Of a DNA stretch of 64,000 nucleotides, positions 1 through 64,000 are shown piece by piece. Made by a program: the position numbers and the translations under genes. Every line of letters starts with the position of its first letter. The first letter of the stretch is position 1. The stretch comes from Bryoerythrophyllum caledonicum (taxonomy: Eukaryota > Streptophyta > Bryopsida > Pottiales > Pottiaceae). The stretch spans positions 37,498,199-37,562,198 of the forward strand of contig OZ020516.1 in NCBI GenBank assembly GCA_963971425.1, written 5' to 3'. The notes under the pieces are model-generated. The model was given only the letters and a program-made list of their open reading frames with translations. It was not told where the DNA came from and made no database searches.

Positions 1-237
1 CTATCAAATATACTAAGTAAAATCATCTCATTTCATTCTATATATAAAAGAATATGCAATCATCAATTTTGGTATAAAAACAGGATGAAAGTTATACTTC
101 TTATGATTATATAAATAACATAAAATTAAACCACATGTCATCAGTCAATGAAAATGCACCTAAAATATATTCTTTTAAAATTATGAATGATTTATCATAA
201 ATGGTTATGTTTTTTTTTTAAGTCACTATTTCTAATG
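1..237. other. AT-rich non-coding sequence
   Basis: AT-rich sequence with no convincing reading frame or repeat structure. It ends where the 10-bp target duplication of the first SINE begins. Confidence 0.5.
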
Positions 238-250
238 ATCATCCTTTAAA

Positions 251-589
251 GCACCACGGCCTTGGTGTAGTGGTTTGGATCATGGCACATTGGTGAGGTG
301 GTTGTGAGTTCAAGTCCTATTGCCGGCCTGGTGCCTACCACCATAGTCCACCCAATTATGGTGGGGGTCCCAAGGCCTCGATGTATGGGACATGACATGT
401 CAGTTGTCTCTAAGGCAATTAGTGTAGGAAAGCACTTAGTGTAGAAAAGTGTTTACCCTCGAGAGGGGGGAGTAGTTCTATTACACTAGCCTATGTCCCG
501 TGGCCATATGCTTAGTGAAGAGAATGAACAAACACTATGTTCACGTTGGTCTCCCTCAGAGGCTGGAGTTTTTATTTTTTTATTTTTTT
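251..589 (+). mobile_element. tRNA-derived SINE, full length, with 10-bp target duplication
   Basis: The 5' part resembles a tRNA. There is an A-box-like GGTGTAGTGG near 263-272, a B-box-like GAGTTCAAGTCC at 306-317, and a GCACCACGGCC/GGCCTGGTGCC pair like an acceptor stem. A non-tRNA body follows, ending in a T-rich tail (569-589). The 10-mer ATCATCCTTT occurs at 238-247 and 590-599, which is a perfect target-site duplication. Related copies lie at 54,116-54,453 (same strand), with fragments near 2,385-2,560 and 36,312-36,520 (opposite strand) and 3,665-3,830. Polymerase III promoter function is inferred from the boxes only. Confidence 0.8.
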
Positions 590-744
590 ATCATCCTTTT
601 AGAAGTCAAAATTCAAAGAAAATCATATTATAAAAACTAGAATACAAATTGAAATCAAGGTGATTAATTGAAAACTTATCTGTTGAAGTATTTCAAAAAT
701 CATTGTAATAAAATATTTTTCTAACCTATCTATTTTATATTCTA

Positions 745-1405
745 CTAGTAGATCCCCCATCGTCATCAATGGGCCAAAGGCAATCCTAAGTTAAATAAAC
801 GTATGTAAATGCAAAAATCAAATTTACCCATCATGTACGAGGTATGTACTTTATATATCTATTACCTACTTTAAATACCCATTATTTATTTCATATACAT
901 ATTATTGTCTTTAGATACCTACCAGTTATTTTAAATACCTGAGGTAGTGTACTGTGCAGTTTCAATATGTAGGACATCATGATTTTAGAATTGTATGTGG
1001 AGCACTTATTTTTCTATTTTTGAGACATGATACAATTGTAAAACTCAATAAAATAAATTCTAATAATAGGCAACATATAATGATTCATTTAAAGGGCACA
1101 TATAAAAGATTCCCTCTAAGGGCACTTATAAAGGATTCCTTCCAAGGGAATTTATAAAGGATTCCTCCAAAGGGCACATATAAAGGATTCCTCCAAAGGG
1201 GTCACATAAAGGATTCCTCCAAAGGGCACATACAAAGGATTCCCTTAAAGGGCGTATATGGAGGGTTCTTTCAAAGTTCACATTCAACTAAAAGGGCACA
1301 TTTGATTCAAAAGACATATCCAAAGGATTAGGAATTGTCGGATGGAAACTCTCCATGCGGAACCGGAGGATGTTTCAACGATCATTTTTATTATATATAG
1401 ATAGA
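745..1405 (+). repeat. Dispersed repeat R1, copy 1
   Basis: It begins with ACTAGTAGATCCCCC and ends near TATATATAGATAGAT. It shares its first 250 bp or so and scattered later blocks with 34,108-34,563. The interior holds a tandem array (1,085-1,320). No coding sequence is seen. The second copy sits cleanly inside another repeat, so this is probably a small mobile element, but I cannot assign its class. Confidence 0.55.
1085..1320 (+). repeat. Tandem array, about 34-bp unit
   Basis: About six imperfect units of the form AAGGGCACATATAAAGGATT followed by CCTCCA. Units drift in sequence toward the right edge. A shorter remnant of the same array is in the second R1 copy near 34,410-34,510. Confidence 0.75.
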
Positions 1406-1704
1406 TATGTTCAGCTTAATCACATCTACAATTTTAAAACTAAAATAGATTTTTTGGAAAGTATCATTTCATGATGATTTTTTTCACAAATTATGTAGTA
1501 TTGAATATCATTTAATCTCACAACTTCACTATACAAATAAAGTTAAAGATACTATGGTTTAAGAAAGATCTATTGAAAGATAAAGATTTTTTTCAAAATA
1601 AATAATAAAAATTTAATCATCATAAATGTTGAAATACCTAAATGAAAACTAGATAAGTTGGAAATAGATAGCAACATGAATTAACACTTGCGTGAAGAAG
1701 TTTA

Positions 1705-2345
1705 ATTTATAAAGGCCCAAGGCATTTTCTCACCAAAAACACTTCAAATTGCTCGTTCTGGTACAATGAATAAGGAGGAAAACAAATTTTTTTTATCTCT
1801 ACCTCTAAGTGTAGGATCTCAATTAAGACTTAATAAATGAGGTCTAGACAAAATTTCATAAATTTTGACCGCACTAATTGGAAGAGTATTGTGTTTGAAG
1901 TAGAGAAAACGTTCATTTTCTTCCTTGCATTGAGTAGATTAGCATACTTTGACTTCACTTGGTGCCAAATTTTTGCACCACACAAGGTCTAAAGCCATTA
2001 CCATTGTGTTAAGCATGATGTTAGTTCCTTACACACCATTTTTTAGAGGTAGTAGACGGGTGTAGCATATTCAAAACAATTGTGCAAGGAGTGGAGGTTC
2101 AATAATTGCCAATTCAAGTTATACATTTTTTTGACCTTGATATGTTTTAGAATGAGAATCCAAACGGTCAATAGGAAGGTTTACACCACATATTGTTGTG
2201 GAAAAAATAAAAAGTAAAAAATACAAAGATCTCTAGGTTTTATGTGGAAAGGAAGAAGTTCTTTTTGTACCTTGTCCAACAATGTGTGGCAATGTGTGAA
2301 AATGTTTGACTTGGGTTAGTATGCTATTTTTCACTAGACGTAGAT
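1705..2345 (+). mobile_element. TTAA-family TIR element, left part of interrupted copy
   Basis: It matches the left two thirds of the intact copies at 4,784-5,733 and 21,411-22,362. The match stops abruptly near 2,345 and resumes at about 3,299-3,592, ending in AGGGGTTAA. The intervening 950 bp is a later insertion or rearrangement. Confidence 0.65.
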
Positions 2346-2384
2346 ACTTTTATTTGAGATAAGAACTCTTGTCCTCTATGGGGG

Positions 2385-2560
2385 GAGTAGTTACATAGTG
2401 TCTGTTTGTGAATAAAGTGTCTATTTGTTCCACCACTAAATCTATGTCCACTTGACATAGATTTAGTAGTATGGAACTACTCCCCCCCTGAGGATAGACA
2501 CTATGTAACGAGTGACCAATAATCACTAAGCAGTAACCAATGACCAAGACCACGGATCGG
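2385..2560 (-). repeat. SINE fragment, antisense, with internal hairpin
   Basis: The reverse complement resembles the SINE body at 430-540 (GGGGGGAGTAGTT and the ACACTATGT block). A duplicated flank makes an inverted repeat. CTAAATCTATGTC and GACATAGATTTAG form a perfect 13-bp stem with a 5-nt loop near 2,435-2,465. Confidence 0.55.
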
Positions 2561-2589
2561 TTGGAGCTACAAGGCTCTTTTCCAAGATA

Positions 2590-3260
2590 TGATTTGTAGA
2601 GGTTGAATGTGTGTTTTTAAGGATTTTTAAGCGGTATCATGTAAGCTTGGAAGAGGTTGGTTGTTTTCGAGTTTATGTTTGTGTAGAAGGATGGACATTG
2701 CATGTTGGATAGTGATGGTATTAACTTTAGTGAAAGTCTTTTAATTGGGTTAATGGGGATATCAAATGTTTTTTTGAATATTTTCATAGAGGGAATAAAG
2801 GTAGTAGCTCTAGCTCTAGCAGTAATGACAATAAGGGGGTCAACTTTCCATCCAAGAGCACCAATGTCATTAATAAGTGGTTGGTATTTATTAATTTTGT
2901 TTTTGATTGCTTCTCGGAAAAATCTGTCATTACAATATTTGATTTCAATAAATTTGATAGTAAGGTTTGTATTTATGTGGTCCGCTAAGGGGTCTTTATA
3001 TGGTAGTCTTTTGACGCATAGTATGTCTGGTTTGAATCCGGCATTACAATGATATCTTTAAGTTCCACATGTGCATAGAAGTAGCCATGGGGGACCGTGT
3101 TTTCTTGTGGGTTGTTGTTGAAGGTTTTGGCATTCATAAGTATAAAGCATCGTGATTTGTTCGAGGATATAACTAGTTTTCAGATCTCCCAGACTGTTTG
3201 ATTGTGCCTTTTGACAATTAGGGAGTGCATGTGATGGTTTTGGCATTTAAGGAGTATTTA
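2590..3260 (-). pseudogene. Decayed retroelement C-terminal nuclease-like fragment
   Basis: Read on the minus strand, about 200 codons can be followed with a frameshift near 3,055 and stops. The upstream part holds RHNQTVWEI. The downstream part holds KPDILCVKR, then IKFIEIKYCND, then a Lys-Tyr stretch and GWKVDPLIVI. The order PD...ExK followed by a KY helix and a Gly-Trp turn resembles the PD-(D/E)XK endonuclease tail of some non-LTR retrotransposons. That family reading is inference from motif order. No reverse transcriptase domain is present next to it. The plus-strand open frame at 2,702-3,052 is the complement of this fragment and is hydrophobic and unconvincing. Confidence 0.4.
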
Positions 3261-3298
3261 TAGTTGTGTGTCTGGGTCCGTGGAGGTCCATTTGTTCA

Positions 3299-3592
3299 TA
3301 TTTTTTTTGACATTATGAATAGAAATGATATTCCTTGCGAGCATTGAAAACCTCAAATTCAATAGAGTGTCCTAGCAAAAGTTTTTGTAGGTGCCCAACG
3401 TGCCAACTTTCCTTGTTTGAAATTCAAAACCATATAACTTTCTCATTAATATCAAATTCAGGAAAAAATTGTCCGCTTACGTAATGCCCTTGTACAGTAA
3501 TTTTTTTAGAAAATGTTAGAAAATGACACCATAGGAACCTGACCACGCATTCAAAATGTCATTTTTTGACACTTGATCTTATAGGGGTTAAT
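3299..3592 (+). mobile_element. TTAA-family TIR element, right part of interrupted copy
   Basis: It continues the copy that begins at 1,705 and ends in TATAGGGGTTAA. Sequence matches 5,455-5,733 at moderate identity. Confidence 0.6.
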
Positions 3593-3664
3593 GTCAAAAA
3601 CAAAGGAAAACCTGGAAAAAGTGGCCAAAGCTACTCAAACCTTGAAAGAGCTTTCATGTAGAGG

Positions 3665-3830
3665 TAGTGATAGAAAAGTGTTTACCCTCGAATGGAGAAA
3701 GTAGTTCTATTACATTACCCTATGTCTCGTGGCCATTGGCTTAGTGAAAGGAATGAGCAAACACTATATTCAAGTTGGACCCCTTCGGAGACTCGATTTG
3801 TTCTTCTTCTTCGAGGTGGTGATCTTGCAA
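3665..3830 (+). repeat. SINE 3' fragment
   Basis: It matches positions 450-570 of the first SINE (AGAAAAGTGTTTACCCTCG, then the CACTAT..TTCA block, then a CTTCTTCTTCG tail). The tRNA-like head is missing. Confidence 0.6.
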
Positions 3831-4163
3831 AGCAAAGAAATAGCCTAATTAGAATCTCATTTGTCTTTCTTTTAGACATATTACTAGCCATAGTTAGGTA
3901 GCTTCTCACTGGCTTTGGCAAGTTGCTTTGTAAGTATTTCTATCTTATTTTTCCTTTGCATTTAAAGAAACCTTTTATTTGTGTCTCAATGATAATTTCA
4001 AAAGAAAGAGAACAAAAAACAAGTCAAAGGCATCCACTTGGAAGCAATAAACTATGTAGTGCATCAATCCAAACTTTATAATTACCTTGTCTTCAACTTC
4101 ACCCCAAACAATAACCTACACTAGAAATTGAATCATACAGACATCTCAAGCATGCCAAAAATT
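3831..4163. other. Unassigned AT-rich sequence
   Basis: No reading frame with protein-like composition, no repeat match within the window and no structured motif was recognised. Confidence 0.4.
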
Positions 4164-4783
4164 CTCTCATCTTAACTCCTAAAGGCCCATTTAACTCTAA
4201 AAGGACCTTTCTCATTTTGGGCAGGCACCGAAAATTTGAACAAAATATTTTTTCTTTTTGAAATTTTTATACTAGATTGCCCTTGATAAGATCTTTGTGG
4301 AATACTTTCTAAAAAAAACTTTGGATTCATAATATGAAAGTTATTAGCCATCAAAGTTAAATTGGGGACTCCGGGCAAATTCAAAATTTTGCTAGAAGTT
4401 CTATTGACATTGAGATTTTTCATACGTATCAAGAATACTACTCTATTTGAAGATGCAAAAAAAACTTGTCGTCTTTAGTGTAAAACAAACATTTTAATCC
4501 AAGTCAAACATTTTCATACATTGTTGGACAAGATATCAAAAAACTTCTTCTTTTCTACATAAAACCTAGAGATCTTCATATTTTTCACTTTTTTTTTACA
4601 ACAAAATGTGGTAAAAACCTGTTGATTGATTGTTTGGATTATCATATTCAAACATATTAAGTTCAGATTCAAATAAAACGTGAATTGGTAATTTTTTAAC
4701 CTCCACTCCTTGCACACTTGTTTGACTATGCTACACCCATTTTCTACCTCTAAAAATTGATGCATAAGGAACTAACATCATGC
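4164..4783 (-). mobile_element. TTAA-family element, antisense host copy (left piece)
   Basis: The reverse complement matches the right and middle parts of the TTAA family. It is broken at an internal TTAA by the sense copy 4,784-5,733. It then continues for about 55 bp (5,734-5,788), is broken again by 12-kb element A, and resumes at 17,759 for about 70-110 bp. Ordering of the matching blocks across the two breaks is consistent with one original antisense copy. Confidence 0.65.
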
Positions 4784-5733
4784 TTAACCCCTAAGGTACC
4801 AAGACAGTTTTACACCAAAAACACTTCAAAATTAATGGATTCTAGTGCAATGAATAAAGAAGGTAACAAAAACTTTTATTTTTAGTTTTGACCGTAGGAT
4901 CTCAATAAAGGCTTATTAAGTAATACATGTACAAAATTTCATAAACTTTGACCACACGGATTGAAAGATTACAGTGTTTGAAGTCAAACAAATGGTTCAT
5001 TTTCTTCCCTGCGTTTAGTGGATCAGCAGACTTTGACTTCACTTGGTGTCAAAAAAATTCACTACACAAGGTCTAAATCTATTACCATCTTGTTAAGCAT
5101 GATGTTAGCTCCTTACACACCAAGTTTTAGAGGTAGAGACAGGGTGTAGCATATTCAAAACAAGTGTGCAAGGAGTGGAGGTTCGAAATTTGTTAATTCA
5201 CACTTTAATTTTTTTTGAACTTAATATGTTTTTTATTGATAATCCGAATGTTTAATATGAAGATTTACATTACACATTGATGTGGAAAAAATAAAAAGTG
5301 AAAATATGAAGATCTCTAGGTTTTATGTAGAAAAGAAGAAGTTTTTTTGGTACCTTGCCCGACAATGAGTGACAATGTGTGAAAATGTTTGACTTGGGTT
5401 GGTATGCTATTTTTCACTAAAGACAAGAACTTTTTTTTGAAAACATGAAGGGAAATAATATTACTTGCGAGTACTGAAAATCTCACTTTCAATAGAGTGT
5501 CCTATCAAAAGTTTTTGGAGGTGCCCAAGGTGCCCGCCCTCCCCATTTGAAATTAAAAACCCTGTAACTTTTTCATCAAATGTCCAATGTAGGAAAAAAT
5601 TGTTTTCCCACTAAGCTCTTGGTAATGTCTTTTTATAGTAAAAATTTCAAAGTGGAATGTTGGAAATTGACACCATAGGAACCTGACCGATTTTTCAAAA
5701 AGCCCGTTTTGGACACTTGGTCCTTTAGGGGTT
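4784..5733 (+). mobile_element. TTAA-family TIR element (piggyBac-like MITE), intact copy
   Basis: It begins TTAACCCCTAAGG and ends CTTTAGGGGTTAA. The TTAA at both ends is read as target duplication, with the TIR CCCCTAA inside. The body is non-coding and nearly identical to 21,411-22,362. The TTAA duplication and CCC-starting TIR are piggyBac hallmarks; no transposase of that type is seen here. Confidence 0.75.
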
Positions 5734-5788
5734 AACATAATGGCAAAGGATTTAGACCATGTGTAGTGCAAAAATTTGGCACCAAGTG

Positions 5789-5893
5789 GACAAGGCTATT
5801 TTGCGAGCGTAGAGTGGCGAGAGGAGAGCGGTGAGCCTTGGTTTGGGAGTAGAGAGCGGTGAACCTTGGTTTACAAGCGCAGAGTGCAAAAAA
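5789..5893 (+). repeat. Left terminal inverted repeat of element A
   Basis: It contains GCTATTTTGCGAGCG and then two imperfect copies of a roughly 29-bp unit holding GAGAGCGGTGARCCTTGGTTT. The right TIR has only one such unit, so the left end gained a tandem duplication. Confidence 0.75.
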
Positions 5894-6630
5894 TAGGGAG
5901 TTTTGAGGAAAAAGTAGTAGTTTGTGTTTTTTGTAACGAGGACAAAGTACTAAATGTAGTACGTCTAAGGCCCTATTACCGTGGATTATGTGGCTTAAAC
6001 ATTGGACATGTCAAAATATTCTTAAATAATAGATGGACTACATGTGAAAAAAGGCTGCTAGTCAACAGGAGGAAGGCCTATGACCGTGGTGATAAGGTTG
6101 TCCAATAATGAGAAGATATGATTTCTATGGCTAAGAAAATAAAGGAGAAATAAAGTTGAATGGGTGGAGATAGAGAGCGGACAGAATGTTGGTAGCGGGC
6201 ACACAACTGAGGTGGATAAAGGAAAATGATGGTGAGAAGGACTCTTATGGAGGGACAATGACAAGTATAGATAAGGGCTCCATATGGAAAAATGGTAAGG
6301 GGCACGGAGAGGTATAGGGTAATGGTGTAGGAGTTTGAAAGGATGAGTTCATGGTATAATTATGGTTTAGGGGAAGTATGAAGGGTTTCGACTTAGGACA
6401 GAGTGTTAGAGGGTGTGACAATGAAGGTTGAGAAGTGCAGAGAGCCTAAAACCGAAACCCAAAACAAGTCTATAAGTGTAGAACCTATATGCACTAAACA
6501 TCCATCTTCCCGTGATTTTCATGTGAAACAGATGAAACTACGCATGAATAAAATATTCAGGTGGCCCTTTTAGTCTCACCGCAATTTTCATATTAATAAA
6601 ATAAAACAGTCAAACAGATCAAAAGCATAT
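5894..6630. other. Subterminal non-coding region of element A
   Basis: Purine-rich sequence between the left TIR and the end of the outer transposase remnant. An open frame of 80 codons at 5,866-6,108 starts inside the TIR and has no recognisable domain, so it is not called as a gene. Confidence 0.4.
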
Positions 6631-7558
6631 TTAAGCACCGTAGTGTTTTAGAAGCAGAATCTGAAGGACTCGTTTTATCTCATTCCAAGTGAAACTAGAA
6701 GCGTGCATGAAAACATCTAGGTCTTGGTCGAATCCACATATTATGGTAAAGATGTAGTAGAGGTGCTTGCAGTAGGTCCAAGCACCATGCTTACCTAGTG
6801 ATTTCTTTGACATCTCCATGAAGGATGGACAATCACACAATGGAAACTGATCAATCGTCAACATATACCGTGAAACCTTGAAAATGCTACTGGACTGTAA
6901 AGTAATTATGCAGCCAAGAGCAGGAGGAAATACCATAGGGATATCGCAGATCTTCGCAGCTACTGATATTGCAGATGCACAATTGTTGTGGTGTTTAGTA
7001 GTAGGAGCTTTAAAATTCCTGGGGATGGACTTTCCGAATCTCATAGTGGGGTGGTCCGAAGCATTGGGAGGAGGAGGGTAGTCCGCCAGGTCCACGGAAT
7101 CGCCTTTGCCAAACAGCTTTTGAGGAGACATCTCCACACGCTCTGCAAGTCTGAAGCCGCCGCATTCGAGAGCAAATATCTCCGACTTGCTAAGATTAGT
7201 GCCAACTTCATCGGCCACATGTCTAGGACATGGGATTTTGAAACAACCCACGGTCGTTGAGGGCTGTGGACACAACGATGGATATCGTCTCTACAGAAAA
7301 AGAACTGCATTTCCTCCATTCGGGTCTTCTTGTAATTGTCCATGAGGCCACTATAAGTCGGAACAGCTGTAGGTCGCCCGCTCTGCACAATCTTTGTAAC
7401 ATATCTTTTTCTGCCATGCATAACAAAGCAAGCTTTTCTTGAGGTATTTGGAAGCCTTGTGATGTGCCACTGCCTCTCGTCGCAAATAGTCTCCTGAAAC
7501 AATTTAACATGCTGCACATGAGGCAAAGTAGTTGGAGTCTTAGACGAATGAACCTCAG
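6631..7558 (-). pseudogene. Outer transposase remnant: C-terminal part with SWIM zinc finger
   Basis: The minus strand encodes the last 300 codons or so of a SWIM-MULE transposase, with one frameshift near 7,225-7,250. Conserved blocks are KKTRMEEMQFFF, MSPQKLF, MRFGKSIPRN and then the SWIM finger FPLCDCPSF...YCKHLYYIF (CxC...CxH, about 6,750-6,850), ending at a stop at 6,631. The same blocks recur in order in the second copy at 8,327-9,060. The frame is open up to about 7,559, where it is cut by the inner element's terminus. The N-terminal and catalytic portions of this copy are absent. Confidence 0.7.
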
Positions 7559-7640
7559 CTGGGGACGAAGCTATCTTGCGTGCGGTGAGGTGTGAGCGGT
7601 GAGCGGTGAGGCATGAACGGTGAGCGGTAAGAAAAAAATT
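7559..7640 (+). repeat. Inner element left terminus
   Basis: CTGGGGACGAAGCTATCTTG resembles the right terminus of element A read inward (CTGGGGAAAGCTATTTTGCG). Repeated GTGAGCGGTGAGC units follow, as also seen at the left end of element B (37,030-37,073). It lies inside the outer SWIM exon. No matching right terminus was found. Confidence 0.6.
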
Positions 7641-7989
7641 GGTAAATTTTTTTTGAAAATCGTCACTTTTAACTACATGAAATTTACGTTTTTACTATAC
7701 GAAAGTAACTTTTTTACTATACGATAGTAATGAGACTACAGGAACTGAAAATTATGTTACCAAACATAATCTGAAATAAGGATTCCAAGACGACCTTATA
7801 ACCGAGAAAAGAGCAAGACAATTTCACGTAAATGACCGTGGACCTATAACAAGGTTTAGGGTCCTTCAAAAAGTGTTTGAGGTCCATATTTGAACGACGG
7901 TCCGAGACAACCATAAACAACCCGGGGATAATGTCGGATACCAAGAAGAATGAGGTCTAGGGTTTGATTCCTTGCTGTAAAATCTTCTA

Positions 7990-8215
7990 CTTTACGAGAT
8001 AGCCGATAGTAGGCAATTGCACCAACGACTCCGACCCCAGGGAAAAAAAATAGTGAAAAACAAACAAAAGAGAAGAAAAAAAACGTGAGAAAAAAAAACG
8101 TGAGGAAAAAAAAGTGACAAAAAAGTGACAAAAAAGAGAAAAACAAAGTGAAAAAAAAATGACAAAAAAATGAAGATAAAAAAAGTGAGAAAAAAAATTG
8201 TCAAAAAAACATTGA
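7990..8215. repeat. Purine-rich low-complexity tract
   Basis: Runs of A separated by GTGAG, GTGAC or GTGAA words. The tract lies between the inner terminus and the SWIM exon. The complementary strand gives long Phe-rich frames that are compositional artefacts. Confidence 0.8.
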
Positions 8216-9960
8216 GCGATTCAAGAACAATTCAAATTCTTGCCAATATAGTGGTGGCCCTGTAGTCTCATCGTCTCTTACATATTATAGAAAACAGGTA
8301 CAAGGGTTACTTCATGAAATCAAACACTAGGTGCAGCCCTCTTTCTGAAGCAAGACTTCGAGAACACGCTTAATCTTGTTGAAGCTAAAACTAGGGGCGT
8401 GCATAAAGACATCCACCTCTGGATCTAGCTGACAAACAATGGTGAAGATCAAATAAAGGTGTTTGCAGTAACACCACTGAGGACGTCTGCCAAGAGACTT
8501 GCTCGACATCTCTTTGAAAGACAGGCAGTCACAATTAGGAAATTGACTGACAGAGAGCATGTAGTTTGAAACCTTAGTTATGGATTTGGACTCGAACGAC
8601 AGAATGTAGCCAAAGGCGGGATCAGGGAGCATAAGAAGGTTACTGACTTTTCCAAGAACAAAAAGCGTAGATGCGTAGGTGTTCCGATGTCTCGTGGTTG
8701 GGGCCTTCGGATTCCGACGGATGTTCTTGCCAAATCTCCGCTTCGGATGCTCATCTGAGTTAACCGGAGTTGGAACAAATTTCAAGTCAAACACTGCCCC
8801 ATCCTGAGAAAACAACTTCCGGGGAGAGAGCATTACGCGCTCGGCGAGTCAAAAACCGGCATTTCCAAGACGTAGAATCTCGGCCTTCGTAAGGGACATG
8901 CCAGCTTTTACCGGCCAAACGTTAGGGACTGTTGGTTTAGAAATAACCCAGTTCTTCTTCGATCCCATCACACAGCGATGGATGTCATCATTACCAAAGA
9001 AGAATTGCATCCTCTCAAGCCTTGTCTTCTTATAGTTCTTCATCATGCCACTATAGGTCGGTGCGGTAGTACTCTTGTTGTTTTGTACAATTCGAGCAGT
9101 ACACTTCTTCTTCGTACCAGCCTATTATGCAAAACAGGCTTTCGCTGATGTCCTAGGCAACCTTGCAATATGCCATTTGCTTTTGTCGTAGGCAGTCTCT
9201 AAAACACCCAAAATATGGGTTACCCTTGCTGAAGTTCATGTTTGAGGGAGACTGGCGGGGTTGGCTAGAGCTTCCGCTATTGTTGAATAAACACACTCGT
9301 CACTAGTAAGGTCCACGGTAATTCGTGAAGACGCCCTAGTCGTGATCCTAGGGCATGAAACGTTGATTTTTTCTGGTCAATGAGGATCGAACTCAGATCC
9401 AGGAGGTAGGTCAGGCTTCCGTTTCAAGGACAAGAAGACTTCCTCTCCTTCCAAATGCAAAGGGCGAGTGCAAAACTCAACAGCTCGAAGCATATTACAG
9501 AAAGCCTCATGAAGTGCTTTGGAGTTCTCCAAACGTTGAGCAATGCGTTGAGCAGCACGAAGTGGAAGCTCTTCCTTCCCAGGCCCTTGCCCTCCTCGCT
9601 CTCCTTTCGAGAATTGATAGCAAGCCACGACTTACATGAATGCTCGAACTATGTCATCAACAGTGGCAAAGTATAAATCATTTCCACGTTTTCCCGACTG
9701 CTGCAACCACTTATTGTGGACAGTTTCCGCTAAATTGCAAGATGGCATTTCAGCCAATTCAGAATCTGTAAGTTCTTACAGACCTCAATCAAGAAATTTT
9801 GATTAATGAACTTGTAGAAAAAGAAGCATAAAATATGGATTGCGACCAATCCACAAGAGCAAGACGGCGAAACTAGACAACGTACAAAGAAATTCTTCCA
9901 AAATTCAGGGTCTGCCTTAAAGAAAAGGAGTTGTTAGTAAGGCACTAACAACGATAGGAA

Positions 9961-9982
9961 GGTGTGCCAGCAATGGCACACC
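9961..9982. repeat. 22-nt palindrome, intron of transposase
   Basis: Arms GGTGTGCCA and TGGCACACC pair perfectly around the loop GCAA. The same architecture is at 10,370-10,391, 14,245-14,266 and 14,309-14,330. Confidence 0.85.
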
Positions 9983-10369
9983 CATTTTCCAAGCTAGAAT
10001 ACACGGTCCAACTTATTTAATAAATGGGAAACTGTACACTGGAGGTGGAGGGGAAATTATAAGTCTACTACAAATTGCTCTTCTAAGTGAAAATAATGGC
10101 CAAGAGAAGGGACAGAATAAGGATGATTAGTTGTGAAGGGCTCTAAACTAACACAGTGCACATGCCCAATCTGTATTGCCGCTGGCGGCAGTGAACAATT
10201 GTGGGCTCGCATGAAGCGGTTTAATCGGTGAGGATACGCGTGCCTTTACAGGCAGACAAGTCTGCATGAAGCCTAAGAGAGGTTTATGTATCAGAGCAAG
10301 TAGGTATGCCGTTAACAACACATCCTTAACGAGTGGTACAGTTTTCACTATCAAGATCTACACAGCAAA

Positions 10370-10391
10370 GGTGTGCCGCTAACGGCACACC
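10370..10391. repeat. 22-nt palindrome, second copy
   Basis: Arms GGTGTGCCG and CGGCACACC pair perfectly around the loop CTAA. Confidence 0.85.
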
Positions 10392-12565
10392 TTCTAAGAC
10401 AACAAGATCCAGACTGCCGTTACAACGATGCCCAAATATGTTAATAACTTGATATTCAATTAAAAAAAATGCAGCAATTATAAAATGTATGTGGGATGAA
10501 TGAAAAAAGAACTTACCGATACCATAAACCCACCCCATTGTTGATATCCACCACGCTTTGATCGCCAAATACTTTGCTTCAGCTTCCTCTATTGTCTTTG
10601 CATCTTTGTACAACTTGCAAAGCTGACGATGTTGCTCTTGAAGGTCGGCTCTTATGTCAGCCTTCATGTACTTTTCAAGGAATTGAGTCCAGTGAAAAAG
10701 GCACGTTCTCCCCCGATTGTCTATCGATACTGACGCATCACCGCTCTCATAAAAAATGCGAATTGCATTCCAGTTGGCCTGTGCGCTATCAACCATGAAT
10801 CTCTTGAATGAAACTGTCGAAACATCGTGTCGTTCACCAACTGCATTCAACTTCTTCCAAAACACTAGCTGAGCTTTGACGTCCTCGGATTGCATGTCAC
10901 ATACGGCAATTGTCATCACACGGCAGTAGATTGAGTCGTACACATGACAACCCATCGTGGTCCATCCCTTTACTCGTTTGACATGGTCAAACATGATCCA
11001 CGAATCTTCAAGGTCTCCTCCAGGTTGCATTCGCTTCACAAGATCTACGCCGCTGCCAGGATCAAGTTCTGCCATCTTAAACACAAATACTTTGTCCAAA
11101 TCAGCGCCTTGCCCAGGAAATCTATTCTCTTGTACAAAAGTCCAGTTGCTTGATCCCCGAAGTTTAGTGATGCTATCCATTACACCAAAGCGTCGTAAGT
11201 ATCTAAAAGTTGTAACCTCGTTTCGGATACTAGGAGATGTCATTTGCTTAAATTTCTCCAAGACCGGCACTAGTTCCTCTAAAACTAGTGGCTTCTGTGA
11301 TACTCTCTCTGGACACAACAATAGCTCACCAAGAAACTCCTTACTTGCTTCCAAAATAATGGCAGAGTTTGTGGCAGTTGGAGTCCGCTCTACTTGCTCA
11401 GAGATGAGGGTCTTCAGCTTTGTGGAGGAATCTCGACAATTGCCTAATTTAACAGGATGCTCATGTGTTCCAATATGGACACATACACGGGACATGGTGT
11501 CCTTCTTCAACACATAGTAAATTTTTGTTAGGCAGGTTGTTAAGCAGGTAGACTGAACTCGACAAAGTTTACACACAACTGTTGAACCAGGAGGAGAAGC
11601 CCCACCAACCCCAAAAACAGATGACGACGTGCCCTCCCATTTGGTCTCATTAACGTTTGGCGCTCTATGCTTCCGCTCCAAGTATTCGCATTGAAGGTTG
11701 AGACATTGCATATGTCCCAAACATGAAGTGGTCTTGAAGGTGAGGTTAGAATCATTCGCAATGTGAGTGGTCACGGTTCTTGTCCAACTATGACTGTCAT
11801 GCTTCTTATCCATACCCATGAGCGATCCAGCCTGTGATGAGGCAATTCCTTTCCCAATGGATGGGAGCTCACGAAGACATCTCCATTGAAGGTTGTTGGA
11901 AGGAAGTCAATCTTCTCGACTCTAAAGGAATTAAAATCTAACTTGGTTAAAACAAATTTTGATCTGGATGGAGACCGAAGATTACGTAGACAGTCCATTG
12001 TACTAGGAGATTGAACAAGACTAGGAATCACTGTGGGTTTCAATCTTGGAGGCAGAGAGGAAGACGAAGCTAATGCCAGAGACTTGGCCGGAAGCGACAA
12101 TTTCTTCTCGGATTCAGAAGGACTAAATCCTAGACTATCACTGTCGGAGTCATCGCTGAGGATGTGAATCGAGTTCTCTACCGGTTCTAGTTTCACTTTC
12201 TGCAGCAAAGGTGTCACCTGGGTTGCAGAGGTAGACAACTTGGGTGTTTAGGAAACTGAAGGAGAATCGTCAAGACTATCCTGAGCTCCATACACTCTCT
12301 ACTTCCCACAACGAAGTGAGCAGACTACTGCATTATTTCGAATACATGATAACTGAGCGAGAGTGTGTATGAGCTCTCCTGTGAACTTGTCAAATTCATA
12401 TTTTTCAACATGCAAGGATCCCTCATTGATATGAAAACGCTGACTTAAATGTAGGGTACTAACAGTTGCAATTCCCTCAGTATCAGTGGAGAAACAAATC
12501 GGCAAGCATGCAGTATCTCTACGGATTACGATGGATCCCACGGCATGATCCGCTAAGGAAGCCAT

Positions 12566-13319
12566 TCTAATCAGTAAACGAAGCTACGAAAGAAGAGAAC
12601 TACGACGGAACAAGGGGTCCTCCTTGTACTGGCTGCAAGGTGAATCATGGCACGTTGATATAAATGAGTGTTCAGAATCATTGCAGGTGTTCAGATTGAC
12701 GGGGAATTGTGCCAATAAATCTCTACCGCCGTAAATACAGAATTCTGTGAACCAAATTACATGGTGGAAATGGTAATTTATGAGTAATGGAGTACATTAT
12801 GATAACAAGAATCAAAGTTAAGTTTGGAAATCTGATTTGAGGACAATCCAAATCACGGGATATGAGTACAATCAATAGAAATACATTGAATTGAAGTCGT
12901 GGTTCAGTACAATGGATTGATGACAAAGGATTTTTTAAAGGATATGACGATATCGTCTAAAATATGGTGGCACTAAGAAAGAGTGATCTGGCAATTTGGC
13001 CACATTATGGCCAACTGAATAAAATTTATAATGGCTGTGGCGGTTGGATGCAATTATGCGTCAGAAATCGGCGCCATCAATCTGGGGCAAAAATTTAATG
13101 ACAAGCATTAATAAATCAAGTTATGGACGGTTGAGTTGCTTCAGATTTGAACTTTAGGGTTTTAAGAGTCACCCTAAAATGACCCAGCTTACGTCTTTCA
13201 AGGAAGGCACAATACATGTATCTTTTACTCTTGGAGTTGAGAGGTTAAACTTTGCCGTTGTGTTTCTTGTTGTTATGAAAAGACGATAGCAGAAGCTCTA
13301 TTTTAGTGATCGAAAAACA
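12566..13319. promoter_or_regulatory. Divergent intergenic region of element A
   Basis: This 754-bp spacer separates the transposase start (minus) from the ORF2 start (plus). The equivalent spacer in element B is about 600 bp (47,463-48,068). A shared bidirectional promoter is the simplest reading, but no TATA or other motif could be fixed with confidence. Confidence 0.45.
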
Positions 13320-14244
13320 TTGATGAGAAGTAGAGGCGTGAGAGGAATGGCTATGGGGAAGTCTAATGATTCGTTCCCTAAAACTTCCAAGAAATTAGAG
13401 CTTGATGGAGTTCACAATGGTGATGATAGGCAGAATAGTACTGAGCTAACTGGAATTCCAGAATGTCATGATGGAAGCCGTCATTTCCAGGAGGAAACCA
13501 ATGATCAAGCTAATTGTGAAATGAGTGAGGGGACCGAAGTAGAACCTGAACACAGGGAATGGACAACTAACTCAGGTACTTGAGAGGATTGGCCGCGTTG
13601 TTTTTGAGCATTTGTACTTTCGTGATCGACTGGTGATTTGATATTCGTTTAGGGTGTGATTCGATATTTTGTTTGTAGGTGAACTTTGAAAGAACTAGTT
13701 TGCGATAAGAGGGCGATAGTGGTGTATTGAAAAGATGTTTTAAGTAGTCACCTCACATCTGATTTCGCACTTTGTCATTACAATTCGCTGACGGCTTAGG
13801 GTTCATTTTGGCTATTCTGCATTTATTTCGGCTTTTGTGAGTGAGGAAGGTTTTTATTCCATCTGTCTGACCTCATTTCAGAAATGCGTAAATGGTCTTC
13901 GAGCTTGGAGTGGACCCGCAGAATGAGGTCTTTCTGACCTAGTGCGCTTTTGTGTTGCAGGCGGTTGTGAAGAGCGTGAGGGCGGTTCTAAAGATGGTGA
14001 GGGCGATTGTGTAGAGCGTGCGGGGGAGAGTAAAGAGCGTGCGAGAGTTTCTGAAGAGCGTGCGTGCGGTCCACTGTCGAATATGGATGGTGGCGAAACA
14101 AGTTCAGCACCGCGATCCACATATTTGTGTGAGTTTGCTTTTTGTGTGATGTTAAGGTGTTTAGGGTTGCATTTTGTTCGTTGGGGTTTCTCGGTGCTTT
14201 TGGTTTTTCGGGGTTTAGGGTTTCTCGAAACGGTTGCTCGGAGG

Positions 14245-14266
14245 GGTTTGCCGCCGACGGCACTCC
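14245..14266. repeat. 22-nt imperfect palindrome in ORF2
   Basis: GGTTTGCCG, loop CCGA, CGGCACTCC. It has the same 9-4-9 layout as the transposase-intron palindromes, with a few arm mismatches. It lies in the presumed ORF2 intron after 14,128. Confidence 0.7.
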
Positions 14267-14308
14267 GACCGCGATATCCATGTCAATGTTGACAAGGACT
14301 TGGCAGAA

Positions 14309-14330
14309 GGTGTGTTGGCGGCGGCACACC
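14309..14330. repeat. 22-nt imperfect palindrome in ORF2, second copy
   Basis: GGTGTGTTG, loop GCGG, CGGCACACC. The two T residues in the left arm look like C-to-T changes from the perfect form. Confidence 0.7.
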
Positions 14331-16656
14331 TTTCGCCGTAGCTTTCGTGCTGAATTAGGATGAACACGACGGATGATTGTCGTGGTGGAATGTGTGTTGC
14401 GGCGGATTAAAGTGCCGCCAAATCTGCGAAGTCAGTCAATGTCGACAGTCATTACGAGAGTTACGAGGATGACCCAGAGATATTTCAAAAAAAGCTTTGG
14501 TACCTATCAACCTCGGCAATGAAAGCCACGTCAAAGGTGAAGTGGCGGAGCGTTGGAACAAGCCGGCTTCCTTGCACGCTGTTAAATTTCCTAAGGCAAA
14601 ATTTGCAGACCATAGCTTTCATGAGTGGCTCACAAAGGCGACATGGTGGGCATAGGTTTGTTTGGAATCCCTATGCCATCAAATTCTTAAGCCATGAAAT
14701 TCTTAAGCCATCAAACTCTTAATTTCTAAACATACCCTCCGTGTCATGTTAATGCAACTGTCGTCCGAGGTCAATAACTTGTTTGACTCTACATTATATG
14801 AGCTCGGCGATTTGATTGACTATCACCCAGTTGGCAAGAGCTCCATTCCAACGATTAAAGATTGGGTGGAAATGATGCGAATTTAGCTTTGGGACTTGGC
14901 ATTTCTTGATGAGTTGGGTTCAAAGGAAGTGCACAAGAACTGTGTAGCGTAGTTGCGAGTAGGACTTTCGGAGGCCATTATCCGGGTGTTGTACGGATAC
15001 TTCTTCTACATCCTTTATCCAAGGAATGCAACGTCGAAGACGCCAACATTCTTGGAGAGCTATTTGGATCGAGATTCTGAAAATTGCATGATTACAGATG
15101 TTATTGCCAAGAAGTGGGCCCATCAACATTGGCAGAATTGCGGGTGGTATCTGGATTGCCCATTGACGAAGTCGCCGTCGTCCAGAAATCGCATCCAACT
15201 CGATTTAGTAGGTAACAAAGTTTTGGTTCTGCCCCCGGAGGCAGTAGCGGCAGTGAAGCAACCTCAAGGATCGAAGAGTAAGGCGACAGCTGAAGAGAAG
15301 GCTAGGATGGAGAAAGCTACTTCGGAGGCGAAAGCGGCATCGGAGGTTGAAGTTGCTGCCACATTGAAGGTTGTGGCAGTTGTGGCGGAAGCAAGTTTGA
15401 AGCGTTGTGCTGAAGCTGCTATTGCGAGGATCATGGCGAAGCAGGTAGCCCTTCATTCGGCCTCTGTGGCAGCGGATGTGGATGCGGACATGGAGATCAT
15501 GGACAGAGCTCATGACAGCATTATGGCATCTGTTGCTACCCGAACCCTTCATTCTTTGCCATCACTGTTGCAAGCTCTCTCCAGTCCCCTGTCTCTTGTC
15601 ACAATGACATTGAAGAAGAAGGTGGCCACCGATAAATCAGTTGATCTCTCTGCTTCATCCCATCCCGCTCCGGTCTTAGTGGAGCGGACGAGCATCCGGC
15701 AAATAATGGAGAAACTACTAGAAGTTCACGAGTGCCTCTCTATTCCTGGAATCTCCGTGAACGCAACTCATATTCCACTTTAGAATGAGTACTCAGTTCA
15801 AGATGTGGATTACTTATTCGAATTTGGGAGAATTTTCTCCTCAAAGAGGGTGCAATGCTGGTGTTTGCCCCTGACGTTCCTGAAATCCGAACAGACGTCT
15901 TCTCATATGCTGCGGCCTATAATTTGAAATTGCACCAAGAGTGGTGAAAATTAACGACCTTCCACTTTCTTCTTATACAAATCCAAGAGTTAAGGTTTGC
16001 TTCACTATCCAATTCACGGTGTCTTCCATCTTTTCCACAATTCATTACTAATGAGCTCCATTTCTGATTACATTTATAACTCATTATCTAAATCCCTTTC
16101 AAAACTATTTCAGTGTCGTCAATTTTGAACTCTTCTCTTCATCCACAACGCAATGGAAGGTAATCGCTTCTTGGTTGCTATTGATGAAGATCTTGTGGAG
16201 TTCGGAATGGAGGTCTCGGAAACGGACGTCCTCTTCAACTTTACTTTCTACGAATCTCAATCCATGAATGGTTATGTTCCTTGGAAAGGTGCCTGCGAGA
16301 AAGACCTGGTCTTCCTCCAGATGCTCATCGTTGCACTGACGAAGCGTGGAGATGTGGTCCATGACACCACCACAACAACTGGTACATAGTGATGCACTGT
16401 GTTCTCATTCTCTATTTCTAATTCTACTTTGATTGCCCATAACAATTGTTTTCTGTCACTAGAAAATTCCATTCGGGCTTGCACAACCATTGATCGTTAC
16501 ATTGCAGCCCTTGAGGATGACTTCCTTGTCTTTGAAGCAATGCTCTCTCAGTTCAAGACTTCCGAGCAAGCCGTTCACGTCCAAGCTTCCACTTCAGCGG
16601 CTCGGGCTGCACCTGATATTGATGTGCCCATTCGTCGAGTCACTCGAAGAAACTGA

Positions 16657-17677
16657 TTGACTACGTACGTTCTCATTTAATTTTCTTTTCATTTTGTTGA
16701 GCCGTTTTCATTTTTGTTCATATCCACTTATCCATGTCATGCTACTCCAGACTGATGGCGGCTGCCGTGCCACCGGTGAAAGACTTTGCCATGTCTCCAT
16801 GGAATGCAGAAGTCGCAAATTTACAAGCAACCGCATCATCACCAAGTGATTCTTCGCCAATTTTGCATTTTGACATACGTGTTTGTAGATATATTGATGA
16901 TGAGGCTGAAGTAGAATTCCACATTCTATCATGAACTTTCATTAATTCCAATTTCTTGCACATTTGAAGCCTCACTTCTCCTACTTTTGACTTACATTTT
17001 CTCTTCACTCCATGGTCTTAAAAATTGAATACATTGCGTTTTTTCTTTGTTTTTTATATTGTCTTTACATGGTAAAGTCCTTCATTCTAAACCATCGTTG
17101 CCCTCTTCTCTGTATCATTTTAATCCCATTTTTTCAATTCAGAAGAGTTTGTGAATTTCTCTTCTTGTGCACTCTCCTTATAACAATCCACTTTGTCCTT
17201 TCTCTGTTATGTCCATTGAAGAATTATTGGTTTTTAATTTCATACTCGGAGAATATAATTCCTATTTTGATATTGTTTATATTTAATGATACCTTTGGTC
17301 ACCTTAACTCACAAATGTATTTTTACTTAATTTAAATTTGCACTGCTTGTAACCCAAAACCCATTATCTCCTTCAATTGAAAAGCAAATTCAGATTTACT
17401 TTCAATCCAACTTTGTTCCCTTACTTTGATGTAAGAAACTAATTTTTCTAGGAAATTTTTTGCCACGGTCATAGGATAATAATACCCATGTCAACCCTAA
17501 GCCCTACTCTAATTTCAATTGAAGTGGCAAACTAGTATATCATGACAACATTTGAATCTCCAAATGTGGTCCACTTTCCATGGCTATAGGACCCTACCCT
17601 AACCATTGACTTTCACTTTTCCTTTAACTTTTACTTACAAGTTTCCTAAACTTTTACTTTTTCTACAAAATCTCATC
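16657..17677 (+). other. 3' and subterminal region of element A
   Basis: Mostly pyrimidine- and T-rich non-coding sequence. A 66-codon frame at 16,734-16,934 could be a last ORF2 exon, but it does not resemble the last exon in element B and is left unassigned. Confidence 0.4.
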
Positions 17678-17758
17678 TTTTTTGCGCTCTATGCTCGCAA
17701 ACCAAGGCTCGCTGCTCTCCGCTCGTGGCTTGTGGCTCGCAAAATAGCTTTCCCCAGG
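17678..17758 (-). repeat. Right terminal inverted repeat of element A
   Basis: Read on the minus strand from 17,758 it gives GGGGAAAGCTATTTTGCGAG, then a CGAGCGGAGAGC block, GAGCCTTGGTTTG and GCGCAAAAAAG. These match the left TIR block by block. Confidence 0.75.
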
Positions 17759-17870
17759 ACGAAGTGAAGTCAAAGTTTGCTGATTCACTCAACGCTGGAA
17801 AAAAATGAACCATTTTTTTTACTCCAAACAATATAATTGTCATATCCTTGCATTTGATTGTAGCCAAAAA
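17759..17870 (-). mobile_element. TTAA-family antisense host copy, right piece
   Basis: The reverse complement reads ATGGTTCATTTTTTTCC, then CAGCAAACTTTGACTTCACTT. This continues the same element whose other part ends at 5,788. Similarity fades after about 17,830. Confidence 0.6.
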
Positions 17871-18096
17871 TTAAGGTAAGTTCATATAGAAGTCTTGTTT
17901 AAGATCTTACAGTTAAAAGTCCAAAATTGTACTTCAAAATTAGATTTCCTTACAATTGTTGATAGTGGCGGTTTTGGAGTGTTTCTTGAGGAAAATGCCT
18001 TTGGCTCTTGGGGGTTAAAGAAATCTCAACGGATGATAACCACAAAATTGATATAAGACATTCAATGGTGTAGGCCTCCACATTAGGCGATTTGAC
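17871..18096. other. Unassigned sequence
   Basis: No frame, repeat match or motif recognised. Confidence 0.4.
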
Positions 18097-18362
18097 AGGA
18101 CATCCCCCACGCTCGGACTTACCGGGTGGGGGAAGAGGTGGTGGGGCCAAAACCTAGCCCTTATTTTGTTTTGAATGGGGACCTAAATTTAGCCAGAGAA
18201 GGACCTCTAAACTAAATTGGGACCATAGGCCCCAATTTTGTTAAAAAAAAGCCAAAAAAGCCTCTGACCCCCCCCCCAAATGGGAGGGCTAGAAAAATGA
18301 GCCCATGCAATTAAGACGGGGCCCACCTCAGGTAAGTCCGAGCTTGGGGGACGTCTTGTCCA
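18097..18362 (-). mobile_element. Short TIR element (MITE), G/C-tract family
   Basis: CCCCCACGCTCGGACTTACC near the left end is the near-complement of GGTAAGTCCGAGCTTGGGGG near the right end. The interior, read on the minus strand, resembles 29,405-29,658 and 55,850-56,050 (AAATTTAGG, AATA.GGGC, GGTTTTG then a C-rich stretch). Non-coding. Confidence 0.65.
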
Positions 18363-18976
18363 CGCCCATATTAGGATAGGTCGCACCAAAAAAGTAAAAA
18401 TTCGTTCAATTGTAATGAAAGGACACCCATAATTTGCCCAATCAACTGTTTTTGAGAGGGTGGGCCCTCATCTTAATGGCATTGGGTCATTATTTGTACC
18501 TCATATTTTGGGGGGCTGGAGGCTTTTTTGGACGAAATCCATACCAATTTTAAGACTTGTGGTACCATAGGGGCCCATCATGGTTAGTTGAACACCAATA
18601 GGTGATTATTATTTTACAGGGTTTATCCCTGCAATATAAAAATGGGGAACATGTTTTGTCCCCACCACCGCTCCCAAAAATCACTCGATTGGTCAAATTA
18701 CAGTCATATGAAGAGTGCACAATCACATGAACAAAGACCAATAATTCTGCAAGTTGATCCTCAAAAGGTGTTCCTCTTCCACAACATGGAATAAATTGAA
18801 CGAATCCAGTGGTGTATGGGTGGTCCCTGAGCAGCTTTCACTTTGCCTATGAGCTTAGATGCCATAGGTTGATGAAAATTGTGTGCATATTATTCTTCAT
18901 GGTTGTCTCTTGTGCGAGCAATACATGTAGCCACTATGCCTGCATGAACTTGCTTGTTAGAACAATGCCAGGCATT
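18363..18976. other. Unassigned sequence with C/G runs
   Basis: It contains pieces that loosely echo the G/C-tract MITE family (GGCTTTTTTGGACG, TTTTGTCCCCACC), but no termini could be matched. No coding signal. Confidence 0.35.
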
Positions 18977-19342
18977 AAGGTAAGCCTCCCCATAACCAAC
19001 AAAAACCCATAGCCAACGCCTATAAAATTGGGGTATATCCAACCCTCTTCCATCCCAATACCATCAACTCAGCTCCAAATGGAGGTTTGCTACTAGTCAA
19101 GACCCTTACTTTTGGTCATTGGTTATGGGGGTACCTACTACTGGCCACCCACTAAACATCGCTGCACACTTTGAAAATTCATAACTAATTCAGTTTTCAT
19201 CTAAAAAAATATGAAATCATGTGAGTTGGAATTGCAATTTTATTGGCTATCACTGAAAAATAATAGTATAATTATCTCCTCTCTCCATATATGCACATTC
19301 CTTAACTTGTCGGTTTTAGGGGGGCTTACCTTATACGGTCTC
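18977..19342 (+). mobile_element. MITE with splice-donor-like TIRs, copy 1
   Basis: It begins AAGGTAAGCCTCCCC and ends GGGGGGCTTACCTT. Copy 2 at 62,784-63,146 is the reverse complement at high identity along the whole length. It has no reading frame of note. Both ends, read inward from either strand, are AAG|GTAAG, the consensus of a 5' splice site. Confidence 0.8.
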
Positions 19343-19529
19343 ACCTTTGCTTATCATGGGAGAGCTATTCGGTATTACTGTTTGACCCACATAGCATGAT
19401 GACTCCATGGCAGCAACTTCGATCAGTGTACGGACAATGAACAACACAGCCTGCCCAGAAACGGTGCAAATGGCTGTGAACTCAATGTAGGATGGTCCTT
19501 CTATACTATGGTTGGTTGTCTTTAAACCA

Positions 19530-19640
19530 TCACCGACCCTATACCTTTTCTCATGTTTGTACTTGAAATCATATCACCGACCCTATACCTTTTCTCATGT
19601 TTGTACTTGAAATCATATCACCTACCCTCATTTTTACACT
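19530..19640 (+). repeat. Short tandem duplication, about 45 bp
   Basis: TCATGTTTGTACTTGAAATC plus ATATCACC(G/T)ACCCT is repeated about two and a half times. Another partial unit (ACTTGGAACCATCACT) recurs at about 21,174 beyond the two adjacent MITEs, so the MITEs may have split this array. Confidence 0.65.
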
Positions 19641-19676
19641 TGGAACCATCACTAGGGGCACTGACCCAAAAACTCA

Positions 19677-20495
19677 TTTTTAACCCTTTAGCGCCCGGGA
19701 AGCCCGAAATGGGATTCCGGAGGTGCTCAAACTCAATTTTCATGAAATCCATGAGGAACTAGGCTTCGAGATACCAGGTTCATATTTGCGCACTCATTAC
19801 ACAAACACTCTCCAACAATCAGATCATGATTTGGATTTATAGAACTCTTGGAAAAGCTAGGAATACATCACAAAATACACCAAATACACTAAAATACAGT
19901 GAATACAGTGAATATAGTGAATACCATGCCACATACTATGTTGTATTTCACACGCATGCACATTGATTTTGGTCTTAAATTTTGATTGAACTTGGTCTTT
20001 AAGACATTCTTCATTGTTTTGTGATTGTTGATCTCTCTCCTCACATACGAAACTTTCGTTTTGATTTGTATAAGGTTGGAACATTTTTGTATACAATCAA
20101 GTAGAAAAAAGAAAAAAAATCACCAATAATTGGATATAAATATTTTCTTCACATATAATATGTCAATGCGAAGCTATCAACCTAGTGCACATGTGAACCG
20201 CTCTAATTCAAAGTAAAAAAATCTTGCAAGAATCTATTGATGGTTAAAGTAGTACACCCTCCAAATTCCACAGTTTTCACTACCAATATATGGTAACTTT
20301 AAACACTATAATCTATTCCATCGACGGTTGGATGTTGTACAAAATTTCCCCAAAGTTGAGATCATGCGTTAAGTTCAATTTTGTAAGGTTAGATATTAAT
20401 ATTAGTCATTGTATTTCCATCAATTCCGGTTCAAAGAAAAAAATCAGCAGAAATCTTGGTTTTTCCAGAAACATCCCTGGGCGCTAAAGGGTTAA
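19677..20495 (+). mobile_element. TTAA-family 2 TIR element, copy 1
   Basis: It begins TTAACCCTTTAGCGCCCGGG and ends TGGGCGCTAAAGGGTTAA. The body is nearly identical to 27,618-28,453. The TTAA ends and CCC-starting TIR parallel the CCCCTAA family, but the body sequence is unrelated. Non-coding. Confidence 0.8.
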
Positions 20496-21171
20496 GGGGC
20501 GGTTTACACTATAGACCAAGAGCCGTGACCAAGGAAAATGGATTAATTCCATGGTCACACTTCATGGTCACACTTCCATGGTCACACTTCATAAAAATGT
20601 CATTTTTAAAGCCCTTGGGCCTCTCACTAAGTGTAAACCGAACTTGGACCAGGAGGAATGACCATGTACTAAAAAGTGGGCATACTGATTTTTTTAATGA
20701 ATGCCTAAAAAGGGCAGTATTTCCTAAAATAACAAAGAAAATAAAACAAGCCAATAAGACAAAAAGGGTGGCCGCCATTGTATCTACAGTAACGTTGGGC
20801 CCCCTTCCCAAAAAAAAACAAAAATAAAAACAAAACTTAAACAAAAAAAACAAAAAAAACAAAAAAAAACAAAAAAAAAAACAAAAAAAAACCAATTAGA
20901 AAAATAATAAAACCGTATTTCAGGCCCATGGTCCTCATTTCAGCAACGAGAGAACCATTTAGCCTCTCTCGCCACAAAATCCGGGGTACCTTCCAACATT
21001 ATCCATTAGGCCTATTTCTAGGCCTTTTGAGGACCTCAACTCCTTTGGTCACTTTTCTTTTTTCCTCCTAGCGTAAACCCAAGTCATCCCGGGACGAGTT
21101 GATGGAGCCAATCACAGATTTAAGAGGGTCATGGGACGAGTTCTTGGTCCGTAGTGTAAACCGCCCCTAAT
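20494..21171. mobile_element. TIR element abutting TTAA-family 2
   Basis: Left end AGGGGCGGTTTACACTATAG and right end (minus strand) AGGGGCGGTTTACACTACGG, followed by ACCAAGA in both. It directly joins the preceding element at its TTAA. It contains a short triplication of ATGGTCACACTTC (20,558-20,592) and an A-rich tract. No transposase seen. Confidence 0.75.
20811..20895. repeat. A-rich low-complexity (CAAAAAA)n tract
   Basis: Runs of 5-10 A separated by single C. It creates the artefactual Phe-rich frame on the minus strand. Confidence 0.85.
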
Positions 21172-21410
21172 ACTTGGAACCATCACTTGGAGAATCCAAT
21201 TCCATTTCTGATACTTCTTTGCTACTGTAGTTGATTGCCTCACTTTTGGCTGAGCCTTGAATTTCAAGATAGTGATTTTACGTGTGCATGTAAGCAGAAC
21301 TAGGAACTCCAAGGTTTGGATATTGGAAAACAAGGGTTGGACATGGGTTGGTAATTACGTTGGAGGCTGTGTACAATGACATTGCATGCTGCAAATTTCT
21401 GCAATTCTCT
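21172..21410. other. Unassigned sequence
   Basis: It begins with the ACTTGGAACCATCACT unit described at 19,640. No coding signal. Confidence 0.35.
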
Positions 21411-22362
21411 TTAACCCCTAAGGTACCAAGGCAGTTTTACACCAAAAACACTTCAAAATTAATGGATTCTAGTGCAATGAATAAAGAAGGTAACAAAAAC
21501 TTTTATTTTTAGTTCTGACCGTAGGATCTCAATAAAGGCTTATTAAGTAATACATGTACAAAATTTCATAAACTTTGACCGCACGGATTGAAAGATTATA
21601 GTGTTTGAAGTCAAGAAAATGGTTCATTTTCTTCCCTGCGTTTAGTGGATCAGCAGACTTTGACTTCACTTGGTGTCAAAAAATTTCACTACACAAGGTC
21701 TAAATCTATTACCATCTTGTTAAGCATGATGTTAGCTCTTTACACACCAATTTTTAGAGGTAGAGACAGGGTGTAGCATATTCAAAACAAGTGTGCAAGG
21801 AGTGGAGGCTCGAAATTTGTTAATTCACACTTTAATTTTTTTTGAACTTAATATGTTTTCGATTGATAATCCGAATGGTTAATATGAAGGTTAACATTAC
21901 ATATTGTTGTGGAAAAAATAAAAAGTGAAAAATATGAAGATCTCTAGGTTTTATGTAGAAAAGAAGAAGTTTTTTTGGTACCTTGCCCGACAATGAGTGA
22001 CAATGTGTGAAAATGTTTGACTTGGGTTGGTATGCTATTTTTCACTAAAGACAAGAACTTTTTTTTGAAAACATGAAGGGAAATAATATTACTTGCGAGT
22101 ACTGAAAATCTCACTTTCAATAGAGTGTCCTATCAAAAGTTTTTGGAGGTGCCCAAGGTGCCCGCCCTCCCCATTTGAAATTAAAAACCCTATAACTTTT
22201 TCATCAAATGTCCAATGTAGGAAAAAATTGTTTTCCCATTAAGGTCTTGGTAATGCCCTTCTATGGTAAGAATTTCAAAGATGAATGTTTGAAATTGACA
22301 GCATAGGAACCTGACCGATTTTTCAAAAAGCCCATTTTGGACACTTGGTCCTATAGGGTTAA
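21411..22362 (+). mobile_element. TTAA-family TIR element, intact copy
   Basis: TTAACCCCTAAGG...CTATAGGGTTAA. Body nearly identical to 4,784-5,733, implying recent spread of this subfamily. Confidence 0.8.
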
Positions 22363-22443
22363 CCCTTTCAGAACCACAAGGTCCTCAGAGAATCTATGAG
22401 TGTAATAGACTATGCACAACAACATTTACACAGAGGGTACATT

Positions 22444-22807
22444 TCATTGTTCACCCCACTTCACATAAATTATTGTAGCTTGCCAATTGGAGATCACGAG
22501 ATGGGTTAGATCAAGGAAAGCAAAGCACATTGCCGCTTCAACGAGCCCAACCATATCATGTGTACCAATCAGTTGTCGCTCCCCAAAAACATGTCTCAAC
22601 AACCAAAAAGTGGCCGCCTTGTTGATACAGTAATGGGTCAAAACATCCACCAAAAAGGATCATATATTGTTCAAATTGTAGCCTTGCCAAAAATAGAGCA
22701 GAAGACTTCCCGGGTAAAGCCTGTGAGGGCTTTTGAAGCACAGTGGGCACTTGTGTTGTCACATATAGGTCAGATTCAGAGATATTGTAAAGTGGTCCTT
22801 TGAGCAA
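22444..22807 (-). pseudogene. Unidentified protein remnant
   Basis: Two overlapping minus-strand frames together give about 120 residues. The first has NISESDLYVTTQVPTVLQ and the second has FWLLRHVFGERQLIGTHDMV followed by LTHLVISNWQATIIY. A frame change near 22,650 would join them. Composition looks protein-like but I recognise no family. It lies just upstream of a degenerate ORF2 copy on the other strand. Confidence 0.3.
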
Positions 22808-23699
22808 AGGGTGTGCTCCATGTTTCTATTCAGTCTAACCTTGATAATATCACTCCCTCCGTTTCACTAAAAAGTATGATATAAACAAGGTGTGACAAAT
22901 TTGATAATATCACATTTGGAGGATTTATGCATAATGTGATATTATCAAAAAGAAAAAGGTAGAAAAACAAATAACAATGGTAAAATAACATTAAAAATTT
23001 AATGAAAAAGAATGGTTGAAACAAAAAATTATTATCAAGATTGGCCACATAAGAGAAAATCAAACGATCTTGACTCTCTCTAGAATAAAAAGGATATAAG
23101 CCTTAAACTACCATTAATTTCCCAACAGAAACCAAGAATATGGATCTTCAAACTTCCTATCTAAAATGAAATAAAAGGTAGAAGTCAATACACACCATCC
23201 TCGGTGCATCAGAACTCCTTGAGAAGCAAGAGATGGAAATCACCTGGAGGACTCGTTTCTTCATTTCAACTTCCAAGGAATGAAAGGTATGTGCAAGACC
23301 ATCCAGCGTCTAGTTGCTCTTACTCTTGGGAATTTCTCGTGAGTCATGGAAGCTCTTGTGCACTTTGGTCACAATCTGGAAGAAAACCATTCCCATCACT
23401 GACCAGAGTTGGTGTAACAAGTTCACATAACTTACTTTAATACTTAGTGAAGATGCTCCCTGCCAAAACCAAAACCACGTCACAAACTATTTGAAAGTAG
23501 ATTTTTTATTAAAAAATTTGTAATTTAGTGGGCAATTACAAAGTTTTGATAGTTTTTGGCCAAGGGCAAGGGGACAGGTCACCGAGATGTCGTCCATCCG
23601 ATCACTTATTCATTTGTGCAACTTGTTATTGTCACACCTACACTATAGTTTTTGGAAGAAGAAAAAAAGTAATAACAAGGAAGTTTTGAACTAGGAAAA
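22808..23699. other. Unassigned AT-rich sequence
   Basis: AT-rich. A 78-codon frame at 23,204-23,440 shows no domain. Nothing else recognised. Confidence 0.35.
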
Positions 23700-25662
23700 T
23701 TGGTTACAAGGTTTTGGGTGATAATATCAAGGCGTTCTATTAACTCTCTCGTGGTTTGGTTCAGAAGAGGGTTATTACATTCAGATCATGTACAATTGAG
23801 AAAACCATGTTTGTGGGTGATTGATTGTCGGCGTGGTGGTGAGAGGCATGGAGATGGTCCATGGGGTGATGAGCAATTATCCAAAGCCTTTGCACAACTA
23901 GTGTTATGGATGACAAACATTGAACGATGGAATGTCATCTTTTTATTACCAGTGGCCATATACGCCAATGAAGAGTTGTTCACGAAGTTGAAGCTTTATA
24001 AGGATTGTTCTATGCAACATGGAATTTGGATATTTGATCCCAACTCGGTTGATTTTGATGCTCTCGATTTTATAGAGAGTGGGCACTTGCAGCAAATGAT
24101 ACAACCAATTGGAGCTGTTGTGATTTGCATGGAGCACCCTATTGGTACTTCCCCTCGCCTCAACTATGTTTCTGGGGATTGTTCACTTCCACTTGTATTT
24201 CACAATCTGTGGGGCGATGCACGCCAACCTTCTGAAGGTGATCATTTGGAGAGATCTCCATCGGAGCTATTTAGACTCGTGGGTCTATACTTGCCTCGGG
24301 GTTGGAGTTTAATGGCATGTCGTATTTCCACGGTCATTCCTACGATGCTTTAAGGGGATTTCCGGGGATCTGAGATCATTGTCATTGATAATTGCATAGA
24401 GAGGGCTAGATTCCTAGACAATGAGTTGTGCAACAATTTCCAAGGGTAGATGTTGATCACTAAGATAACAATTGGAACAACATGGCTCCTAATATCGTAC
24501 AAGAGACCAAAAAGGGGATTGATCGATAGAGGCAAGAGAACAACGACAACAAGGAAGGAACTTTAAATGAAAGATTGTCACGTTCATCTAGATCAAAATA
24601 TTATTTGTCTGACAATAGCTTGACCAATGAGGACTCAAGGACCGATAAAAAAAAAAGTGGATAGGTCTCCTATAAGGGAGAGAATTACATCAATGCAGCG
24701 AGCAATGGAAGACACTTTGGGGGAGATGTCAGGAACAGCTGTAGAGAGGTTGGAAGATACCGTAGGTGAACCTCTGGTCCGGCATAAATTAATTAGAAAA
24801 GCCCATGCCGAATTAAGTGGAAAATGTTTTTTTGAAAATGCCGAAATTGCAAAAAATGCATATTTACAGATTTTGGCACATGTAGAGACATCAAAGGGGA
24901 TTAAGGCTTGGAAAAGTCTTCATCCATGGCAATCATGTACAAGCACTTGAGTTTGGAATCCCAAGGTCTTGAGTTCAATTCCCATGGGTGCCAAAACAGG
25001 CCAAATATAGCAGTATTTGATTTCTTGCCGAAAATAACATTATTGTAATTTTGAATGCCGAATGTCATTTTTTCACTTTAATTAATTATTCGGCATTAAG
25101 GTGCCGGACTAGAGGTTCACCTACGGTATTGGTGTAGTAGATGATAGCTTGGTGGCAATGGGAAGAGAGGCAAATACATTTGCTTCTCAAAGGCTTGACG
25201 TAGAGCGAGAAGCATCCGACTTGCTTGAATTTTTTGCGGTGTAGATGAGAGTTCGGGAGCCTTTGGGGTCTTCTCAAGCACAAATTGAATCAAAGACTCA
25301 TGAGAGGGTTGCAAGTACATGAAGTGATACACCACCAATATTGCCTTCTATTCCAAGATCTGACGTATTGGAGGACATCACTGCATTTCATGGGGGCCTT
25401 TTGTACAGATCGAGAGATGTCGTTTAAAGATGGTTTCTACTATAATGATGATATAAGACACACGCGGCACGGTGAGTCTGGCAGTTACAAATATGTTAAG
25501 TCTGCATCCATAAGTCTTGGAGATACGATAGATCATCAGATGCATGCTCATGAATTGTCTGCTATGATAGAGAATGCTATAGGACACGCGGAGGAAGTCG
25601 AGTCGCTGGAGGATGATGAGAGTCCTTCTGCTATAGCATCGCTATATTGGTTGGAAACATGA
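23700..25662 (+). pseudogene. ORF2-like methyltransferase remnant (third copy)
   Basis: The longest frame (to 24,353) holds HGDGPWGDEQLSKAFAQL, which resembles catalytic motif IV (DPPW-like) of amino-methyltransferases, then ERWNVIFLLPVAIYANEEL. Further on, LWGDARQ and LERSPSELFRLVGLYLPRGW align with LWRGAREKSPVLLQMLVES of element B (motifs X and I). A likely motif III segment (IIVIDNCIERARFLDNELC) follows 24,353 after a frame change. A coiled-coil-like tail (ITSMQRAMEDTLGEMSG) is interrupted at 24,760-25,126 by a MITE and resumes in frame (VAMGREANTFASQRLDVERE) to a stop near 25,244. A final open frame (25,285-25,662) ends in an acidic segment. No transposase copy was found beside it. Confidence 0.5.
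24760..25126. mobile_element. 367-bp MITE with TA target duplication inside ORF2 remnant
   Basis: TIRs CCGTAGGTGAACCTCTGG (left) and CCGTAGGTGAACCTCTAG (right, minus strand) extend through TCCGGCA, with one mismatch in about 25. TA flanks both ends, as in Tc1/mariner elements. The reading frame left of the insertion continues in frame on the right if one TA is counted once. The interior carries a B-box-like GAGTTCAATTCCC near 24,972-24,984. Confidence 0.85.
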
Positions 25663-25713
25663 GGCTCCATGCACAAAGCCTTTGTTTATTGTTTGAGTAG
25701 GTTCTTGTATTGA

Positions 25714-26235
25714 ACCCTAATACTCCTTGACTATTTCTCACAATAAACACTTCAAAATTGCTATTTCTAGTGCAAAGAGTGAAAAAGAAAAAGAAAAATC
25801 TTTATTTCCATCCCCACCATAAGATACTAATATATTTTATTTAAACCACATACACCTAATATTTCATAGTCTACAAGTGCATGGATTGAAAGAGTATAGA
25901 GTTTGGAGTGAAGATATAATTCTTGCATTTAAAGGGTCGATATGCTTAAACTTCCCTCGGTATCAAATTTTTGCATTACAAAAATTCAAATTTTAATACC
26001 ATTATGTGGTACATGCTGTTAGTTCCTTATGCACCAATTTTTAAAGATAGAAGAGACATGAGATATTTTCAAAAAATAAAAAATGAAGAGAGGTTCAAAG
26101 TTTGCCAAAATACATTTTTTCTTCTTCATAATTTCATTTTTTTAATGTAATTCAAAAATTCAAACGGTCAAAAGTAAGGTTCATGCTTCTTCTTGGAGTC
26201 GGAAAATTTTGATGAGAAAAAAAATCAAAATCTTT
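25714..26235 (+). mobile_element. TTAA-family element, truncated and diverged
   Basis: It starts near TTGAACCCTAATACTCC and shares CACTTCAAAATTGCT and the ATTTTTGCA...TTAGTTCCTTA blocks with the family. The right end is lost where the next member begins. Confidence 0.55.
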
Positions 26236-26239
26236 GATT

Positions 26240-27317
26240 TTAACCCCTAAAAGCCCAAGGCATTTTCCCAAATGAAACACTCCAAAACTACCATCATCAA
26301 CAAGTGGCAACCAAATCTAACATTTACGTCTAATTTTAGACTTTATCCCATAAAATCTTAAAATAGACATGTATATGAACTTACTATACAAATTTGGTTG
26401 CAATCCACCACACGGATGAGAAGATTATAGCGTTAGAAGTGCAAAGAAAAGTATTTTTCCCCCCTTGCCCGGCAAGGTCAGCCTACTTTGACTAGGCATA
26501 TCTTCTAGTTTTTACATTGAAATGTGATCAAATCTTTTACCAATATGACTTATATGTTGTTAGCTGTTTGTGTGCAAAATTTGAGGTCAATTCAAGGGGT
26601 AATAGATGTAGAAATATATACTTTAGTGAAAGGGGGTACAAAATGATGACAATTACTACATAAGTGATATGAAATTGTTTGTTTCATACAAGTTGTTGCA
26701 TTTGAGAATCCCAATGGTGGAAACTTTTAATATGTTTTTTCACTAATTTTAGAAAAAAGGTCTAAAATTAGTAATGTCCATAATTTTCATGAATATATGG
26801 AATAAATAAAGCATTATGGGAAAGGACAGTGCTTGAAATTGGGTGGCCAATTCCTCCCGTTGTTGTTAGCCCTTGCAGCTAGACAGGAGAAAAAAAAAAT
26901 CTTGGCGGGCCCACTTCTGGCGCGAAACGCTGACGGCTGGCTGTTTGCTATTTTTTTTAAAATTATTTTAATAACTCTTTTGATAAATTTTAGAGCTTTT
27001 TCCACTTGGACTTTGTGCATAGAAGTTTGGACTCCTTTCCTCGCCCTATGAGTCTCAAAATTTTGCCCCATTTTTCTCCTCAAATTGCATTGGTTGACAT
27101 GGTTGCCACTATAGTCCAGATCCCCATTTTGACCTCTGAAGGCTATTAACTTTTGAACCAAAAGTCCATATTTATATTTGAAAATTCCCCCATATAGATT
27201 TCATCAAGGACAATGCGGTGTAAAATTTCATAAGAATTGGAGTATTTTTTCCACTCAAAGGTACATGCCCAAAATCCAAACGTACGCCCCGCGTACACTT
27301 GGGCTCTTAGGGGTTAA
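26240..27317 (+). mobile_element. TTAA-family element, distinct subfamily
   Basis: TTAACCCCTAAAAGCCCAAG at the left pairs with CTTGGGCTCTTAGGGGTTAA at the right. The body differs from the 950-bp subfamily except near the left end. No convincing frame is found, and the region 26,820-27,060 has only antisense overlapping frames. Confidence 0.75.
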
Positions 27318-27617
27318 TGAAAGAATGACATTTTTCTTGCACCTTGCCGAAAATAGGTGTGAGATTTTGACTCGTCCAAAAGTGAAAGTTTTACTGTATG
27401 GATATCCGTAACTAGTTGAGGTCCATGTGTGATAATCAAAATGAGAAAAAATCTCCATCATGTTCAATTATTGGATGACCTTACAAATAACTCTACAACC
27501 AATCAAAATTATACATCTTCAAAATCCAAAGACTTTCATTATCCTTGCCAATGTACAAAATAGGTATCCCACGTAGAATTCTTGAGGAATTAACCCCTAG
27601 AAGATCCCGTATGTGAC
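27318..27617. other. Unassigned sequence between TTAA elements
   Basis: No coding signal. A stray TTAACCCC near 27,590 may be a fragment of another TTAA-family end. Confidence 0.4.
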
Positions 27618-28453
27618 TAACCCTTTAGCGCCCAGGAAGCCCGAAATGGGACTCCGGAGGTGCTCAAACTCAATTTGCATGAAATCCATGAGGAACTAGG
27701 CTTCGAGATATCAGGTTTAGATTTGCGCAATCATTACACAAACACTCTCCAACAATCAGATCATGATTTGGATTTATAGAACTCTTGGAAAAGCTAGGAA
27801 TACAACACAAAATACACCAAATACACTAAAATACAGTGAATACAGTAAAATACAGTGAATACAGTGAATATAGTGAATACTATGCCACATACTATGCTTG
27901 TATTTCACACACATGCACATTAATTTTGGTCTTAAATTTTGATTGAACTTGGTCTTTAAGACATTCTTCATTGTTTTGTGATTGTTGATCTCTCTCCTCA
28001 CATACGAAACTTCCGTTTTGATTCGTATAAGGTTGGAACATTTTTGTATACAATCAAGTAGAAAACAGAAAAAAAATCACCAATAATTGGGAATAAATTT
28101 TTTCTTCACATATAATATGTCAATGCGAAGCTATCAACCTAGTACACATGTGAACCACTCTAATTCAAAGTAAAAAAATTCTTGCAAGATTCTATTGATA
28201 GTTAAAGTAGTACACCCTCCAAATTCCACAGTTTTCACTACCAATATACGGTAACTTTAAACACTATAATCTATTCCATCAACGGTTGGATGTTATGCAA
28301 AATTTCCCCAAAGTTGAGATCATGGGTTAAGTTCAATTTTGTAAGGTTAGATATTAATATTAGTCATTGTATTTCCATCAATTCCGGTTCAAAGAAAAAA
28401 ACCAGCAGAAATCTTGTTTTTTCCATATACATCCGTGGGCGCTAAAGGGTTAA
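27618..28453 (+). mobile_element. TTAA-family 2 TIR element, copy 2
   Basis: CTAACCCTTTAGCGCCCAGG...GTGGGCGCTAAAGGGTTAA, colinear with 19,677-20,495. It carries an expanded AATACAGT tandem near 27,825-27,870. The left TTAA has decayed to CTAA. Confidence 0.8.
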
Positions 28454-29404
28454 GTGACAAAATATTTCACCTTGACTGAAATTATCTTTCAATCTGACCA
28501 GTCAAATATCTACAAAATTTCAACCACCATCTCTATAAGATTAGAAGAAGGTCTTAGGATTACATTCTCAAAAGGTTCAATTGAGTAATTTTTATTCAAT
28601 GGGGTAGAGATTACTCTTAAACACCTCGGTTATATTTTTAGCAAAATATGCTTCAAAAGCTTGTCAACAAGACCAGTTTTCTTTTGGAAAATCACTCAAA
28701 AGTACCTAGTACTTATGAAGAGACATCTCACATCAAGTACAAGATGATGGGTTGCCCATGATGCACAAATGATGCAGATGGAATTATTGCAGAAGGGACT
28801 GTGGCAGAATATTTATCTTATCCAATCCAAGGGTGCCATGTTCCTGAATGAAATGCATGTTCTCACAAGGTTGGCTTTTCAACCCACTTGTGCCACAGGC
28901 CACAAATGTTTTTAGTTCAACTTTATTTTTAACAGGTGTGAAGGCCACAGTTGGACAAGAACTAAGTTGACCAGGTCTTGCATAGATTAGCAGCCCTCCA
29001 TTATTTAGACCAGGTCTCCGATAGATGAGCTCTGGGCTTCCCAGGGATTTTCAGTTCCATTGATTGCACTCACTGGGTGTGGAAGATTTGTCACTCACCT
29101 TGGCGAGGACAATACAGAGGCATGGATGGGACTCAATCAATAATTGTGGAGGCAATTGCCTCATGAAATCTCTGGATATGGCATGCTTGTATCAGAATGT
29201 TAGGTTCAAACAATGACATCAATGTCGTTGACCAGAGACTTGATGATTGAAAATGTGTCCGGTGCCGGGCTGAGTGCCAAATTCAAAGTGAATCGGCATG
29301 ATTACAATTCATGTTACCTCCTAGGAGATGGAATATGTAATGATTAGGCAGTATTCCCAAAAATAACTAATCCAATTGGTGAGAGAAGAATCTCCCTATG
29401 TACT
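28454..29404. other. Unassigned sequence
   Basis: About 950 bp of non-repetitive, moderately AT-rich sequence without a supported frame. It may be old unique host intergenic sequence. Confidence 0.35.
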
Positions 29405-29658
29405 CTGGTCGAGCATTGCACCAAGCCTCACCCTTGGGTATGTCCGTTTTTAGGCCCAATAACTTTCGAGGCTCTAGAAGCTTTTCTTGGGAGAAAATTG
29501 GCCAAATTTGGAGTCTGCAGCCCCAATTTACCTTCTTGAGACCCCCCCCTTCTGATCAAATAGAGCCCTCTTCCAACATAATAATAGGGGCCGGTTTTGT
29601 CCCTACCCTCCCCCACCCTTCCAAGCCTGAGACTTGGTGCAACGCTTGGCCGGGGTAT
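29405..29658 (+). mobile_element. Short TIR element (MITE), G/C-tract family
   Basis: GAGCATTGCACCAAGCCTCA at the left is complemented by TGAGACTTGGTGCAACGCTT at the right. The interior resembles 18,097-18,362 (opposite strand) and 55,850-56,050, including CCAACATAATA and GGTTTTGTCC. A left-end fragment recurs at 63,155-63,190. Confidence 0.7.
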
Positions 29659-29857
29659 TTAGGCAAATCTGTGAGAAGAGGAAGTGGTATGCTAAGATGC
29701 AAGAGGGGACACATAAGAATGTGGAGATGGCTTTCCGGGTTTTACAGTCATCAAGTGTGCAAATGGCTTCATCAACCCAAACATATTGGCATGTGGAACT
29801 CTTTTATTTTATACCATGCCCATGTCATGCCCAATCCACCCTAAAATTAATAGTCCT

Positions 29858-30083
29858 CTTAACCCCCAAAGGACCAGAGTCTCCTTCGGGGGAATTCATT
29901 GATTTTTGGGCAGGTTCCTAATTTTTTTTTAAAAATCAATTTTCTCTAAATTTTTTAATTCTAGATTGCCTTAGATAAGAGTTTCGTGGACATATTTTTA
30001 TTTTATTTTTTGGATTTGTGGTTTGAAAGTTAGTACCACTTATAGTTTTTGAGGGAAATTGTTAAGGAACTTTAGGGGTTAAC
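29858..30083 (+). mobile_element. TTAA-family element, internally deleted
   Basis: TTAACCCCCAAAGGACC...CTTTAGGGGTTAA, only 226 bp. The interior matches the antisense piece at 4,164-4,430. Confidence 0.7.
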
Positions 30084-30726
30084 ATAAGAATCTCACAATG
30101 ATTGCCTAAGATAGTGAAGTTTTTGGAGTAGTGTTATGACGATTTCTTTTTAAGAAGAAAGAAGCAAATGAAGACAAATGACAACTATCCCGACGTGGCA
30201 CTCAATGTATGGTAGCTGCAGAATCTGAAGTCTACAGAGTACCACTCTGATCAAGAAACAAAAAACCCTAAGAGGACATGATCCCGAACAAGCTTATGCC
30301 TATGTAATAATAACATATACTTTTATTCCCTTAAATGGAATATGTACATTTGGAAGCAAACATCCAGGTTTGTGTCCATCCAAGTTGATACAAACTGCAA
30401 CAATAAAGAAAAATAACCATGAACTTACTAGAAGGTGAATTTGTACATCTAGCTAGACAACTTCTACTCGAACCAATTTTCTATGTTGCATCAGGTCAAA
30501 ATCAATATCTCAAACATGAAGCAATCTCTGCACCACTCATTTCAAGAACCATGGTCTAACATGCAGTTCAGCAACCTTCAACGAGATATCAATGGACATT
30601 GGAATATCTGCACATGGAATTCAACAAACTAAGAAGATGTTTTTTTCATTAAATCTGAGATCCAATTACAAAAATCATGAGAGGCTCAATAAAACTAATA
30701 CTTGTTGCACTTATTAGGAGAACTGA
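30084..30726. other. Unassigned sequence
   Basis: No frame or repeat match recognised. Confidence 0.35.
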
Positions 30727-33419
30727 GGGCCGCTTCACACCTAACGTCCGAGTCGAGAGTCTGTCGGTTTCCACCAATGAGGCCCGCTTTACACTACGGT
30801 GGAGAACTCTACCAGCCAAGAATTCAAGGGAAATGGAGCAATATGATTGGAGAACAATTTGTTCTTCACCGGATTGGGTTTACACTATGGCCAAGACTTG
30901 ACCGGTGAAGAACTTCAAGCATGGATGAAAAAATGACATGGATGCCTATGTGGCAACACTTTTTTAAAGAGGTCCTCTCCTCTCGATTAGTTTCTTGTCC
31001 GACCTCAACCCCCCGGACATGAAACCAAACCACTGGAGAAGAAGAACTTACTAAAAAAATTCTTTCCCCCTCCAAATTTGTTGAATTTAACAGCAGTTCA
31101 AGATCTTGCTTCTCCTTCCATGAGTGTCAATTTTTGAAAAAAAAATTAATGGGTAAGATGTGCATTTTTTTCTAGTTCATGTGGGAAAATTTCAAGTCCA
31201 TTCAATAAGTATTGAGTGAGTCACGTGCATTTTAGTGGGAGGGGGTTCTGCAATAAAATTCAGGGTCAGTTTTGAACACTGCAACTTCGGCGTGATGTAA
31301 CTTCTTGGTGGAAGATTCTTATCCAACACTTGTATTTGTCAGAGATGCGCATTTTTGTCTAGTTTATGTGGTACAAATTTCAAGTCTATTCGATAAATAC
31401 TCAGTGAGTGACGTGCATTTTAGTAGAAGGGGGTTCTGCCATAAAATTCAGGGTCTGTTTTGAACACTGCCACTTCGGCGTGCTGTAACTTCTTGGTAGA
31501 ATATCCTTTTACAACACTTATTTTCACAAAGATGCGCATTGTTGTCTAGTTTATTTGGTGTAAATTTCAAGTCCGTTAGACTAGTATTGAGTGAGTTACG
31601 TGCATTTTAGTGGAAGGGGGTTCTACATATTTGCAAATTTTTATTGCTATTGATTTTCAACTGTTCTTTGATTGTAAATGACATGATTATGGGGCTTGTG
31701 TTTCAAGTAGGAGTTTACTACTTGTTACTTTTTCTTAGATTTTCAAAGTTGATTGTAACCCAAAAACTCTATGCTAGATTATATTTTCTAAACAAGAAGT
31801 AGAGTTAACCCGGTGTAATAAATGGCTCTCAAAATTACATTGTATGTTGAGTTCATGTGAACTTTTTACCACACAAATTAGAGAAGTAGGACCATTTTCT
31901 CCAACAAGTTTTACTACATTTTTACACTTGATGTAAAATGTATAGATTTTGAAAGGTGATTATGGCCAAAAATGCATGGGGGACCTTATAACAATAAGTA
32001 GATGGAAGATATCCATCCTTTGTTCAAAGAAATTAAAAGCTAATTTGGAAAATGATTTTTCATCTACAAAGAGTTGGCGCATTGGAGAAATTAAAAGGAA
32101 AAGACAAGATGACATTGGCAAAAAGCGGGAAGGAAGTTAAAAAAACAATTGACATTGATGGTACATGTTTTATCTAGAATAGTTGCTTTTGAGTTTTACC
32201 TTATATTTGGACATCAACTACATTGTCAAGGTATATCTTATCTTTATTTTTATTTTTATATTGACATCTTTTGAGATTTCTTTTACACACTCGTCTAATG
32301 TGCAAAATCATTTCATTTCTATTAATTGGGTCAATTATTGTCCACACAAAAAAAAACAATGTCCTCAAGTTTCATACTAATATTTTTTTTCAAATTATGA
32401 GTTATTTTTCATATTTCATTTTTAAAATTATTGTATTGAAAATATTTTATACCAACTTCATATTGTCTTTTTACAATATGATCTCAAGAAGGATTGAAAA
32501 AATATCGATTTTATGTCGATATTGATATGGAATGCGATTTATGACCCACATGGAATCAATATGACCATAAGAAACTTATATCTCTGATATATTCTACATA
32601 TGAACAAAATTGCCTTCTATTTTCCTGATGTACTTTTGGTAAATAAATTTTGAACAACCAAATCGAATTTTTTTTGTAGTATAAAAATTATAAAGTAGAA
32701 CCCACAGTAAGCACATAGATGTGTTGTTACCTAGTCTAATGTCAGCATCAACAAGCCTTATGTGGTAATTGAAGAAAAGGCAAGCAAATAATTAAAAGGT
32801 TTGAAACAAATCAATTATAACATGGTTGTGTGTGCTAACAACATGTATATTGTATTCATGTTAAATTTTTACCACACAAACTAGACAAGTAGGGGCTTTT
32901 TTCCCAACAACTGTTACCGTACTACATTTGGACATTTGATGCAAAAGATATAAATTTTTGTAGTTCAACGGAGCCCATAAAGTTACATAACATGTCCACG
33001 GGGACCATTAGAAATTGTGGTTTCCATTGGCTAGCATAAACTTTCTTGGTGGTGAAGTTCACCGATGGTCTTCACCTTATGAAGTTGGCCGGTGGACTTC
33101 ACTGTTGGGTGTTTACACTACTAACCGGTCAAGACTTCTTCATGCATTACTTTATTCTTATTTTGTCTTGTCCAACATCCACCGCTGAATGAAAGAGGCT
33201 AACATTTTTTGGCTAAATTTTTTTTGCTGATTTTTATTGGCGTAATGATATGGGGTTTGGACTTTGGACTTGGGATTTGGGGCTTCACACCACAGCCACC
33301 CAAATGCTTCAATATATGTATTTTAATGTTATTTTTAATCCAAAAGTTTGGACTCTCTCCATAGTTTGGACAGAAATTTTGACAGACGGACTCTCAACTT
33401 GACCTGGTGTGAAGCGGCC
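30727..33419. mobile_element. 2.7-kb TIR element, probably non-autonomous
   Basis: Left AGGGCCGCTTCACACC...GAGTCGAGAGTCTGTC; right, on the minus strand, AGGGCCGCTTCACACC...AAGTTGAGAGTCCGTC. The TIRs agree over about 40 bp with scattered mismatches. No transposase domain is seen inside. A second set of GGTGAAG/CTTCACC motifs near 30,790-30,920 and 33,050-33,150 suggests a related element nested or duplicated within. Target duplication not resolved. Confidence 0.65.
31150..31625 (+). repeat. Tandem array, three units of about 187 bp
   Basis: Units start at GATGYGCATTKTTKTCTAGTT near 31,156, 31,341 and 31,530, and share TGAGTGAGT(C/G/T)ACGTGCATTT and GGGGGTTCT. The third unit is truncated. It lies inside the 2.7-kb TIR element. 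Confidence 0.8.
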
Positions 33420-33727
33420 CTGATATTGGCACAACGTTGACATACCAAAGCTCAACTACATCTGGCTCAATCTTGTTTCTTCCAAACCCAGTTCTGGAGG
33501 TGCTTCTTCCAAGTCCACATGTGGACGGGCCACCACAATAACCATGGCAAAAGAGGCAACAAATTTAGCGGTAGGTGGCTTTAGAGAAGCTTGTAACTTC
33601 TCTAAGGCTACACAAAAAACATCCCATTTAGTGTAGTCACCCTAAATCAACAAAGGGGCAATTGACTTTAAGTTCATGCCACTTTGGAAAAAATTCCTAG
33701 GGCCTATTGCTTTGGTGGAGATGCTCT

Positions 33728-34950
33728 TATCCCCTAAATTACTTTGACGATTTCACACCAAAAACACTTCAAAACTGCTCGTTTTAGTGGAATGAGTAAT
33801 GAAGGAATCAAAAACCTATCTTTCTATTTTTAACCATACAATCTCAATTAATACTTATTAAGTAACATACTCACAAAATTTCATCAATTTTGATCGTACA
33901 AATTGGAAGATTATAGTGTTTAAAGTAGTGAAAATGATTCATTTTCTTCCGAGCGTTTAGTGGATAAGCAAACTTTGACTTCACTTGGTGTCCATTTTTT
34001 GCAATACACAAGGTCTAAATTCATTACCATCATGTTAAACATGTTAATAGCTCCTTGCACACCAATGTTTAGAGGTAAAGTAAGGGTCTAGCATATTAAA
34101 TAAAACTAGTACATCCCCCGTTGTCATCAACTGGCCCGGGCAATCCCAAGTTAAATAAATGTATGCAAATGCAAAAATCAAATTTACCCATTATATACGC
34201 ATTATGTACTATATATAACTATTATTCACTTTAAATACCCATTATTTATTTCATATACGTGTTATTGTCTTTTAATAACTACCATTTATTTTATGTACCC
34301 GAGGTAGTATATTGTGTAGTTTCAATATGTTGGAAATTATGGTTTTATTTTTTTATTTTTGATACATAATACAAATTTAAAACTCAATAAGCCAAATATG
34401 AATAAAAGGGCACTATAAAATATTCCTCCAAAGGGCACACATGGAGGATTCTTTCAAAGTTCACATTCAATTCAAAGGGCACATTTGATTCAAATGATAA
34501 ATCCAAAGGTCACATGACGAGGAGCGGCGGACAGACAAAGTGACGCCTTTTATATAGGTAGATGTGCAAAGAGTGGAGGTTCAAAGGTTTCAATTCACAT
34601 TTTGTATCTTGTAAACTTAATATGTTTTAGAATGAGAATCCAAATAGTCAATAAGAAGATTTACACCACATAGTGCCGTGAGGAAAATATGAAGTAAAAC
34701 TTATGAAGATCTCTAAGTTTTATGTGGGAAAGGAAGAAGATTTTTTGGTACCTTGCCCGACAATGTGTGACAATGTGTGGAAATGTTTGATCTGGGTCTA
34801 TATGCTATTTTTCACTAAAGACAAGAGGTTGTGTTTTTACAATATGAAAGGAAATCATATTATTCGCTAGTGTTGAAAATCTCACATTCAATAGACTATC
34901 CTAGCAAAAGTTTTTGGAGTTGCCTGACATGCTTGCTCTCCCCATTTGAG
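33728..34950 (+). mobile_element. TTAA-family element carrying a nested R1 repeat
   Basis: It matches the family from ATCCCCTAAATTAC through to the CAAAAGTTTTTGGAG block near 34,905. The match is interrupted at 34,108-34,563 by repeat R1 and resumes with TGTGCAAAGAGTGGAGG. The right TIR is not recognisable. Confidence 0.7.
34108..34563 (+). repeat. Dispersed repeat R1, copy 2 (nested)
   Basis: ACTAGTACATCCCCCGTTGT...TTTTATATAGGTAGA, colinear with 745-1,405 but with most of the tandem array deleted. Uninterrupted family copies read AAAACAAGTGTGCAAGG across the same point, so the borders are exact to a few bases. Confidence 0.7.
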
Positions 34951-35281
34951 GGACTAAAACAACTAGAGTCTTGATAAAGAGTCCTATAAAGTGTAGAATC
35001 ACAAGGAAAAATGTGGCAAATGAGCATGCACTAGGAGGCCAACTGCGGACCGTTGTAGGGCCAATAGCGGAGTGTTTGCAAGGCCCGTCGGCGTTGGTAG
35101 CTCTCCAGTGGACTAAGCACCTATTCTACACTCCACGCCATGTGTTGAGTTTGTGGATGGTGGATGATGCTCTGCAATATCACTTTATCATTACATCCAT
35201 CCCTTCCATAATTTATAGCCATATTTGGCTTTGGTGAATGGAAGTGGTAAAAAGTTGGTAGAGGAAAAAATTAGAAGTGGA

Positions 35282-35577
35282 TTTAATCCCTAAGTTCCAA
35301 AGGCTTTGTTACACCAAAACCACCTCAAAACTCCTTCTTTAAGATGAGACATTGCAAGACAAATTTCAACAATTTTTACTATTTTCAATTGTAGGAATCT
35401 CAAATTAACTATTACAAGTAGACACTCAATTTTTTTGTAAACTATTATTGCAAAAATTATAAGATAGATGCATTTGAAGAATGTAGTATGATTTTTTTCT
35501 TCCTTGCATGGACATGATCAACATACTTTGACTCAAGAAAATGGAACATCTTTCCACTACACATTGCATAAATTTTG

Positions 35578-35645
<68 letters not shown>

Positions 35646-36215
35646 CATACATTCTACCTTGTGTTAGGTAATTGCACGCAAAAAATCATAAGTAATGGAG
35701 GTGATTAGGATAAGAAAATGGACTTGCAATAATTAGGGGTATAGAAAAGTAGCCATTTAAATAGGAAAGCACCTTTAAAACAAAAATAATTGATAAATCT
35801 CAAATCCGGCGTTGGATAAAATCATTATGCCTTCTTTTGTTGGGCAAAAAATAAATGGAAAAAATGGTATTTTTAATCTCTATGTGTTATAAAGTAAAAA
35901 AATGGAGGTTGCCAAGAACTTTCCTGCCTCTCCTACCCGCCTCAAGAAATTGCACTATTATGTGGTTTTACTATTCAAGTTCTACAATAAAACAATTCAG
36001 CTCTATAGTACTCTGCACAACTTGCCCCTTCAAACTAAGAATTTACTTTGGGTAGCATAACTTTTTCATTAGATGTAGGAAAATTATACTTCTACGAAGC
36101 GCTTGATAAAGTCCATTTACAATATTGATTTCAAAGAGGAATGTTATGAATTTCACCGCATGAATATGTCCAAACCTTCAAAAGCCCCATGAAGGGATTC
36201 TTGAAAATTCAAAGG
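35282..36215 (+). mobile_element. TTAA-family element, diverged, with internal (AT)n
   Basis: TTTAATCCCTAAGTTCC start, family blocks in order, and an (AT)n tract at 35,577-35,645 placed within the body. The right end is degenerate near TTCAAAGGTTA. Confidence 0.55.
35577..35645. repeat. (AT)n microsatellite
   Basis: Nearly pure AT dinucleotide over about 65 bp. Confidence 0.95.
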
Positions 36216-36261
36216 TTATCTTAAGTGCTTGACAACTTTAGCACGGTTGCACCTCCATCCA

Positions 36262-36293
<32 letters not shown>
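36262..36293. repeat. (AT)n microsatellite
   Basis: Pure AT dinucleotide tract of about 30 bp. Confidence 0.95.
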
Positions 36294-36294
<1 letters not shown>

Positions 36295-36311
36295 CTCACA
36301 TCCCGGATGGG

Positions 36312-36520
36312 GGTGCCGGAGTGAATCAAGTGTCTGTTTATTCCACCTCTAAATCAATGCCCACCAGCCATAGGTATAGTAGTATGGAAGTACTCTCCCC
36401 TCTCGAGGATAGACATTGTGTAGCACAAAACCAGTACCAGTAACCAATAACCAAGAATCAAGGACCAATCACACCCACAAGGTTCAATACAAAGAGTTGG
36501 AGTGTAAGGTTTTAGATGAA
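36312..36520 (-). repeat. SINE fragment, antisense
   Basis: The reverse complement matches the SINE body (CCTCGAGAGGGGAGAGTA, GGCATTGATTTAGAG). It is related to the antisense fragment at 2,385-2,560, including the trailing ACCAGTAACCAATAACC text. Confidence 0.6.
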
Positions 36521-36839
36521 CAATTGAGAGGGTTTTTATTTTATTTTTATAATATTTTTTTATTAATTATATCCACCTGCACAATTCAAAGGCACACCCG
36601 TTATTCTACTTTAGTGACACAATGAGGTTGGATGGAGGTTGGAACGTTGGTGAGGCCATTAGTATTACTTATAAATGATATTAGGTCATCAAGTTAGCGG
36701 CATTATAACTTATTACAAATTAAGTTTGCCGCATCATTACTTATCACAAATTGTACAACTTACAGAGAGAATGAGTGTAACCTGATTGAGAAAGGTGTCT
36801 AATTAGTCTACATTGCCCATACAAGAGATTTCCTGATTG

Positions 36840-37016
36840 TCCATTCCAAAGAAGAATGAGCAGACATAGATGATGAGATTTCAATATGGAGAGAAATAGT
36901 GTATGAAAGATTTCATGCTCTTATGATGCACCAATGGAATGCACATTGAGTGGAAAGGCAAACTATGTTCTTGGGTTCTATCCAATGCAAGCTAAAGCTC
37001 CCCTTGTAGTATTTTG
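36840..37016 (+). repeat. Host repeat R2, left of element B
   Basis: GATGAGATTTCAATATGGA...CTTGGGTTCTATCCAATGCAAG matches 63,350-63,470. The repeat is cut by element B at the 12-mer TGTAGTATTTTG (37,005-37,016). Confidence 0.7.
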
Positions 37017-37073
37017 CAACGACGCTAGAATGTGAGCGGTGAGCGGTGAGCAATGAGCCATGAGCAGTGAGCC
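37017..37073 (+). repeat. Left terminus of element B
   Basis: GCTAGAATGTGAGCGGTGAG followed by variants of GTGAGC / ATGAGC. These repeated GAGC words also follow the inner terminus at 7,559. Confidence 0.75.
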
Positions 37074-37506
37074 TTTTTTTAGTACGGAATATGCTAATTT
37101 TGAGTATATTTCCATTTTTGCTATCAATAGTACTTTAAAAAACCTATAACCGTGGACTGTAAAATGTCTTCAATGACATTAAAGTTCTACATGGCCTCCT
37201 ACTTGATTGAACTTCCGGTCATTTCAAAAATATAAGGTTAGATTTTGCACCTTCTTTGATGCCCAAATTGCTCTCTCCAATTTAGAAATAGTGATTTTTA
37301 TGGATGAAAAATATGATGGATGTACAGAGTTATAGATGAACAAATTTCGTGGATGAGCAAGTTTTGGGTTGAAAAGGGTGCACGGACGTGCATCATTCAA
37401 ATGGGCCCTACCAAATTCACTCAATTTTTCTAATAAGATGATGAAGTACGCAAGTATATATTGTAGCAATGACATTTAAAATAGATAGTACTTTTGACAA
37501 CACCAC

Positions 37507-37834
37507 CTACAGTGTAGTGATGCCAGCCTCTTCGCGAACAAAATTCGCCAACTCCACATCCGACATCTTGCAAAGACGCCAATAATATGTATCACTACAA
37601 TCTACAAAAGTGGAGTTTGGACTCCACTCGAAGCCAAGGAAGTACGCAATGCCTTTATAAGCTTTACGTGTGCCATAAGTCCAACGAATAGTCCCATCTT
37701 GATTATACTTCACCAGCGTCTCAAATATCTTGGATAACTTCGCAACATGGCCTGACAGTTCTCGGATAGCTCCATATGATTGGGCATCGACCAAGTAGCT
37801 CTCAATGTCGTATTTAGTTGGGGGATATGGCATC
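37507..37834 (-). CDS. Unidentified 109-codon exon inside element B
   Basis: An open minus-strand frame follows an acceptor (TTGCAG just upstream, + strand 37,835-37,840) and ends with a stop at 37,507. Recognisable segments include KYDIESYLVDAQSYGAIREL and YKGIAYFLGFEW. Composition is protein-like and there is no internal stop. No counterpart was found in element A. It could be an extra last exon of the transposase or a captured host gene fragment (Pack-MULE style). No family recognised. Confidence 0.4.
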
Positions 37835-38288
37835 TGCAATTACAAGGAAGCACAATTCAGAATCACCTCATTCACGTAGGTTAGAAAATGGCTATACAAA
37901 ACGAATAATTGAGCCATGATTCTAAATAAAATGGAATACCAAGACAAAGTGTGAAGGTACCATATTTGCATGCTAAAATGGCCTCAATGCATGTTCAAGT
38001 GAAAAGAGGATAGACTTATACAAAAGACAAAGGATGTTGTTAAAACAACCATTATGGTTTATTGGCAACCATTGGAACATACATGGGTACAATACTCGTA
38101 TTGCACCACAATACGAATGAGTGGTATACGATAACTCACTTTTCACAAAAATAATAGCCTTCACATCTTAGGATTAAAAATTCTAGTTTTGGGCTTTTAG
38201 AGTCCTCAATTTTTGATTAAATTTTTTTAACGTACAATAATTGTTTTTCCTTGAAATTCTAACCACTGCACTCATGAAATTATACAAT

Positions 38289-38810
38289 GAATTTTACAAT
38301 ATAGCAATCGAGGGATTATGGGCACCTTGGCGCCAAAGTGCCCATATGGAGCTTTGTTCGTTCTTGTAATTGCGTTTCTTTACTGCCAATAAGTCATTCC
38401 AACCTTTGACAAAAAAAGAAAAGTGAACTTTACAAAATAGCAATTGAGAGATTATGGGCACCTTGGCGCCAAAGTGCCCATTTGGAGCTCTGTTCGTTCT
38501 TATAGTTGCATTTTTTACTACCATTAAGTCCTTCATCCTTTGTCTAAATGAAAACAATGAACTTTACAAAATAACAAGTCCTTCCATTATTTACACAAAA
38601 GAAAACAGTCAACTTTACAAAATAGCAATCGAGGGATTATAGGCACCTTGGTGCCAAAGTGCCCATATGGAGTACTAGAATGTCTTGTAGTTGCGATACT
38701 GTACAACTACTAAATCCTTCTATTCTTCACACAAAATCATAAAACAATAACTTTACAAAATTGCTCTGGCGGAAAAATACGCACCTTCGTACCGAGGTGC
38801 CAAGGTTTAG
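38289..38810. repeat. Tandem units carrying 24-nt palindromes
   Basis: Units begin with ACTTTACAAAATAGCAAT and carry GGGCACCTTGGC/GCCAAAGTGCCC at 38,320-38,343 and 38,456-38,479, a variant at 38,641-38,664, and a diverged GCACCTTCGTACCGAGGTGC near 38,781-38,800. The arms have a single mismatch. The array lies between the SWIM exon and the downstream exon, so it is probably intronic. Confidence 0.8.
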
Positions 38811-38890
38811 CTCCAAGTTCTTATGTAAAATCCCAAACATATATTAGAAACGAGGAAGTAATATGTCCGTACTACTGTGAACCTACAATC

Positions 38891-39215
38891 TTAGAGATTG
38901 CTATCGCGAAGCACCAACTGTATTTCATCGAAGCTGAGACTTGGAGCATGTATGAACTTGTCATCTTCACATTTTGCCTTGCAAAGGTATCGATACACAT
39001 AATACAAATGCTTGCAGTTTGTCCATGCTTCGCGCTTACCTAGTGCACCACTGCTCATGCTAACAAAATAATCACACATGCAGGAGGGAAAGTCAGAAAA
39101 AGAAATCACATATGTCATCTCGTCCGGAACAATACCTGATTGGAGCGCAATGACTCTTCCATAGCCGGGATATGGAATTGGCATCCCATTCTTCACTGTG
39201 CTTGTCGTAGTCTAG
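38891..39215 (-). pseudogene. Element B transposase, SWIM exon
   Basis: The minus strand gives KNGMPIPYPGYGRVIALQSG, then FPSCMCDYF...NCKHLYYVY (CxC...CxH SWIM finger) and FIHAPSLSFDEIQLVL, ending at a stop at 38,891. It is colinear with both SWIM copies in element A. The 5' part of the exon is separated from the rest of the gene (44,168 onward) by a 4.9-kb insert at a point where the A copies read continuously. Confidence 0.7.
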
Positions 39216-40834
39216 TGGTTCGTTATTATCAAAATTAACCGAAATTAACCTGAAGTAAGCCCACGTTACCATATCGTTTCCAGAGATTTTTATCGTGCAT
39301 CAAACCCTTTAAATCTTAACAACAATTCACACATAATACCTCGGCACATCCCGGAGGATGGCTTCCCCGGTACCCTAGTAACCGGGAACAAGTAACCACA
39401 TGTGTTTTAGTTAAACTGTGTTGAGCGTCAGAGTAGATTTCCGGTAAGTTTTTACACTGCCCGAAAAGTCGCTGCCCTCCGTTCTCGCAGTCCAGAGGCC
39501 ACAATATCAATAATCTAACCCTACACCTTGAAAGAGTTAAAAAGGTCGCAACCAGTTTACCGATCTTCACAATCTACCGGGAACTTGTCCCGGTAAACCG
39601 ATCACGCATGCCCAGATTTCAACTACAACCACACCTAATGAATCAAAGCAAGAAGATACAAGACTCACAACAAGTTAGTACTAAGCAAATCATATGAGCA
39701 AAACAACCTTCCACGGGGATCGTCGAAACTCATCCACTGCAAGGGTAATAATCCCGGAATTCTCCGGACTCAGGGTTAGCCGGGATGTCTCCCGGTGTAC
39801 TGAGTGAAAGAGGATGTCACCCCCTACTCTCCACCAATCCGAACACTTCCCATTTAAAGGAGCTATCATAAATAGTCGTGGGCTTCTCAGATCCTATCCA
39901 ATAAAACAACTCTTCCCGGTCCCACCGGTGAACGGTCTAGAGCATAAGTTCCAGACCTCACTCTACCTATCTAACCCGGATATTCTAGCCCCTTGGGATG
40001 TCTCTACTCACACTCAATCACTTAACACACAACAAGTCACAACCTTACACACCTAGCAAAGACACATTAGGAGGACTCAACTCTCTCCCGATCTACTCAC
40101 ACAAGCTCAACAAAGACTCCAGACACAAGTAAAGAAGGCAAGACATGAGCACATCAACAAAGAGAAGAGTACTTAACACAAGAGCCCAAGGTCTTTTAAG
40201 TACACAAAGGCTACTAACTACCCTCCAAAACTAGATCCAAAAATGACAAAACAGCATCTAGAGAGTGCACTAAAGTCAATAGCACTCCAAAAGAAGATCC
40301 ACTAAAGGACAGAACCACATCTAGATCCTAAAATCAAGGGTAGCCTAGTCACCGACCGATTACCGGTAGACCGGTATACCGGTAGACTTCCGGTCTCGGG
40401 ACCGATGAACCTTTCCCTAATAAAAGTAAGTAGTCGGAGAAACCACTCAAGTGGCAGTAACCGAGTGTGCAATGGGGCCCATCGACGTCACCACTCTCAT
40501 CCTAGTGTTTTAAATCTAGCAACTTAAAACAACATCCCACCAACCGGTGAGGTAAATCAACACATAACATATAACAAAGACTCAACCGGAAGACTCTTCC
40601 GATCGAGACGTATAGGGATTGTCACTACGTCTGGAAGTACCCACATGGTCGAGAGAATTCCCCGGGAGATCGGAGGTCTCAATCGGGAGGTCGGAGATCT
40701 ACCGATGGTCCGGTGGAATGGCGGTATCCACCGGAAGGTTGAGTGTATCTATAGATACACGCGGAGTCTCCTTAAGCTCAATCAATATGGCCATAGAAGA
40801 TTCTACCAAGGACTCCGGGGTTGAGGAAGAGAGG

Positions 40835-40935
40835 TCTACCGGTTCTTTCCCGGTAGGAGTCTACCGGTTCTTTCCCGGTAGGAGTCTACCGGTTCTTTTC
40901 CGGTAGGAGTCTACCGGTTCTTTTCCGATAGGAGT
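40835..40935 (+). repeat. 25-bp tandem repeat
   Basis: GTCTACCGGTTCTTTTCCGG plus TAGGA, about four units. The unit contains the inverted pair CTACCGG/CCGGTAG. Confidence 0.85.
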
Positions 40936-41894
40936 TACCGGGAGGTTTCTTTTTTCTTTCGTAGACCTTCACATTCCACTCCTTGGAGAATGGGGAATCC
41001 ACCTGACTCACCGGTAGAGCCATATTGTCCCGGGTGAACATAAACCACAAAATGCTTGTACTTCCACCAATCTCCCTATTAACTTGTCACAAACTCCGAT
41101 CCGGCCCGGAAACACAAATCTACCGGTCAACCGGTAAACAACTCCGGAACACCGTGCTAGAATATGTGGATATAGGTGTCTCACACATCTAGCAACATAC
41201 TAACAACACAAGGTCACATATAATCGTAACGAGGAGAGGACTTGGAAGACAAAGACTTAGAAAGAGGATTTTCCCCGGTCGATCGGGAAGCCCGGGAAAA
41301 ATATAAGAAATGTGGACAAGACCTTAAAATGATAGGAGGATGGAGACAACTCAAAAGAACGACTTGCCACAAGGCTATGACAATCGACAACAACTAATAT
41401 AGACTACACATGTAAACAACACAATAAGATCTAGATGGAGTTCCTCGGGGGACTTTTTCTTTAGACCGATGAGGATGTTACCAGGGAGTCACCCCAGTAG
41501 AAAAGAGAGGAAAAGACTCACAAACAAGAAATTCGCACAAACAAAAGGAACCCAATATGGGCAAGAGTCACATTTGTCGTTGCACCCACAATCTCCATTC
41601 TTTGTCTCTTTTATCTTCTTGCTCTGGCCACTAATCTCTTCCACTTCTATAAACCCTAGAAATCTCCACCACCTCCAACAAATCTAGAAAGCGCGCACCT
41701 CTTCCACCAAACCCTAGCTCGCGCACTTCTTCCACCACCTTCAAGACACATGAAAAGCCTCATGTTCTTCTTCTTCTTCTTCCTCCTAGTTGCACCACCT
41801 CTTCTTCAAATCTTCTCTTTGAAACTCCAACTTGCACCTTTGTTGCACCTCCTTATCTTCTTCTTCAAAACCCCAACTCCAAAACAAACAAATA

Positions 41895-42045
41895 AAGAGA
41901 GAGCGAGAGAGTATGAGAGAAGGAGATAGAGAAGAAAATTTCAGGAGGGGGAAGATTTTAGAGAGAGAGGGAGAGAGGGAGAGAGGAGAGTCCCAGGAGA
42001 GGAGAGGAAAACTTCTGGAGGGAGGGAAATTTCGGAAAGGGAACT
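41895..42045 (+). repeat. Purine-rich (GA) tract
   Basis: Long strand-asymmetric run of GAGAGAG and GGAGG words. Open frames on both strands here are compositional. Confidence 0.8.
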
Positions 42046-42403
42046 GTTGGAGGCAGCTAGAGCTACCCAGGCTGCTGCACGGGCACCCGGGTATCATCCC
42101 ATATCCGGGTTGGTATATGGGCTAGTTCATACCCGAGTTGATACCTGAGTATGTATTTTTTATTTTAAAAAAAAAATTAAAATTGATTTTTTCTATTTTT
42201 ATTTCTTTTTGGTCTTTTCTTTTCTTTTCTCTACCACTATTTCTAATTCAAACAAGAATTAGCATCTAAAAGAACTCAACTACTTCGAACTACACTAAAG
42301 ATGGCATTTAGTGTAATAGTACAAATAGTGTAATTACCCTAGTACACTATTTGTGAACAAGTTGGCAATTAGTGTTAGCTGCCATTGTCATTTATAATAA
42401 CCC

Positions 42404-42615
42404 CCAATCATCCACCTACCTTAGTATACTATTTTTAAAACAATTAACAATTAGTTTTAGTCCAAAATCATCCACCTACCTTAGTACACTATTTTTAAAA
42501 CAATTAACAATTAGTTTTAGTCCAAAATCATCCACCTACCTTAGTATACTATTTCTAAAACAATTGATAAATAGTTTTAATTCCCAATCAACCATCTACA
42601 GTAGCACATAAAGTT
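42404..42615 (+). repeat. 72-bp tandem repeat, three units
   Basis: ATCCACCTACCTTAGTAYAC plus TATTTTTAAAACAATT... is repeated at about 42,410, 42,470 and 42,530, decaying in the third unit. Confidence 0.85.
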
Positions 42616-42619
42616 GTTA

Positions 42620-43400
42620 AGAAGTTCATAAACTAATATTAAAATAATATTAAAATAATATTCATAATACCTAAATAATAAATATTTGATATTTAAACAA
42701 TATGTAATGTATGTTTATTTAATACTTCATTAGTATTACAATAATATGATATTACAATAGTATTACATTAATATTATGATATTTAAATATATAAATGATA
42801 ATTTATGAATATTCAATGAGTATACATTATACAATGAATATTTAATAAATATTCAATGAATATTTAATAAATATTCAATGAATATTTAATAAATATTCAA
42901 TGAATAATTCATGACTATTTATGAATATTTTTGAATGTTTAATAAATATGTATTTAATATTTACTTCATATTTCATGAATATGTACTGAATATGTACTGA
43001 ATATTTGATGAATATTTAGTTAATATTTGATTCACATTCACTTAATATGTAATTAATATTTAAATGATATTCTGTTAGTTTTTAATATATATTTTATAAA
43101 TATTTACTTAGTATTTAGTTGATATTTAACTAATACGTAATTGATATGTAATGAGAATTTGTGAATATTTAATGAATATAGACTATATATCATGATTTTT
43201 ATGAATATTTAAATATTTTAGAAATATAGTATAATACTTTTGTATATTTATAAGTTTTGTGAATATTTAATTTGGATATATATTCATTTATCATGATCCA
43301 TGATTATTTAATGTTTGTTTTTTACCATTTTCATTATTCGATATTTAATATTTTAGTATCCAATATTCTCTAAATGAACATTTATTGTTTGTTTGTTTAT
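42620..43400. repeat. AATATT-rich region
   Basis: Almost only A and T with AATATTTAATAAATATTCAA units (22 bp, three tandem copies at about 42,835-42,905). Possible matrix-attachment-like composition, but nothing more specific. Confidence 0.7.
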
Positions 43401-44167
43401 TTTATATTTATTTATTTTATATTTATTTGATATCTATGTTTTTTTAATTTTCCAATATGTCTTTCTTCTCTCACTTTCCTTTGAATTCCAATTTCTTATT
43501 TTTCCAATCTCATACTTGCAAATTCATTTCCTTCCATATGCACATTCTATTATTTTTTTACTTTTGGGATTTCTTTTTTGTTCCATATCCACGTTATATT
43601 TTTTCCAATCTTTCTTTTGCAAATTGTTTTTTTTTCAATGCACTTGTAACCTTCTTTACTTTGATGCTTGAAATGTGCACGTAATCATTTTCTATGTTTC
43701 ATACACTTAATGTCCACATGTAAAAAAACCTAAGTTCCACTATTAACTAGAATCAACATTTAGTGTAGTAGTTGACATTTATTGTATAGTTTTGCCACTA
43801 CACTAATTGTCAAGTTGAGTAGTAGTGTATGTGTTTGTATTTAGTGTCCACTACACTAAATGCCATCTTTAGTGTACCTCCTAAACTTAACTAGTTAATT
43901 TAGGTTAAGTGGTGATTTTAGACTTATGTCCCGGGATCTCTCCCGGGACTCTTTTGAAATTGTTTCCCGCGACTTAAATTAGTGATTTTAAGACCCGGTT
44001 ATAACACCACTATAAACCTTATTAACTATTTAAGCATTTTCCTATTTTTTCTATCCGCTATCTAATCTAATTTCACACAATACTAATTACTTTTCTAGTT
44101 AATCAATACTAAAAACCCTATTTTAATTAATTTTTTTGGTAGGGGCGACCAAGTGGGAGTTTTAGAC

Positions 44168-47100
44168 TCCTACAGTGCCCGTCACGTTTCGGGCTGATTT
44201 CCACTTGTTACGATGGTCTACGGTTGGAGCCCCTTCGTACCACTTGATAGTCCTGCCATATCGCTTAGTAGGATGGGCAACACCATTGGAGGGACTTGGA
44301 TTGATATTATATGTAACCGCTGTTGTGGGAAAGGCTTAGAAGAGACGTCGAGGAGACATGTCAAAATCCTTCGTTTGTAGTTGAAAGCCGACCTCTTCTA
44401 GTAATAAGATCTCGCCCTTCGTGGGATTAGTGCCCCGGGAAACGGGCCAAATAGATGGAAGTGGGGGCCAATCCCAAACCCAGCTACACTTGTTGCTGTA
44501 AACGCATATCGTAATGTTATCAGCACAGAACTAGAAGTCGAAATTTATCATGGCCCTTGTCCCATACTCGGTCATGCGGCCGATATAAGTTGGTGCTGGA
44601 GTACCCTTCTTCTTATCTTTGACGATAAGAGCCACACACTTCTTCTTGTGCCCTGATTGAATGCTGTGGCATTTCTTGCCGACCTTCCTGCAGCGTGCAA
44701 TGTGCCATTGCTTTGGATTGCATTCGCTCTCCAAGATTGAGGTGGCATGAGGATAATCGGATGGCCTATCTTCAGTGAGAGTACTCTCGACAGTTGATGT
44801 CCCAGCTTCAGTGCGGGCTCGTGTTGAACGGGTCTGAACACGGGGGTGGGAGAAATTGACTTTGTCGTGACGATTGGAGTCATCTTCAGAACTAGGTGGA
44901 AGATCAAGCTTCCGCTTACTTGAACCAAAAACCTCTTTACCTTTGAGGTGGGGAACTCTGGTGGTAAACATCTCCGCCCCGGAGACCTTGCTGATAGTTC
45001 TAGCAATTTTGACCGGGTCATTTGATCGTCTCGTAGCTTGTAGCCGAAGTTCATCAAGGTGGGGCCCAGTGCTGGAAGCGTGACCGTGTAAGAAAGCCTA
45101 GTAGTTCGTGGACTTTATCATTGCTTGCATCTTGTCATCGGTCGTGGCAACGTAGAGGCAAGTGCCTCTGTTGCCAGACATCTGTAGCCACTTGTTGTGC
45201 ACGGTCTCCGCAAGGTCGCAGAACGGCATCTCGGCCAGCTGCTCCATGTCCAGTTTCCACAGTTCATGTAATAGGATTTGAGGTTAGGGTTTTCGAATTC
45301 CCAAGCAAACCTGAACGACAGATAGGGCTTTGATATAAAATATTGACAAGTAAAATTTAGGGTTTGGGATTTAGAAGTGTACCATGTTCATGAAGCCACC
45401 CCATTGGCGATAGCGGAAGTGCCAAAAATCGAGCCAGTCATCGAGCTCCCTTATTGTTTCTTCACAAGCTGCACGAGATGACAACTACCAACCTTTGATG
45501 CCGAGGTACAATTCTTCCGCCTCTTCAGATGTCTTGGCGTCTTTGTATTGTCTGCAAAGTCTAACATGCTTATCTCAGAATTCAGGCCGAATAAGTTTAT
45601 TCGTGTGTCTATTCAGGGACGTAACCCAATGAAGTAGACAAGACCTCTCTCTGTCAGCCATCTTCACGTTGGGATTACCGGTTCCGTAAACAATGTGAAC
45701 AACATTCCAGTTCGTCTAGGCGCTGTCTGCCATGAATCCTTTGAAGTTAGGGTTCAGGATGCCGTGACGTGCCACCACGCTGTTCAGGGACATCCACATC
45801 TGTTTCTGCGATTCAGCGTCTTCGCTTTGCATGTCACAAACGGCAATGGTCATCACGCGGCAATATTCAGTGTCGTAAATGTGGCAGGCGATTGTGGTCC
45901 AGCCCTTGACACGCTTGACGTGATCAAACATAATCCAGGAGTTCTGGAAGTCTCCTCCGGGTTGCATACGTTTGACGAGGTCGACACCACTGCCCGGTCC
46001 TTCTTTATACATCTTGAACATGTACACCTTCTCCTTGCCTTGCCCTGGAAAGATGGTATCTTGGATGTATGCGTACGGACTTTTCAACTTTAACATTATG
46101 ATGTTGTCAAGTGGTCCTCCATTAGCAATTGATCGCATGGTCGAGATAGCATTTTTGATATTAGGTGAACTAAGTATCCTAAACCTTTCCATAACCTTGA
46201 GAAGAGAGTCACCTCGGAGCGGTTCTGGGCTGCCCTCTCGATCAAGTGCAAAGATCACAGACGAAAGAAACTCTTTACTAGCAGCTAGAGCAATGGTAGA
46301 ATTCATCGCCGTAGGAGTTCTAAGCACTTCGTTTCTTACTAACTCTGTGGCTCTTTCAATAGATTCTCGGCAAGTGCCTTTAGAACTCAGATGTTGATGT
46401 GTTCCCACATGAATACATGCTCTACCTAATCCATTCTTATTGACAACATAATACATCCGGCAAGGACATGTGTCAAGAGAAGATGGATGGGACTTACAGA
46501 TCTGGCACGCCAGCGTAGAATTTGGAGGTGCCTTCTTTCCTATTGGAATGACATGTTGGGAAATTCCTTCCCACTCCGTTTCATTTCTGGAGCCAGTCCG
46601 TCGCATCCGAGGGCAAGTGTCGTTCATGCATTGGAAATGGCCAACACAGCTAGAACACCTGAAGGTGAGACCAAAATCATTGACAATGTTAGTGGTGAAA
46701 GTTTTCGTCCACACATGTCCATTGTATCGTTTGTCCATGCCTTCCATTTGGCGAGCTATGGATGGAGAAGTAGAATTAGTAAGCGGGGGGAACTCAAACA
46801 TGACATCACCATTGAAATTTTTTGGGAGATACTAGACCTTCTCGTAACGAAGTGTATCTAGATTTACGAACTTAAGATCATTCTTCCCCCTAGGCCTACT
46901 TTGTAATTGCTTGAGGCAGTCTAAAATAGAGAAAGTATCTACTTTAGGCGGTAGAGGAGGTCGTGAATTCTGGGAAGGGTGGCTTGAAATGGACTGAGAA
47001 CCACTTTCAGGTATCTCTAGCACTATTTCTATAATTGGTGAGAGGAAGGAGTACTGAGGTCCTACTCTAAGGAAGATCATGGGACGACTCACTGAGAATG

Positions 47101-47462
47101 GCAGTTTCAGGATCAGAGGACTCTAGCTTCACATGGGATGCAAAGGCAGAATTGACTGTGGATTTTCCTGATTCAGAAGTATGGAGAGAGGAGGTCAGAA
47201 CGGGATCACCAAACACTCTGAACTTCCCAGCCGGGAGTCTCCAGGTAAGCTCGGAATCCTTAACTTGTTTTCTTTGCAAAACAGTTGCAACAACATGGAT
47301 TCCCTTGGCATCATAAATTTCTTGCTCTATCCAGACAGACTCTTTAACGAGATTCAAACGGTGACTGAACATCGACTTCAAGACCCAGACAACTCCAACT
47401 ACATTGAGTGGAAGACAAAGGGGTAGCGTGCCATTCAGACCGCGAAGGCTAGCCATTGCCAT
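44168..47462 (-). pseudogene. SWIM-type MULE transposase (element B), N-terminal and catalytic part
   Basis: It starts at ATG 47,462. Blocks colinear with element A: DCLKQLQSRPRGK, then a TAG in place of the Ile codon before YLPKNFNGDV (about 46,835), the Cys/His module (CVGHFQCMNDTC, CQICKSH, ACIHVGTHQH) and the core (IMFDHVKRVKGW, MTIAVCDMQSED). At 45,716 the conserved Gln of FMADSA-Q-TNWN is a TAG. The frame then continues through LLHWVTSLN, QYKDAKTSEEAEELYLGIKG and, after an intron, MPFCDLAETVHNKWLQMSG. C-terminal blocks YIGRMTEYGTRAMINF and PTKRYGRTIKW lead to the break at 44,168. At least four in-frame stops and a frameshift near 47,080, so this copy is not functional. Confidence 0.75.
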
Positions 47463-48068
47463 GATGTGATTTGAAGCGAGAAGTTCTTTGAAATGATAGT
47501 GTGATTGAGGTCTTGTACCAAATGATTTCGCTAATTAGGAAAGGCTAGTGACTAGCATGGTTGATTAGATCTTAACAAAACTCATAACCGTGTTAATAGG
47601 TCGTTTAAACAATAAAGGCAAACTAAGATTTGAAAAGCGGCTGATTCTTGGCGGCCTGACGATCTAGTAGAAATTTAATCAAGACAAGTAAATCCAGCCA
47701 TTGATTTTGCGGCTGTCAGATATATATTTGGATTTTGTCTATGAATTTGATAAACATGGGAGTTTGAGATGCGGAATCCGAGTAAGCTAGGGTTAAAATG
47801 GTGGCTTGCATTGATGTTTTTTAAACATTGGGGACGCTTGTTCATGTATTATAGAGAACAAGTGTAGCATGAAAGGGAGAACCATTTAGTGGACTAGGTT
47901 AGTGGAATGGAAGGGTTGCAAAATGCACAACTACTCTGGTGAAGGCTATTTTTTTCGGAGCCATGGATGTAGTGCCTCAGATAAAAAGGGATGCAAGAGG
48001 AGCCAAAGAAGAGACGTAGGAAACGTGGGCTTAGGTTCTCAACATCGAGACAACTAGAGTATTCTAGG
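47463..48068. promoter_or_regulatory. Divergent intergenic region of element B
   Basis: Spacer between the transposase start (minus) and the ORF2 start (plus), matching the layout of element A. No motif conserved with A could be fixed by eye. Confidence 0.4.
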
Positions 48069-48382
48069 ATGACGAGGAAATCGAAGGTTAGAAGGTCAGA
48101 TTCAAAGGGCACTTCGTTGAGTGCGACATTTGATGAGGCACTTTTCTAGGACACAAGAGTTGAGAATGAGTCAGGATATGAGTGTGGGGGAAGAGATTCA
48201 CCAAAACAGTTTTCCGAAGATGAGGTTCTCATATCTCAATGTGAGGTCGATCGAGAAGGCGACGGTTTGCTGAAAACATCGAGTAATCGGGAAAGTTTGC
48301 AAATAGTGTTAGAATCTCAAGAATTTCAACCAGAGCGGGAAGCTGGAGTTGCGAACTGTCACCAAAGCAAACGAGCAGTGGA
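48069..48382 (+). pseudogene. ORF2 of element B, N-terminal exon
   Basis: ATG at 48,069 opens MTRKSKVRRSDSKGTSLSA, meets a TAG after 26 codons, then stays open for about 80 more codons (SPKQFSEDEVLISQCEVDRE...LESQEFQPEREAGV). It ends near a GTAATT donor after GTGGAG. The basic start followed by an acidic low-complexity stretch parallels the first exon in element A (13,320). No enzymatic motif is expected here. Confidence 0.5.
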
Positions 48383-48639
48383 GGTAATTTGTTCCGAAAT
48401 TGCCAAACCCTATTCCAGTGTCTAACCTAAACGTGGTCCTCTAGCTCGGTCTCATCCTCTCTAGACGGCGGAAAGCCTCCTTCCGCACTCGCCCTGGTCG
48501 ACCTTCCTCATTGCCCTCGGCGCTAAGTCTACTCGCAAATTTGCACTAGATGACCTACCTTGCAGTGTCGAGTCATAGAGGTCTTGACTCACTGTTCCTC
48601 TTCGTGTGGATGATTTGGGTCGTTCTCTTGTCATGCATC

Positions 48640-51020
48640 TCTTGTCTTGTGCGTTTGGGGTGCCCATTGTCTTCCTCGTCATCCTGGTCTTCTGTAGCTG
48701 TCTATCCTCGTGTTGATGATGCTAGTCGTCTTCCTCTTCTCGCACTGGTCTGGTCTTCCTCTTGTCCCTCGTGTTGATGGTGCTCGTGTTTTTATCTATA
48801 GTGCACTTGTCCTTGAGTACTGCCGAATCTTAACCTAGGCAGATTAAGGACCTCGTCACCAAGGAGCTTCCTTACTTCATTTTCTTAACCTTTGAACTTG
48901 GGCCAGTGAGATGGTGTTGCTCGTCTTCCTCGTCATGCTGGTCTTCATCGTATTAAACGTGCTTGTGTTGAGTTACTGATGGAATCTACTCTGACAAGTT
49001 GCAAGACCACAAGGAGGCGAGAGTGGGGGGCTTGGCACCGAGGTGCCTCTTTGCTCCATTTTCCCTACCTGAAGCCTTTGTGAAGGTGCTGGTCGTCTTC
49101 CTCATGTTATGCGATCTTATCTTGGTGTTCATCATCGTGTTAATGGTGCTCATGATCTCATGTTAATTAGATTCCCTTGAGTATCACAAGTTCGGAGTCC
49201 AAGGAGAATAGGGGCCTCAATACCGAGGTGCCTTCTAGGTCATTTTATTTTACTTGTAATCTCCATCCTTTGAGAATGTGATGGTCGTCTTCTTCTTGTC
49301 GTGCTAGTCTTGTCTTGTAGGTTTTCATCCTCTTGATGATGCTGGTCGTCTTCCTCTTATCATGTTGGTCTTGTCATGGTGTTCATCCTCGTGTTCATGG
49401 TGCTCGTGATGTCATGTTAATTGGATGTTCTTGAACACCACAAGTTCAGAATCCAAGGAGAATAGGGGCCTCGGCACCGAGGTGCCTTCTAGGTCATTTC
49501 TATTTACTTGTAATCTCCACCCTTTGAGAATGTGATGGTCGTCTTCGTCTTGTCATGCTGGTCTTGTCTTGCTGGTTTTCATCGACTTGATGATGTTGGT
49601 CGTCTTCCTCTTGTCATGTTGGTCTTGTCATGGTATTCATCCTCGTGTTCATGGTGCTCATGATGTCATGTTAATTGGATGTTCTTGAGTACCACAAGTT
49701 CACAGTCTAAGGAGAATAGGGGCCTTGGCACCGAGGTGCTTTTTAGATTATTTTTTTTACTTGTAATCTCCACCCTTTGTGAAGGTTTAGGTCGTCTTCC
49801 TCTTGTCATGCCGGTCTTGTCTTGGTGTTAATCCTCGTGTTCATGGTGCTCATGACCTCAAGTTAATTAGATTCCCTTGGATACCACAAATTCACACTCT
49901 AAGGAGAATAGAGGCCTCGGCACCGAGGTGCATTTTAGGTTATTTTTTAAAACTTGTAATGCTTACCCTTTGTAAAGGTTTAGGTCGTCTTCCTCTTGTC
50001 ATGTTGGTCTTATCATGGTGTTCATCCTCGTGTTCATGGTGCTCGTGATGTCATGTTAATTGGATTCCCTTGAGTACCACAAGTTCAGAGTCCAAGGAGA
50101 ATAGGGGCCTCGGCACCGAGGTGCCTTCTAGGTCATATTTTTTTACTTGTAATCTCCACCCTTTGTAAAGGTGTTGGTCGTCTTCCTCATGTTATGCCAG
50201 TCTTATATTGGTGTTCATCCCCGTGTTTATGGTGCTCATGATATCATGTTAATTAGATTCCCTTGAGTACCACAAGTTCACAGTCTTAGGAGAATAGGGG
50301 CCTCGGCACCGAGGTGCCGTATAGGTCGTTTATTTTTACTTGTAATCTCCACCTTTTGTGAAGGTGCTCGTTGTTTTCCTCTTGTCATGCTGGTCTTGTC
50401 TCAGTGTTCATCCTCGTGTTCATTGTGCTCGTGATGTCATGTTAATTGGATTTCCTTGAGTACCTCAAGATCAGAATCCAAGGACAATAGGGGTCTCAGC
50501 ACCGAGGTGCCTTCCAGGTCAATTTTTTGAACTTGTAATCTCCACCCTTTGTGAAGGTGTTAGTCGCCTTCCGCTTGTCATGCTCGTCTCGTCTTGGTGC
50601 TCATCGTCGTGTTGTTGATTCTGGTCGTCTTCCTCATGTTATGCTAGTCTTGTCTTAGTGTCCATCCTCGTATTGTTGATGCTCGTTGACTTCCTCTTGT
50701 CATGCTGGTCTTGTCTTGCTGTTTTTCATTGTCTTGATGATGCTGGTCGTCTCCCTCTTGTCATGCTGGTCTTCATCATCCTGTTCATTTTGCTCGTGAT
50801 GTCATGTTAATTGGATTTCCTTGAGTACCTCAAGATCAGAGTCCAATGAGAATAGGGGCCTCGGCACTGAGGTGCCGTCCAGGTCATTTTTTTGAACTTG
50901 TAATCTACACCCTTTGTGAAGGTGTTGGTTGTCTTGCGCTTGTCATGCTGGTCTCGTCTTGGTGTTCATCCTTGTGTTGTTGATGCTGGTCGTCTTCCTC
51001 TTGTCATGCTGGTCTTTTGT
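48640..51020 (+). repeat. Minisatellite separating the two ends of ORF2 in element B
   Basis: Units of about 190 bp (longer in places, 250-370 bp) share CTTCCTCTTGTCATGCTGGT, TTCATCCTCGTGTTCATGGT, CATGTTAATTGGATTCC and AATAGGGGCCTCGGCACCGA plus GGTGCC. The palindromic core GGCACCGAGGTGCC recurs near 49,033, 49,468, 49,913, 50,106 and 50,298, with variants near 49,720, 50,488 and 50,857. Spacing is most regular (about 192 bp) between 49,913 and 50,488. Units diverge toward the left edge. Confidence 0.85.
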
Positions 51021-51094
51021 ATTGGCAACTTTTTTGATTAGCAAGTTGTTTTCCTACTTACCTCACATCTTAATCTTATGTTTTTTTTTGTAGA

Positions 51095-52009
51095 CAAAAA
51101 GGTTCTTGATACTCCTCTACATCAAGGAGTCTTACAAATAGAACATGGTGGACTCCAAGTTCTCTATTGATAAGATTTGGACCCTAAGTGCACTTGAGAC
51201 AAACCTCGTCAATGAAGAAGTCCTCCACAATTTGATAGACGCAAACACGGCCTTGAAAACTGAGCAGAAGCTTTGGAGAGGAGCCAGGGAGAAGAGCCCA
51301 GTCTTGCTTCAGATGCTCGTTGAGAGCTTCTCCAATCCTGGGGATGTCGTTCTTGATTGCAATGCGTTCACCGGTTCTCCCGACATAACTTTCTACTTTC
51401 TTTCCATACTCTACTCATTTCTTGATCACTAATGCTGGGATTTTGTCATGCATGAGCTTCTATTTATGCATGTCGAAGAACTAGCCGCCACCTTGTTGCG
51501 TTGGAGGCTGATGTCAAAATTTATGAAGGGATTATAAAACCCCTTAATGCCCCAACAACAGAAGATTCAATGTAGCGTAAAAGGAAGCACCAATCTTCTC
51601 CAGTTATACCTGACAAGAGGCCTCAAAATAAATCTCCAAAAACAGGATATGTACGTAAGTCTAAGCCTATGTCAATATTCTTTACATGCAAATGTAGCAA
51701 AGTATTTACCTTCACTTTGTTTATTGCACTTCAATGCACTGTTCGATATCATTAAGCTAATTAGTAGTTTGATTCCTTCTGTGGCAGGTTACAAAATTTC
51801 TTCCAATCTCCTCCAAGCTCGGTATTTTCCCTACCTTGTTACATAGAGCATGTTGCTAGGGAACTAGCATGCCTTGAAACACTTGTGCGTAAACCTAAAT
51901 CTCCAAGGTTTAACAAGAATGTCAAGATGTACTTAGACTTGGAGGGAGAGGAGGCAAGTACAAGCAATAGCGGTAAGAGTGCCCGCGAGAGTTCAACCTC
52001 AACCAATTG
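51095..52009 (+). pseudogene. ORF2 of element B, C-terminal methyltransferase-like exons
   Basis: After acceptor TTTGTAG (51,094), and past one TAG at about 51,140, the frame gives VDSKFSIDKIW, then LWRGAREKSPVLLQMLVES and NPGDVVLDCNAFTG (motifs X and I). A short intron (donor GTTCTC near 51,372, acceptor before 51,457) leads to ASIYACRRTSRHLVALEADV (motif III-like, Arg-His...Leu-Glu). A stop follows at PLNAPTTEDSM, near 51,573. A further spliced exon ends YLDLEGEEASTSN...STSTN at 52,009. The aligned blocks in element A (EKDLVFLQML, GDVVHD, SIRACTTIDRYIAALEDD) show purifying similarity exactly at the methyltransferase motifs. The catalytic DPPW-like motif is missing because the middle of the gene is replaced by the minisatellite. 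Confidence 0.6.
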
Positions 52010-52465
52010 AATTACAAGTAGGAATACCTCTCTAGAGTCTTGACATAATATCATCAATTTTTTATGATTCATGTCATTCATTGCAATTAAACGGAGTTCA
52101 AGCAATTATGAATTCAAGGTGTTTCCTTTGTCTACACCATTTTAGCATTTCTCGTGAACTTGCAAGGTGTGAGTAGCAGTGACCCTTTTCACAGTATATC
52201 GCAAGAACTTTAGTCCGCCTCAAAGGGCACCTAGGCAACAAGGTCCCTAATTTCTCCTTCCAAGTTTTATGTTTTCCACTCACATTTTGAATGTTACTTG
52301 AGCTTCCTTCAAATTCAAATCCATTTTGACTTGTAATTATTCTAGTCTAGCCTAATTGTTTGGATAGAATCATTCATCCACTCTCATCTACATTCATTTA
52401 CATTCATCCATCTGACAAAATCATCCATTTGTAGTCATCCATTTGTAGTCACATTCTAGCATTCC
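52010..52465. other. Right subterminal region of element B
   Basis: Non-coding. It ends in repeated CATCCATTTGTAGTC words and the TIR read on the minus strand. Confidence 0.45.
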
Positions 52466-52477
52466 TGTAGTATTTTG

Positions 52478-53002
52478 AGTTCCCAAATAGTTGATTGCTA
52501 GTTTGTCCACACCTTTTCCAAGCCAAGTCACCTTCTCATGTGGTTTGGATTACTAACATATCATCACAAAGTAGGAGGTGATATACGTGGCCACCTCATC
52601 TCACTTTCAGGAAATTTTTATTTAGTCTCTTCTGCTAAATCATCTGAACTAGAATAGTGTGTGCTTGGGTTGTAGTTGAAAATGGCATAATGGAAATTTT
52701 ATAGATGTAAGACAAAACTTTGTATATAAATTTCATATTGTAGGGTGATTTTTGGTCTTTTAATTGGTATATTATTTTGCCTTTTTGGAAGCTTTTGGTA
52801 GATTATTTGAGGTTCTTTGAGCTAAGAGAACATAAAAGTCCACGCATAAGAGTTGATGTGGAGACCATTCCATAATCATTTTGTACTTGTCATATATAAA
52901 TCTATTATAGAAATGAGGATGGCATATGACAGTTGTCTGCTGAACATGACAAACTATCCTTTATTGCCACTATCAACCTCACTTCTTTACTTAATCTGAA
53001 TT
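52478..53002 (+). repeat. Host repeat R2, right of element B, and unassigned sequence
   Basis: The first 90 bp (AGTTCCCAAATAGTTGATTG, TTTCCAAGCCAAGTCA) continue R2 as in 63,485-63,535. The rest is AT-rich without a recognised feature. Confidence 0.55.
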
Positions 53003-53960
53003 TTAACCCCTAAATTTCTTTGACAATTTCACAACCAAAAAACACTTCAAAATTGCTTGTTTTAGTGCAATGAGTAAGGACAAAAAAAAACTTTTACTTC
53101 TATCTTTAACCGTAGGATCTCAATTAGGACTTATTGAATAACTTACATAAAAAAATTCATAAAGTTTGACCGCACGGATTGTAATATTATAGTGTTTGAA
53201 GTAGAGAAAACGGTCCATTTTCTTCCTTGCGTTTCATGGATCAGCAGACTTTGACTTCACTTGGTGTCAAATTTTTGCACTACACAAGGTCTATATCCAT
53301 TTCCATCGTGTTAAGCATGATATCTAATTCCTTGTACTTCAATTTTAAGAAGTAGAAAATGGGTGTAGCATATTCAAAAAAATTGTGCGAGGAGTGGAGG
53401 TTCAAAAATTGTCAAATTGCGTTGTGTTTTTATGTGAACTTAGTATGTTTTGGAACAAGAATCAGAATGGTCAATGAGAAGGTTTACACCACATAATGGT
53501 GTGGGAAAACCAAAAAGTAAAAAATATATTGTATGATGATCTCAAAGTTTTATGTGAAAAAGAAGAAGTTTTTTGGTACCTTGCCCGACAATGGGCGATA
53601 ATGTTTGAAAATGTTTGACTTGGATTTATATGCTTTTTTGCACTAAAAACAAGAGATTTTTTTGACAATTTGAAAGGAGTTCTTTTGCTTGCTAGTGTTA
53701 AAAATCTCACATACAATAGAGTGTCCAGCAAAAGTTTTGGAGTTGTCCAACGTGCCCAGTCTCTCCATTTGAACTTCGAATCCCTATAGCTTTTTCATCA
53801 AATGTTAGATTTAGGGGAAAAAATTGGACTTGCACAAAGCTTTTAGTAATGTCCATCTACATTAAAAATATAAAAGAAAAATGTTATAACTTGACACCTT
53901 AGGAACCTGCCCAAACCTTCTAGAGTCCCCCAAGGGGACTCTTGGAAATTTAGGGGTTAA
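53003..53960 (+). mobile_element. TTAA-family TIR element, intact but diverged
   Basis: TTAACCCCTAAATTTC...GAAATTTAGGGGTTAA, with 16-bp perfect TIRs including the TTAA. Body colinear with 4,784-5,733. Confidence 0.8.
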
Positions 53961-54115
53961 GATTAATCTATTATTCGTTAGTTATTGAAGTTGGACTAGG
54001 GCTTAGTGTTCTTAAATCTTACAAGATATGTTGCACAATAATCGCCATAGCTTTTATAGCCTAAAATTAATAACTTATAACATTTATAAATCAATTAGGA
54101 TGGTTAACACTATAT

Positions 54116-54453
54116 TGATTTGGGTCATGGCACACCACTGAGGTGGTTGTGAGTTCAAGTCCTATTGCCGGCGTGGTGCCTACCACCATAGTCCATCCAA
54201 TTATGGTGGGGGTCCCAAGGCCTTGTTGTATGAGGACCCACAAAGCCCTTGGGGGAGATGACATGTCGGTTGTCTCTAAGGCAATTAGTGTAGGGAAGCT
54301 CTTAGTGTAGAAAGTGTTTACTCTCGAGAGGGGGGGGGGGGGTAGTTCTATTACACTAACCTATGTCCCATGGCCATATGCTTAGTGAAGAGAATAAACA
54401 AACACTATATCCACGCCTGTCTCCTTCAGAGATCGGAGTTCTTCTTCGTCTTC
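54116..54453 (+). mobile_element. SINE, 5'-truncated, with 12-bp target duplication
   Basis: It matches the SINE at 251-589 from its position of about 20 onward, including the B box GAGTTCAAGTCC. TTAACACTATAT occurs at 54,104-54,115 and 54,454-54,465. A 10-G run and a small CACAAAGCCC insertion distinguish it from the first copy. Confidence 0.8.
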
Positions 54454-54465
54454 TTAACACTATAT

Positions 54466-55849
54466 ATAAATAGGCATAACACTATATATCAATAAATAGG
54501 CATACAGAAGAGAACCAACAGACACTATATTCACCATCAATAATGAACCCCCAGAAAACAGGAAAAGCTAGAGAAAAAGTCTTGGGATCACAACAATGGT
54601 GAAGCTGTGATCCTGCTGGCATTTCTAAAAATGTAATTCCTGGGGTTAAAACAACCGCAGTCATTTCACTGGATAACCACTTTTGTTCCCCAAACACACG
54701 CCGTCTTTCCCATCTTACTATCAATAAACACGGACCCCGGTATTTTATTATTTTTCTTATTTCCTCATTTGTGTAATCGGTATTTTATTATCTTGTTTAT
54801 TTCCTCATTTGTGTAATCGTGCAGGATGCATATCATAGTTAACTGTCCAATCTATTCTTTTTTGGTTGTGAGCTATCTATACCAACGGTCACATGGAAAA
54901 GCGTCCCCAAGTAGGCGACCACAAATGGGCACCTTGTGGTTTTTTTAAAAGCAATTTGATTAAGTTAAAGACAGGTTGTGGATCTGAATGGATTGTGGGA
55001 TATGGCTGGTTCCCAAATAGCACTCCTTGGGGCTGGGGCTCTGTCGAGGTGTCTAGTTTAGAATAAAAATAAAATTAAATGATCGAAACATAACTTTGTT
55101 GTCTAGAGTGTGGGAGCTTGAGTGGAAGTTGAATCTTCGGATATGATGATTTTTCCTTGTTGAATGAGGTTTTCCTTATTTCTAAATGCAAAAAATTAAC
55201 AAGTAAGAATGACTGAGGTTATTTGGTTAAATTGGCATTGGTGGAAGCACCTTCCGAAAGCAAGTTGGGTTAATGACAGGCTGTCGTTCAATGAAGTTGG
55301 TTGAGTTGGTGTGGAAGTTAGAGTGCATAAGTTAGATTGGACCTCAAAAGTTCTCTCTTGATACCATGTAAATATGCCTAAATCCTCTTGAACTCTAATT
55401 GTGCCGTTGACCTAGCTCTACAATTATGAAGCTCTGTAATTGTGTTCTCCATCATATCGTTTGTGTTCTCTCAATATTACCCGGAATCGATTAATAACTG
55501 TGAATGGCTCCTTGTCATGTTGACTATTTTGTGCAATACGAACTTGAAGAATGTGCAATTCTCCATCAAACAGGAAAATAATAGTGCAGGGGGTAGCGTG
55601 AGCAACTCAAACTCTTTTGAAAGTTAGTTGACATTGCGTTCATGGGCCAGTGATGATAGCAATGTTGTGGTCAACAAAATGCCAAACTTACCAGCAGTTC
55701 TTCCTTGAAAACATTGCTCCAAACTTCACCCATACGCTGGTGGCAGCATGGGACCAGGTTTCAACAAATCTCAATCTTTGAATTGGTAATGACAGCTTAT
55801 GTGGCTTTTATGTTGCAAATGGGCCTTTTTATCTCAATGCGACAGGTGC
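54466..55849. other. Unassigned sequence
   Basis: No frame with protein-like composition longer than 80 codons. A TTATTTCCTCATTTGTGTAA duplication is near 54,760-54,815. Confidence 0.35.
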
Positions 55850-56050
55850 CCTAAAGAGTGGGCCTCATTTTTGCAGGCCTTTTTATTTTGGGGATTCAGA
55901 GGTTGATTTGAGGAGTTTTTATTTGCCAAATTTGGGGCATATGATCCCAAATTATCTGCGGAGGCCCCCACCTTGGTAAAAGCAGCGTCCCCCTCCAACA
56001 TAATACAGGGCAGGTTTTGTCTGCGCCCCCTCCCCATGGCATCTGTAGCA
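55850..56050 (+). repeat. Degenerate G/C-tract MITE-like sequence
   Basis: GCCAAATTTGGGG, CCTCCAACATAATA and GGTTTTGTC match 29,490-29,610 in order. The termini are not clear. Confidence 0.5.
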
Positions 56051-57169
56051 GTGGTTTAGCCCAAGCCATTGCAAACCAGCTCCATCATCAGCAAGTGCCA
56101 CCCTCGTCAACAGCCAGTTACTTGCAAGTTGCTTCACCCAAATTTGTAATTGGGCCTCCCAATGATTGCATATGTGTGATAAGCCAGATGGATGAACATC
56201 ATTGAGCTTTGGGCCCTTTGGTCCAAAAGCAATGTGTCATGTTGTATTACAGTTGTACAGTATTCTACAGTTTGTCTCTGTACTGGCACCAGAGAGGTAG
56301 AATCTGTAATTAGATGCTCAGAAAATGTGCTGAGAAGACCTCTCTCCAAAATAATTATGTGCAAGAGCATTAAAAATCCTTTCATGACTCTGGATTTGAC
56401 ACAAGAGATTAATCTCAGGGTAGTATTCTAAGTCGTATTAGGTTCAAGCAGTCAAAGCCTAATTCAAAGTTCTCCTGTCAAAAGAATAAAAAGAGTCCAG
56501 ACTCCAGACCTGTCCCACATCCTAACCCTCCACTTTGCAATCACAGTTGACTGACAGTAGAAAATGTGACAGTCCAACCTTTGAGGGGTGCATGACATGT
56601 TTCACTTGATTCCCATGGAACATTCCAATCCTGGATAACTTTATTACACCACTAAAGGTCTCACCTTTGTACACAAGATTGAAAATTAAAAATTAGTGAC
56701 AGCAAGTACACCATCACATGTTTGGACTGTAAACCATTGCTTTCCAGTGCACCCAGATGCCAAGACCTCAAATCATAAAATGTGACAAAACCATAACCCC
56801 TTTACCTCTAGTATCTTTGGACTGTTATTTGTTCCAGGGAAATCATTGGCCGACTGCTGCTGGGTAGAAATGTTACCAGAATGGGTAACATTCCACCACA
56901 GTTATGGTGATTTCAGTGTATAATGTAGTATGATTTCACTAGAGATCCAGGGTGACAATCATTCACCCATCAAACCAGTACTCATATATTCCAGTCAATT
57001 TCCATCCAGTTAATACTCGTGCATCCATCATTCATTCATTTTCCTTTGATAATTTATGTCAACAGTGGATATTGGTCTATGCCACAAGAGTAACTTAAGT
57101 AATAATTGTAGCAATAATCCACCATTTAATATCAACCAAACACCAGAGCTTTCCCAACACAACAGGCGA
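56051..57169. other. Unassigned sequence upstream of the ROCO gene
   Basis: Mixed composition without supported coding or repeat content. Base composition turns GC-rich after about 57,170. Confidence 0.35.
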
Positions 57170-57767
57170 CATCGCAACCGTCCACTTTCGAATCCAGCGG
57201 TGCAGATCCAAACCTCATTTCCACACCAGCTGCATGGCTCGAGATCCGCGGCCGTAGCGGCTTCGTGGTCCGTCCGATACGTCATCCGACGGCCCAGCGT
57301 CATCAACGTGGGCCCTGATCGGGTCAAGGACGCGGAGCTTCGCGAGAATGCACGTGAGCGAAACCCGTCGCTCATCGCTCGACGACGACGACGACGATCA
57401 GTCTAGCTCCCTTTGTTTTTCTTGGTGCGGGCGCCATGGCGAGCTCCAGGGGCCAGGAATCCCTTGAATGCCGTCGTGCATTATTCGCATGATTACCCTC
57501 GCCGGGGCAGCCAGCCTCAATCAGTCGGGTCACTTAGGTAGGAGCGCTGTCCCGGTCTTGAGCGAGCAGGTGACGAGTTGAAATTCGTGGAGTGATGGAG
57601 AGGCTGGTGGCGAGTCCATCAATCTCTTGTGACGCGGTTCTAGGTGAGAGATGTGACTAGTAGAAGGCTTGAATCGTGAGCGCCGACAGGTGACCAATGT
57701 TGCTGCGGCGGGGGGGCGGTGAATCGAGTTGAGGAGGGAGAGCGAGGGAGAGGTGTGGTGGTTTGCG
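57170..57767 (+). promoter_or_regulatory. GC-rich promoter / 5' leader of the ROCO gene
   Basis: A sharp rise in GC and CpG content precedes the ATG. A (GAC)n run lies near 57,380-57,395. No TATA box stands out, consistent with a CpG-rich TATA-less promoter. The 116-codon frame at 57,056-57,406 has no domain and probably lies in leader or promoter sequence. The transcription start cannot be fixed. Confidence 0.4.
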
Positions 57768-60700
57768 ATGTGTAACTCTCCTGCTGTGAGTACGACGATG
57801 CCGAGCGAGAGGAGTATGTCGCTGCCTGGGGAGAGGAGTATGTCGCTGCCCGCGCCGGCTCCGACGACGCTGTCGTTGCCGCCGAAGGCACAAAATGCGC
57901 TGGCGATGTACAATCCGATGTCGCTGATCGAGAAAGAGGACGGGCCGAAGCCGCAGAAGTACTCGGAGGTGGACATCGACGGGCTGATTCACGCGCTGAA
58001 GAATCCGCCGGAGCAGATTGTTGATTTGTACATCCATTACTGCCCGCGCATCAAGTCGGATACGGACAATTGCTCGGTGTCGCTGACGCTGGCAGATCAC
58101 AGCTTCGTGCGGCGGCTTTTGTATCGGTTCGACGGGCCGGACCGCACGAACGACTCCGACCACAAGGTGTGCACCAAGGTGATCAACGCGCTCGTCGCGA
58201 GCCCCGCGGTGACGTCCGTGACGTTGGAGATTGACTACGTGCAATCTGACGTGATTGTGGCGGAGCTTTGTACCGCATTGCACACGAATCGGACGCTTAA
58301 GAAGTTGAGTGTGTACAGCGACAATCGGTTCCAGCAGCCGTTGAACGCCGAGTGCGTGAAGCACATCGCGGAGATGTTCCTCGTGAACACGGGTATCCGG
58401 GAGCTTCAGCTTGGGTTGATTGATGTAAGCCTCCAGGTCGCGGACAACCTCGCGCTCGCGCTGCGTCGCAACCGGAGCCTTCAGGGGCTTACTCTGTACG
58501 CGCGGATCGACTCCGAGGCGGTGGCGATTCTCACGAAGCCGTTCTCCGGGCAGGAGCCGAACCAGACGCTTCAGAAGCTCGAGATCAAGGGATTCAAGTG
58601 CCTCGGCGCGCGTGGCGACGGTCAAATTGGGAACAAGGGTGCGGAGCACATCGCAACCATCTTGTGCCGGAACTCGTTCCTTAAAGAGCTTGCGCTCAAG
58701 AATTGCATGATAGACTCGCTCGGCGTGCAGACGCTCGCGCTCGCGCTGATGACCAACAAGAGCCTCGAGGTTCTCGACTTGTCGTACAATCCGCTGGACG
58801 TGGACGGGCTCAAGGAGATCGTGAAGACGATCACGATGGATCCCGCGACGCAGGTGCAGCCGAACACCACGTTCCGGGAGATCATCATCCGCCATAGCTT
58901 CATCAGCCGCGCCGGCGCGTCGTTACTTGCGAACATGCTCAAGACGAACAAGACCCTCGTGCGCTTGGACCTCCAATTCAGCGTGCGCTTGTGGACGCCC
59001 AAGGACGTGCTCATGATTTTGCATTCGCTGAAGAACAACCAATCGCTGCGGTTCCTCGACCTGCGCGGCTGCGAAGGCGTCGACGGCGCCAAGATTCGCG
59101 ATACAATTCTCGACCTCCTGGTCACAAATCCCTGGCTGGAGCAAGTCGGCGTGGAAGGCACTCCTCTGTCTCGCAAGGGCCACGACGCCGTGATCAAGGC
59201 GCAACTGCGACGAAACGTGGAGAAATTCTCCGAGGTTTTTAAGGGCATGGGAACCGTCACTCCAAACGCCGCGCGAGTGTTCCTCTGCGGCATTCCGTTC
59301 GCAGGGAAGACGACATTCCGGAAGACGATGGTGTACAGCAACATCAAGCGGACGTCGAGCTCGGTGCGCGTGAAGACCTCGGTGGCGCTCGAGAATTCGA
59401 AGCTGTTCAGTCGGAAAGAGTCACAGACGACCGGGATTGAGGTGCAAGTTATTGTGGAAGACGACGTGCATATCTCCATCTGGGACCTCGCCGGTCACGA
59501 GGAGTTTCACGCGTTTCACGACCTTGTGGTGCCGAATTTGAGCTCGCAGGGGAGTGCGTGCTCGTTCGTGCTGCTCTGCGACATCTCCGTGCCGCAAGGC
59601 AAGGGTGGGAGCAAATTCGCGCTCAAGGACGTGAACGTCATCGACCAGGAGCTCCGGTACTGGCTGCGCTTCATCGCGTCCAACACGCGCCAATCCCTGC
59701 ACATGCTGCCCAACGTGACAGTGATCTTCACGCACTCGGACAAGTTTCCCAAGGTTGACCTAATCACGCACTGCAAGCAGCCGGTGGAGAAGCTGCGAGT
59801 GCAGTTCCTGCGCGTGATCAACGTCACGGAGTTTCATGTTTGCGACGCTCGGTCTCGAAAGTCGATCGAGCCCGTGCAGAAGGCGATGCAGAAGCGCCTC
59901 GTGAGCCTTCTCGACCGCGTGCCCAAGGTGTTCGACGCTTGCAGCCAGCTCCAGATCAAGCTCAACGAGTGGAAGAAACAGCACCCGGACAAGCCCCTCA
60001 TCAAGTGGTCCGACTTCACGCTCCTGTGCAGCAAAGTCCCTGCATTGAAGCGCCTCCAGGGCCAGGATGCCAATATCGCCGACGAGCGCGCGAGGGCTGT
60101 GGCTCGCGCCATGCACGACGCCGGGGAGCTGCTCTACTTCGACGGGCTCGACTTCATGGTGGTAGACCCGAACTGGTTCTGCCACGAGATCATGGGCCGC
60201 ATCCTCAGCCTCGACAGCTCCCTGGTCGTCCTCAAGCAGCCCCTAATCGACCAGAAGGGATACACGAAGCGGGAGCATCTCAAGAAGGTACTTGAGGCTT
60301 CGTTCTGCAAGAACAAGAACCCGCTCTTCAAGGGGCGCAAGGTGCGCGGTGTCATCCCGGAGGATCTTGTGCAGCTCATGGTGAAGCTGAACCTCTGCTT
60401 CGAGGTGAATCCGGGAGACCAAACCTCCGGGATCGTCATTCCTGCATCGTTGAGCAATCGCAGCGAAGAATGCACGCGCGGGGAGAGACCCCTCAGCTGG
60501 CCGTCGGGACACAGTCAGGTCGCCGGGGAGGATCTCTTGCACATCGGCTGGAGGTTAAAGTGTGAGGATCCCGATGTCACGTTCCTCACTCTCGGATTCT
60601 TCCCCAGGCTTCAGGTAACCCTAAACATCCTCTGTTTTCTGTTTCTGCGTCAGGTCTTTGGCTGACATGGTTGGGTTTTTGGTGTAGGTCGTGGGCTGAA

Positions 60701-62061
60701 ATGGTTGTTTGATCCCCTTGCAGGTTTTCCTTCAGAAGAAATTCTCCAGAGTTTCGGGCGCGTGTTACACGATCGAGAAGGATTTAATTTCGTTTGTTTT
60801 CAGTGGACTTGAGTTTCTGATCGAGTACAAGGGTCCGGAGGATTGTCAGGTCGACATCCTTGTTAGGTCGTCCAAGGACAGTGTGGAGACGTGGGCGACC
60901 GTGGAGGACACGGTGCTGAAGCCGACGCGGGAGTTTTGCGCCTCTCCGACGGAGGGGTGCCAGGGAGTTGTTCTGATCGAGGAGATCATGCGGCCGCAGT
61001 GCGTGAGGGAGCTCTGGGTGCGCAAGAAGAGGACCAAGGACCAGTGCATTGGAGTGGAGTATTTGAAGCAGAAGGTGCTCGCGTCGGCGCGCCTGGATTA
61101 CGAGTACATCTGGAAGAAGAGCATGGAGGAGAGCCACGGATTGAAGGCGGACAGGGCGGAGGATTTGCTCGGGCCTGAGAATTGGGAGGACGTGTTGAAC
61201 AGGTACCTCGACAACCTTGAGAAGATCGACTTCGAGGTGAACAGCAGCAAGTCTTCGTCGTCCTACGACATGAACAGCCCTCTGAGCCCTCTCACCCCGC
61301 AGCCGTCGCGGCGCATCGGCCGCACCGTCTCGCTCCTCCCTCGGCCGTCGGAGATGACGCGCCAGCTGCTGGAGTCGCGGCTCATGGACCGGAGCATGGA
61401 AGTGGAAGTGTACCAGAAGAGGTTGTTCCTGGAGCTGTCACGGAACATCGACCAGGTCGTCGACTTCCCGTTCCTGCTGCAAGACGGCAAGGTGCCGCAT
61501 CTCGTGTACCTCAGCACAGGTGGCGACGCAGTGAACAGCGAGCGCCTCGTGACGAGGCTGACTCCGGGCTCGTATTCCCGAAAGTTCCACCTCATGTGCG
61601 AGCATCGCGACGGGATCCACATGATCGATCATCAGGTGGGCGGCATCATGCGGTGCGACGCGAAGTCGGTTCGCAGCGTGCGCCCCCACATGCTGTGGGG
61701 TTTGAAACTGGTTTCCACGCTGCTGCGGATCAGTGAACTCGCAGCTGGTGGGTTCTCCAACATGCTCACCGAGGCGGAGCGCATGCGTCTCATGGGCATG
61801 GTGGCCGACGACGACGCCGCCAACGATTCGATCGAGTGGCCCGACGTGACGGGTCGCCTCTCTTTCACGCCGGAGGAGATGATGGCGGCGGAGGACTGGC
61901 TCATTCAGTACCTGAATGGCAAGAACATCGCCTCTTTGTTTGGGCTCTACAAAGTCGCCTACCTCGAGGAAGGAACACCGTCCAAGCACACCGCCTGGAT
62001 CTGCGACAAGCATGTCAAGTACGGTCTTCATCACGGCACGGTGCAGACCCTTCCCATGTAG
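57768..62061 (+). CDS. LRR-Roc-COR (ROCO) protein, TORNADO1-like
   Basis: Two exons (57,768-60,614 and 60,724-62,061) encode 1,394 residues. ATG 57,768 is the first in-frame ATG; 57,798 is an alternative. After a low-complexity leader with a repeated RSMSLPGERSMSLPAP, ribonuclease-inhibitor-type LRRs span about residues 150-480 (LKELALKNCMIDSLGVQTLA, LEVLDLSYNPLDVDGL). A Ras-like Roc GTPase follows: P-loop GIPFAGKT at 508-515, DLAG at 573-576 and THSD at 655-658. A COR domain includes VVDPNWFCHEIMG around 798-810. The C-terminal 450 residues hold a Ser-rich linker and then a region of unknown fold. Plants have one well-known LRR-Roc-COR protein, TORNADO1 of Arabidopsis (about 1,380 residues, cell patterning), so orthology is plausible but untested. 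The GC-rich coding sequence stands out from its surroundings. No stops or frameshifts. Confidence 0.88.
60615..60723 (+). other. Intron of the ROCO gene
   Basis: 109 bp, phase 0, starts GTAACC and ends TTGCAG. It joins ...FFPRLQ to VFLQKKFSRV. Reading through would meet a TGA at 60,663. Confidence 0.85.
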
Positions 62062-62078
62062 GGTGGTGCTCGCTTTTA

Positions 62079-62080
62079 AT

Positions 62081-62120
<40 letters not shown>
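62079..62120. repeat. (TA)n microsatellite in the ROCO 3' region
   Basis: Nearly pure TA dinucleotide about 20 bp after the stop codon. Confidence 0.95.
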
Positions 62121-62125
<5 letters not shown>

Positions 62126-62235
62126 CTACATATGAAGACCAAGAGCGCGGGGATGTATCATCAGCAGGGTTCAGGCTCAATCCTATTGGCTGCACACAGA
62201 TTTTGCTAGGGTTTAAGCATTCGTGAGGAACAACC

Positions 62236-62489
62236 GTGTCCTCGCAACGGATTAGGCGAGGGCTCTCTCAACTTGACAAAGAACGTGAGGAGCTCAAATC
62301 TCATATCAAGGTAAGACATTTGAATTGTTGCTTCAAGTATTGCATGATGCCAGTGAGCGGTGATTGCTGGTGTTCATGAGGTTTTCTCGGCTGACTGTCT
62401 CTTGGTGTGCTTGGCAGACATTTGAGGAGACAGTCCAGCAGAGACGGTGTCACGGTTTCTGCCAGTCCAAGACGCACGGACTGGTGTAG
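62236..62489 (+). CDS. Possible small spliced coding segment downstream of ROCO
   Basis: A charged, coiled-coil-like frame (LSQLDKEREELKSHIK) ends at AAG|GTAAGA (62,310). After a 107-bp candidate intron it continues in phase 0 as TFEETVQQRRCHGFCQSK, with TAG at 62,487-62,489. Intron size and sites resemble the ROCO intron. The upstream junction is unresolved. It could be an alternative 3' exon pair of ROCO, a remnant of a neighbouring gene, or chance. Confidence 0.35.
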
Positions 62490-62783
62490 TTTATACATGT
62501 AAGTACTAGGTAGCGTAGAATTCCTCCGGAAGGAAGCGGTGTATAGTAGCAAGCCGGGCGTGCTTTGAGCTAGAGTTAGTATTGTTTAAAAAGTCGGCTT
62601 TTGAAGCTGTTCAATTTTTTTACTCACACGTTCGTAACCCCTCAAGTTTCCTCCGCTCGGCCACACTTTTGATTGAACTCTGGTTGTATATACATGCGGT
62701 GTTGCAATGAACGAAACAGACGGCTTTTGAGTGGGTTCTCTTTGGGGGCTTTTCATCATAGAATGATTTTTAGGGATCCCACT
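62490..62783. other. Unassigned sequence
   Basis: Probable 3' flanking sequence. Nothing recognised. Confidence 0.4.
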
Positions 62784-63146
62784 AAGGTAAGCCCCCCTAG
62801 AACCGACAAGTTAAGGAATGTGCATATATGTAGAGAGGAGATAATTATACTGTTATTTTTTTAGTGATAGCCAATAGAATTACAATTCCAACCCAAGTGA
62901 CTTCATATTTTTTCGATGAAAACTGAATTAGTTATGAATTTTCAAACTGTGCAATCATGTTCAGTGGGTGGCCAGCAGTTGGTACCCCCTATAGCCAACG
63001 ACCAAAAGTAAGGGTCTTGACTAATAGCAATCTTCCACTTGGAGCTGAGTTGGTGGTATTGGGATGGAAGAGGGTTGGATATACCCCAATTTTATAGGCG
63101 TTGGCTAAGGGTTTTTGTTGGTTATGGGGAGGCTTACCTTAAATAC
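62784..63146 (-). mobile_element. MITE with splice-donor-like TIRs, copy 2
   Basis: AAGGTAAGCCCCCCTAG...GGGGAGGCTTACCTT. Full-length reverse complement of 18,977-19,342 with scattered differences. Confidence 0.8.
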
Positions 63147-63154
63147 CCCCGGTC

Positions 63155-63190
63155 CAGCGTTGCACCAAGCCTCAGCCTTAGGTGTATCCA
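63155..63190 (+). repeat. Left-end fragment of the 29,405 MITE family
   Basis: CGTTGCACCAAGCCTCAGCC matches the TIR at 29,405-29,440. Confidence 0.55.
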
Positions 63191-63237
63191 CACTAAATGA
63201 TTTGGAAGTTTGGAGGATTTAAAGCCTCACGTGATCA

Positions 63238-63287
63238 ATGTTATTAGGCAATCCAGTCTGTATGTAGACTGGATTGCCTAATAACAT
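63238..63287. repeat. Perfect 22-bp hairpin
   Basis: The arm ATGTTATTAGGCAATCCAGT plus CT (63,238-63,259) is exactly complementary to 63,266-63,287, with a 6-nt loop GTATGT. Confidence 0.9.
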
Positions 63288-63329
63288 CCATTTCCCTTTC
63301 TACCGGGACAATGAAAGTCCTTTGGGAAG

Positions 63330-63560
63330 AGGAAAGAGAAGTGAAAGCGAGGATGAGATTTCAATATGGAAAGATTTAGAGCATGAGAGATTTCATATCC
63401 TCTATTTCTACGTTAGTAGTAATGGTTATTAATGTTCTTGGGTCCTACCCAATGCAAGATAAAGCTCCCCCATTATACCCCAAGTTTCCAAAGAGTTGAT
63501 CGGCAATTTGCCCACACCTTTCCCAAGTCAAGTCATCATCTAGTTCCAATTAAAATCATA
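63330..63560 (+). repeat. Host repeat R2, uninterrupted copy
   Basis: It matches 36,840-37,016 and then 52,478-52,560, which shows the empty-site structure for element B (CCCCATTATACCCCAAGTTTCC in place of the duplicated target). Confidence 0.65.
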
Positions 63561-64000
63561 AGAACATCAAGTGAGGAGTGACAAAATGGGGTCACACCTC
63601 CACTTTAGGATTACTCTAAGTCCTTCATGTCAAATCACACTAGAGTAGGCTTGAAGGAGGAGTTGATGAAAACAAGATTCGAGAGAGGTTGAGCATTCTT
63701 CTTTGATGTTGCCATCTACAACATTGCATCATTCCTACAATCTTGTTAAATTTTGGTCTCCATGCATAGACGTGCTTTGATAGTCAATTCAATGAGGACT
63801 GACCGCCCAGTGGGAAGAATTGGCAATTTAGGCTAGGTCTAAAGCAAAGTCAAAAGTAAATGTTATCTAGTACAAACCCTAGAGATGTAGAAATACACAA
63901 GGCCGCTCTCAAATACACCATGAAATATGTGAATTGTTATGGGACAAAGAGGAAGAAGTGTTGCCATTTAGAACATGGGTATGGCCGTGGCATTACAGAG
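63561..64000. other. Unassigned sequence
   Basis: No coding signal or repeat match recognised up to the window edge. Confidence 0.35.

Follow-up and report, generated by a model that had tools for sequence, protein, structure and literature searches.

The window analyzed here, a 64-kb stretch of the Bryoerythrophyllum caledonicum genome, contains intron-bearing genes and many nested repeats, which mark it as eukaryotic. Two elements within it, A and B, share a divergent layout in which the transposase lies on the minus strand and a second gene, ORF2, on the plus strand. Open frames delineate the element A transposase (8327-11906) as a core (10326-11906) and a C-terminal piece with CxC...CxH (8327-8848), and tblastn with pieces of A located that of element B (44168-46831) in three pieces (45476-46831, 44531-45097 and 44168-44359). 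These transposases are putatively of the SWIM-MULE class, on the basis of CxC...CxH and DDE-like motifs recognized by eye; five transposase pieces searched against Pfam gave no MULE or SWIM match at E-values up to 10. Around A and B, no assignable TIRs, target-site duplication or element ends were found: the one strong inverted pair near A, 79% over 67 bp, is part of dispersed repeats, and the best pair around B had an E-value of 0.043. Further C-terminal transposase pieces occur on the minus strand at 6631-7290 and 38909-39196 (sharing 56% and 41% identity, respectively, with the C-terminal piece of A), and the family exon profiles described below found no ORF2 exons beside them.

Several other features were observed in the window. 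A 953-bp repeat, probably a non-autonomous element, is present at 4784-5736 and 21411-22363 (96.5% identical) with inverted ends TTAACCCCTA...TAGGGTTAA, and diverged copies lie at 1717-2357, 33726-34949 and 53003-53963. An inverted pair at 18975-19333 and 62783-63142, 43 kb apart, is 92% identical over 361 columns, and a direct repeat of ~0.8 kb (19681-20496 and 27618-28454) is 94% identical. A Roco-like gene was identified on the plus strand (57723-62061), with LRR_6 scoring above the Pfam cut-off and Roc and COR-A slightly under it.

ORF2 was compared with two open copies (L025 and L026) obtained from a family scan of prokaryote genome contigs. Both are filed under uncultured Synechococcales cyanobacterium AVDCRST_MAG81; as they contain GT-AG introns, we take them to be misfiled eukaryotic contigs, probably eukaryotic contamination of that cyanobacterial bin. 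L025 and L026 are 90.6% identical over 3.1 kb, and each comprises an open exon of ~548 codons, then an intron and a final exon. Their product begins with an N-terminal domain without a Pfam match and continues through a charged linker rich in Lys, Glu and Ala to a methyltransferase domain, for which the single open exon encodes motifs IV, X and I and the next exon motif III.

The earlier note had placed ORF2 of element A at 13320-16656, and from 14758 on this extent is borne out, as it is colinear with the open outside copies. The N-terminal domain and charged linker (14758-15564) match L025 at 24% identity with an E-value of 7e-9, to which the linker may contribute since the comparison was run with the low-complexity filter off. 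For 13320-14757 the relatives give no such match: the first open frame of L025 was found nowhere in the window, so the putative 5' part (13323-14757, ATG at 13323) is delineated solely by open frames. Three exon profiles built from outside proteins and searched against the six-frame translation of the window matched element A in a piece after motif IV (15789-15944, beginning GAMLVFAPDVPEIR...; upstream-exon profile, E = 6e-5), in the exon with motifs X and I (16153-16381; E = 8e-24, boundary placed by splicing) and in the last exon with motif III and a basic tail (16463-16656; E = 5e-7). The same profiles identified two plus-strand exons in element B, one carrying motifs X and I (51145-51373; E = 2.8e-26) and a last exon carrying motif III (51457-51575; E = 1.5e-16), and never scored better than E = 1.4 in other frames of the window or in all of the reversed window. 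The profile proteins had been fetched using A and B as queries, so these matches demonstrate membership of one family rather than independence.

The succession of motif X, motif I, intron and motif III that had been described for the ORF2 C-termini was recovered in both elements. It reads WKGACEKDLVFLQML...GDVVHD, an 81-bp GT-AG intron (16382-16462) and ACTTIDRYIAALEDD in A, and WRGAREKSPVLLQML...GDVVLD, an 83-bp GT-AG intron (51374-51456) and ACRRTSRHLVALEAD in B, with both introns at the same place and in the same phase, in agreement with L025 and L026. ORF2 of element A is broken by a stop at 15781-15783, after which the next matching piece (15789-15944) lies in a different frame; by eye, homology seems to continue in a third frame from ~15941, and two further upstream stops appear when A is read along L025. 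In element B, neither the upstream-exon profile nor comparison with L025 matched an upstream domain, leaving the last two exons only. Between the B transposase and these 3' exons lies a tandem array (49087-50773, TRF) whose units measure 254, 193 and 61 bp.

The X-I-III motif order had been read in the earlier note as a sign of beta-class amino-methyltransferase ancestry, and the profile and structure searches proposed there as a check favor this assignment, as do Pfam and PDB comparisons. A protein search with B returned three proteins at E-values up to 1, and once these three had been aligned with A and B, a search with the alignment returned 119, of which 116 (E = 8e-9 or better) carry no Pfam label and the remaining three, at E = 0.16 to 0.35, carry PF01555 (N6_N4_Mtase). 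Three of five intron-free (spliced) relatives passed the PF01555 cut-off of 26.7 bits (29.7, 29.5 and 27.0 bits), with P0085 (21.6 bits) and L025 (25.3 bits) falling below it. Among the nine PDB sequences listed for a family profile at E-values up to 10, eight were amino-methyltransferases, with two significant matches. Profile-profile comparison gave a probability of 97% spanning motifs X to III, and the score of 81.1 compares with a maximum of 18.2 among 60 column-shuffled controls. Against a phage/bacterial amino-methyltransferase profile, B scored 24.8 bits and A 8.5 bits, where the maxima of 500 shuffles each were 5.3 and 4.7 bits. Chance likeness could be argued from the elements taken singly, as the exons of A alone matched no methyltransferase in Pfam or PDB and B alone stayed under the Pfam cut-off (16.4 bits, E = 0.0088) while matching DpnA in PDB at E = 0.007. 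However, the Pfam, PDB, profile-profile and phage/bacterial profile results, together with their shuffled controls, strongly disfavor this explanation, which we consider barely credible.

The half of the domain that carries motif IV was more difficult to place. It had no Pfam match in the relatives and reached a probability of 24% when compared alone by profile, and a global profile alignment (in a mode without shuffled control) put the motif IV site on DPPY. A structural model of this half was weak (pLDDT 50): all 50 Foldseek matches listed were amino-methyltransferases, with no E-value below 0.0049, and VIA-align 2 ranked other methyltransferases and unrelated folds equally high. The best of the listed Foldseek matches were the MT-A70 proteins METTL3/METTL14 and MTA1/MTA9, whose likeness to ORF2 is confined to this weak structural match (E = 0.0049 and above), without a sequence match. 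METTL14 and MTA9 are non-catalytic partners.

A third ORF2 copy with a DGPWG motif-IV-like site had been proposed at 23.7 kb. The open frame in question (23676-24353, plus strand, 225 aa) does carry the DGPWG string but is not supported as a copy, since it matched none of the profiles tried: there was no match with the three family exon profiles, its score against the phage/bacterial amino-methyltransferase profile (-3.6 bits) fell among those of 500 shuffled versions of itself, and Pfam returned an unrelated repeat alone (E = 0.95).

The motifs of the C-terminal domain differ in how closely they follow the enzymes. Beta-class enzymes (PF01555; DpnA/M1.HpyAVI, CcrM and MboIIA in PDB; bdelloid N4CMT) have the order IV-X-I-III in common with ORF2, and motifs X, I and III align. 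Among 75 aligned relatives, the Trp and Lys of motif X and the Asp of motif I are present in all (75/75), and the last Gly of the motif I loop is kept in 68 while the first is replaced by Ser in 67; the 75 are a selection from 131 found by exact words partly taken from these motifs, so these figures lean upward. ORF2 departs from the enzymes in this first loop Gly, in an additional N-terminal domain, in an intron within motif I, in its location on a transposon and in motif IV. All 16 relatives that reach the motif IV site read D-[IV]-[PL]-[DE], with Pro at the third position in 13, and none has PP[YFW], a conservation that is partly built in because most of these sequences came from one word-based search; this bias does not touch L025 and L026, whose retrieval relied on motifs X and I. 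The [DNS]PP[YFW] signature of active DNA amino-methyltransferases was thus found in 0/16 relatives, and element A reads EVHE at this position (15721-15732), where MAFFT aligned it with DVPE of L025. The main departure from the enzymes is the catalytic motif IV and not the Gly loop. The suspicion of a binding protein, which the earlier note had raised from the altered Gly loop, gains support from these data, with motif IV contributing more than the loop.

These observations bear on whether ORF2 could still be catalytically active as a DNA (or RNA) amino-methyltransferase despite its unusual motif IV, marking or protecting the DNA of its element through 6mA or 4mC. Such activity would fit the good conservation of motifs X and I, the purifying selection on the domain in the single pair tested (L025 and L026) and the occurrence of adenine methylases in DIRS elements (PMC5890265, in part). 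Conversely, PP[YFW] is missing from motif IV in 16/16 relatives and from the EVHE of A, and changing the catalytic SPPY of bdelloid N4CMT to APPA abolishes methylation (PMC8885841, in part). We regard an active enzyme as unlikely. With the active-site signature exchanged, the ORF2 protein more likely binds DNA or a cofactor than carries out ordinary methylation, and since the AdoMet side is kept and PP[YFW] is lost, a binding protein would be the simplest reading of the sequences.

For this single pair of copies, dN/dS was 0.10 over 548 codons, with values of 0.07 for the N-terminal domain, 0.15 for the linker and 0.08 for the methyltransferase part (dS 0.26), and the altered site in L025 and L026 looks kept, not decaying. 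The stops and frame changes in A and the missing upstream domain in B would fit a captured methyltransferase gene that is functionless in its element and decaying. However, both outside copies are open over ~548 codons with this low overall dN/dS, and 116 relatives reach E = 8e-9 or better, which makes such decay improbable as an account of the family.

The pairing of ORF2 with a transposase was seen in two copies within the 64-kb window. Having only these two copies in one window, together with the failure to find shared ends around them and, in B, the ~3.6 kb and tandem array between the transposase start and the recognizable ORF2 exons, leaves room for ORF2 being mobile in its own right, or belonging to a multicopy gene family, and having come to lie beside the transposase by chance. 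The L025 contig ends 551 bp ahead of its first open frame, and no transposase was seen in that stretch. Nevertheless, both recognizable ORF2 copies of the window adjoin, divergently, its two larger transposase copies, and these transposases share no more than 47% identity (453 alignment columns) and so do not stem from a recent joint duplication, which speaks against a separate element; we consider chance adjacency a rather poor prospect.

Computation shows the descent of the X-I-III half, the domain layout and its intron, the change in motif IV and the low dN/dS between the two outside copies, and from the sequences we infer that the ORF2 product is a pseudo-methyltransferase that binds DNA and possibly AdoMet. 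The explanation we favor is a MULE-like DNA transposon with two genes, of which ORF2 is the second and encodes an accessory pseudo-methyltransferase. In this model, ORF2 would lie head-to-head with its transposase in one element, and its protein would combine an N-terminal domain of unknown fold and a charged linker with a C-terminal domain derived from beta-class DNA amino-methyltransferases in the order IV-X-I-III, with the intron falling inside motif I. The AdoMet side (motifs X and I) would have stayed near the enzyme state, and the catalytic [DNS]PP[YFW] of motif IV would have become D-[IV]-[PL]-[DE]. Through this protein the element would recognize its own non-coding DNA, so that silencing is relieved or transposition helped in a manner resembling VANC of the VANDAL elements. 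Taken jointly, the two-gene element, the pseudo-methyltransferase and the self-recognition role are held tentatively, at somewhat short of an even chance.

VANC, the second gene of VANDAL MULEs, binds tandem repeats within non-coding regions of the element that carries it and lifts silencing, and it shares with ORF2 both its position as second gene of a MULE or MULE-like element and the presence of tandem repeats in non-coding parts (PMC5735166 and PMC10398659, both in part). Tandem repeats adjoin ORF2 in B and precede the first open frame of L025, and may be coincidental. In L025 the repeated unit is 106 bp long, and the repeat (positions 1-397) contains an internal palindrome. VANC differs in carrying DUF1985 and DUF287 (from the same literature), neither of which ORF2 matches: no Pfam match to either was found in the frames of A or in L025 and L026. 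The parallel is suggestive only, and an anti-silencing role of ORF2 like that of VANC is conjectural.

Transposons with DNA methylases, TET/JBP enzymes, SET domains or anti-silencing factors are known already. Published cases include DIRS elements carrying Dam-like methylases, retrotransposons carrying DNMTs, DNA transposons carrying TET/JBP and Phytophthora MuDR elements carrying SET (PMC5890265 and PMC12730594, in part), and the extra genes listed in a MULE survey include SET, OTU and PMD (PMC6446971, in part). Like ORF2, the DIRS, DNMT, TET/JBP and SET-MuDR cases place a modification-type gene on a transposon, but they involve enzymes or element classes other than those of ORF2, and SET targets histones. 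No amino-methyltransferase relative in a MULE appeared in the listed titles and opening abstract lines of the literature searched, and the word "methyltransferase" is absent from the main text of the MULE survey (PMC6446971). A further possibility, which we think doubtful but worth stating, is that in a diverse MULE-like transposon family selection swapped the catalytic PP[YFW] for D[IV]P[DE] and thereby turned a DNA writer into a transposon-encoded DNA reader, perhaps gated by AdoMet, that targets the repeats of its own element and protects the element from silencing. Should the altered active site be retained for binding, ORF2 would exemplify, in testable form, the conversion of an enzyme fold into a self-recognition factor and would provide an entry point to how such elements evade silencing.
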